Assembly (NCBI GenBank): GCA_024278275.1
Contig: JAJRTN010000089.1
Location: 1 to 41,539 of the forward strand
Reading direction: 5' to 3'
Origin: Candidatus Hydrogenedentota bacterium
GTDB lineage: Bacteria; Hydrogenedentota; Hydrogenedentia; Hydrogenedentales; JAJRTN01
Length of the DNA: 41,539 bases
How positions within the stretch are numbered: position 1 is the first letter of the stretch; every line of letters begins with the position of its first letter. Under the pieces are notes generated by a model. The model was not told where the DNA came from. It did not search any database and worked only from the letters and a program-made list of their open reading frames with translations. The translations under genes and the position numbers were made by a program. Of this stretch, positions 1 to 41,539 are shown in pieces.

Positions 1-439
1 GAAGCTCCTCGTCGTCCACCATGTCCACTTTGTTCATCCACACAACCATGGCCGGAACGTTCACCTGGCGGGCCAGAAGAATGTGCTCGCGCGTCTGCGC
101 CATGGGACCGTCGTCCGCCGCAACCACCAGGATCGCCCCGTCCATCTGAGCCGCGCCCGTGATCATGTTCTTCACGTAGTCCGCGTGGCCCGGACAGTCC
201 ACGTGCGCGTAATGACGCGACTCGGTCTCGTATTCCACGTGGGCTATCGAAATCGTGATGCCTCGCTCTTTCTCCGCGGGCGCCTTGTCAATCTGGTCGA
301 AATCCATGACCGTCGCCCCGCCCGACTGGGCCAGAACCTTCGTAATCGCGCTCGTAAGCGTGGTCTTGCCGTGATCCACGTGTCCTATCGTCCCCACGTT
401 CACATGGGGCTTCGTACGCTCGAATTTTTCCTTGGCCAT
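1..439 (-). CDS. tuf: Elongation factor Tu, N-terminal part (cut by window edge)
   Basis: This is the GTPase that delivers aminoacyl-tRNA to the ribosome. The 146 visible codons cover most of the G domain. They show the P-loop GHVDHGKTT, the switch I segment ERGIT, the G3 motif DCPGH and the G4 motif NKVD, in the usual order from the first residues [14 protein letters not shown]. The ATG at 439 is preceded by AAGGAG about ten bases upstream. The gene lies 121 bases downstream of fusA in the same orientation, as in the classical str operon. The remaining two thirds of the protein (rest of the G domain, domains II and III) lie outside the window to the left. The identification is secure. Confidence 0.98.
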
Positions 440-560
440 GAGATTCTTCTCCTTCTCTGGCTGCCAGTCCTCGGACCGGCCCGGTTCAGTTGGGTCCCCG
501 CCCGAAAAGGCGGTACCGGCAGTCTTATGTAATCATTGAAAACCGCTTTCTCACACAAGG

Positions 561-2654
561 TTAAGCAAAGCGGAATGTACTTCCCATACGGATCATCACT
601 TCGTTGGCGACATTGGGCGGCGTGGGCTCATACTGGCCCAGCTCCATGCTGAACGCGGCGCGGCCCTGGGTCCGCGAGCGGAGGTCGCCGGCATAGCCGA
701 ACATCTCCGCGAGCGGCACGAAAGCCTTGATGGTGCGCGTCGTGTTCTCCACGTCCATACTCTCCAGGCGGCCCCGGCGTCCATTAATATCGCCAATCAC
801 TTCACCCGTGTATTCATCGGGGGTCACCACCTGCACCGCCATGACCGGCTCCAGCAGAACGGGCCCGGCCTTGGGCGCCGCGGCCTTTACGGCCATGGAA
901 CCCGCGATCTGAAAGGCCAGCTCGGAGGAATCCACCTCGTGGTAGGAACCAAAGGTCAACGTCACTTTGACATCCACCATGGGATAACCCGAAACCACAC
1001 CCGTCTGGATGGCGCCCTCGCAGCCCTTCTGGACCGCGGGAATGTATTCCTTGGGGATCACGCCACCAACGATCTTGTCTTCAAATGTAAAGCCGGAACC
1101 GGGTTCACCGGGTCCCAACGTCAATACCACATGTCCATACTGGCCCCGACCACCGCTCTGGCGGACGAAACGCCCTTCGGCCTCCGCCGTCTTGCGCACC
1201 GACTCACGGTAAGCCACCATGGGCTTGCCCACGTTTGCTTCCACGCCAAACTCGCGGCGCATCCGATCCACCAGGATTTCCAGATGAAGCTCGCCCATGC
1301 CGGCGATAATCGTCTGGCCTGTCTCATCATCGGAGCGGACCTGGAAAGTCGGGTCCTCTTCGGCAAGCTTGACCAGCGCCATGGACATCTTGTCCTGGTC
1401 GGCCTTGGTCTTGGGCTCGATGGCGATATGCACCACCGGCGCCGGAAAATCCACGTTCATCAGCGTGATCGGATGCTTGGGGTCACACAGCGTATCACCG
1501 GTGGTGGCCGTCTTCGCGCCAATCACCGCGCCGATATCACCGGCACGCAACTCCTTGAGATCCGTGCGCTCGTCGGCGTGCATCTCCAGCAGGCGGCCCA
1601 AACGCTCTTTTCGACCCGTGCGCGCGTTCAGCACCTGGTCGCCCGCATGAACAACACCACTATACACGCGAACGAAAACCAGCCGTCCCACATGGGGGTC
1701 GGTAAGCACTTTGAACGCCAGGGCGCTAAAGGGCTCATCGTCCGACGGCTTCCGGCACGTTTCCGTTTCCTCGTGCGGCCTGGTTCCCTTTGTCTCGGGA
1801 AAATCCAACGGCGAGGGAAGGTAATCCACCACGGCGTCAAGCAACATGCGCGTGCCCTTGTTGCGGAGCGCCGTGCCGGCGAACACCGGAATGAACTTAC
1901 CCTCGATGGTCCCTTGCCGGATGGCGCGTTTGAGTTCCACCTCGCTCAGGTCATCCTCGTCGAGGTACTTTTCCATGAGCTCATCACAGGTGGAAACCGC
2001 GACTTCAAGCAATTCATGGCGCATGGCCGTAGCGCGTTCAAGGTGTTCCGCCGGGATGGAAGAGACCACCTGCTCGGTGTTGCTGCCTTCACCCACCCAG
2101 GAAACCATGCGCATGGTCACCAAATCGATGAGGGCGCGGAATTCGTCTTCCGCCCCTACGGGCAACTGAACGGGGATGGCATTCGCACCCAAACGGTCCT
2201 GCATCGTCCTCACGGCACGAAAGAAGTCCGCGCCCACACGATCCATCTTATTGATGAAGGCGATACGGGGAACGTGGTAACGGTCGGCCTGTCGCCAGAC
2301 GGTTTCGGATTGGGGCTGTACACCAGCCACCGCGCAGAAGACGGCCACGGCGCCGTCCAACACGCGGAGACTCCGCTCCACTTCGGCCGTGAAATCGACA
2401 TGACCCGGCGTATCAATGATGTTGACACGGTGGTCTTTCCATTCACAGGCCGTCGCCGCGGAGGTGATGGTGATACCGCGCTCCCGCTCCTGCTCCATGT
2501 AATCCATGGTAGCCGCGCCGTCGTGGACTTCGCCCACGCGGTGCACCCGCCCGGAGTAGTACAAGACACGTTCAGTGACGGTGGTCTTGCCGGCATCGAT
2601 ATGGGCCATGATACCTATGTTTCGAACTCTGTCCAAAGAATGTGAACGCGCCAC
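561..2654 (-). CDS. fusA: Elongation factor G
   Basis: This is the ribosomal translocase GTPase, 697 residues long, the normal bacterial EF-G length. The P-loop AHIDAGKTT is near residue 17, followed by [17 protein letters not shown] and [10 protein letters not shown]. Domain IV-V signatures such as [10 protein letters not shown] and [14 protein letters not shown] are near the C-terminus. The start is GTG at 2654, preceded by AGAGGAAAG at good spacing. It follows rpsG after a 276-base spacer, which is long for a str operon; I see no convincing promoter or terminator in that spacer. It could be spot-type or mitochondrial-type EF-G2, but the str location argues for the main EF-G. Confidence 0.98.
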
Positions 2655-2930
2655 GGTTCTTTCCTCTTGAAAACCCGTACCGTCAAGTAAAACCTGGCGG
2701 CACCGGACCGTTATGATTAAGGTCGCACGCCCTAGATTCCTTGCGCAGCCCTTAACATGGCAATCCTGAGGCCCTACGCTTGCTCTGATTCAACTCTCGG
2801 GTTGAAACGGAGGCCGCAAGAACCACGCGGGTGAACGCCATGGGGCCTAGCGCCGAATGGGCTCATCCATGCGGGGTACGACTCCCTGTCTCCTTAACTC
2901 TTCGCCAAAACCCCGCCAGGGGGGGAACTA

Positions 2931-3404
2931 CTAAAAGCGGAAGTGGGCAAAAGCCTTGTTCGCCTCGGCCATCCTGTGCGTATCATCTTTGCGCTTCATC
3001 GTCGCGCCCTGCCGGTTGTAACAATCCAGCAGTTCTCCCGCGAGCCGCTCCCGCATGGTCTTCTCACCACGTTTACGCGCAAACTCAATCACCCAGCGAA
3101 AGACAATGGCCGTTCGCGTGTTGGGCGCAATCTCCACGGGCACCTGGTACGTGGCACCGCCCACCCGGCGGGACTTCACTTGCAACAGGGGCTTGGCATT
3201 CTCAAGGGCCGTTTTGAAAACGGCCAGCTCGTCTTCCTCGGGAAGCTGTTTCTTAATGATGTCCAACGCGCCATACACGATGGATTCGGCAATACTCTTT
3301 TTACCGGACAACATGAGGGCGTTGATGAACTTCGTCAGCAGGGTGCTGCCGTACTTCGGATCGGGAAGCGTTTGCCGCTTGGGAACTTCACGTCTTCTGG
3401 GCAT
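2931..3404 (-). CDS. rpsG: 30S ribosomal protein S7
   Basis: S7 nucleates assembly of the 30S head and contacts the E-site tRNA. The 157-residue product starts [11 protein letters not shown]. It carries the typical S7 segments [26 protein letters not shown] and [20 protein letters not shown], the usual C-terminal ending. The length matches the common 156-residue bacterial form. It lies 31 bases downstream of rpsL and is surely cotranscribed with it. The Shine-Dalgarno sequence is weak (GGATAGG region), which fits translational coupling to rpsL. Confidence 0.97.
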
Positions 3405-3435
3405 GGATTGTGTACCTATCCGCCGTTTGCTTGAA

Positions 3436-3858
3436 TCAGACCTTGGGCCGTTTCACGCCGTACTTCGAACGGCTGACCCAGCGCCCCGTATGAACCTTCT
3501 TGCCATCCTGCTCCGAAACACCCGCCTGCCCCCCCAAGTCGCCCTGCGCGTCCAGCACGCCACGAATGAGGTGATAGCGCACACCCGGAAGATCCTTCAC
3601 GCGTCCGCCGCGAATCATGACCTGGGAGTGCTCCTGAAGATTGTGGCCGATGCCGGGAATGTAGGAGGTGACTTCCATTCCGTTCTTGAGGCGCACACGG
3701 GCCACCTTGCGAAGCGCGGAATTGGGCTTCTTCGGCGTCTGGGTAAAGACACGCGTGCAAGTGCCGGAAGCCTGGGGACAGGACTTCAGCGCCGGCGACT
3801 TGGTTTTCGCCTTCTTCGTCTTCCGGCAGTTCCGGACAAGCTGGTTAATAGTTGGCAA
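3436..3858 (-). CDS. rpsL: 30S ribosomal protein S12 with a C-terminal-proximal insertion
   Basis: S12 is part of the decoding centre. The product starts at TTG (3858, read as Met) with PTINQLVRN, and AGGGAGAAG lies just upstream; a longer in-frame reading to 4056 has no S12-like content and crosses the promoter. The conserved loops [15 protein letters not shown] (K43 and K44, the wild-type streptomycin-sensitive state) and [12 protein letters not shown] (K89 region) are present. The protein is 140 residues against about 124 in Escherichia coli. The extra length lies between LDAQG (residue 106) and [11 protein letters not shown] (from residue 130), where most bacteria have only about seven residues. 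The gene is first in the str operon. Confidence 0.97.
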
Positions 3859-3922
3859 AACTCTTCTCCCTGAAAAACCAAAATGGGATGCACACAAAAG
3901 GTGCGGAAGACAACGGCCCGCA

Positions 3923-3951
3923 AGCATAACACATACCGGCCCTCGTGTCAA
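3923..3951 (-). promoter_or_regulatory. Sigma-70-type promoter of the str operon
   Basis: Read on the minus strand, a perfect -35 hexamer TTGACA (3946-3951) is followed by a 17-base spacer and the -10 hexamer TATGCT (3923-3928), giving a predicted start near 3916. It lies about 65 bases upstream of the rpsL TTG. Hexamer quality and position make this the best promoter in the window. The rest of 3859-4208 holds only the rpsL leader, this promoter and the tRNA promoter; a direct repeat CGCTCGACGGCTC occurs twice near 4060-4085. Confidence 0.75.
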
Positions 3952-4168
3952 GCAATTTCTTCCGGCGCTCGACGCCCCTGACGCGGAAGCCCCGGAAGGC
4001 CCCATGCAACCCGGCACCGAAACGGTATTATGCCTTGCCGACGGCACCCGTGTCAAACGCTCGACGGCTCCGCTCGACGGCTCCGGCGGAAAAGGGCTTA
4101 GGCTCCTGCGCTGACAAACCGTTGCACTTAGTATATGAATCCGGGATATGAACCCAGGCTTTCAAACC

Positions 4169-4198
4169 TTGCAATGATATGGCCTCTTTTAGTATGCT
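4169..4198 (+). promoter_or_regulatory. Promoter of the tRNA-Leu gene
   Basis: TTGCAA (4169-4174), an 18-base spacer and TATGCT (4193-4198) lie ten bases before the tRNA acceptor stem. The -10 hexamer is identical to that of the str promoter, which supports both calls. Transcription would start almost at the mature 5' end. Confidence 0.6.
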
Positions 4199-4208
4199 TT
4201 ACGCCCGT

Positions 4209-4295
4209 GCCCGGGTGGTGGAATTGGCAGACACGCTAGACTAAGGATCTAGTGCCAGTTATGGCGTGCGAGTTCAAGTCTCGCCTCGGGCACCA
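4209..4295 (+). tRNA. tRNA-Leu, anticodon AAG, CCA encoded
   Basis: The 87-base gene folds as a class II tRNA. The acceptor stem GCCCGGG pairs with CTCGGGC (one G-U), and the D arm GTGG-AATTGGCAGA-CAC is typical of leucine tRNAs. The anticodon stem is CTAGA/TCTAG with loop CTAAGGA (4241-4247). The long variable arm is GCCA-GTTA-TGGC, the T arm is CGAG-TTCAAGT-CTCG, and the discriminator A73 is followed by an encoded CCA. With this fold the anticodon is AAG (4243-4245), so it decodes CUU/CUC and A34 would be expected to be deaminated to inosine. Bacteria usually carry GAG here. Identity as tRNA-Leu is firm. Confidence 0.96.
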
Positions 4296-4306
4296 TGGCT
4301 TATTCG

Positions 4307-4340
4307 AATCCCCGCGATCCACCGGATCGCGGGGATTTTT
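4307..4340 (+). terminator. Rho-independent terminator of the tRNA-Leu unit
   Basis: A perfect 14-bp stem (AATCCCCGCGATCC, loop ACC, then its complement) merges into a run of five T at 4336-4340, twelve bases after the tRNA CCA end. It is a textbook intrinsic terminator. Confidence 0.9.
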
Positions 4341-4661
4341 GCATTAATACGTAGACGGAAACCTTGACGACGAAACAGTCTCCCCTGGAAGAATGGCCAT
4401 GGTGGGCCAAGGCCCACCCTTTGAAGAGGCTGGAAGCCGCTTCTACTTTGCTTCGAAACCACGGTTCTCAGCGGAGACGATTCTTGGTTCCGACTACGCC
4501 GGGTTGGGATGATACCAGTACCTCTCCCAACGGCCATTCATGAAAACCAAGGCCTGCCATTCCGACGTTCAGGATGACACGGGAAGGCCGGTCGCGGGTC
4601 TGCACGAAGAAGGCAAACAACCTGGAAGTGCGTAGCGTGTCCAGTGGATTTCTCTGTCTCG
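4341..4661. other. Intergenic stretch without a gene
   Basis: No credible reading frame was found in these 321 bases. The only structure is a short perfect hairpin at 4401-4418 (GGTGGGCC-AA-GGCCCACC) with no proper U-tract. It might help end transcription of the minus-strand oxidoreductase, but this is weak. Confidence 0.4.
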
Positions 4662-5693
4662 TCACCCCGGCAAGGGCAGCTTCACCGGGCCGCCCTGCCG
4701 GCCGCTGAGGTCGGCGGCGTAACAAACCTCGTGGCTCTTGTACGCATCGGCGATGTTGGCGTGGGATTCGCTATCCGACAGGATACAGTCCACCAGGTGG
4801 TTCGCCTCGTGCATGAAGGGGTGCTCGGTCACGTCGCCACTGTCGGGAAGAATGGTGGGAACTTCGACCCAATCGGTTTGACCGGGATACTTCGTCTTCG
4901 AGTAAATCCGGTTGTTTCGGATGGTTCCGCCCGTGCCCACGAGGTTGATGCCGAAGACATAGGGCTGGATGCACTCGATACAGGAGGCCACCTTGCCGAT
5001 GCGGCCGTCGGCAAAGCGGCAAATGGTCACCGACGTGGGGTCGTACTCGTAGTTCTTGAAGTCGGCTCCGCCGCCCGACGTGGCATACTGGCACACTTCG
5101 ATTATGTCGCCTCCCATGAACCAGCGCAGGGCATCCACGGCGTGACAGCCCGCGGAGAGCAGGGAACTGACCCCCACCTCCTTCTTCACGTTCCAGGCAA
5201 ACTGGCCGTACCAGGGCCCGATGCCGTGAAAGTAATCCACTTCGCCGTAGAACACCTCGCCGATGGCGTTGTCCGCAAGCTGGGCCTTGATGGTCTCGAA
5301 GAGGGGATTCCATCGCAGCACGAAACTGACCACGGACTTGACCCCCGCCGCGGCGACGGCGTCGCGAATCTTCCGCGCCTCCTCCACGTTGCGGGCCATG
5401 GCTTTTTCAAGGAGCAGGTGTTTGCCCGCTTCCGCCGCGCGGACCGCCTGGTCGAGGTGGCAGTCCGGCGGCGTGGCCACGGCGACGATGTGAATGTCCG
5501 GGTTTTCCAACAGGTCCTCGTAGCGCGTCGTGACGGCGCAATCGACCCCCGCGCCCGCCGCGCAGGCCCGAACGCGATCCTTGTTCCGGCCGCACAAGGC
5601 CACCACCTCCGTGTTGGCGTTCGCGGCGAAGGCTTTAAGATACTCCCCCGCAACCCATCCCGCGCCGATAATTCCGACACCCAGCGTACTCAT
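4662..5693 (-). CDS. Gfo/Idh/MocA family NAD(P)-dependent oxidoreductase
   Basis: This 343-residue cytoplasmic protein begins with a Rossmann fold (VGIIGAGWVAGEY, residues 6-18). It continues with the typical ATPPDCHLDQA stretch and the catalytic region LLLEKAMARN. There the usual EKP motif reads E96-K97-A98, so the lysine is kept but the proline is replaced. The C-terminal alpha/beta domain carries HAVDALRWFMGGD, common in dehydrogenases acting on sugars or inositols. The ATG at 5693 is chosen because the Rossmann strand begins six residues later; in-frame codons upstream to 5753 are Arg/Ala-rich and non-homologous in appearance. No signal peptide is present, unlike the Tat-exported paralogue at 35014. 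The substrate cannot be told from sequence. Confidence 0.9.
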   Translation of the reverse strand: MSTLGVGIIGAGWVAGEYLKAFAANANTEVVALCGRNKDRVRACAAGAGVDCAVTTRYEDLLENPDIHIVAVATPPDCHLDQAVRAAEAGKHLLLEKAMARNVEEARKIRDAVAAAGVKSVVSFVLRWNPLFETIKAQLADNAIGEVFYGEVDYFHGIGPWYGQFAWNVKKEVGVSSLLSAGCHAVDALRWFMGGDIIEVCQYATSGGGADFKNYEYDPTSVTICRFADGRIGKVASCIECIQPYVFGINLVGTGGTIRNNRIYSKTKYPGQTDWVEVPTILPDSGDVTEHPFMHEANHLVDCILSDSESHANIADAYKSHEVCYAADLSGRQGGPVKLPLPG

Positions 5694-5790
5694 CGTGCCC
5701 AATCTCCCTGACCTTGCCCTGCGCGCCCGGTGCGCCCTGGCCTTCGCCACCACTGTAGCGCGGGAAAAGCGCGCGATGCAACGGGGTCAT

Positions 5791-6588
5791 TTACCGCGGG
5801 ACGGGCGGGGCCTTTTTCCCATCCTGATCCGCTCCGGATGCCCCGGTCAGAACGGTTTTCATCCAGAGCAGCGCCTGTGCGCGGGCATTGGCGCTGTTGG
5901 TCAGCAGGTCGGCTCCGTACCCGGCAACGGTGAACGTTCTCAGTTCGCAAAAGCCGGAAGCGGCCTGCCGCAATGCCCGGGCAAGGGCGGCGCCGTGCGG
6001 ATCGGCTTCGGAAACCATCAACAGCAACGGACAGTCGCCGAGACGCTTCACCTGTTCGCGTGCCTTGAATCCGGCCACGCCGGCCTCGGGCGAAAGGGCG
6101 ATGACACCCTGCATGTCCCTGTCGCGCAAGGCATACTCGAAGGCAAAACCCGCGCCGGCCCCTTCGCCCGCCACGGCCAGGTTGGCGGGGTCCGCGCCGG
6201 CATCCAGCAGTGCCTGCTTCGCGGCCCGCAGGGCCGGGAAGACCTCATCCCATGGGCGAACGCTTTCGGCGGATGCATGGGGCGCAGTCGGAACGAGTTC
6301 TTTCGGGCGAAAATCCGGTACCACCACCAGGTAGCCCCGCTGTTGAAGCCATGTGGCAAAGGGCCGCCACACCGCGCGGTCGCCTCCCGGGCGATGAATG
6401 AGCACGAGGCCCGGTGGGTGCGCGGCGCCGCCATGGGACTCGGTGCGGTAAAGGGAGGCGGAGAGGCCCGTGTCACCGGCGACCGCAAGGGTTATGGCTT
6501 CGGAGCCGTGTGGCCGGACATGCCTTGGCCCGCAACCCGCGGCCAGGACCAGAAACATCAACAGCGCCATGTAAATAAGGCGTCCCAT
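5791..6588 (-). CDS. Lipoprotein with alpha/beta-hydrolase fold lacking the nucleophile serine
   Basis: The 265-residue product opens with a lipoprotein signal peptide: a hydrophobic segment ending in the lipobox LAAGC, with Cys19 as the lipidated residue, so it should sit in the cell envelope. The body resembles dienelactone-hydrolase-type proteins: LVLIHRPGGDRAVWRP near 61-76 (oxyanion region), YLVVVPDFR, then the nucleophile-elbow strand NLAVAGEGAGAG. The elbow reads G141-E-G-A-G145, so Gly143 replaces the expected serine. A possible acid-bearing strand LLLMVSEADPHG follows. The start at 6588 is set by the signal peptide; the frame stays open to 6708 but adds only unrelated residues. It is either a binding protein derived from a hydrolase or uses other residues. 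It belongs to no clear operon. Confidence 0.7.
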   Translation of the reverse strand: MGRLIYMALLMFLVLAAGCGPRHVRPHGSEAITLAVAGDTGLSASLYRTESHGGAAHPPGLVLIHRPGGDRAVWRPFATWLQQRGYLVVVPDFRPKELVPTAPHASAESVRPWDEVFPALRAAKQALLDAGADPANLAVAGEGAGAGFAFEYALRDRDMQGVIALSPEAGVAGFKAREQVKRLGDCPLLLMVSEADPHGAALARALRQAASGFCELRTFTVAGYGADLLTNSANARAQALLWMKTVLTGASGADQDGKKAPPVPR

Positions 6589-6847
6589 GATGTGATCAAC
6601 CGGGCCGAAGCAAAGGCCGCGGCTTCTCCGGAAGATCTTGAAAGTGCCTGTTCTGGACATGGAAGCAACCCTCCAGGGGACGTTTTCGCATGCGGTGCGC
6701 CGGTGCATGGTGGAATGGATCCCAGCATTGCCGCGTCACTGCCCTTTCACAAAAGCGTACCTTCCCTGTCGTGCAACGGTTCGTTCCTCGCAATAGCGGT
6801 CCTTCGCCGGTGGCTTTTTCACATGGATTCCCGTGTTTACGTCGGGC

Positions 6848-7321
6848 CTATGGGGCAAGCAGGGCCTGGAAATCCGGGTGCCCACGCAGGGAGGCCAGTC
6901 GGGGTTCCCGAGCCAGTACTTCACGTGCCCTGGGTTCGCAGGCAACGGCCTCGCGAAAAGCGGCGATGGCATCCTCCGCGCGGTCCTTGAAACAGAGGGC
7001 ATAGAAAAAACCCAGTTCCATATACCCTTCCGGCGCCTTGGGATGGAACCGGACCACCATGGTGAACTCCGCTTCGGCCTCGTCGAGTTTCCCCTGGTTC
7101 ACGAGGGCGGCCGCAAGCAGTCCGCGCACGGGCGCCCACATCGGTTCGAGGCGCACGCAGCGGCGCAACGCCTGTTCCGCACCGTCCATGTCATCCTCGC
7201 CAAGACATTCGTTGGCGGTTTTCCACCACCGGTTAAAACGCATCCGGCGGTGGTAGTGCATCACGTAACGGAATGCCACCACACCGCCCAACATGGCCGC
7301 GCCAATAATCAGTTCTCGCAT
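6848..7321 (-). CDS. Small membrane-anchored TPR protein
   Basis: The 157-residue protein has one N-terminal hydrophobic segment (ELIIGAAMLGGVVAFRYV) followed by a basic stretch. It then carries about three tetratricopeptide units, recognisable from patterns such as DDMDGAEQALRRCVRLEP and GKLDEAEAEFTMVVRFHP. A degenerate unit ends in a proline-rich tail resembling the TPR-end motif LRGHPDFQALL. It probably acts as a protein-interaction scaffold at the inner membrane. No partner can be named; the nearest genes in the same orientation are separated by more than 250 bases. Confidence 0.75.
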   Translation of the reverse strand: MRELIIGAAMLGGVVAFRYVMHYHRRMRFNRWWKTANECLGEDDMDGAEQALRRCVRLEPMWAPVRGLLAAALVNQGKLDEAEAEFTMVVRFHPKAPEGYMELGFFYALCFKDRAEDAIAAFREAVACEPRAREVLAREPRLASLRGHPDFQALLAP

Positions 7322-7403
7322 GAGAAAAAGTACTCCCTGGCCATGGACCTAATCCAGCGCAGCTGGAACCAGGCACCGCTACAGCCGTCCGGCCCCTCCC
7401 AAT

Positions 7404-7528
7404 CGTCATCCCCGCGAAGGCGGGGCCCCGTGATACGGGGCAAGCCCCTGACCTTATCCCGCGGCTTCCCGCGTTCGCGGGAATGGCGGAAGGGAGGGGC
7501 AAGCACGTTTTCGTGGCCATTGGTACGG
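7404..7528. repeat. Dispersed intergenic repeat, copy A (longest)
   Basis: This copy begins CGTCATCCCCGCGAAGGCGGGG (7404-7425) and has the matching inverted arm GCGTTCGCGGGAATGGCGG (7471-7489). A tail with GGCAAGCACGTTTT and GTGGCCATTGGTACGG runs to 7528. The tail recurs in the copies at 11978 and 18211, and the CGTCATCCCCGCG core recurs at 9126, 34090 and 36464. All copies are intergenic. The surrounding gene-free stretch (7322-7582) holds nothing else. Confidence 0.75.
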
Positions 7529-7582
7529 CGCTTCACGGGTATGGGCCCATGGTCATCTTGAACCAGTCGCGACGGCTCTTGG

Positions 7583-8905
7583 TCAACCCGGCAGGTCCGG
7601 GTGTGCCCGCCGCTCTTTCCAACTCTTACCAAGGCTGAGACCGGCGCTCACCAGGGGATCTTCCGTTAATCCGCATGCGGCCATCTTGCCGGCGATCCAG
7701 TCCTCAAGCTGCTGTTCCAGGGCACGGGCAAGCCCGGGCGCCTGATCGATGATGTTATTGAATTCCCCGGGATCCTCGCGCAAGTCATACAGCTCCCGCA
7801 TGGGGGTGCCGTAAAAGTCCTCTTCCCGCGCCAAAATGAACTTGTGCGTTTCCGTGCGCAGGCACCACTTCATCTGCCAAGTGCATTCCTGGCTCACGGT
7901 GAAGGGCCGCACCGGGCCATCCTGCTCCTTACGAAGCCACGGTACCAGGCTCACGCCGTCCATCGCCTCGGGAACTTCCACGCCGGCCAGATCCAACAGG
8001 GTCGGCGCCACGTCCACATGTTCGGTCATGCGCTCCACCCGCCCGGGTTTCAACTCGGGATGGCGGACAATGAACGGCACATGCAGGTTGCCATCGTACA
8101 GGCCGTGATGGTCGAAAAAGATCCCGTGGCGATACATCAGCTCGCCATGGTCGCCCGTCACAACGACCATGGTGTCATCGCGATGGCCCAGGTCATCCAC
8201 GGTCTTAATCAGTTTCCCAATCGACTCATCGCAGTAGCGGATCTCTCCGTCGTAGAGCGCCTCGATATAGTTGGCGTCGGTAATGTGGGGGCCAAGCCGG
8301 TTGAACCACGTATCGCGCCAGGTTCTGCCGAGGGGGTGCTCCTCCATGCCCGCCAGCGAGGTGTGTTTCGGGTCGTTCGGGTCGCCCTGGTAGAAGAACC
8401 TTCGGTACGCCCGGGGCGGCATGTAGGGCGTGTGCGGATCCCAGTAATGAACGAAGAGAAAGAAATCCTCCTCGTGATGCTGCTCAAGCCAGGGGATGAC
8501 ACGCCGGTTCAGTTCCCGGCTGTCCGCGTTGATGCTGAGCGTGCGCCGCCGCGTGGGATCCACGTAGAACTCGTAACCCCGCTCATACCCCGCGCGCCAG
8601 CCCGCCAGGTTATCCACGGCACAGGTGGTGAGGCCATGGCGCAGAAAAATCTCGGGCATCCACGGCGCGTCGCGCGGGATCTCCCGTCCGCTCCCGTGTG
8701 ACACCACGCCATGACGGATACTGTACTGCCCCGTATTGATCGTGGCGAAGGAAGGCCCCGTGGGGATGGCCGTGGCCAGGTGCTTCTCGCACACCACCGC
8801 CGTCGCCGCGAAAGCGTCGAGATGGGGTGAGGTGGGACGTTCGTAGCCGTAACAACCGAGATGATCGGCGCGAAGCGTATCAACCACGACAAAGATAACG
8901 TTCAT
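7583..8905 (-). CDS. Sulfatase-like hydrolase with Thr at the formylglycine position
   Basis: The 440-residue protein has the alkaline-phosphatase/sulfatase superfamily layout. It starts MNVIFVVVDTLRADHLGCYG (metal-binding Asp9), has a nucleophile segment near residue 49, VTGDHGELMYRHG as the second metal site, and a C-terminal YDLREDPGEFNN segment seen in arylsulfatases. The position that is Cys or Ser (CxPxR) in true sulfatases reads T49-G-P-S-F53, so formylglycine cannot form. The protein may use threonine as in phosphoethanolamine-transferase-type members, or be a phosphodiesterase. No signal peptide is visible, so it is probably cytoplasmic. The ATG at 8905 is where homology begins; the open frame upstream to 9097 is Arg-rich and crosses an inverted repeat. 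Confidence 0.85.
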   Translation of the reverse strand: MNVIFVVVDTLRADHLGCYGYERPTSPHLDAFAATAVVCEKHLATAIPTGPSFATINTGQYSIRHGVVSHGSGREIPRDAPWMPEIFLRHGLTTCAVDNLAGWRAGYERGYEFYVDPTRRRTLSINADSRELNRRVIPWLEQHHEEDFFLFVHYWDPHTPYMPPRAYRRFFYQGDPNDPKHTSLAGMEEHPLGRTWRDTWFNRLGPHITDANYIEALYDGEIRYCDESIGKLIKTVDDLGHRDDTMVVVTGDHGELMYRHGIFFDHHGLYDGNLHVPFIVRHPELKPGRVERMTEHVDVAPTLLDLAGVEVPEAMDGVSLVPWLRKEQDGPVRPFTVSQECTWQMKWCLRTETHKFILAREEDFYGTPMRELYDLREDPGEFNNIIDQAPGLARALEQQLEDWIAGKMAACGLTEDPLVSAGLSLGKSWKERRAHPDLPG

Positions 8906-9000
8906 GGGGAGGACCTTTGGCTTTCGCCGCGCAACGGGGAAGGAACATAACCGATGGATGATAGACCAATCCCGGCCTTCATTCAAGAAGAAAAACCTCA

Positions 9001-9032
9001 ACTGTCCTGAATATGTAATTATTTCGGACAGT
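9001..9032. promoter_or_regulatory. Inverted repeat upstream of the sulfatase-like gene, possible operator
   Basis: ACTGTCC (9001-9007) and GGACAGT (9026-9032) form exact 7-base arms around an AT-rich 18-base centre, about 100 bases upstream of the minus-strand ATG at 8905. The AT-rich spacer stands out from its GC-rich surroundings. An operator or promoter role is inferred from symmetry and position only. Confidence 0.3.
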
Positions 9033-9125
9033 AAGGCGCGGGAGAGAGGGAACCTCCTGTTGATCGCAACCCCTCGACCCCAATGATGCGTATACATACC
9101 CGCCGGCCGCTGGTCTTCACACGAC

Positions 9126-9147
9126 CGTCATCCCCGCGTTCACGGGG
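9126..9147. repeat. Dispersed intergenic repeat, copy B (core only)
   Basis: CGTCATCCCCGCG followed by TTCACGGGG gives the core hairpin of the family without the long tail. It lies between the sulfatase-like gene and the end of oleC. Confidence 0.6.
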
Positions 9148-9182
9148 TTGGCCGTCGGGACGGCGTAAAAGGCGGCGTGTTT

Positions 9183-10835
9183 TCATCGAAGCTGTTCCTC
9201 GGCCCACCGGGCCAGTTTCTCCCGGAATATCTTGGCGTTGTGCCGGATATCAACAGGGAACTGGGGGTGGAACAGAATCGTCTCAACGGAACGGGTCATG
9301 GGGTGGTCGTCGGCGATCTCAAGCAACTCCATGCGCAAGACCTCCTCCGGGATCTCCGGGCACTCGGGACCGCGCTCCACGCAGAGAACGGGGCGTTGTG
9401 CGCCCGGGGGGCCAACGCCGACCAGGGCGGTGCGCCGGACGGCAGGATGGGTGTTGAAGATGCGTTCGCAGGAGATGGTAAACAGATCGCCTTCGCGGGT
9501 CGTCACGCGGTGCGACTTTCGGCCGCACATCCAGAGGCGGCCCGTGTCGTCGAAATAGCCCACGTCGCCCATGCGGTGGTAGAAAGCGTCGCCACCCGCC
9601 GGGATCTTGGCCAGCATGGTCGATTCCTCGCGATTGAAATAGGCCCGGGAAACCATGGGGCCCTTCACGGCGATTTCGCCCATCTTGCCTTCCGGAACAG
9701 GCAACGCATCGGACCACGCCGGGATGGGATCATCGGTGATGCGAATGACCCGGATCTCCGCCCCGGCCACGGGCCGCCCCACGCAGATTCCGGCCCCCAC
9801 ATCGGTCCTTGGCGCGGTTTGCAACAATTCCCGCGCACCGATGTGGGCCAGGGGCAGGGCCTCGGTGGCGCCATAGGACGGGTAAACTTCGGTATCTTCG
9901 CGCAACAGCGACTGGAAACGCTCCAGGGAAGGCAGATTGGCCGGCGCTCCGGCGGAGATGACCCGGCGAAGCGAGGGGAGCGTCAGCCCCCGGGCCTCGC
10001 CGAAACGTCCGACGATCTCGATGATGGCGGGCGAAGCGAACATGTTGGTGGTCTGATGGTCCTCGATGGCGGCCACCAGCTTGGCCGGATCGGCCCGGCC
10101 GGGCCTGCTCGCATCCATGTCGGGCAGGATGGAAGCCATGCCCAGGGCAGGGCCGAAAAGCGCGAAAAGGGGAAAGGTGGAAAGATCCTTCTCCCCCGGT
10201 TCGATGCCATACTCGCGACGCAGGATATCAACCTGGGCGTTGAACATTTCGTGGGTATAGACCGCCCCTTTCGGAATGCCCGTGCTGCCGCTGGTGAAAA
10301 GAATGGCCGCCGTTTCGCCGGACGCGGGGGTCACCGGGGTGAAGGTCTCCCCGCCCCCCCGCCGTAGCGCGGCCAGGGTGGCGCCTCCCCAGAAAAGCCT
10401 GTGGCCCACGGTGACAAGACTACGCAGGGTCGGTTTGCCCCAGCCCAGGAGAACGCGGGCGGCATGGGCCCTGGGAATGCCCACAAAAGCCTCGGGCCTA
10501 GCCTCGGAAAGGCAGGTCTTGAGGTTGCGAATTCCCATGCCGGGGTCCACCATGATCGGCACGGCGCCAACCTTGAACAGGGCGAATGTAAGGGCGAAGA
10601 ATTCAAGGCCGGGCCTGACCATGAGCACCGTCCGAACACCGCGACCGATTTCGGCCCGGATCAGGCCGTTGGCGATACGGTTGCTCTCCGTTTCGAGTTC
10701 ACGGAACGTGTAGCACCCATACCGCGATTTACCGCCCGCGCCGGCCCGCTGCACAGCCACCGCCAGGCCGTCGGGCAACGTGTCCGCCATCGCGGGCAGA
10801 TGGGCCGCGATATTTACCATGTCATGATCCGTCAT
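9183..10835 (-). CDS. oleC: OleC, AMP-forming beta-lactone synthetase of olefin biosynthesis
   Basis: This 550-residue member of the ANL adenylation superfamily is OleC-like. OleC activates a 2-alkyl-3-hydroxy acid with ATP and closes a beta-lactone. Visible motifs are the ATP-binding TSGSTGIPKG (residues 181-190), the YGATE motif, the hinge region GRKSHRVTTREG and the C-terminal PVDIRHNAKIFREKL with the conserved lysine. The segment MVRPGLEFFALTFALF with VDPGMGIRNLK is characteristic of the OleC branch rather than of acyl-CoA ligases. The ATG at 10835 overlaps the oleB stop by four bases (ATGA), so the two are translationally coupled. The upstream frame to 10967 lies inside oleB and is discarded. 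The oleA and oleD partners are not in the window. Confidence 0.88.
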   Translation of the reverse strand: MTDHDMVNIAAHLPAMADTLPDGLAVAVQRAGAGGKSRYGCYTFRELETESNRIANGLIRAEIGRGVRTVLMVRPGLEFFALTFALFKVGAVPIMVDPGMGIRNLKTCLSEARPEAFVGIPRAHAARVLLGWGKPTLRSLVTVGHRLFWGGATLAALRRGGGETFTPVTPASGETAAILFTSGSTGIPKGAVYTHEMFNAQVDILRREYGIEPGEKDLSTFPLFALFGPALGMASILPDMDASRPGRADPAKLVAAIEDHQTTNMFASPAIIEIVGRFGEARGLTLPSLRRVISAGAPANLPSLERFQSLLREDTEVYPSYGATEALPLAHIGARELLQTAPRTDVGAGICVGRPVAGAEIRVIRITDDPIPAWSDALPVPEGKMGEIAVKGPMVSRAYFNREESTMLAKIPAGGDAFYHRMGDVGYFDDTGRLWMCGRKSHRVTTREGDLFTISCERIFNTHPAVRRTALVGVGPPGAQRPVLCVERGPECPEIPEEVLRMELLEIADDHPMTRSVETILFHPQFPVDIRHNAKIFREKLARWAEEQLR

Positions 10836-11737
10836 TGCATTTCCTTCGTCACCGCCCGCAAATGTTCCACAATAAGAGGCACCACCTCCTCCGCCGCGTC
10901 TTCCAGGACATAGTGTCCACAATCCTCGAAACGATGAACCCGAGCCTCGGGAAGGAGGCGGCTCCATTGGTCGAGAAAATGCCGGTCGAAAACAAAATCC
11001 TTCATGCCCCAGCAGATCAACGTGGGATTTTTTCGGAACTGCTGTAATGCCTCACCCACTTCCGTGACCAGGGCATAGCCCCGGTCTCCGGGCCGAAGGG
11101 GGATATCCTGCACGAAACGCAGGGTGGCGATACGGTTCTTCCACGAGTCATAGGGCAGACAATAGAGATCGCGCAGGGCCTTGGACATGGGATTGCGCTT
11201 GCACCCCACATGGGCGGCGGCCCGGCTGAAGGCGTTCCCCCCGCGAATCAGCAAGGCGCCCATCCAAGTGCGGCAGACCCACAGGAGCGGCGGAAATGAC
11301 TTGCTCCGGGGAAGGTGAAAGGCGGCGGTGTTCAAGAGGACCAGCCGCGCGATGCGGTCGGGGTGGCGGTGGGCGTAGGCCATGCCGATCATGCCGCCCC
11401 AGTCATGGACAACGAGATGTACGGGGCCATCCGGGTTCAGGTGGTCCAGCAGAACCTCCAGGTCGTCAACGCGCCGTTTGAGGGTGTAGGGATAGCGGTC
11501 GTCGCCCGGCTTTTCGGAAAAGCCGCAGCCTATGTGATCGGGCACGATGCAGCGGAATTCACCACGCAGCGCCAACACCAGGCGACGGTAGTAAAAAGAC
11601 CACGACGGGTTTCCGTGGAGCATCACCACGGGCGGACCGTCGCCCTCGTCAAGGTAATGGTAACGCAGACCGTCCAAGTCCAGGAAGTGGTTTTCAAAAG
11701 GATATTCAGTTTCGAGTTTCAAGGGTTGGTCAGCCAT
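10832..11737 (-). CDS. oleB: OleB, beta-lactone decarboxylase (haloalkane-dehalogenase-like)
   Basis: OleB converts the beta-lactone made by OleC into a cis-alkene and CO2. This 301-residue alpha/beta-hydrolase has the oxyanion motif HGNPSWSFYYR (from residue 41) and the nucleophile elbow VVHDWGGMIGM with Asp112 instead of Ser. The acid region is CWGMKDFVFD, and the general-base histidine is in DCGHYVLED (His275). LLNTAAFHLP and FVFD followed by FLDQW are typical of OleB rather than of true dehalogenases. The ATG at 11737 is where similarity begins; the frame continues upstream to 11995 through low-complexity Pro/Arg/Gly codons. It is the first gene of a two-gene oleBC operon. Confidence 0.87.
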   Translation of the reverse strand: MADQPLKLETEYPFENHFLDLDGLRYHYLDEGDGPPVVMLHGNPSWSFYYRRLVLALRGEFRCIVPDHIGCGFSEKPGDDRYPYTLKRRVDDLEVLLDHLNPDGPVHLVVHDWGGMIGMAYAHRHPDRIARLVLLNTAAFHLPRSKSFPPLLWVCRTWMGALLIRGGNAFSRAAAHVGCKRNPMSKALRDLYCLPYDSWKNRIATLRFVQDIPLRPGDRGYALVTEVGEALQQFRKNPTLICWGMKDFVFDRHFLDQWSRLLPEARVHRFEDCGHYVLEDAAEEVVPLIVEHLRAVTKEMQ

Positions 11738-12380
11738 GTTGAAGTATTGTGAGCGGCCTGCCGCTCCATTGTCACGAACACCGGGTATTCGGACCGGCCC
11801 GGGAGGCGCAAGCCGCTCCGCGCCTGTCCCGGGATTCCCACGTGGCGAAGGGGGCGTCTCCAAACGCCCGTTCACCGCCGCCCGGGGCTCAATCGGCGCT
11901 GCGGTGAAATGCCGCGCCACAAGCACCCCGACCCGGTCAAGCCGGAGCCGGGAATCGCCTCCACGGAGAGCCGTTATCGTCATCCCCGCGAACACGGGGT
12001 TCCACGGGAATGACGGAAGGGAAAGGCAAACACGTTTTTGTGACCATCGGTACCGAACTTCAGGAATAAGGGACTATAGTAAGTGCCGGTCTTTGCGCCG
12101 GCTCCCGCCGACATCCGGAACAGCCATGGAAAAGCGAGATGGACATTGTAACACAGAGGCATGAGCGTGCATGGATTGAAACGGCCTGGGGCGCGGGCGG
12201 CCTCTTGGCGCCTGCCGGACCGGGCCAGGATTACTGGCTAAATTGAGAGAAAACTGTTATAACGGAGATGGGTGGATCGTGCGTGGCACGGTTCCGGCGT
12301 GACAGGCGCCGGGCGACGGACGGCGGAGAGCGTTCGGAGGTCGCCTGAAGGAGGGTTTGAGGTTCTTTGGAGAGGGTGCC
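11738..12380. other. Divergent intergenic region between oleB and the CNB gene
   Basis: These 643 bases separate the minus-strand oleBC operon from the plus-strand signalling pair and should hold both promoters. The right part contains an AT-rich patch with a possible -10 TATAAC at 12258-12263 but no good -35 for it. Dispersed repeat copy C lies at 11978-12054. No protein gene is supported here. Confidence 0.5.
11978..12054. repeat. Dispersed intergenic repeat, copy C
   Basis: The core CGTCATCCCCGCG-AACACGGGG is followed by CGGGAATGACGGAAGGGA, GGCAAACACGTTTTTGTG and ACCATCGGTACCG. From CGGGAATG onward it matches copy A at almost every base over about 50 bases, although the interior between core and tail is much shorter here. 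Confidence 0.75.
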
Positions 12381-12824
12381 ATGAAGGCCGATAAGGAGAC
12401 GAAATACCGGCGCTATGCTGAAAAAATACGCATTTTCCAGGGCTTGAAAGCAAGCGAGGTGGCGGATATATTGCACCGGGGCCGCGTGGTGTACTTTCAC
12501 GAAGGACAAACGGTTTTTCACGAAGGCATGCTTGGGACGAATCTCTTTGTCGTGCTCAGCGGCGAGGTGGCGATCAAAAGCAAGAATCAGCTTATATCCA
12601 CCTGTCGGGTGGGGGACGCCTTCGGGGAGATGGCCGCGCTCAACCGGCGGCCACGGACAGCGTCCGCGGTCGCGCAACTCCCGTCAAAGCTGCTGACCTT
12701 GGATGAGGGGCAGTTGGTGGAGTATCTTGATAAGGCATTGGCCGTGAAGGTTCTGCTGAATATCATTCATGTGCTGAGTGAAAGACTGGAGTTGGCGAAC
12801 ACGGAGATTGCGCGGTTCCGCTGA
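12381..12824 (+). CDS. Stand-alone cyclic nucleotide-binding domain protein
   Basis: The 147-residue protein is a single CNB domain. The beta-barrel is preceded by KIRIFQGLKASEVADIL, and the glycine-bearing turns FHEGMLGTNLFVVLSGEV follow. The phosphate-binding cassette FGEMAALNRRPRTASA (81-96) keeps the Glu and the Arg-Thr-Ala-Ser core used to bind cAMP or cGMP. No helix-turn-helix follows, so it is not a CRP-type transcription factor; the C-terminus is a helical tail. The ATG at 12381 has GGAGAGG upstream; an in-frame TTG at 12357 is less likely. The STAS gene follows after 60 bases, suggesting an operon in which nucleotide binding tunes a partner-switching protein. That functional link is inferred. 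Confidence 0.85.
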   Translation: MKADKETKYRRYAEKIRIFQGLKASEVADILHRGRVVYFHEGQTVFHEGMLGTNLFVVLSGEVAIKSKNQLISTCRVGDAFGEMAALNRRPRTASAVAQLPSKLLTLDEGQLVEYLDKALAVKVLLNIIHVLSERLELANTEIARFR

Positions 12825-12884
12825 ATACGCCAAGGGTCGGGAACGGACGGGGCCGGCGCGCCCCGCCATGGCGAGGAGTGTTCC

Positions 12885-13382
12885 ATGGGAAAGGGTGAAG
12901 TACTGTATGCACAGCATGAAGGGCTTGTAGTCCTCAAGTTTGTCGGACAGATCCGGCTGGGCGATTCCTACGGCGCCAGCGCCGCGCTCAACAACTTCCT
13001 GGACGAACTCTTCGAGAAGGGCGGCTTCGACAACGTGCTGATTGATCTCACCGAGGCCGAAAGCATCGACAGCACGAACTTGGGCCTGCTCGCCAAGATC
13101 ACGCGGTTCATGAAAGAGAAGCACGGGCGCAATGCCTCCATCATTTCCACGAACCCGGACATCACGGCCGCACTTGACAGTGTGGGCTTCAGCGCGGTCT
13201 TCGACATCTACAAGGAGCCGCAACAGGCTCCCGTCGATATGAAAACGCTGAAAGAAGCCACGGAGCCGGAATCGGATTTCTCGGTCATGGTCCTCGCGGC
13301 CCATAAGGCCCTGTGCGATCTCAACGAGAAGAACAAGGAAACCTTCAAGAACCTCATCGAGATCTTCGAACAGGAGGTTTAG
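12885..13382 (+). CDS. STAS-domain protein (anti-sigma factor antagonist-like)
   Basis: The first 110 residues form a STAS domain. The strand [13 protein letters not shown] and the helix following [22 protein letters not shown] place the possible phosphoacceptor Ser63/Thr64 where SpoIIAA-type antagonists are phosphorylated. Residues 115-165 are an extension rich in acidic and Lys residues, probably helical ([19 protein letters not shown]), which ordinary antagonists lack. AAGGA-like bases and GGAGTGTTCC precede the ATG. No kinase or phosphatase partner is adjacent. The last 29 bases overlap the 3' end of the convergent radical SAM gene. Confidence 0.85.
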
Positions 13383-15186
13383 TTTCGCGGCGCGGGACCG
13401 GCCGGTTCCGCGGAACGAGAATACGGTGTTGCCGCCGGCGTTCCCTGTCGGTACGGGCCACGGGGATGGGGTTTCCCCCGGTGTCGATGCCCCCGTAATA
13501 CATGGCCGTGGCCACCGTGCCCGGCGTGGGAATGAAACACTGCACCTGCCGCGGGCTCCAGTTCCGTTCACGCAGCCATCGCGCCAACGCCCGCATATCC
13601 TCATCGGTGCAGCCGGGAAAGGCGGAGATCAGGTAGGGGATGACGAATTGTTCCTTGCCCGCCGCCTCCGAGGCCTCGCCAAAGAGGGCCAGGAACGCCT
13701 CGAAGCGGGCGAAGGGCGGTTTCCGCATGAGTGCCAGCACCCGGTCGTTCACGTGCTCCGGCGCGATTTTCAACTGCCCCCCCACGAACTCCGAGACCAA
13801 CGCGCGCAGGTGCCGGCCATTTCCCTCCGCCAGGTCGTAGCGCACGCCGCTCGCAAGGCGCAGATGTTTTACCCCGTCGATGCGCTGCAAGGCACGGAGC
13901 ATACGCACCTGCGCGCCTTCGCGGGTTTGAAAATGGGGGCAGATCTTCGGCGTAAGACAGTCGTGCCGTTCGCAGACCGACGGGTCCGCCGTGCAGCGGG
14001 CGCCCCACATGTTGGCCGTGGGACCGCCCACGTCGGTGACGCTCCCCGTCCAGTCCGGGTGTTGCGCCAGGGATTCCACCTCCCGGCGCAGGGATTGTGC
14101 GCTTCGTGACCGGATTCCCCGGCCCTGGTGCAGGGTGATGGAGCAGAAGGAGCACCCCCCCGCGCAACCCCGGTGGGAAGTCACGCTGAACCGGATCATT
14201 TCCGCCGCGGGAATGGGCTCCCTGTAGGATGGGTGGGCACGGCGGGTGAAAGGCAGTGCGTACAGGGCATCCAGTTCTTCCGTGTCGAGGGGAGCCGCGG
14301 GCGGCGTCATGGCGACCACGCGGCCGCCCGATTCCTGCACGGCCCAGGCCTTGCCCTGGTGTACCTGTTCTTCCAGGGCCAGGGTGGCCTCCATGAGGCG
14401 CGTCCCATCCGACACGATGGCCTCATGGGAAGGCAAAACCACCAGGGGCGCGTCGCCGGGGCCGTGGCGAAGCGCTTGCAGCGCCTCCAGGGAAGGCGCG
14501 GCGAAGACCGTGCCGGGAATGCCCGGCAGCGCGCGGGCGGGGTGCCGGGCTTCGGGCGGTACGCCCCGCAACCGCTCGGCCACCGCCCGAATGGCACGCT
14601 CCCCCATGCCATAAACCAACAGGTCCGCCTTGCTGTCCAAAAGAATGGAGCGGCGGAGACGGTCGCTCCAGAAGTCATAGTGCGTGGCGCGACGAAGGGA
14701 GGCTTCCACCCCGCCCAGCACCACGGGCAGGCCGGGGAAGGCCTGACGAAGCAGGTTGGTGTAGACAATGCCCGCCCGGTTGGGCCGCGCCCCGTGGCGG
14801 CCGCCGGGGGTATAGGCATCATCATGGCGCAGCTTCCGAAAGGCCGTGTAGTGGGCCAGCATGGAGTCCATCGTGCCCGCCGAGACCCCCGCGAAGAGAC
14901 GGGGCCGCCCGAGCTTTGTCATGTCGTCGGGCCGGTCCCACCGGGGCTGGGCGACAATACCCACGCGAAAGCCCTTCGCTTCCAGCCACCGCCCCAGGAG
15001 CGCCACGCCGAAGGAAGGATGGTCCACGTAAGCGTCGCCCGTAACCAGCAGCACATCCAGGGCATCCCAACCCCGCGCTTTCATTTCCGCGCGCGACATG
15101 GGAAGGGGCGCGCAGGGAAGCTCCGGGTTGGACACGGGGGCGTGCTGTTTTGGCATGGACGAATCAACCTTGTGTTTGGGGCACAT
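13354..15186 (-). CDS. YgiQ family (UPF0313) radical SAM protein
   Basis: The 610-residue protein has the YgiQ hallmarks. The N-terminal segment [26 protein letters not shown] is cobalamin-binding-like and is followed by [28 protein letters not shown] comes next, and the radical SAM cluster site is CAGGCSFC in [20 protein letters not shown]. Downstream motifs [14 protein letters not shown] and [13 protein letters not shown] are also typical. No physiological reaction is established for this family to my knowledge. Escherichia coli YgiQ is longer, about 739 residues, because of a further C-terminal region. The start could also be the ATG at 15156. The gene begins 29 bases after the glycyl radical enzyme stop, in the same orientation, so cotranscription is likely. 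Confidence 0.9.
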
Positions 15187-15215
15187 TGACTTTCCGCAAA
15201 GGACACTTCAAGGAA

Positions 15216-17384
15216 TCAGGCAACCCTTCCCGTAAGACCCGAGGCCATTTCAGCCCGGCGTATCAGTTCGTCCTGCTCCTCGGCCGACAACTCCACGAAC
15301 CGGGCATTGAGGCCGGCCACACGGACCACCAGCCCTTGATAGCGCTCGGGATGAACCCGGGCCTTGCGGAGGGTGTTCGCGTCCAGTACGTTGACCTGCA
15401 ATTCCTGGCCCCCACCATGAAAAAACGCTTCGGCCAATCCGCGAATGACGGTGGGGTGCGCCTGCGCACCGGCGGGCAGCGTCAGGTTCAGATTGTAGAT
15501 GCCGGTAAACCATTGCGCGGCGTCCAACTTCAGCACGCTGTTGAGCATTGCCGTGGGCCCGTTGCTTTGCGTGCCCATCACCGGACCGATGCTGTCGCCC
15601 ACCGGTGCGCCGCCTTCCCGCCCGTCGAGGGTCGGCCCCAGGCGGCGGCCGTCTAAATGGTGCAGAGAGCGCACCACATGACACACCGCGAAGGGAGGGA
15701 GGCCCGCCTTCCCGGCCACCTCGCGCAGGGCACGGTCGCGGCATACGTTGAGCGCAACCGCCAGCCGGTCGGCCTCATCGTTGTCATCTCCCCATTTCGG
15801 CGCTTCCGCAATGGTCTCCAATATCTTCGGGTCTCGCGCCTGGACACCCGCAAGCAAGTCGCCAACGCGGTGATGCCCACGCGTAACGAGATGTTCAATG
15901 ACCACGAGAACATTCACGGCATTGGCCGTGCCGCGAATGTAAAAGCCGTATAGGTCGGGATAGCGCATCCCCCGCAGCAGGTCCTGTCCCGATTCCGCGC
16001 AGGCGGGACACAAGGCGCTGCAGAAAGGGAAGGGCCGTTCGGCGGCATATTGGGCCAGGCGCGCGCGGCGTGCGGTTAACCCGGCTTCCGCCAAGTCGTG
16101 GACCCTCCGTTCGTAAGCGTCGAGGACATATTCCGTATTGCACGCCTCATCGGGAAGGCCCCGAACAAGGGCGTCTATCACGTTCAGGTCGTTGAAGCCC
16201 ATGCCTATGGAATTGGCCGATTGACAGCAGCGACCGGGGATCCCAAGTTCGTTGCAGCCCACGATACAGTAGTCCCAGGCATCCGGCGCGGTAACGCCGG
16301 CCGCCAGCAAACCGGGAACCACCTGGTGGTCGTTGACCAGCAGGGGCATGGAACGCCCGGCTGATAACATGGACAGCCCGCGCTCCCACACCGCCGGCTC
16401 CAAACCTTCATGACAGCGCAGAAAAAGGTGGGGGTCGCTGACCGGCGTTTTGTCGAAGGCGTCGAGGAACGCGAGGGTCACGGCGGAACACGCGTCTCCT
16501 TCGGGAGCCGCGCCGCCGATGGTAATCGCCTGCGTTTTGGATCCGCGGCCCAAGAAACTGTTGGAGGCGATGCGAAGCAGGAAGGCGCGAATCAGGTTAA
16601 CGCTTTGTTCGGGATTATCCTCGACTTCCGAGCGGAAGCGCGCCAGTGCGCGGTCGGGCAGACCGATGGACATGGACATGCCCTGTCCCTCGATCACGCC
16701 GGCCATGTGAACAAGCGCCATGGCCTGCAACCCCTCGAACAGGTTTCTCGCCGGTTGGGCCGGCACATGCCGGCACGCCGCCGCCATCCTGCGCAAACAG
16801 ACGGCCACATCCGGATCATCCGTTTGTGACGCGGCTTCCTCGGCCGCCTGCGCGTACCGGTGCGCCCATTCGATGACGGCCCGGCACGAGACCGCCATGG
16901 CCTCGCGAAACACCCGGTTCTCCGGCGGCAGGTCGTCGCGCCGCTTTTCCAGGGACGCGACGATTGAATCGAGGCCCCGGTTCACGACCAGATCAAGATC
17001 CAGGCTCATGTGACCGATGCCGCCATGACCGCCAAACTGCCGGTCCCGCCAAAAGACCCGGATGTCGGGGGGGATCTTACCGTCGAGAAAACCCTTGAGT
17101 TCCGAATGCTCCAGGGCAACCTGCGCATCTTCGTCGAAGCCGAATTCCGGAATCAACATCCACGCCCGGGGCACGGAGGATGTGTTGCCCGCGAACACGG
17201 GATTACTGAGCAGGTCAAGACGCATGTTACGAAGGACATGCTCGAAAACCCGGGCGCGCAGGATAGGGACCGGTTCGTCCGCGTAGCGGGCGTAGGCTTC
17301 CGTCACCAGGCGGGCGCGGTCAAGACAGACCGTATCCGTCGCTGAAAACAGGCGATCTTCCATACGCTTCAGGAGATGCTTCAC
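15216..17384 (-). CDS. Glycyl radical enzyme of unknown substrate (PFL/glycerol dehydratase superfamily)
   Basis: The 722-residue protein has the two defining sites of glycyl radical enzymes. The thiyl cysteine is in DYCIVGCNELG (Cys377), and the C-terminal loop RVAGLNARF holds the radical glycine about 31 residues from the end (Gly691). The cysteine motif reads GCNE where eliminases such as glycerol or choline lyase have GCVE, and the glycine loop has LN where YS is usual, so this is not pyruvate formate-lyase or a well-known lyase. The GTG at 17384 is preferred because GGAGG lies seven bases upstream and GTGA overlaps the activase stop; an in-frame TTG lies at 17390. The enzyme would be destroyed by oxygen. 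Confidence 0.88.
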   Translation of the reverse strand: MKHLLKRMEDRLFSATDTVCLDRARLVTEAYARYADEPVPILRARVFEHVLRNMRLDLLSNPVFAGNTSSVPRAWMLIPEFGFDEDAQVALEHSELKGFLDGKIPPDIRVFWRDRQFGGHGGIGHMSLDLDLVVNRGLDSIVASLEKRRDDLPPENRVFREAMAVSCRAVIEWAHRYAQAAEEAASQTDDPDVAVCLRRMAAACRHVPAQPARNLFEGLQAMALVHMAGVIEGQGMSMSIGLPDRALARFRSEVEDNPEQSVNLIRAFLLRIASNSFLGRGSKTQAITIGGAAPEGDACSAVTLAFLDAFDKTPVSDPHLFLRCHEGLEPAVWERGLSMLSAGRSMPLLVNDHQVVPGLLAAGVTAPDAWDYCIVGCNELGIPGRCCQSANSIGMGFNDLNVIDALVRGLPDEACNTEYVLDAYERRVHDLAEAGLTARRARLAQYAAERPFPFCSALCPACAESGQDLLRGMRYPDLYGFYIRGTANAVNVLVVIEHLVTRGHHRVGDLLAGVQARDPKILETIAEAPKWGDDNDEADRLAVALNVCRDRALREVAGKAGLPPFAVCHVVRSLHHLDGRRLGPTLDGREGGAPVGDSIGPVMGTQSNGPTAMLNSVLKLDAAQWFTGIYNLNLTLPAGAQAHPTVIRGLAEAFFHGGGQELQVNVLDANTLRKARVHPERYQGLVVRVAGLNARFVELSAEEQDELIRRAEMASGLTGRVA

Positions 17385-18103
17385 CAGCAAACCTCCACGG
17401 GATTGTCGGCGCGGCGGAGCATGGTCTCCGCCTTGCGGCAGACGGACGCCTCTACCGTCGGGTCCACGGATCCCGCAACGCCGATGCCGTGTCCGGGCAG
17501 CAGTTGAATTCTCGCGGGGGTGGGCAGATCGGCAAGAAACCCCGCGATTCCGTCAAGACTTTCACTATCGTCATTATACCCCCGGATCAACGGAATGCGT
17601 ACCCAAACAGACGCCGCCCGGCGATGCAGCAGCGTCCGCAGGTTCGACAGGACGGGTTTAAGGTCTCCCCCGCACGCCCTATGGAAGGCCTCCCCATTCA
17701 CGGTCTTGAGATCAAACAGCCAGAGCGAGGTAAATACATCCAGCAGGGAAATCGAAGCGGCGGGACCGAAACCCGCGGTTTCCACGCAGCAATGATAACC
17801 GTGCGCCTTGAGGGCTGCCAGAAAAGAAGCGCCCCCATCCGCCTGCAAGAGGGGTTCGCCCCCCGAAAGCGTAACTCCCCCGCCACTGTGTACCCAGTAC
17901 CGTGCGTCACGTTCCACCTCGCGTACCAACGTCTCGACCCGACGCGGAGTTCCCCCGGGGGATTCCGGCTGCATGGCGGGATTGTGGCACCACCAGCAAC
18001 GGAGCGGGCATCCTTGCAGGAAGACGACGGTTCGGATTCCCGGACCGTCCTGCACGCAGAAGCGTTGCACGGCATGAATCGTGAGGGTCGTTGATGTACT
18101 CAT
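17381..18103 (-). CDS. Glycyl radical enzyme activating enzyme (radical SAM)
   Basis: The 240-residue protein reductively cleaves S-adenosylmethionine to place the radical on the downstream enzyme. It shows the activase signature CVQDGPGIRTVVFLQGCPLR with the cluster cysteines C32, C36 and C39 (CPLRCWWC). GVTLSGGEPLLQ, the family SAM-binding motif, and VRIPLIRGYND follow. It lacks the two-cluster ferredoxin insertion of glycerol-dehydratase-type activases, so its size matches PflA. It overlaps the glycyl radical enzyme by four bases (GTGA), an unambiguous enzyme-activase pair. Confidence 0.93.
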   Translation of the reverse strand: MSTSTTLTIHAVQRFCVQDGPGIRTVVFLQGCPLRCWWCHNPAMQPESPGGTPRRVETLVREVERDARYWVHSGGGVTLSGGEPLLQADGGASFLAALKAHGYHCCVETAGFGPAASISLLDVFTSLWLFDLKTVNGEAFHRACGGDLKPVLSNLRTLLHRRAASVWVRIPLIRGYNDDSESLDGIAGFLADLPTPARIQLLPGHGIGVAGSVDPTVEASVCRKAETMLRRADNPVEVCW

Positions 18104-18210
18104 GGGCGCCTTTCAGGGAACAACCATCATAAGGTCTGACCGCACGCGCCGGCAATGGGCGGGCCTATCCTGCCCGTTCGGCCCGCCATGGTTCCTGGCC
18201 GTGACGTTCT

Positions 18211-18460
18211 GTACCAATGGTCACGAACCTTCCGTCATTCCCGCGAAGGGGCCTGTCGATTTATGCGCGAGCCCACAAAATCGTACTATTTCCGTACAGC
18301 CCCGAGGGACGACAGCATGTAGCCATGGGTGAGCGCAGCGAACCCACGGCTACGGACTGCCAGCCCTGTGGACCTGAAATGAACACAGCCAAAAACAGAT
18401 TCCTACCCATGGGTTAGGTGCTCACGACTAAACCGACCGGTCCTTTCGCGGGGATGACGG
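18211..18460. repeat. Dispersed repeat, copy D: inverted pair of cores flanking a hairpin
   Basis: At 18211-18247 (read on the minus strand) the family tail and core occur in shortened form: GCGGGAATGACGGAAGG joins directly to TTCGTGACCATTGGTACAG, missing the bases between them in copies A and C. A second core in opposite orientation lies at 18444-18460 (TTTCGCGGGGATGACGG), directly beside the group II intron 3' end. The two cores form 20-base inverted arms. Between them 18319-18353 is a further hairpin (GTAGCCATGGGT pairing with ACCCACGGCTAC, one mismatch). No gene is present in 18104-18460. Confidence 0.6.
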
Positions 18461-18769
18461 TAATATAGGGGTAGGGGAGACCGGTTACCCGGTCTCCCCT
18501 ACCTCCGAACCGTACGTGCGGATCTCCCGCATACGGCTCTCCAGTCGGTGGTCTTACCTCAAAGAGGACTGAAGAATTCGTGCCCGGGTCTGTTCCAGGT
18601 TGAGCAGCCCGAGTTTGTGATAGTAGACATTGGGCCATCGCTTATGGTCTGCTCCGCGTCCAAGGCCTTTCCGTTTCCTGCGCTTGCGCTGAATGGTGCG
18701 AAGCCGCCGGCGAACGTATTGGTCTATTACTCGAAGCGTAAAAGGGCGACTGTGCTCGAAAAATAGGGA
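18461..18769 (-). mobile_element. 3' remnant of a group II intron (maturase tail, domain V, domain VI)
   Basis: On the minus strand the order is: truncated maturase C-terminus (18554-18769), domain V (18507-18539) and a domain-VI-like hairpin (18470-18503). Domain V has the canonical lower stem GAGCCGTATGCGG against CCGCACGTACGGTTC. The following hairpin has a perfect 15-bp stem with loop GTAA and shows no bulged branch-point adenosine. The intron 3' end is probably near 18461-18466, beside a dispersed-repeat core. The catalytic 5' domains and most of the reverse transcriptase are missing, so it cannot move by itself. Confidence 0.8.
18554..18769 (-). pseudogene. Group II intron reverse transcriptase/maturase, C-terminal fragment
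   Basis: About 71 codons remain of a normally 400-plus-residue protein. The fragment reads through RVIDQYVRRRLRTIQRKRRK, then GRGADHKRWPNVYYHKLGLL and ends ARILQSSLR. The RWPNxYY...LGLL pattern is typical of the maturase tail of bacterial intron-encoded proteins. It is closed upstream by an in-frame TAG at 18770-18772, and no reverse-transcriptase motifs lie beyond. Position directly upstream of domain V agrees with intron organisation. Confidence 0.8.
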
Positions 18770-18954
18770 CTATAACCATTTATTGCTTGTGCGGGATGAT
18801 GTGATAGGCTGAAACCATGGCTGAGCAAAGCCAAGATCAAAAGAAAGCTTCGAACAAACAAGCCCCCTCATGCCCAAGAAACTCACCAAAACTGGTTACT
18901 GTTTTTCCCAAAAACCAGTTATGTGAATAATACTCATATATTAGGTAGCTGTCT

Positions 18955-19206
18955 CGAATGGCACTAACTTATTCCTAACGTCTTTCCTGACAAGGCTTTA
19001 TGTGCTTTCATATCCGTATGAGAGACATAGCAAGCTAAGCGGTGTCAACCGTAGAAGAACGCTGATTTACGCTGATAGGGAGTTCTGCGAGGTGAAACCA
19101 CAGCGAACTCGCGGCCGCGCACCATCCCTCCTGAAACGCGCGAAGCGGGACAAGCATCACAACTTGTTTTATAGCAATGGGTTGCGCTAGAAGTTAGTGC
19201 CATTCG
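18955..19206. mobile_element. 252-bp MITE-like element with perfect 16-bp inverted ends
   Basis: CGAATGGCACTAACTT at 18955-18970 is repeated exactly in inverted orientation at 19191-19206. Outside both ends the octamer GCTGTCTC occurs as a direct repeat (18948-18955 and 19209-19216), offset by one to two bases, as a target duplication might look. The interior has no transposase; its longest frame (19002-19190) has no recognisable domain. Base composition is more AT-rich than nearby genes. It is probably a non-autonomous derivative of an IS with the same ends, or its deletion remnant. Confidence 0.6.
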
Positions 19207-19267
19207 TGGCTGTCTCCTTTTACTCCCCCTTGACTTCGACCGGCCTTGGGTTTTCAACTGGTGAAAC

Positions 19268-19993
19268 CTACTCGGAGGCTTTGTACTCGGGAAGGGGATT
19301 CCCTTGAGAGGGACCGATCAACTCTTCCAGCACTTCCTTGTCGCTCAGTGTGAATTGAGCGGCCAAGGTTCCCACGGCACGGAAATAGGGATGCTGTGTT
19401 TTCTCGCGCAGCGTGTCATCCAAAAGCCCTATCCAGGTCGCCAGGTGCCCGGCGAGAAAGTCTCGCTGCATTTCCCTGGCGCGCAAGAGATGGGGTTGAT
19501 CACCCTCGGCGGCGAATTCCAGATCTTTCTGGCAAAGGTGGGCCATGTAACTCAATTCCAGGCTGACATGATCGGGAAGATCCTTGAAGCCCTCGGAAAC
19601 ATCAACCGCCGCCAAGCGGTACCACTGCTTCACGGCCCTGGCCGAGGGACCCGCCAACAGGCCCCCTACCGGCTTCCCGTCGATCTCGCGGATATCTCTG
19701 AAAACGGATTCGTAGGGCGTGACGTACTGAGCGCCCGGGACCTTGAAGAGACGCATGAACTCCAGACGGCTCGATTCCTGCCAATCCTCTTGCCGGGCGA
19801 TGGTGGCGGATTCATGGAGCGCGGTCCCAAGTTCCCGGCCAAAGGGATTTTTCCCTTCCTCCATTACGAAGGGATTGCCACATATGACCTGAATGGCGTC
19901 CGCCGAGGGCGGCTCACGGAATGCCCAACTCAGAAAAGCATAGACATCCCGGCGAGCCGCCGCCAGCGTATTAAACAGCTCCTTGGAGATCAT
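19268..19993 (-). CDS. TorD/DmsD family molybdoenzyme chaperone
   Basis: TorD-type chaperones bind the Tat signal and apo-form of a molybdoenzyme until cofactor insertion is complete. The 241-residue all-helical protein has the family segments YVTPYESVFRD and LPDHVSLELSYMAHLCQKD (the DHxxxEL-type pattern). HLATWIGLL, near the conserved HxxxW site, follows. The ATG at 19993 has GGAG six bases upstream; an in-frame TTG at 20005 lies before that site and is rejected. It is last in the cluster, 19 bases after the ferredoxin subunit, and surely serves the molybdoenzyme at 20567. Confidence 0.9.
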   Translation of the reverse strand: MISKELFNTLAAARRDVYAFLSWAFREPPSADAIQVICGNPFVMEEGKNPFGRELGTALHESATIARQEDWQESSRLEFMRLFKVPGAQYVTPYESVFRDIREIDGKPVGGLLAGPSARAVKQWYRLAAVDVSEGFKDLPDHVSLELSYMAHLCQKDLEFAAEGDQPHLLRAREMQRDFLAGHLATWIGLLDDTLREKTQHPYFRAVGTLAAQFTLSDKEVLEELIGPSQGNPLPEYKASE

Positions 19994-20012
19994 TGTTTTC
20001 TCCAATACTGTC

Positions 20013-20543
20013 CTATGTCATCAATTCAAAGGTAATATTCGGTTCCGTGAAGCGTGGGTCGGCGAAATCATCCGGTACTTCCGTGCCCGTGGAGTCCGTG
20101 AAATTCTCCACGAACTGAAGCGCGCCCGTCAAACACGACGTGGCGCACGCGGGATTCAATCCGCCGTTCCTGCGATGCACGCACATGGTACATTTGTTGA
20201 CCTTGTTCGTGGCGGTGTCCGCGCGACACGCTCCGTAAGGACAAGCGGCAACGCAGTAGCGGCATCCCACGCACTTGCTTTGGTCGATCAGTACGATCCC
20301 ATCGGATGCGCGCTTGCTGATTGCATCCTCGGGACACGATTTCATGCAGGCAGGCTCGTCGCAATGGTTGCACGCCAACGAGATAAACTCCCGTTTGGTG
20401 TTGGGAAAGGTTCCGCTCTCCCGCTCCACCACGGCACGCCAGTCCGTACCCAAGGGGGTCTTGTTCTCGCTTTTACAAGCCACCTGGCACGAGCGACACC
20501 CGATGCAGCGTCTCGCGTCAAAGATCCAGCCAGATTGTGCCAT
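20013..20543 (-). CDS. Four-cluster ferredoxin subunit of the molybdoenzyme (DmsB/TtrB type)
   Basis: The 176-residue protein has the full cysteine set for four [4Fe-4S] clusters: CIGCRSCQVAC, CNHCDEPACMKSC, CVGCRYCVAACPYGAC and CTMC...CATSC. It would wire electrons from a donor to the catalytic subunit. There is no signal peptide, as expected for a subunit carried across the membrane with the Tat-tagged partner. The ATG at 20543 has GGAG upstream. It sits 23 bases after the catalytic gene and 19 before torD. It lacks a transmembrane tail, so it cannot by itself anchor the complex. Confidence 0.93.
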   Translation of the reverse strand: MAQSGWIFDARRCIGCRSCQVACKSENKTPLGTDWRAVVERESGTFPNTKREFISLACNHCDEPACMKSCPEDAISKRASDGIVLIDQSKCVGCRYCVAACPYGACRADTATNKVNKCTMCVHRRNGGLNPACATSCLTGALQFVENFTDSTGTEVPDDFADPRFTEPNITFELMT

Positions 20544-20566
20544 TTTATAGCTCCTTCTCATCCTCT

Positions 20567-23458
20567 TTAGACCTTGGTGACTTGCACGGAGGTATCATAG
20601 TAAGAAACACTGCCCCCGACCTTATCTTGAAGCGCAACGTTGCCGAGTGCCGGGTCCAGCCGCATAATGGGGTTGGCGGCAATGCCGTTGGCCCGGATGG
20701 GCTCAAACGACGATTCGATCCCATCCTGGGTCCATGGCTTCGATGCCATTTCCCAGTGGCCGAAACTGTGCGCCACGGTGACCACCCCGGGCCGGACGGT
20801 CTCGGTGACAAGCGCAAGGCCCTCCGCGCCGCCCGGCAAGGATCCCGACGTAACACGGACCTTGTCGCCGGTCTTGATGCCTCGGCTCTCCGCGTCGATG
20901 CTGTTTATTTCGACGAAGTTTTCGGGCATTACCGACACAAGCCATGGATTGTTGATGGTGCGCGCCATGCTATGCCACGCCTGCTTGTACGTGCTCAGCA
21001 GCAGGGGGAAAGCCGTGTCGGCCACCGGATTGCCCTGAGCGTCGGCAATGGGCTCATACTTGGCGTGGCCCGAGAAAAGCTCTCCTGTGATGGAGTCGCC
21101 CGTCGTGGCCAGGGTCTCGTTGAAAAAGAAAAACGTCCCGCTGAACTTATGCGCCATGGTTTGCCCATCATCGTCGTACAAGGCGTCGTAGTCCTCGAAA
21201 CGGCCACCGCGGTCAAGCACATACTGGATCTTTTCCTCCTCGCTTGCGCCCGGTACGCCGTCTCCTTCACCGGCGATATTGGCGACGAGCTGGTGGTGCC
21301 AGTCCCAAGCCCTGTCAATCGGGACGGGGTTCCCATCGACATCCTGACCTTCCAGCGGCAGGCCCATGGCCTTGCCAATGCCGATCAAAATATCTTCCAT
21401 GGTCTTGGTGTCGGGCAGCATGGGGGTGTAGTTCATGTCGACATCGAAGGTACCCACCACGGGCTGCCGGATGCCGCTTACCTTAGTATTGATGGCCGAA
21501 CCGACATGGGGCGTACTCCACCGTTCCAGGTAAGTCGTGTCGGGAAGAATGTAGTCGGCAAACGCGGTGGTCTCACCCATGGCAATATCAATGGCTACGA
21601 ACAAGGGTATCTTGGATTCGTCGGCAAGTACCCGTTGCGCCGTGGCTTTGCCTGCGGGGGTCGAGTATGTGATGTCGTTCCAATAAAGAACCAGCGCGCC
21701 CACCGAGTAGGGATACCCACTTTCGATACTCGGAAGAATCTCCTGATAGTTGTAATCGAAAGCGAAGGGGAACCAGGGGCGTTGTGCCGGGTATCCAGCT
21801 TGGGCAAATTCAGTGCTGTCCTGGTAGAAAGTTTTTACCCTGGTGATCCGGACACCGCTGTTGCTTACCCCGTTTACAAGGGTGGGGGGGCTGTATTGAT
21901 TTCCCGCCTTGCCGCCCATCTCGTGCCAATGACTGCCACCAAACACGTGACCGCCTTGCCAATTATAGTTACCGAGCAGCGTATTCAGGTTGATGATGGA
22001 CCACGAGTTATAGGTGCCGTTGGTGTGCTGCACCGCACCGCGGTAATGCTCCACCGAAACCTGTCGGCCATGCGTGGTCAGTTCAGTGGCGATATCCTGG
22101 ATAGTGGCCACGTCAATACCGCAAATCGCCGCCCATTCCTCAATGGTTCGGCTTCGCGCCTCGTCCACATAGATCTGGAAGGCCGTCTTGCAGAGGATGC
22201 CATTGACCTCCACTTCACCCGGAAGCAATTCCCCGACATCAACCGTATTGTACTGGGCGGCCTGGCCGTCGACCAGCACGACGTAATCATCGCTCGTGCC
22301 GCCCTCAATGCCGGCCTCATCGGCACGCAGATATTTCGTGCCGTGCCCGTTCTCATCGATCTTGACGAGCCAAGTGGCGTCGGTGGTGTTCAGTTCGGAC
22401 GTCGGGTTTGCGGCCTCCTTGTGCGGTCGCTGAAGAAAATTCACATTGTGCCGACCGTTATCGACGATCTCCCGTCCCAAAGCCAAAGCGAGGGCCGCAT
22501 CCGTGCCGGGTTGGGCGGGGAGCCACCAATCCGCTTTACTGGCCGCTACATTGCAGCGCGGATCAACCACCGCCATCTTGCCGCCATTTTGCAGCATATT
22601 AATCAGCTTGCGGGACTGGGCCACGAAGGGGAAGTTTGCCGCGCAGGGGTCCGATCCAAACCACAATACAAACTTGCAGTGTGCCAAGTCGGTGCTTCCT
22701 TTGGAAGCCGTCTTGCTCACCTGAAACTTGCCCGTGGCGAAGTTGTAACCCACATGGTGACTGGCTTCGCAGATGCTGGTGTGGTCGTGGCGTTTGTTCA
22801 CGGTACCGAAGGAGCTGCCCCAGAACCGGTCGGTGAACTCCTTTTGGCCGTGCTCGTTGCGCCCGCCGCTGAAAACAACCTTGTTCGCCAACGGCCCCAA
22901 TTCGGGCGCGCTTGAGTCGATGGGTGTATCAAGATCACGCAAGGCACTCAATCGTGCGCCGATTTCCGAGAACGCCTGTTCCCAGGAGATGGTCTCCCAC
23001 TGCCCGGCGCCACGCGCGCCGACGCGCTTGAGGGGTTCCTTGATCCGGTGGGGGTCGTACAGCACCTGGATACCGGCCTGTCCCTTGGCGCAGATACGGC
23101 CCGGCGTAAGCTTCGCGACTTCCGGATCCGTGTCATAAGGAAGGTGGGGCTCCATGTTGTTCGGGTGATAGGGATTGCCATCGATCTTCTCGAGTATCCC
23201 ACCCACCACCTTGGTCCGTATACCGCATGCGCTATGACAGGCCAGACACACGCTGTACTTGATATCAACTCGGGGGTCGGTTTCGATTAAGACAGGGTTT
23301 CCGAAATCCTGCGCGTAAGCGACGTTTTCCTTGAACAGCGACCCACCGAAAACGGCCATGGCGGTCATCGTTCCGGCCGTCTTAAGAAAGCCGCGGCGAG
23401 ACACCCCGTCTCCCCTGCAAGAACAGGCCACCCTAGAATTACTTTGTTCAGAACTCAT
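20567..23458 (-). CDS. Tat-exported molybdopterin oxidoreductase, catalytic subunit
   Basis: The 963-residue protein is a DMSO-reductase-family molybdoenzyme. The Tat signal SRRGFLKTAG is followed by a hydrophobic stretch. A [4Fe-4S] site is formed by CLACHSAC (C71, C74, C78) and C123 in GRICAKGQAG. HTSICEASHHVGY provides Cys230, the likely Mo ligand. Cys ligation and the ICAKGQ/LYDPHRI/LKRVG pattern point to the tetrathionate/polysulfide/thiosulfate/arsenate reductase side of the family; the substrate is undecided. The ATG at 23458 is chosen because GGAGG lies six bases upstream, whereas the ATG at 23464 overlaps it. The order cytochrome, catalytic, ferredoxin, chaperone is compact. No NrfD- or DmsC-type membrane subunit is encoded nearby. 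Confidence 0.92.
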   Translation of the reverse strand: MSSEQSNSRVACSCRGDGVSRRGFLKTAGTMTAMAVFGGSLFKENVAYAQDFGNPVLIETDPRVDIKYSVCLACHSACGIRTKVVGGILEKIDGNPYHPNNMEPHLPYDTDPEVAKLTPGRICAKGQAGIQVLYDPHRIKEPLKRVGARGAGQWETISWEQAFSEIGARLSALRDLDTPIDSSAPELGPLANKVVFSGGRNEHGQKEFTDRFWGSSFGTVNKRHDHTSICEASHHVGYNFATGKFQVSKTASKGSTDLAHCKFVLWFGSDPCAANFPFVAQSRKLINMLQNGGKMAVVDPRCNVAASKADWWLPAQPGTDAALALALGREIVDNGRHNVNFLQRPHKEAANPTSELNTTDATWLVKIDENGHGTKYLRADEAGIEGGTSDDYVVLVDGQAAQYNTVDVGELLPGEVEVNGILCKTAFQIYVDEARSRTIEEWAAICGIDVATIQDIATELTTHGRQVSVEHYRGAVQHTNGTYNSWSIINLNTLLGNYNWQGGHVFGGSHWHEMGGKAGNQYSPPTLVNGVSNSGVRITRVKTFYQDSTEFAQAGYPAQRPWFPFAFDYNYQEILPSIESGYPYSVGALVLYWNDITYSTPAGKATAQRVLADESKIPLFVAIDIAMGETTAFADYILPDTTYLERWSTPHVGSAINTKVSGIRQPVVGTFDVDMNYTPMLPDTKTMEDILIGIGKAMGLPLEGQDVDGNPVPIDRAWDWHHQLVANIAGEGDGVPGASEEEKIQYVLDRGGRFEDYDALYDDDGQTMAHKFSGTFFFFNETLATTGDSITGELFSGHAKYEPIADAQGNPVADTAFPLLLSTYKQAWHSMARTINNPWLVSVMPENFVEINSIDAESRGIKTGDKVRVTSGSLPGGAEGLALVTETVRPGVVTVAHSFGHWEMASKPWTQDGIESSFEPIRANGIAANPIMRLDPALGNVALQDKVGGSVSYYDTSVQVTKV

Positions 23459-23528
23459 CGTCATCCTCCTTACGGGGGTTACAATCCGTCAAACCTCATG
23501 GATGCGCATCGTCAAGGCTACTTCAACC

Positions 23529-23936
23529 CTAAAGGTTCGCCGCGTAGAAAGGCTGCGCGGAACCAGGTCCGTGGCATGCGGACAGCGCGCAGGACCGATC
23601 CCCACGGAGGCGTTGCGTTGTATTGAACACCACATCAACGCCGCCGCCATGACACGAAGCACAGCGGGCGTCTCCCGGGGCAAACAACTCGGGCATCACG
23701 GCATGAAAGGCAGGCAAGTCGCCTTCCGCAGCCGTCAGCTCAAGTCGGTTCTGGTGGCATTCCGTACAGTTCGGATTGTACTCATCCGAATCCGCATCAT
23801 GGATCGCTATGACCGAGAAGTCCGCGTACTGTGGCGGCGGAGTCACCCGCTTCACCTCTCTTGGTGGACACCCGTACAGCGGCAACAAACCGCTCAGGAC
23901 TATCGCTGCCATTAACAACCTGGTGCATCTTCTCAT
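23529..23936 (-). CDS. Triheme c-type cytochrome lipoprotein
   Basis: The 135-residue product starts with a lipoprotein signal peptide ending in LYGC (Cys23). Three haem c attachment sites follow: CTECH (57-61), CASCH (92-96) and the rarer CX4CH form CALSACH (116-122). Other histidines at 46 and 78 could be sixth ligands. It should be tethered to a membrane on the periplasmic side. GGAGG lies six bases before the ATG. It is the first gene of the molybdoenzyme operon, 70 bases upstream of the catalytic subunit, and so is likely its electron donor or acceptor. I do not recognise a named cytochrome family. Confidence 0.88.
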   Translation of the reverse strand: MRRCTRLLMAAIVLSGLLPLYGCPPREVKRVTPPPQYADFSVIAIHDADSDEYNPNCTECHQNRLELTAAEGDLPAFHAVMPELFAPGDARCASCHGGGVDVVFNTTQRLRGDRSCALSACHGPGSAQPFYAANL

Positions 23937-24105
23937 GATGGTCCTCCATATTCCTTCAGGTAGGCTTACCTTATTTTCAAAAGCGAACTAAGCTACTTTA
24001 GCAGGGGGGCCAGAAGATACACATCAGGGGTATCCCCCAAATCCCAGTGGCTGGATCGGTAGAAATACTTAGCCAGTAAGGGAAAACCCTTAGAAAGAGG
24101 AGACG
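23937..24105 (-). promoter_or_regulatory. Candidate control region of the molybdoenzyme operon
   Basis: This 169-base spacer between the regulator stop and the cytochrome start holds two clear symmetric sites. TAAGGGAAAACCCTTA at 24077-24092 is a perfect 6-4-6 palindrome, and GGGGTATCCCC lies at 24027-24037. On the minus strand the latter includes TACCCCT, which fits the NarL heptamer pattern TACYYMT. The NarL-type regulator encoded immediately upstream is a plausible ligand. No convincing -35/-10 pair was found. The first palindrome could instead help terminate the regulator transcript. Confidence 0.35.
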
Positions 24106-24762
24106 CTAACCAAGATCCAGGAGCCGATTGTCGATGGCAAACCGGACCAGGTCCGCCCTGTTACGGAGTTCCAGCTTGGCCATGATATGGGCGCGATGGC
24201 TTTCCACGGTGCGTGGGGATATATAGAGCCTGTCCGCCACTTGTGCATGGGACAGCCCGCGTGCGAGAAGACCGCACACTTCCTTTTCTCGGTTCGTCAG
24301 TTGAGCGAGCCATCCTCTCACTTCGCGGGGCTTTGCTTTCCCGACATAAGGCGAAATCACAAGCTCCAGTAGTGCCGGGTCCAAATAGCTTTCGCCCCGG
24401 TAGAGGGCCCGAAAGGCGCTCAGGAGTTCGTTGGGGGTCGATTTCTTGAGCACATAGCCTTTGACGCCGATTTCAAACAGCTCACGCACATACCGTTCGT
24501 CTTCGTGCATGGTAAGCACGGCGATCATCGTGTCCGGATTCGTCTTCAGAACCCGTCGGGCCACCTCCATGCCGGAAAAATCGGGCAAACTGATGTCAAG
24601 TGTCAAGATGTTGAAGTCCACTTCCTCGCACAAGCGAAGCGCTTCCTGGCCTGTACCCGCCTCGCCCACCACCTCGATGTCCTCTTCCTTCTCAAACAAG
24701 GCCCGCAAACCACTTCGGAAAAGGGCATGGTCCTCCACTATGAGGATACGAATAGCCGCCAC
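24106..24762 (-). CDS. NarL/FixJ-type response regulator
   Basis: The 218-residue protein has an N-terminal receiver domain: ILIVEDHALFRSGLR with acidic pocket, phosphoacceptor Asp56 in TLDISLP and the conserved Lys in GVKGYVLKK. The C-terminal LuxR-type helix-turn-helix is LTNREKEVCGLLARGLSHAQ. GTG at 24762 is the preferred start because GAGGGAG precedes it; another GTG in frame lies at 24783. It precedes the molybdoenzyme operon in the same orientation and is likely its activator, as NarL-type proteins often control anaerobic respiration. No sensor kinase lies in the window, so it is an orphan here. Confidence 0.92.
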   Translation of the reverse strand: MAAIRILIVEDHALFRSGLRALFEKEEDIEVVGEAGTGQEALRLCEEVDFNILTLDISLPDFSGMEVARRVLKTNPDTMIAVLTMHEDERYVRELFEIGVKGYVLKKSTPNELLSAFRALYRGESYLDPALLELVISPYVGKAKPREVRGWLAQLTNREKEVCGLLARGLSHAQVADRLYISPRTVESHRAHIMAKLELRNRADLVRFAIDNRLLDLG

Positions 24763-25419
24763 GACTTCGACTCCCTCTGTCACATGACTGGATAGACACC
24801 AAGGGCTCCCGCATACTGTGCTGTCTCAACGGGAACCGGAGTATTGCCTTGTTTTCCAAGTGAGTACGGTTAGTTGTACCCACGGCCATATGCCGCCCTT
24901 GGGGCGGCAGTTTAGGAAGGCATGGCAGATTTATCCTCATGATGGGGATTGGGGGGTGCATGCCACCCTCCTCATCGTCTGATGAGCCTGGCCGAACCCT
25001 CCCTTGGCGGACCGCTTTCCAGCGGGTACCGCCTCCGTTTCATTGGGCAGCCGCTACGGTACGCGACGGCACTTTGATGGTTCAACCAGAAAACACAAGA
25101 ACATGGGGTAGACTCCGAGTTTTTTTTGTTTCCACGCTTTGCGTGAGAACGGGAGGATAGCCTCTCTCCCGGTCGGAATGGTGCACTGAAGCACACCCTA
25201 CCCCTTCACCTTGGTTCAAGGGTGCTCTCGCTCCAACCCCAATCCCGTAGACAGGGTGCGCTTCGGCACACCGCCCAAGCCCGTGCCGCAATCCCGTCGG
25301 GGCGGGCCTGAGCCCGGCGCACCCGGTAGGGGCATGCTCCTGTATGATCATGGGCGTGGATAACCATTCGGGCCACGGTAGGGAAACCACCAGCCGCCGG
25401 GTTGAACCGGGCCGGGACG
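24763..25419. other. Divergent intergenic region rich in small palindromes
   Basis: These 657 bases lie between the minus-strand regulator and the plus-strand MESH1-like gene. They hold a hairpin TGCCGCCC-TTG-GGGCGGCA (24892-24910) and a run of eight T near 25119-25126. Two related GC-rich imperfect palindromes, GGTGCACTGAAGCACACC (25180-25197) and GGGTGCGCTTCGGCACACC (25254-25272), look like fragments of another interspersed repeat. No protein or RNA gene is supported. Confidence 0.5.
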
Positions 25420-26031
25420 ATGGGGAACAATCCTCCGCAACCGAAGCGCAACCCCAGGAAGGCGAACTCCGACGTGGACTATTCCGAGCGCATTGTCGAT
25501 GCCCTGGCCCTGACCCATGAACTGCACCGCAAGCAACGGCGCAAGGGTTCCCGCACGCCCTATATCACCCACCTCATGTCGGTCGCGGCGCTGGTGGGGG
25601 AATTCGGCGGCGACGAGGACCAGTTCATCGCGGCCCTCCTGCACGACGCCGTGGAGGACCAGGGGGGGCTGAAAGTACTCGAACGCATTCGGAAACGCTT
25701 CGGTGCGCGGGTGGCGGATTACGTGTGGATTTGCACGGACGCCCACGAAACGCCCAAGCCCCCGTGGCGGACGCGCAAGGAGCGGCACATAGCCAAGGTG
25801 GCCGGGGCTCCCCCCGAAATAAAGCTCATCGTGGCCGCCGACAAACTGCACAACGTCCGCAGTATTCGCACGGACCTCCGTCAACACGGCGAGGGGGTTT
25901 GGAAGCGCTTCAGCGGGGGCCGGGAGGGCAGTCTCTGGTACTACCGCGAGATGCTCGTCGCGCTCCACCGGGATTGGGAGCATCCCATCCTCGACGAACT
26001 CCGAGGCGCGCTACTGGAATGGGACGCATGA
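25420..26031 (+). CDS. MESH1-like small HD-domain (p)ppGpp hydrolase
   Basis: The 203-residue protein is a stand-alone HD hydrolase related to the SpoT/MESH1 catalytic domain. It has RTPYITHLMSVA (His51), LLHDAVED (His75, Asp76, Glu79, Asp80) and AADKLHNVRSI (Asp141, Asn145), the metal- and nucleotide-binding set of that family. No synthetase, TGS or ACT domain is present. The likely reaction is removal of pyrophosphate from (p)ppGpp, although related proteins act on other nucleotides. The ATG at 25420 follows GGGACG; an in-frame TTG lies at 25402. It overlaps the next gene by four bases (ATGA). Confidence 0.85.
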   Translation: MGNNPPQPKRNPRKANSDVDYSERIVDALALTHELHRKQRRKGSRTPYITHLMSVAALVGEFGGDEDQFIAALLHDAVEDQGGLKVLERIRKRFGARVADYVWICTDAHETPKPPWRTRKERHIAKVAGAPPEIKLIVAADKLHNVRSIRTDLRQHGEGVWKRFSGGREGSLWYYREMLVALHRDWEHPILDELRGALLEWDA

Positions 26032-26807
26032 GATCCGCGCCGAAGAGCGACCGACGGGGAATCAGCCGCCGCGCCTTGTTGCGCCTGGCCCTTTACGGAA
26101 CACCCGCCGCCGTGGCCGGAACAGCCTTCGGCGTGGAACCACACTGGCTGCGCGTGCGGCACATTCCGTTGCCCGGCGGTCCCGGGATGCGGATTGTCCA
26201 CTTCACCGATACCCATCACAAGGGTGATCTGGACTACCTGAACCGGGTCATGGACACCATCAACGAGCTTGCGCCGGACATGGTGTGTTTCACGGGCGAC
26301 ATCATGGAAGACACGGTCTTCCTCGGCGAAGCCCTGGGTGCCTTCGCGAGACTGAAGGCGCCTCTTTTCGGCGTTCCCGGGAATTATGACTACTGGAGTG
26401 GTGCGCCCTTCGCGCCCATCGCCGAATGCTTCGCCACGACCGGTGGCGCCTGGCTGGTGGATGCCTGCATGGAACACGAGGGCGTCATCATCGCCGGGCG
26501 TGCCCGGCGGAAGCCTACCCTGCCGAAGGACAACAAGAAACCGGTCCTCGCGCTTACCCATTTTCCGCTGACCGCCGAGGAGTTCGCGCCGGGCGAGACC
26601 GGACTCATCCTTGCCGGCCACAGCCATGGCGGACAGGTACGAATTCCTTTTTACGGCGCGCCCATGCTACCAGACAAAGTGGGACCCTATGACTTGGGCC
26701 TCTTTCATCGGGAGGGTTGGCGGCTTTATGTCAACCCCGGCATTGGCACCTGGCAGTACCGTGTTCGCCTGTTCTGCCGCCCTGAAGTAACCGTTTTTGT
26801 TTGGTAA
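26028..26807 (+). CDS. Tat-exported metallophosphoesterase (YkuE-like)
   Basis: The 259-residue calcineurin-type phosphoesterase carries the five-block dimetal motif: HFTDTHHKG (Asp61, His63), FTGDIMED (Asp91), GVPGNYDYW (Asn119, Asp121), LTHFP and LAGHSHGGQ. The third block is GNYD instead of the almost invariant GNHD, so the histidine that usually assists the leaving group is tyrosine (residue 120). The N-terminus RRGISRRALLRLALYG with a hydrophobic stretch is a Tat-like signal. The ATG at 26028 overlaps the MESH1-like stop; a much longer upstream frame (from 25725) is only the out-of-frame MESH1 coding sequence. The substrate is unknown; YkuE-like enzymes act at the cell envelope. Confidence 0.87.
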   Translation: MRSAPKSDRRGISRRALLRLALYGTPAAVAGTAFGVEPHWLRVRHIPLPGGPGMRIVHFTDTHHKGDLDYLNRVMDTINELAPDMVCFTGDIMEDTVFLGEALGAFARLKAPLFGVPGNYDYWSGAPFAPIAECFATTGGAWLVDACMEHEGVIIAGRARRKPTLPKDNKKPVLALTHFPLTAEEFAPGETGLILAGHSHGGQVRIPFYGAPMLPDKVGPYDLGLFHREGWRLYVNPGIGTWQYRVRLFCRPEVTVFVW

Positions 26808-26879
26808 TGCCGGTTTTGCCCGTGACTTCCCTTCCCCCACGGTTTGGGGTATGATGCGCGTTCGGAATGGGAGGTCAAC

Positions 26880-27710
26880 ATGAGACGTATGCGAAAGACG
26901 GGTACGCTGGTCCTGGTGGCCCTGTTGCTGCTCGCCAACCACGCGGAGGCTTGGCCACGAATGCGAAAGGGAAAGACGAACGACCAGGGCATTGCCACGG
27001 GCTTCATCAATAAGACGATGACGGTAAAGGGGAAGCCGGTGCGTTACGTGGTGTACGTGCCCTACGAATACGACCCGGCCAGGGCATGGCCCATGATCGT
27101 CTTTCTCCATGGGGCGGGGGAACGGGGTGACGACGGGATCATCCAGACGGAGGTGGGTATCGGGCCGGCCATCCGGCGCAACCCGGAGCGTTTTCCGGCC
27201 ATCGTGGTGTTTCCCCAATGTCCCAGGAAAACCTTCTACAGCGCCATACTCGATGAGCTCGAACAGGCCATGGCGGCAACACGGGCGGAATACAACATCG
27301 ACGCCCGGCGCATCTACCTTACGGGCATTTCCATGGGCGGTTTCGGCACGTGGCTGTGGGGCGCGACCAAGACGGATACCTTCGCGGCCCTGCTGCCCAT
27401 CTGCGGTGGCGGAAGCGATATCCCCGCGCGGGCCATGTTGGACATGAAAGGCCCCAGTCCCTTCGGTACGTACGAAGAGCGGGTGAAGCAGTGGGTGAAA
27501 ATCCCCATCTGGGCCTTTCACGGCGCCGATGACCAAGTGGTGCCGACCGCGCAGACCTCGCGCACGGTCGATCTAATCAGGAAGGCGGGCGGGAAAAAGA
27601 TCCGGTACACCGAGTACCCGGACACGGGACACAACAGTTGGGACAAGACCTACCAGGACAAAAAGGTTATCGCCTGGCTCTTCAAACAGAAGAAAAGGAC
27701 TGGGGATTAG
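26880..27710 (+). CDS. Secreted esterase/feruloyl- or PHB-depolymerase-type hydrolase
   Basis: The 276-residue protein begins with a Sec signal peptide (basic MRRMRKTG, hydrophobic core, cleavage near HAEA). The alpha/beta-hydrolase core follows, with IVFLHGAGERGDDG (oxyanion turn), the elbow TGISMGGFGTW (Ser151), the acid HGADDQVVP (Asp217 or Asp218) and the base DTGHNSWD (His251). This is the dipeptidyl-peptidase/esterase-lipase type common in polysaccharide-degrading bacteria, often acting on acyl or feruloyl esters. GGGAGG precedes the ATG at 26880. It is followed after 31 bases by the GH-like/DUF4434 gene. Confidence 0.88.
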   Translation: MRRMRKTGTLVLVALLLLANHAEAWPRMRKGKTNDQGIATGFINKTMTVKGKPVRYVVYVPYEYDPARAWPMIVFLHGAGERGDDGIIQTEVGIGPAIRRNPERFPAIVVFPQCPRKTFYSAILDELEQAMAATRAEYNIDARRIYLTGISMGGFGTWLWGATKTDTFAALLPICGGGSDIPARAMLDMKGPSPFGTYEERVKQWVKIPIWAFHGADDQVVPTAQTSRTVDLIRKAGGKKIRYTEYPDTGHNSWDKTYQDKKVIAWLFKQKKRTGD

Positions 27711-27741
27711 GCCCACCCTGCAACGAGAACGGAATCGCGGT

Positions 27742-30291
27742 ATGAGCTATAATGGCATGAGTCGGCGTCAATTCGTCGCGGGCGCGGCGGGAATCGCGGG
27801 GATCTTTACCATGGCGGGACAGGGCCAGGACCAGGCAGCGCAAGGGTGCCGTGTGCCGGATGACGAACTCATCCGGGTGGCGGCGGATCAATGGCACTTC
27901 GAGACGGCGAAAACGCAACAGCGTTTTATTCCCATCGGAGCCAACCTGACACGGACCACCAAGGAGGACCTCAATATCTTCGGCCCCCGCTATGACGGCG
28001 CGGCGTACGAGGAAATCCTCGCGGCCTGTGAGCGACAAAACATCACGGTCCTGAAGGTCTTCCTGCCCATCGGGTCGGTGCTGCCCGATCCGCAGGTGCC
28101 GGGTGAAGCCCGTATCGCGCCGGGCTACCTGGACAACCTGGACGACTTTCTCGCCCGCGCGGGCAAGCACCACATTCGGGCGATCATCGCCCTGGCATCG
28201 TGGGGCGGCACGGGGATCACATGGTGGCACGAGGGCGGGCAATACTTTGGACGCAAGCCCTGGAAGGAAGACGCGGGGCAGGATTCCATCGCCACCCTGT
28301 GCGATTTCTGGCGGCAGCTCGGCGATCATCTGAAAGGGCATCCGGCGGTCTTCGCGTACACCATGTGCGTCGAGTGGTCCATGCCCTGCGGCAACCTGAC
28401 CGGCCCGTGGCGTCCGAAGCCCGAGGAAGTGGGGCTGGTGCCGGGCGAGACCGCCCTGTGGTATTGGCGGCGCTGGGTCATGTCGAAATACGGCTCCCTG
28501 TCGGACGTAAACGACACCTATGGCGCCGCTTACGGGAAGGTCGAGGACATTCCCCTGGTGGACTATGCCTACGACGGCGCGAAGAAGACCTACGCCTCGC
28601 CCGACGCGATGATCCTGGACTACCAGAACTTCCGCGAGTGGACCACGCTGCGCTATTTCCGCCCCCAGATCGCGGCGTTGCGCGGGGCCGACGACACGCA
28701 CCTGGTCACCATCAGCAACCACATGCGCAGTTGGAATCTCTGGGAGGGCGCGGCGCGCCATTTCCTCGGCTATACGCCGGGGGAGGAATACCCTTACGTC
28801 GATTTTTTCACCTATCACGCCAACTACGACATCAATGATTTCACCAGGGGACGGTCGGAAATGGAAGCCCCTTACGAAGTGGCCGTGCAGGCCCGCTTCG
28901 CCTGCGCCATGGGCGTGAAGCCGGTCATCATCGAGGAGTACACCTTCGCCTCGGAAAGCGAAGAGCACACGGCGCGCATGCAGGCCGCCATGCTCCGCAC
29001 CTCGGTGGGCGACGCGAGCGGCTGGGTGAATTGGTATCTCCAATACCCCGATGGCGCGGGCGCCGCCGATTCCGTCCACCAGTCCGCCTGGCTCCGGCGC
29101 GATCTCGCGCCCACGGCGTGGGGCAGGGAAGGCCGGGCGGTCCACGACGAACTGTGCGGGGAGGATCTGGCGCGCGTGCCCGCCGCGAAGACGGTGAAGC
29201 TGGACCGGAAGGCCTGCCTGGTACCGCGCGAGACAAGCCCGCTCATCACGAATATCACCGGTTACGGGAAAACGCCCCAGCCCGTGGACTATGCCATCGA
29301 GCATGAGCCGGACCTCGACCTGGCCGTGCAACGCGAGATGCCGGGCGAAGGCGCCTTGCGCTGCAAGCCGATCATCTCGGGGAACCTGCGTCCCTACACG
29401 AAAACCGATGATTGGGCGCGGGAAATGGAGGACGAGCGGGCGCTGGACTTTGACCTGCTCTGGCTCTCCCATGTTCGCCCCGCCCTGGACGCGCCGGGCG
29501 ACATCATCGGCAACGTGCTGGATGTCTGCGCGGAACGGAAGATGCAGGTCATCCTGGACACGGGCGCCACGCGCCACTGGTACGGTCCCCTGGACGTGAG
29601 GAAGGAGATCGAGGTGGTGGGCGCGAACATCCGCAAAATCGGCGTGCGTTACGGCGATCACCCCGCCTTTTTCGGCTGGTACATCCCCCACGAGATCTAC
29701 ATGACCTGGAACCGCATGTCAAAGTTCATCGACACCTTGTATACCGCCGCCGTCGAGGCCTGCAAGGCCGCCGCGGACAAACCGGTTACCCTGTCACCCT
29801 TCTTCATTCTCGACCGCGCCGGGATTTTCGGCGACTTCCGCTTCAATGAGCCGGCGGAATACCAGGACTACTGGTCGCGGCTCATTCAGTTGAGCAAGCT
29901 CGACGTGATCATGTTGCAGGACAGTGGGGAGCACATGGCCTACGTCACCAACGCGCAACGCAGGCCCTTCTTCGAGGCCATGAAGGCCGCGTGCGACGCG
30001 GGGGGCGCGAAGTTCTGGGGCAACGTGGAGTGCGCCGAGTTCAACGTTCCGAGCCAGGAGGTGTACGTCGAACGCTACGGACGGGTTCACCACGGGCAGG
30101 TAAAGAACGCCCCCTGGCGGGCCGTGCCCCTGCCGCGCCTGGAAGCCAAGCTCCGCCTCGCCGCCACCTACGCCGAGCGCATTGTGTCCTGGGGCTACTA
30201 CCAGTACGGCCGACCGCAACTCGGCCCGGAAGCCAGGGCCTGGTACGAGGCCTACCGGGCCTACGTGAAGCGGGTGAAGGCCCAGGGCTAG
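27742..30291 (+). CDS. Tat-exported two-barrel protein: cellulase-like GH domain plus DUF4434
   Basis: The 849-residue protein has a Tat signal (MSRRQFVAGAAG) and two probable TIM-barrel halves. The first (to about residue 470) resembles GH5/GH42-type enzymes, with YTMCVEWSMP (Glu211) and VIIEEYTF (Glu398 or Glu399) placed like an acid/base-nucleophile pair. The second (about 525-845) looks like DUF4434, with HPAFFGWYIPHEIYMTW (Glu651) as its signature. The join is not a frameshift: one uninterrupted frame runs through. The substrate is unknown. It lies in an apparent operon with the esterase upstream. A secreted or lipid-side glycan-acting role is likely but inferred. Confidence 0.75.
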   Translation: MSYNGMSRRQFVAGAAGIAGIFTMAGQGQDQAAQGCRVPDDELIRVAADQWHFETAKTQQRFIPIGANLTRTTKEDLNIFGPRYDGAAYEEILAACERQNITVLKVFLPIGSVLPDPQVPGEARIAPGYLDNLDDFLARAGKHHIRAIIALASWGGTGITWWHEGGQYFGRKPWKEDAGQDSIATLCDFWRQLGDHLKGHPAVFAYTMCVEWSMPCGNLTGPWRPKPEEVGLVPGETALWYWRRWVMSKYGSLSDVNDTYGAAYGKVEDIPLVDYAYDGAKKTYASPDAMILDYQNFREWTTLRYFRPQIAALRGADDTHLVTISNHMRSWNLWEGAARHFLGYTPGEEYPYVDFFTYHANYDINDFTRGRSEMEAPYEVAVQARFACAMGVKPVIIEEYTFASESEEHTARMQAAMLRTSVGDASGWVNWYLQYPDGAGAADSVHQSAWLRRDLAPTAWGREGRAVHDELCGEDLARVPAAKTVKLDRKACLVPRETSPLITNITGYGKTPQPVDYAIEHEPDLDLAVQREMPGEGALRCKPIISGNLRPYTKTDDWAREMEDERALDFDLLWLSHVRPALDAPGDIIGNVLDVCAERKMQVILDTGATRHWYGPLDVRKEIEVVGANIRKIGVRYGDHPAFFGWYIPHEIYMTWNRMSKFIDTLYTAAVEACKAAADKPVTLSPFFILDRAGIFGDFRFNEPAEYQDYWSRLIQLSKLDVIMLQDSGEHMAYVTNAQRRPFFEAMKAACDAGGAKFWGNVECAEFNVPSQEVYVERYGRVHHGQVKNAPWRAVPLPRLEAKLRLAATYAERIVSWGYYQYGRPQLGPEARAWYEAYRAYVKRVKAQG

Positions 30292-30455
30292 AACCACCCG
30301 ACCGGGCAGGGCACGCCGATCCGCATCGGTCCGCGCCATTCGTGCCGGCCGGTGCCGGTCGGTGTTCGTCCGTGGTGGTCCGTGTTCGTCTCCGCCCCCT
30401 CCGGGGCATGGCCCCGGCCCCCTGGCGGAACCGTTTTCGGGCAAGGAGGGCGGTC

Positions 30456-32189
30456 TTATCCGCGCCGCAGCCGGTCCATGTGCGCCAGCAGTTGGCGGGC
30501 GCGGGCGGAGGCGGTGTGATGGGCCAGGAAATGCCGGTGGCCCTCGGCGGCGATGGCGGGGAGACGTTCGGGATGATGCAGGCACCAGTTGAGTTTCTCC
30601 ATGAACTCGGGAAGGTCGCGAAAGAAGACGGCGTTTTCCAGGTCCGTGAAGTCGTGAGGGATGGTGATGGGGGGCCGCTCGGCCAGGAGGACGCCCCCAT
30701 GGGCCGGGATTTCCCAGTAGCGGATGGTGTCGAAGCCGAAGCCGCAGAGACTGAGGCCGATCATGGCCTCGTCCAGGGCCCGGGCGTATTCGTCCTGGCC
30801 GTATTTCCGGTCAAAGCGGATCCCCGTGGCCGCTTCCAGGTGTTCCAGGTAGAGCCGGCGCAACCCGTAATAGCGGTTGCCCGCCCAGAAGAGTGCCCGG
30901 GTCCGCCGTATTGATCGCTTCGCCGGCACGCGGCCGTCCGGGTAGCTGAGAGGCAGGGGAACGGCCTTGGGGCCGTAGGCGACGCCGGCAATCATCTCCC
31001 GCTTGAAGTAGCCCGCCACGCGTGCCTCGGGAAGGCCGAGGTGATGCAACAGGATGGGGAAATTGTTCGACGCGTCGTCGAGGCCGTACACGATGAAGAA
31101 GGGCAGGTTGCCCGCGCTTTCCAGGATACGCCCCATCGCCTCGCGGGGAATGGCGTTCAGTATATCCGCGTGGAGGACGGCATCGAAGGCGCCCTCCTCC
31201 AAGGCGGCGCAAATCCAATCCAGGCTTCGCGCCTCGCCCGGGTGGTCGAAGGTGGTGGGGTAGTCGTCGGCTTCCTCGTGGCGTTCCCCGTGAAGCAACG
31301 GTTTCCAGGGATACTCGGTGACATGCTCCTCACCGAGCACCGTGCAGAGGCCGTCATACAGCACATCCATGCCGGGGTCGTAGGGTTCGATGACCAGGGC
31401 GAGGAGCCGGGGCGTCCTTGGGGGAAACTCGATGCGCGGCGTTTCGGGGGGCGCCGGCGTTTCGGGGTTCCCCAGTCGGGCAAGCAACGCGGCACAGGCG
31501 TCGTTCTTCGCCGAAGCCTGGATACTACGCAACAACGCGGCGGCACGGTCGGGACGGCCGATATGGTTCCAGAACTCAGCCTGCACCCGGTAGGCTTTGT
31601 GGGCGTGGGGGTCGATGTAGACGGCGCGAAAAAAGGCCTTTTGCGCGCGGAAGAACAGGGCCAGCGACAAGGTGGCCTGGCCGGACGCCCGCGCACAGGC
31701 GAGGAGACAACGCTGCTGTTCCACGCAGACGGCCACCTGCCGGTGAGGGTCGGCGTAAAAGGTCCCCGGAACGCGGGCCAGGATCTCCGCGGCCCATTCG
31801 ATGCGGCCCGCGTCACGTAAGGCCCGCGCGTGGTTGAGGGGGTCGTAGGTCCCATGAACGGCCGCGCACGGGGCATCCTCGGGCGCACCGGGCTCGTCGT
31901 AGGGGCGCAGGCCACAGGCCGCGAATCGTAATTCGATTTCCGCGCGCGGTTCGCCCGTGTGGCACACCAGGAGGCCCTCGGGCGCAAGCCACGCAACGCA
32001 GGCGTCCAGTGTTTGCACGGTATCGAGGAGAACCACCGCGTCGTAGGCCGCCGCCGGCCCGGGCGCCAGGGTGATCACCCGGCCTTCGGCACGAAGGTAT
32101 TCCGCCAATCCCATCCGGTCCTCACCCTGGATAAGCACACGGCGCAAAGGGGTGGGAAGGGTCAGCATGGCGCCCGGGTCCCCCGTCAT
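30456..32189 (-). CDS. CgeB-like glycosyltransferase with N-terminal Rossmann-like and helical regions
   Basis: The 577-residue protein ends in a CgeB/GT1-like domain: ALFWAGNRYYGLRRLYLE, DEAMIGLSLCGFGFDTIRYW, EIPAHGGVLLAE, and a C-terminal HPERLPAIAAEGHRHFLAHH segment, all characteristic of PF13524-type glycosyltransferases. The first 120 residues look like a Rossmann-type fold (LIQGEDRMG, then WLAPEGLLVCH), perhaps a degenerate methyltransferase. A helical, TPR-like middle follows (about 130-250). The ATG at 32189 overlaps the mscL stop by four bases, which decides between several in-frame Mets. It is the third gene of the epimerase-mscL-glycosyltransferase operon. The donor and acceptor sugars are unknown. 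Confidence 0.78.
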   Translation of the reverse strand: MTGDPGAMLTLPTPLRRVLIQGEDRMGLAEYLRAEGRVITLAPGPAAAYDAVVLLDTVQTLDACVAWLAPEGLLVCHTGEPRAEIELRFAACGLRPYDEPGAPEDAPCAAVHGTYDPLNHARALRDAGRIEWAAEILARVPGTFYADPHRQVAVCVEQQRCLLACARASGQATLSLALFFRAQKAFFRAVYIDPHAHKAYRVQAEFWNHIGRPDRAAALLRSIQASAKNDACAALLARLGNPETPAPPETPRIEFPPRTPRLLALVIEPYDPGMDVLYDGLCTVLGEEHVTEYPWKPLLHGERHEEADDYPTTFDHPGEARSLDWICAALEEGAFDAVLHADILNAIPREAMGRILESAGNLPFFIVYGLDDASNNFPILLHHLGLPEARVAGYFKREMIAGVAYGPKAVPLPLSYPDGRVPAKRSIRRTRALFWAGNRYYGLRRLYLEHLEAATGIRFDRKYGQDEYARALDEAMIGLSLCGFGFDTIRYWEIPAHGGVLLAERPPITIPHDFTDLENAVFFRDLPEFMEKLNWCLHHPERLPAIAAEGHRHFLAHHTASARARQLLAHMDRLRRG

Positions 32190-32701
32190 GTTTCCGGCGT
32201 TCCCGGGGCATCGAGGGTCGAGGTGCAGAAGGGACAGCGCGTGGCCATGTAGGGCACGGAGGAGAGGCAGTGGGGGCATTTCTTCACATCCGCCACGCCG
32301 GCCTGCAATTCCTGCCCCGCGTCGCGGTTGAGCCGTTCGTCGAGATTGTTCACCAGGCGGATGACCAGGAACATGGCCAGGGCGACGAGGGTAAAGGTAA
32401 GGATGTTGTTAATGAAGAGCCCGTAATTAAGGGTGATGGCCTCGGCGGCCCGGGCCTCGGCGAGGGTGGCGTTGTCGGCGAGTTCCTTGGCCGACCGCAG
32501 GACAAGGTAGCGATTGGAGAAGTCCACGTCGCCCAGGATCAGGCTGATGGGCGGCATGAGGATGTCGTCCACGAGCGACCGGGCGATGCTGGTGAAGGCC
32601 GCGCCCACGGTGAAGCCCACGGCCAACTCGATCAGGTTCCCCCGGATGGCGAATTTCTGAAAATCCGTGATGATGCGGCTTCGGGTCAGGCGCGCGAACA
32701 T
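32186..32701 (-). CDS. mscL: Large-conductance mechanosensitive channel with C-terminal zinc ribbon
   Basis: MscL opens under membrane tension to release solutes on osmotic downshock. The first half is standard: FQKFAIRGNLIELAVGFTVG (TM1) and DDILMPPISLILGDVDF. TM2 is GLFINNILTFTLVALAMFLV, and the whole protein is 171 residues against about 136 in Escherichia coli. The extra length is a C-terminal tail with CPHC (142-145) and CPFC (156-159), a predicted zinc ribbon in the cytoplasm. Zinc-ribbon MscL proteins are known in several phyla; what the ribbon does is not settled. It starts three bases after the epimerase stop and overlaps the glycosyltransferase start. Confidence 0.93.
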   Translation of the reverse strand: MFARLTRSRIITDFQKFAIRGNLIELAVGFTVGAAFTSIARSLVDDILMPPISLILGDVDFSNRYLVLRSAKELADNATLAEARAAEAITLNYGLFINNILTFTLVALAMFLVIRLVNNLDERLNRDAGQELQAGVADVKKCPHCLSSVPYMATRCPFCTSTLDAPGTPET

Positions 32702-32704
32702 GGT

Positions 32705-33985
32705 TCAGCCTTGCTCCCGCCCTTCCGCGCGCGCCAGCAGCATGGACAGGCGGCGCTCGCATTGGATCATGGAGCGGACCGTGGGGTAGTTGATCTTCCA
32801 GGCGTGGCCCATGTAGCGCCAGAGCACCCGGTTATTCTCGTCCAGCAGGGGCAGCCACTCACCCACTTCATGGTTGATCACGTGATCCATGACGAAGCGG
32901 TGTACGTTCTCATAGGCGTTCCAGTACTTTTCGTCGCCGTAGAGGAGAAAGGCGTCCAACATGGCCACCAGCGTCTCCGCCTGCTGCCAGAACTCCTTGT
33001 TGCGTTCCCGCGCGGGACCGTCGTGGGGACCTTCGCAATAGACGCCGCCCCGTTCCCAGTCGATGCCGTACCGGACGCAATGGTCGTGAAGTTTACGGAT
33101 GGCATCGCGGAAATCGTTGAGATCCAGTCCCAGGATGTCGATGGAATGCTTGAGGAGCCAGCCGAACTCCACGTTGTGGCCAAAACTGGTGTTGTTGAGC
33201 GGACGGGCTTCGTCATCCACGTCGCGGTCGGAGCCCCACACGTCCTTGAAGAGGATGGCACGCAGGGGCTGCCAGTCCAGGGAGAATTGGGCCATGCCCG
33301 TGCCGAACTCGGGGTGCAGCATGTGCCGAAAAATGAGGCCGATAACGTAATTCACATCGTCCTTGTAGACCGGCGCGCCCGTGGCCTCGTAGAGGTTGGT
33401 GAAGGCTTCCATGAGGTGCATATGCACGTCGAGCGACTTGCGGTCGCCCCCGTAGACGCCGGGGCGCTTGGGTGACCAGTCCTCCTCCATGAACTCGAAG
33501 AAGCCGCCGTTCTCCTCGTCCGCCGCCAGCCGGGTAAGACTGCGGTAGGTTTCCTCGGCCATTTCGAGCGCTCTTTCATCGCCCGAGGCCATGGCGTACT
33601 CGCTGAGCGCGTAGATGGCGAAGGAATGGCCGTAGGTGAGCTTGCTCCGGTTCTCCGGCGTGCCGTCCCCCGTGGTGGTCCAGAACCATCCCGTGTGCTC
33701 GTCGTCCCAGAAGTGCTTGATGAGGAAATCCACGCCCTGCCGCGCAATCCTGAGAAACTGCCCATCGCCCAGGCCCGCCCGATGGGCGGACGCGGCGGAA
33801 TAGATCATGCGCGTTTGGCAGACGAGGGTTTTCGTGGTCTCCCCCGTCGGACGGCCCCGTTCATCGAGATAAGTCAGGAAACCGCCATGTTCCTCATCGA
33901 CCCCATGGGTAAGCCAAAAGGGAATCAGTTCGTTCAACAGGTGTTGCTGTACCTCGCCCAGGGCCGCCTGGATCCGTTGCCGCAT
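32705..33985 (-). CDS. N-acylglucosamine 2-epimerase (AGE) family epimerase/isomerase
   Basis: The 426-residue (alpha/alpha)6-barrel protein carries the AGE family histidines in LTYGHSFAIYALSEYA, TSFGHNVEFGWLL and RYMGHAWKINYPTVR. The segments VCQTRMIYSAASA and EFWQQAETLVAMLDAFLL are also family signatures. Enzymes of this type epimerise GlcNAc or cellobiose at C2 or isomerise mannose/sulfoquinovose; the sequence does not settle which. No signal peptide is present, so it acts in the cytoplasm. It is the first gene of the three-gene operon with mscL and the CgeB-like glycosyltransferase. Confidence 0.9.
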   Translation of the reverse strand: MRQRIQAALGEVQQHLLNELIPFWLTHGVDEEHGGFLTYLDERGRPTGETTKTLVCQTRMIYSAASAHRAGLGDGQFLRIARQGVDFLIKHFWDDEHTGWFWTTTGDGTPENRSKLTYGHSFAIYALSEYAMASGDERALEMAEETYRSLTRLAADEENGGFFEFMEEDWSPKRPGVYGGDRKSLDVHMHLMEAFTNLYEATGAPVYKDDVNYVIGLIFRHMLHPEFGTGMAQFSLDWQPLRAILFKDVWGSDRDVDDEARPLNNTSFGHNVEFGWLLKHSIDILGLDLNDFRDAIRKLHDHCVRYGIDWERGGVYCEGPHDGPARERNKEFWQQAETLVAMLDAFLLYGDEKYWNAYENVHRFVMDHVINHEVGEWLPLLDENNRVLWRYMGHAWKINYPTVRSMIQCERRLSMLLARAEGREQG

Positions 33986-34089
33986 GGCTTGTTCCTCCCC
34001 GTGTCGTGGTGGTCTTGCGCCGATTGGAAGTGTACGGACTTAACGCCAATGTTGCAAAAAATCCGACCAGCCGCTGCTCTTTCCAAAAC

Positions 34090-34111
34090 CGTCGTCCCCG
34101 CAAACGCGGGG
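34090..34111. repeat. Dispersed intergenic repeat, copy E (core only)
   Basis: CGTCGTCCCCGC, then AAACGCGGGG, is the family core with one change in the CGTCAT arm; the right arm still pairs to give a GC-rich hairpin. Confidence 0.55.
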
Positions 34112-34208
34112 TTCCATGCGCTGGCGACATGACCTTACCTTATCGCGCTGTTTCCGGTGTCGATGCGCAAATGCTCTCCCTGCCGTTCTTCTCGCTCCCG
34201 CAGGCAGT

Positions 34209-34237
34209 TTGCTTTAGGTGTTCATGGGGCCTATTCT
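34209..34237 (+). promoter_or_regulatory. Candidate promoter of the HEAT-Gfo operon
   Basis: TTGCTT (34209-34214), a 17-base spacer and TATTCT (34232-34237) lie about 70 bases before the HEAT-repeat ATG. Hexamers are moderate matches to the sigma-70 pattern. Confidence 0.35.
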
Positions 34238-34309
34238 TTGGTGAGGGCAGGAGAAAGTCCGCAGAAACATGGTTCTTGACGTAGTGCGGGAAATCAAGAG
34301 GTAACATCC

Positions 34310-35017
34310 ATGGACGAGCTTGTTCAGGTACTGATGACCTATGATTGGGGCGGGGGTCGCGGCGCGCTGGCGGGCATCACGAAACGGGTTGCCCAGGTAC
34401 ACGGCAACCCCGATGATCGCGACCGGCTGGAAGGACAACTGCTCTTGGCCCTTGAAAGTGGCGCGCCCCTTCCTGCCAAGGAGTTCGTCTGCCGTCAACT
34501 CGCGATCATCGGAACGGCCCGGTCGGTCCCGGCCCTGGGGCGCATGCTGGCCGCTGCCGCGACCAGCGACATGGCCCGGATGGCCCTGGAGCAGATCCCC
34601 GGACCCGAGGCCGGCGCCGTGTTACGCGAGGCCTTGCCGAAGCTGTCGGGATTGCCGCGGTCGGGCGTTGCCGCTTCCCTCGGTCAGCGGCGGGACGCGG
34701 CCGCGGTCGGGGCCCTGTGCGAATTGCTGACGGGCGACGATGACGTGGCGGCCGAGGTTGCCGCCCAGGCCCTGGGCCAGGTCGCCGGTGCGCGGGCCGC
34801 GGAAGGCCTGGCCCGCGCGCAGGGGGAGACGTCCGGCCGGGTCCGTCGGGCCATACTGGATGCCCGCTTGCGTTGCGCGGACCAGTACGCCGCCCATGGA
34901 AAGCGTGAAGAGGCGCAGGGGGTGTATGCCGCACTGCGGGAAGGAAGCATGCCCGAGCCCATCCGCGAAGCGGCCGCCGTGGGCCTGAAGAAAATGGCGA
35001 AAGGAGCCACGTCATGA
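34310..35017 (+). CDS. HEAT-repeat/PBS-lyase-type repeat protein
   Basis: The 235-residue protein consists of roughly five alpha-helical HEAT-type repeats, each with an A-L-G or A-I-G core: FVCRQLAIIGTARSVPALGR, then ...LGQRRDAAAVGALCELL, then AQALGQVAGARAAEGLAR. It has no signal peptide or enzymatic motif, and its job is probably to hold other proteins. The ATG at 34310 has AAGAGGTAA upstream. The stop overlaps the next gene by four bases (ATGA), so it is coupled to the Tat-exported oxidoreductase and may be specific to it. A similar pairing of HEAT-repeat and oxidoreductase genes is common in this kind of genome, but its meaning is not established. Confidence 0.8.
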   Translation: MDELVQVLMTYDWGGGRGALAGITKRVAQVHGNPDDRDRLEGQLLLALESGAPLPAKEFVCRQLAIIGTARSVPALGRMLAAAATSDMARMALEQIPGPEAGAVLREALPKLSGLPRSGVAASLGQRRDAAAVGALCELLTGDDDVAAEVAAQALGQVAGARAAEGLARAQGETSGRVRRAILDARLRCADQYAAHGKREEAQGVYAALREGSMPEPIREAAAVGLKKMAKGATS

Positions 35018-36417
35018 AACCCACGAGAACAGGGAAAGCAAGTACGGCTTCGAAGGTGACCCGGCGTGGATTCCTCGGCACGGCGGCGGGCGCGGTGGCC
35101 GCTCCGTTGATTATACCCGCCTCGGCGCGTGGTGCCGACGGCCATGTCGCCCCGAGCAATCGGATTACCATTGGCCAGGTTGGGCGGGGCATCATGGGGC
35201 GGGGACACCTCCAACGGTTGATTTACGACCCGAAGGTCCAGGTGCTGGCCCTGTGCGAGGTGGATCGGACGCGCCTCAAAGATGGCCGGGGACAGGTGGA
35301 GGATGTCTACGGGGAGGGTCAGCCCGGCGGCACGTACAAGGGCTTCTCCGGCTACAGCGATTTTCGTGAATTGCTGGCACGCGACGACATTGACGCCGTG
35401 GTCGTCGTGACGCCCGACCATTGGCATACGCCCATATCCATACAGGCCGCGAAAGCGGGCAAGGATATCTACTGTGAGAAGCCGAACTCCATCACCATCC
35501 AGCAAGGCCGGCGATTGGTGGAGGCGGTGCAACGCTACGGGCGTGTTTTCCAGAATGGAAGCCAGTACCGGTCGGCACCCACCATCCGCCGCGTGTGCGA
35601 CTTCGTGCGCCGGGGCGGTCTCGGAAAAATAAAGTCCGTCTTTACCATCTGGGGCGGGGCCGGCACCCCGAACCCGAGCATTACCCTGGATTACGCGCTC
35701 AAGGGCGAACCCACGCCGGAATGGCTCGACTGGGACATGTGGGTGGGTCCCGCGCAGGGGCGGCCCTACAATCCCGCCTATCACCGGAACCCCATACCCG
35801 GGGTCGTGCCCTGGGCGTTCTGCGAGGACTTCGGCGTGGGCGCCTCCACGGGATACCATTCCCACGCCGCCGATGTCATCCAGTATGCGCTGGGCTACGA
35901 GGAGAGCGGTCCAGTGGATATCATCCACCCGTCGAGCGGCGAGTTTCCCACCCTTACCTACCGCTACGCCAACGGCACCTTGTTCCATCTCGTGGGTGGA
36001 TGGGACCAGGTGAAGCGTCTTTACCATGCCGTGCCGGACGATGCCCGGCTGGCGGGAAGCTTTGGCGGCCTGTTTGTCGGTGAACGGGGCTGGCTCACGT
36101 CGATGACGGGTGGCGGCCCGATCGAAGGCGCGCCCGAAAGCCTCTTCGATGAACTGGGGCTGCCCTCGCGGAACGTCAACCTGGGTGAAAACGACCATTA
36201 CCCGAATTGGCTTGAATGTATCAAGACCCGCGAGAAACCCCATTCCTTCGAGGAGATTGGCCATCGGGCCGCGGCGTTGGGACACCTGACCATGATCTGC
36301 TACAAACTGGGGCGGTCCCTCAAGTGGGATCCGGACAGGGAGGTCTTCCTCGGCGACGACCAGGCCAACCGTATGTTGCGGCGCGCCAGCCGGGCGCCCT
36401 GGAACATCACGGCATAA
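35014..36417 (+). CDS. Tat-exported Gfo/Idh/MocA family oxidoreductase
   Basis: The 467-residue protein has a Tat signal (VTRRGFLGTAAG with AAPLIIPASARG) followed by a Rossmann core starting ITIGQVGRGIMGRGHL. The catalytic region is YCEKPNSITIQQGRRLVEAV (Glu155-Lys156-Pro157). The C-terminal half includes GGAGTPNPS and ASTGYHSHAADVIQYALGYEE, in which the histidines sit where substrate-binding residues occur in the family. Such exported oxidoreductases with an intact EKP motif are typical of planctomycete-like genomes and must carry their NAD(P) cofactor folded in before export. The substrate is unknown, probably a sugar or cyclitol. Confidence 0.92.
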   Translation: MKPTRTGKASTASKVTRRGFLGTAAGAVAAPLIIPASARGADGHVAPSNRITIGQVGRGIMGRGHLQRLIYDPKVQVLALCEVDRTRLKDGRGQVEDVYGEGQPGGTYKGFSGYSDFRELLARDDIDAVVVVTPDHWHTPISIQAAKAGKDIYCEKPNSITIQQGRRLVEAVQRYGRVFQNGSQYRSAPTIRRVCDFVRRGGLGKIKSVFTIWGGAGTPNPSITLDYALKGEPTPEWLDWDMWVGPAQGRPYNPAYHRNPIPGVVPWAFCEDFGVGASTGYHSHAADVIQYALGYEESGPVDIIHPSSGEFPTLTYRYANGTLFHLVGGWDQVKRLYHAVPDDARLAGSFGGLFVGERGWLTSMTGGGPIEGAPESLFDELGLPSRNVNLGENDHYPNWLECIKTREKPHSFEEIGHRAAALGHLTMICYKLGRSLKWDPDREVFLGDDQANRMLRRASRAPWNITA

Positions 36418-36463
36418 ACCCCAATACGGCATGGATCCGGCCCGCCGTTGGCACGCCCAAAAC

Positions 36464-36480
36464 CGTCATCCCCGCGAAAG
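36464..36480. repeat. Dispersed intergenic repeat, copy F (half core)
   Basis: CGTCATCCCCGCGAAAG, lacking the right arm, lies between the oxidoreductase and the GH71/99-like gene. It is one arm of the family consensus. Confidence 0.5.
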
Positions 36481-36565
36481 TGAGGACATGTCCGGCGCTT
36501 GATTCTCGTGCGGCCTTCGTTCACACTCTTGTCGCTTCGTTTTACCACCCTCAAGGAATCCAACC

Positions 36566-38356
36566 ATGCTCAAGAAAACATTCCCTTTCGCCACGTCCCT
36601 CTTAATCCTGATGGGGACGGTCTCGGCCGCGCCCTATGCCGGGCAACCCTACACCGACGGTGATCTCCACGCCGATACCTGGGTGGCCACCGATGCCCTG
36701 GGCCGCACGCAGCCCACCATTGACGAGGCCCGGCCCGTCCAAAAGGACAAGTGGGTGGGCATTTTCTACTGGACCTGGCACGTGCCGCGCGGTACGGGCG
36801 GCCCCAACGACAACACCAAGATCCTAGCCACGGCGAAGGACGGCAAAGTGAATTGGCCGGAGAATGGCGCGCCCCACCATTGGGGCGAGCCGGAGCTGGG
36901 CTACTACATGATGACCGACCCCTTCGTCATTCGGAAACACGCGAGCATGCTCATTGACGCCGGCGTGGACGTGGTGCTCTTCGACTCCACCAACGGGAAT
37001 CTTACCTGGAAGAATGAGTACGAAGCGCTCTGCAGGGTCTACACCCAGATGCGGAAGGAGGGCAACAGGACACCCGCCATCGGTTTTATCTGTCCCTTCT
37101 GGGACCCCACCCCCGTGTTGAACCGTGTGTGGAAGGAACTTTACCGGCCCGGCCTCTGGCCCGACCTGTGGTTCCGTTGGGAAGGCAAGCCCTTCATCCT
37201 TGCCAACAAGGATTTCGTCAAGGACCCTGAAATACTCGATTTCTTCACCTTCCGCCGTCCCATGCCGGACTATTGGATGGGCCCCAGTGGCCCGGACCAG
37301 TGGAGTTGGCTCGAAGTGTTTCCCCAACACGTGTTCAAAAACAGCCGGGGCGAGGCCGAGCAGATGAGCGTGGGCGTGGCGCAGAACGCCCTGCCCAACA
37401 CCCCCGGCCCGGCACCCATGTCACACAAGCGCGGCGCCATGGGCCGAAGCTGGCACAACGGCGCGAAAGACACCCGCGAAGGCGCGGTGAACCTGGGACT
37501 CAATTTCGAGGAGCAATGGCAACGGGCCATGGCGGTGGACCCCAAGTTCATTTTCGTTACCGGATGGAACGAGTGGATCGCCGGACGTTACAAGAAATGG
37601 AGCAAGTACACCGACCAGGACGCCTATTACCCCGGCGGCTTGTTCGTGGACCAGTACAACCACGAATACAGCCGGGACTGCGAGCCCATGGCGGGCGGAC
37701 ACACGGACAACTATTACTACCAACTTGCAAGCTGGGTGCGCAGGTTCAAGGGCGTCCAGCCCATGCCGAAGGCGACAGGACCGAGCAGGATCCGGGTGGA
37801 TGGCGGTTTTGGCGACTGGACGGATGTCACCCCCGAGTTCCGCGACACCATCGGCGACGTGGCCCACCGCAACCACAAGGGCTACGGAAAGCTCGTCTAC
37901 ACGAACACCACCGGGCGCAACGACTTCGTCATCGCGAAAGCCGCCTATGACGCGAAAAACCTCTACTTCTTCGTCCAGACCAGGGACCCCATCACGCCCC
38001 GCACCGATCCCATGTGGATGATGCTCCTGCTGGACACGGACCAGGACGCCGCCACCGGCTGGTTCGGCTACGACTACATTGTGAACCGGGAAGTGACCGG
38101 CGACACCACGACCACGGTAAAGCGCTGGAACAACGGCGCGTGGGGGCCCGCCGGAACCGCCAGCTACCGGGTCAACGGCAACGGCCTGGAACTTTCGGTC
38201 GCCCGCGAACGGGTCGGCGAGACGGGCGACGCCCCGGCCTTCGATTTCCACTGGGCGGACAACATCCAGGCCTTCACGACCATCGCCGAACTCGGCGTCA
38301 ACGGCGACAGCGCCCCCAACCGCCGCTGGAACTACCGCTTCGAGGTGGCGAAATGA
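36566..38356 (+). CDS. Secreted GH71/GH99-like glycosidase with C-terminal CBM9/DOMON-like domain
   Basis: The 596-residue protein has a Sec signal peptide (MLKKTFPFATSLLILMG...VSAAP). It then has a TIM-barrel region with VGIFYWTWHVPRG, DAGVDVVLFDSTNGN and the hallmark GWNEWIAGRY (Glu336), the pattern seen in GH99/GH71-like and related WbsX-type proteins. From about residue 410 a beta-rich domain follows (IRVDGGFGDWTDVTPEFRD, DPMWMMLLLDTDQDAATGW), resembling CBM9-type carbohydrate-binding modules. AAGGAATCC precedes the ATG at 36566. An endo-acting alpha-glycosidase is plausible; the substrate cannot be predicted. It is oriented with the upstream Tat oxidoreductase but separated by 148 bases. 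Confidence 0.85.
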   Translation: MLKKTFPFATSLLILMGTVSAAPYAGQPYTDGDLHADTWVATDALGRTQPTIDEARPVQKDKWVGIFYWTWHVPRGTGGPNDNTKILATAKDGKVNWPENGAPHHWGEPELGYYMMTDPFVIRKHASMLIDAGVDVVLFDSTNGNLTWKNEYEALCRVYTQMRKEGNRTPAIGFICPFWDPTPVLNRVWKELYRPGLWPDLWFRWEGKPFILANKDFVKDPEILDFFTFRRPMPDYWMGPSGPDQWSWLEVFPQHVFKNSRGEAEQMSVGVAQNALPNTPGPAPMSHKRGAMGRSWHNGAKDTREGAVNLGLNFEEQWQRAMAVDPKFIFVTGWNEWIAGRYKKWSKYTDQDAYYPGGLFVDQYNHEYSRDCEPMAGGHTDNYYYQLASWVRRFKGVQPMPKATGPSRIRVDGGFGDWTDVTPEFRDTIGDVAHRNHKGYGKLVYTNTTGRNDFVIAKAAYDAKNLYFFVQTRDPITPRTDPMWMMLLLDTDQDAATGWFGYDYIVNREVTGDTTTTVKRWNNGAWGPAGTASYRVNGNGLELSVARERVGETGDAPAFDFHWADNIQAFTTIAELGVNGDSAPNRRWNYRFEVAK

Positions 38357-38457
38357 CATGTTCCTGCATTTGAACGAAACGGGAGCCCCTGAGAGAATAG
38401 GCGTGCGACATTCTTGTTGGCCCCTATCCGTGGGGTGGCGAACACGCAGGTGCGAAA

Positions 38458-38760
38458 ATGCGTCCAAAAATCAACGTGCCGAAAACAAGACTTGCGGCAT
38501 TTTGCCGGCAAAACGGAATTCGCCGCCTGGCGTTTTTCGGTTCGGTACTCCGCGATGATTTCTCGCCCGCGAGCGATGTGGATGTTCTCGTGACGTTCGA
38601 GCCGGGTACACGCGTCGGATTGATTACCTTGGCGGGAATGGAAATCGAGTTAAGCCGGATACTGGGGCGCAGGGCGGAAATACACACGGTCCGGGGATTG
38701 AACCCGCATTTTCGGGAGGATGTGTTGCGCTTGGCGGAAGTACAGTATGAGCAGACATGA
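38458..38760 (+). CDS. mntA: MntA-type minimal nucleotidyltransferase (antitoxin)
   Basis: The 100-residue protein is a MNT-domain nucleotidyltransferase. FFGSVLRDDFSPASDVDVLV contains the GSx10DxD motif (Gly28-Ser29, Asp40, Asp42), and the third carboxylate position in GRRAEIHTV carries Glu where Asp is usual. In HepT/MntA systems such proteins AMPylate the HEPN toxin to silence it. It overlaps the downstream hepT by 14 bases, the typical antitoxin-first order. The ATG at 38458 has a weak AGGTG upstream. Confidence 0.9.
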   Translation: MRPKINVPKTRLAAFCRQNGIRRLAFFGSVLRDDFSPASDVDVLVTFEPGTRVGLITLAGMEIELSRILGRRAEIHTVRGLNPHFREDVLRLAEVQYEQT

Positions 38761-39088
38761 TGACGAAGTCAGCCTGAGGGACATGTTGAGCCATGCCTGC
38801 GAAGCAGTGGAATTGCTGGGTGGTTCAACCTGTGAAGACCTGGAGCGGGACCGCGTGAGGCAATTGGCACTTACCCGGTTGGTGGAGATCGTTGGGGAAG
38901 CGGCGAACCGGGTTTCCGAAGCAACCCAACAGCAGTGCCCCGCAATTCCCTGGCCGCAAATCATTGGCATGCACAATCGGCTCGTCCACGGATATGACGT
39001 GATCGATTGGGCGTTGCTCTGGGATACGGTAACGACCGACCTGCCCCCGCTTATTCAGGCGTTGCGCCAATCCTTGGGGGAGGCCTGA
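38747..39088 (+). CDS. hepT: HepT-type HEPN protein (toxin) with substituted RNase motif
   Basis: The 113-residue helical protein is a DUF86/HEPN member: LTRLVEIVGEAANRVSE, then IPWPQIIGMHNRLVHGYDVI and LLWDTVTTDLPPLIQAL are standard HepT segments. In active HEPN RNases the motif Rx4-6H has an arginine directly after IIGM; here His76 (codon CAC) stands there, followed by the conserved His81 and Tyr83, the AMPylated residue. The change from a CGC arginine codon needs one transition. Another arginine (Arg78) lies three before His81. Toxicity is therefore uncertain. The start at 38747 lies inside mntA and fits the overlap. Confidence 0.9.
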   Translation: MSRHDDEVSLRDMLSHACEAVELLGGSTCEDLERDRVRQLALTRLVEIVGEAANRVSEATQQQCPAIPWPQIIGMHNRLVHGYDVIDWALLWDTVTTDLPPLIQALRQSLGEA

Positions 39089-39121
39089 CGTCGTCGCCGG
39101 ATTACTCAAGAGGAATACCCA

Positions 39122-40633
39122 ATGACCATGACACGGCGCGATTTTCTGGGTAGTTCGGGACTGGCCCTGTCGGGCGTTGCCGCCGCCGCGAAGGCGCAGG
39201 CCGCGCCCATGAAAAAACGCTCGCGGCCCAATGTGATCTTCATCCTCACGGACCAGCACAATGTGCGCGGGCTGGGATGTTATGGCGGGCCGGATGTCCA
39301 TACGCCGGTGCTCGACGGTCTCGCCCGCGATGGCGTGCGCTTCGATCAGGCCTATTGCCAGGTACCCGTGTGCGTGCCCAATAGAAGCGGCATCTTCACG
39401 GGACGCTATCCCCAGGCCCTGGGCACCTACACCAACAGTTGCCCGCCGAGTCTCGCGGAAACCATGCTCCCGTGGTACTTCGCCCAGGAGGGCTACGTTA
39501 CCGGCGGCTTCGGCAAAACCCACTTCTCCCATAACAGGGAGCGTGGGTTTATGGAAACGGACATCAGCTTCCAGAACTACAACGCCTTTCTCGCCACGAA
39601 GGGAATCGACTCAGCCTTCCCCAACCCGCCCACGCCGAAGCAATGGCCGTTCTGTGGTTTTGTGGGCGACAGTCCGATCCCGGCCAATCTGAGTCACGCC
39701 AACTGGGTGACGGACAACGGCATCGACTTCATGCGCCGCCATGACGAGGAACCTTTTTTCCTTTACCTGGGCTACTACGGTCCCCACCCGCCCTACCAGG
39801 CCCCCAGGCCTTACGCGGAGCGCTACGACGCGGCGGCGTTGACGCTGCCGCCCCGCTACACCATGGCGCAACAACAGAAGCGTCCGATGGCAGTGCGCGG
39901 TTTTCAGCACTTGACCGAGGAACAGTTGCGCGCCACGCTCCGGCAGTACTACGGCCTCTGCACGCACATCGACGAAAACATCGGGCGGGTGCTGGCCGAA
40001 TTGAACGTGTTGGGCCTGGAGGACGACACCCTCGTCGTCTTCAGTTCGGATCATGGCAATCACCTGGGCAGCTATAACCGCTTCGGTAAAACATGGACCC
40101 TCCATGATTCCTGCCTGCACGTGCCCCTCATGATGCGGTGGCCGGGCCGCATCCCGGCGGGGCAAACCGTGGACGCCATGGTGCAGTCCATCGACCTTCT
40201 TCCCACCATGCTTGACCTCGTGAGCATGGAAATACCGGACACCGTGCAGGGAGCAAGCCGCGCTTCCCTGGCCACGGGCCGCGGCGGCGACGGGCGGGAG
40301 GCCGTCTTCGCGGGAACGTGGAGCAAGTTCACCCCGGCCGACGCGGGCAAAACCGCCTGGGGACAGCAGTGTATCCGAACGCGCACCCACAAGCTCATCA
40401 CGTGGACCACGGGCGAGGAGGAACTCTACGACCTGGTGGCCGATCCGTGGGAATACGACAATATCGCCGATACGCCGGAAGCCGCCGAGGTGCGGGCGCA
40501 ACTTCAGCGGGACCTGCTCACGTGGTGGCTCACGTCACAGGACACGGTTGGCGCGAAGCACAAGGCTCCCACGGCGGACAAGGCCGCCATTGAACAACAC
40601 CTGGCGTTCGGCAAGCGTGGAAAAGTACGATAG
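39122..40633 (+). CDS. Tat-exported arylsulfatase (family S1), Cys-type
   Basis: The 503-residue protein has a Tat signal (MTMTRRDFLGSSG) and complete S1 sulfatase features. These are the metal site NVIFILTDQHNVRGLGCYGG, the formylglycine motif C84-V-P-N-R88 with FTGRYP, KTHFSH, and VVFSSDHGNHLGSYNRFGKT. The C-terminal EELYDLVADPWEYDNI is the usual closing segment. Cysteine requires maturation to formylglycine by a separate enzyme (FGE or anSME), which is not in the window. It should act in the periplasm on sulfated glycans or other sulfate esters. It lies 33 bases after hepT, probably a chance neighbour. Confidence 0.93.
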   Translation: MTMTRRDFLGSSGLALSGVAAAAKAQAAPMKKRSRPNVIFILTDQHNVRGLGCYGGPDVHTPVLDGLARDGVRFDQAYCQVPVCVPNRSGIFTGRYPQALGTYTNSCPPSLAETMLPWYFAQEGYVTGGFGKTHFSHNRERGFMETDISFQNYNAFLATKGIDSAFPNPPTPKQWPFCGFVGDSPIPANLSHANWVTDNGIDFMRRHDEEPFFLYLGYYGPHPPYQAPRPYAERYDAAALTLPPRYTMAQQQKRPMAVRGFQHLTEEQLRATLRQYYGLCTHIDENIGRVLAELNVLGLEDDTLVVFSSDHGNHLGSYNRFGKTWTLHDSCLHVPLMMRWPGRIPAGQTVDAMVQSIDLLPTMLDLVSMEIPDTVQGASRASLATGRGGDGREAVFAGTWSKFTPADAGKTAWGQQCIRTRTHKLITWTTGEEELYDLVADPWEYDNIADTPEAAEVRAQLQRDLLTWWLTSQDTVGAKHKAPTADKAAIEQHLAFGKRGKVR

Positions 40634-40661
40634 CGGCGCTCCCGGTGTTCCCGCGCAGGCC

Positions 40662-41405
40662 ATGATCAAACCGCCCAGAGAAAGCGACCTCTACGCCCCC
40701 GTGCGGGACTACCTCGTGCGCAACGGCTATACCGTGCGCGGGGAGGTGAAGTCGTGCGATATCACCGCGGTAAAGGGGGACGACCTCATCGTGGTGGAAC
40801 TCAAGCGGCACCTCTCCACCGACCTGCTGGTACAGGCCGTGCAGCGTCAAAAGCTCACCGACTCGGTCTATATCGCCGTGCCCCGCAACCAGGAGATGGG
40901 CTACGGCCGGAAGTGGCGGGGACTGCTGCATCTCCTGCGCCGCCTGTAGCTGGGCCTTATCGTGGTGTCCTTCAGCGTCAACCCGCCCCATGTTGAAATT
41001 GCCGGCCACCCCACGCCCATACAACGACGGAAACAGAAAAAGGCCCGCCGCGCCGTGCTCACCGAGATGGCCGAACGCTCCGGCGATTACAACAGGGGCG
41101 GCAGTACCAGGAAGAAGCTCGTCACCGCCTACCGCGAACAGGCCATCCGCATCGCCGTCTTCTTGAAAGAAAAAGGCCCCAGTTCCCCGAAAGTCCTTCG
41201 TGAACTGGGGACGGGAAAAAAGACCACCGCCATTCTCCACGCCAACTTCTACGGTTGGTTCGACCACGTCGGACGTGCGCGCTACGCGCTGAACGCCGAG
41301 GGCGAAAAGGCGCTGGAAGAATACGCCGGTCTGGCGGAGTCCATGCGTGCGGAACTACGGAAACAGGAATCCGGGCGTTCAACCACGAAAGACACGAAAA
41401 CGTAG
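40662..41405 (+). pseudogene. DUF2161 (PD-(D/E)XK-type) protein interrupted by an in-frame amber codon
   Basis: Two halves of one protein lie in the same frame, separated by a single TAG at 40947-40949. The first half (from ATG 40662) has GEVKSCDITAVKGDDLIVVE and LKRHL, which match a PD-(D/E)XK nuclease core (Glu, Asp, ExK). The second half continues directly after RRL-stop-LGLIVVSFS with the DUF2161 tail GDYNRGGSTRKKLVTAYREQ, LREL and NFYGWFDHVGRARYAL. Related proteins read through this point without a stop. Reinitiation at the GTG at 40962 could make the second part. The C-terminus ends in STTKDTKT, encoded by a repeated ACCACGAAAGACACGAAA-type sequence. It could be a fresh pseudogene, a sequencing error or a read-through gene. 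Confidence 0.75.
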
Positions 41406-41500
41406 ACATAATGGACCGACCGGCTCGGATCGCCTATTCGTAGGTTAAGCTATACTTAAGGTCCACCGTAGCCCAGCGCTACATACGAAAGGAACCGGTC

Positions 41501-41539
41501 ATGTCCATGAAGGAGAATATCATATTTGTTGGTCTGGAC
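41501..41539 (+). CDS. Start of an IS110-family-like transposase (cut by window edge)
   Basis: Thirteen codons read MSMKENIIFVGLD, matching the usual IS110 opening (x-I-x-VGxD followed by V-x-K), in which this Asp begins the DEDD catalytic site. AAAGGA lies upstream. The preceding bases 41406-41500 hold the palindromes TTAAG...CTTAA and GTAGC-CCAGC-GCTAC, possibly part of the element's left end. The rest lies beyond the window, so the family call is tentative. Confidence 0.55.
   Translation, partial: MSMKENIIFVGLD

Follow-up and report, generated by a model that had tools for sequence, protein, structure and literature searches.

The window, that is, the whole stretch of 41,539 nucleotides that was analysed, makes up the entire contig C49 of a draft genome from the Hydrogenedentota lineage, 5.35 Mb long and divided into 200 contigs. 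Between 24783 and 19268, five genes on its minus strand encode, in order, a response regulator of the NarL type, a triheme cytochrome, a catalytic molybdopterin subunit (A), a ferredoxin with four clusters (B) and a TorD chaperone (Table 1). All five genes lie where an earlier note on this DNA had placed them, and its statement that no NrfD- or DmsC-type gene is present holds for the operon. The cytochrome, A, B and TorD genes follow each other at short distances, the gap between the regulator and cytochrome genes being 169 bases, and there is no kinase gene beside the regulator gene. The A start codon (ATG 23458) is preceded by an AAGGAGG Shine-Dalgarno site; the B start (ATG 20543) is kept in relatives and results in a protein of 176 rather than 182 residues; for TorD, ATG 19993 is a likelier start than the listed TTG.

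Table 1. Positions and features of the five genes in the window
Feature	Position	Strand	Remarks
NarL/LuxR-type response regulator	24106..24783	-	Response_reg + GerE; 225 aa; start possibly GTG 24762
Triheme c-type cytochrome	23529..23936	-	135 aa; haem sites CTECH, CASCH, CALSACH; N-terminal signal, lipobox-like LPLYG^C
Catalytic molybdopterin subunit A	20567..23458	-	963 aa; Tat signal, one [4Fe-4S], Cys ligand for Mo
Iron-sulfur subunit B	20013..20543	-	176 aa; four [4Fe-4S] clusters; own signal peptide absent
TorD/DmsD-type maturation chaperone (Nitrate_red_del, PF02613)	19268..19993	-	about 241 aa

The Tat signal of A scores above the TIGR01409 cut-off, its [4Fe-4S] motif has the form C-x2-C-x3-C...C, and its Mo-ligand Cys, in TSICEASHH, aligns with those of PsrA and ArrA. 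A fold search with a model of A (mean pLDDT 76) returned the DMSO-reductase fold, the best PDB match being Shewanella ArrA (6cz7). Among the NCBIfam models, A is best matched by TtrA (NF011567; 454 bits for a cut-off of 1750), and it also scores below the cut-offs of PhsA (NF012032; 223 bits for 694), DmsA-YnfE (TIGR02166; 195 bits for 778) and ArrA (NF041714; 158 bits for 1600). We rejected the identification of A as a genuine TtrA on account of this shortfall. The TtrABC complex does not apply either, its B-C-A gene order with an NrfD-type TtrC being absent. As for subunit B, its 16 Cys residues account for four clusters and, since it has no export signal, it is probably carried across the membrane together with A. 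Of the components of a complex iron-sulfur molybdoenzyme (CISM), the operon encodes the Mo-bisPGD subunit, the four-cluster ferredoxin and the dedicated chaperone, and we found in it no membrane anchor of the NrfD, DmsC or NarI type (NrfD was also searched genome-wide).

Distribution and phylogeny of the A subunit

Relatives of A are encoded at 79 loci found by scanning 84,980 species genomes, to which we added further loci from the genomes of relatives. The distribution is patchy: within the order, A is present in only 5 of 68 genomes. Three kinds of loci were recognized. Kind 1, which resembles the window, has the order cytochrome-A-B-TorD, often with a ferredoxin gene next, and NrfD in no operon; kind 2, found mostly in Betaproteobacteria, has the order A-B-ferredoxin-TorD-cytochrome, again with no NrfD gene adjoining A; in kind 3 the genes have the classical order B-NrfD-A. 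The upstream DNA could be read for 21 distinct loci of kind 1; in all of them a cytochrome with three to five haem motifs is encoded directly upstream of A, and none of these 21 operons contains NrfD. An NrfD gene lies directly upstream of A in 43 other loci, as well as in L060, which was judged by eye. The linkage of the cytochrome to A, which the earlier note had proposed to look for at homologous loci, is therefore conserved.

In the tree of A subunits, which is unrooted and includes TtrA and DmsA, kind 1 forms a single branch (19 rows, SH-aLRT 99, recovered in two trees) and kind 2 a separate one (SH-aLRT 100), while a genuine TtrA, from an annotated ttrRSBCA operon, falls among the NrfD-linked rows. 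The phylogeny called for earlier is thereby available in part, with TtrA and DmsA, the tree containing no SrdA, PsrA, ArrA or archaeal ArrA rows. Because the union of kinds 1 and 2 as one group was not rejected (p-AU 0.64), NrfD would have been replaced either once or twice, provided that the tree is rooted on the side of TtrA. The record titles assign the kind-1 loci to Hydrogenedentota, Planctomycetota, Verrucomicrobiota, Poribacteria, Nitrospirota and Pseudomonadota (Gammaproteobacteria). Judged from these sequences, the presence of a cytochrome in the place of NrfD is a family trait of one A clade that spans at least six phyla. This bears out the suggestion that the cytochrome replaces the membrane subunit, as the homologous loci consistently have the cytochrome, lack NrfD and encode A subunits of one clade.

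The srdBCA genes form a three-subunit operon that includes a membrane subunit. The A subunits of the SrdBCA selenate reductase, of TtrBCA and of an alternative (archaeal) arsenate reductase have been described as one broad family, with mention of a seemingly novel sister lineage (PMC10100899); the latter could be the clade of the window. The nesting of A with TtrA, its Cys ligand, its Tat signal and its [4Fe-4S] motif place it, in the broad sense, in this TtrA/SrdA/alternative-ArrA family. The earlier note could not name with confidence a family member that A matched; the family can now be named.

Cytochrome and iron-sulfur subunit in the kind-1 clade

The window cytochrome reaches none of the Pfam or NCBIfam cut-offs, its nearest Pfam models, also below their curated cut-offs, being MtrC/MtrF domains II/IV and cytochrome c7, and its AlphaFold model is of low confidence (pLDDT 55). 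Its haem motifs are not due to chance, since three or more CX2-4CH motifs arose in only 19 of 200,000 shuffles of the sequence and since the domain is kept in 17 loci. The best solved match of the triheme domain is MtrF (E 2.6e-8), and PF22113, the MtrC/MtrF-type multihaem domain, and Cytochrome_C7 match 15 and 16 of the 17 members, respectively (E up to 0.01). The domain differs from these proteins in having only three haems, and the haem motifs by themselves account for some of the similarity. In an alignment of the 17 cytochrome domains, the invariant elements are, in order, H46, CxxCH, H78, M81, CxxCH and C-x2/x4-CH. Three haems require three distal ligands, and two His and one Met are invariant; a natural prediction is therefore that two of the haems have bis-His ligation and the third His/Met ligation. 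The uncommon CX4CH site that had been pointed out in the window cytochrome (CALSACH) is indeed present, with the refinement that it is limited to the window and its close relatives L040, L041 and L042, the other clade members having CX2CH.

The N-terminal parts are variable: L040 and L042 have Big_2 Ig-like domains, L059 has a MopE-type motif, and L067 and L124 have collagen-like runs. The window lipobox is near-canonical and fails the strict PROSITE pattern because of the Pro at position -4; the near relatives L040 and L042 pass that pattern. About half of the clade cytochromes have no lipobox. Since it is clear in some members and absent from others, lipid tethering does not belong to the definition of this cytochrome; the tether predicted in the earlier note is plausible for the window protein but does not extend to the clade.

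The kind-1 B subunits are short (173-218 residues for most of them), keep the 16 Cys and have no signal peptide. They also lack the FGDxxDPxSxVS...GTxPxVYY tail of the NrfD-linked B subunits: a strict GDxxDP is found in 39 of 44 NrfD-linked B subunits, the other five having near variants, and in none of 20 kind-1 B subunits. This loss is only suggestive of a lost contact surface. Indeed, ArrB of Shewanella ANA-3 works without ArrC and yet keeps GDLDDP, which weakens the motif as a marker of NrfD contact and shows that its loss is not specific to the loss of NrfD.

Candidate electron donors, and sensors

The genome contains four NrfD genes, all on other contigs and each accompanied by redox partners of its own: C114 has an octahaem-FeS-NrfD-tetrahaem set, C64 an FeS-NrfD pair with a haem-bearing reading frame, C9 an alternative complex III beside cytochrome oxidase genes and C29 an Hmc-like set. 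Another contig, C97, encodes a 490-residue protein with N-terminal transmembrane segments, one CX3CH and five CX2CH motifs, which passes the Cytochrom_NNT cut-off. Among the ImcH and NapC-NirT quinol oxidases, it fits the description of ImcH in length, N-terminal helices and haem motifs (about 500 residues, N-terminal transmembrane segments, CX3CH and 5-9 CX2CH; PMC6295460); its gene is not linked to the operon of the window. An ImcH-like protein is present in all six A-bearing genomes tested; within the order, it occurs in 5/5 A-bearing genomes versus 25/63 others (Fisher p 0.014, uncorrected for kinship). The association is weak and the genes are unlinked. The C97 protein is the best candidate for the electron source. 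Of the route postulated in the earlier note, from an unlinked quinol dehydrogenase through the cytochrome to the ferredoxin, a candidate dehydrogenase can thus be named, the direction and the partner being inferred.

A PhnD-like periplasmic sensor is encoded near A in 37 loci, belonging to all three kinds, often together with a kinase and a regulator. Two of these sensors were compared with the PDB and matched ArrX best (157-199 bits), followed by AioX and then by phosphite-binding proteins. The residues that line the pocket in the AioX family are retained in the sensors, among them, in 35 of 36, an arsenic-binding Cys that is found in AioX, ArxX and ArrX and not in PhnD (PMC5908839); AioX, ArxX and ArrX each bind the substrate of their own molybdoenzyme (PMC5908839). 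The sensor domain of TtrS is also PhnD-like and lacks this Cys. Because the sensors of homologous loci are of the ArrX/AioX type and nearly all have kept the Cys, they weakly favour an arsenic-like oxyanion rather than tetrathionate as the presumed substrate. In the genome under study, the window has only a related regulator, and a complete sensor-kinase-regulator set is found on contig C159; its sensor has the pocket of ArrX/AioX (Tyr, Cys106, Tyr, Ser, Ser, His, Asp), except that Thr takes the place of the second Ser.

Such a sensor does not strictly mark arsenic, since genome G033 has an ArrX-like sensor set, beside large multiheme cytochromes, and no A. Within the order, a close sensor is absent from three of the five A-bearing genomes, and the numbers of close matches (2/5 A-bearing genomes versus 2/63 others, p 0.025) are too small. 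Co-occurrence of A with the response regulator of the window proved uninformative, as a close homologue of the regulator exists in 23 of the 68 genomes of the order.

Proposed function and alternatives

We consider it probable that the operon encodes a respiratory molybdoenzyme that belongs to the TtrA/SrdA/alternative-ArrA family, lacks NrfD and is fed via the triheme cytochrome. Menaquinol would be oxidized by a separate membrane cytochrome, possibly the ImcH/NapC-type protein of C97; the triheme cytochrome, membrane-held in some species and freely periplasmic in others, would pass the electrons to B, and B would transfer them to the Mo site of A for the periplasmic reduction of an oxyanion. 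Having lost NrfD, the complex would not oxidize quinol itself. A different supplier of the cytochrome, with the rest of the scheme unchanged, has a substantial if lesser chance of being the right one: a bc-type complex, another multiheme cytochrome or one of the NrfD-cytochrome complexes of C29 and C114 could serve, the genome encoding several cytochrome-linked quinone complexes of this sort (Hmc-like on C29, octahaem-FeS-NrfD-tetrahaem on C114), although it is the ImcH-like protein that recurs in every A-bearing genome tested. The most specific version of the proposal, according to which the kind-1 branch, in at least six phyla, swapped NrfD for a dedicated triheme cytochrome plugging into an ImcH-type cytochrome pool and represents an undescribed reductase of an arsenic-, antimony- or selenium-type oxyanion, is put forward as a tentative one that we hold to be doubtful as a whole.

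Electrons could also flow the other way, A oxidizing for instance arsenite, antimonite or thiosulfate and B delivering the electrons through the cytochrome to periplasmic cytochromes, alternative complex III and a caa3 oxidase. NrfD is not needed when electrons leave via cytochrome c; an alternative complex III does lie beside cytochrome oxidase genes on C9, AioX and ArxX, which are relatives of the sensor, sense arsenite (PMC5908839), and the invariant Met and two invariant His allow a His/Met haem of higher potential. We regard this direction as a serious alternative of rather low probability: reduction is what the characterized members of the TtrA/SrdA/alternative-ArrA family carry out (PMC10100899), the sensor is nearer to ArrX, which senses arsenate, than to AioX, and ImcH homologues have so far been implicated in quinol oxidation only (PMC6295460). 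Least probable is that the enzyme is of the ordinary three-subunit type, with an NrfD supplied from outside the operon, such as that of the C64 pair, and with the cytochrome as an accessory. Most of the Ttr-type NrfD genes of related loci do find their best match in the C64 NrfD, and the stretch examined around it contains no molybdoenzyme gene; however, it is strongly matched in only three of six genomes with a clade A, the pair has its own FeS protein and haem-bearing reading frame, and every readable operon of the clade lacks NrfD and has the cytochrome.

The NrfD-free respiratory enzyme that we favour has parallels in known systems. With TtrBCA/TtrSR of the Salmonella/Citrobacter type, it shares an A subunit nearest to the TtrA model, a four-cluster B and a Tat signal on A; TtrBCA has an NrfD protein (TtrC) and the order B-C-A, as had every Ttr-clade operon known when they were described (PMC2500031), whereas the window has cytochrome-A-B-TorD without NrfD. 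Molybdoenzymes without NrfD are already known: ArrAB of Shewanella ANA-3 works without ArrC and receives its electrons via a separate NapC-type quinol dehydrogenase, CymA (PMC2500031), so that the assertion that known operons include an NrfD- or DmsC-type protein was too general. The likeness extends to ArrA as the best fold match of A and to ArrX as the best match of the sensors; the difference is that no dedicated cytochrome gene replaces ArrC, and CymA is membrane-anchored and tetrahaem. In the literature searched, which lay mostly outside subscription papers, we found no description of a TtrA-like operon in which a triheme cytochrome replaces NrfD.

Labelling such A subunits as tetrathionate reductase would be misleading, and the gene set cytochrome-A-B-TorD provides a defined signature by which the NrfD-free variant can be recognized across the phyla. 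Through the ArrX-type sensors, the question of the substrate is open to direct testing. Enzymes of this group are generally taken to have NrfD as their quinone-reactive subunit; its replacement across a whole clade shows that the quinol module is exchangeable and changes the energy yield to be expected from the respiration.

The second branch lacking NrfD and a sensor set apart from A

Within the family of the Cys-ligated catalytic subunit (A), the second branch without NrfD (L095, L098, L100-L104, L106, L109, L110, L127 and L046) is characterized by the gene order A-B-ferredoxin-TorD, followed by a small, mostly triheme, cytochrome. Its main hosts are Betaproteobacteria, and most of its loci carry an ArrX-like sensor gene that is transcribed divergently. 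An ArrX-like sensor was also found in genome G033, which is devoid of A: at L168, the sensor, a kinase and a regulator, the latter 62% identical to that of the window, immediately follow genes for large multiheme cytochromes.

Hosts and genetic surroundings

Locus L113 (JAACEL010000346), where MoeA-like and MoaA-like genes come after TorD, belongs to a genome (G054) labelled Nitrospiraceae, yet taxonomic placement puts this genome in the order of the window's genome; the label is therefore probably wrong. On two Citrobacter plasmids (L133 and L134), a TtrA-like molybdoenzyme operon is enclosed in an arsenic resistance island, and Salmonella and Enterobacter plasmids give near-identical matches.

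In the window, a truncated group II intron lies a short way 3' of the TorD gene: the match to its catalytic end is accompanied by a reading-frame remnant, the tail of a reverse-transcriptase-like frame, which reaches about position 18720 on the same strand. The window also encodes a glycyl radical enzyme, which scored under all NCBIfam equivalog cut-offs.

Coordinates of the features, each on its own sequence
Feature	Locus	Positions	Strand	Match
PFL-like glycyl radical enzyme of 724 aa, with its radical-SAM activase	window	15216-18103	-	
Group II intron catalytic end	window	18465-18541	-	Rfam RF00029, 52.7 bits
Frame with haem motifs	L036 (G000:C64)	8600-9090		
Tandem triheme cytochrome genes	L054	3538-5023		
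Multiheme cytochrome, sensor, kinase and regulator genes	L168 (G033:C88)	579-9373		
TtrA-like operon in an arsenic resistance island	L133, L134	7175-11979		

Cytochrome genes, broken and duplicated

Elsewhere in the window's own genome, upstream of an FeS-NrfD pair (L036), a frame with haem motifs is interrupted by in-frame TAG and TAA codons, and represents a pseudogene, an assembly error or a wrong frame. At L054, a member of the window's clade, two triheme cytochrome genes stand in tandem upstream of A, which is a duplication inside this clade.
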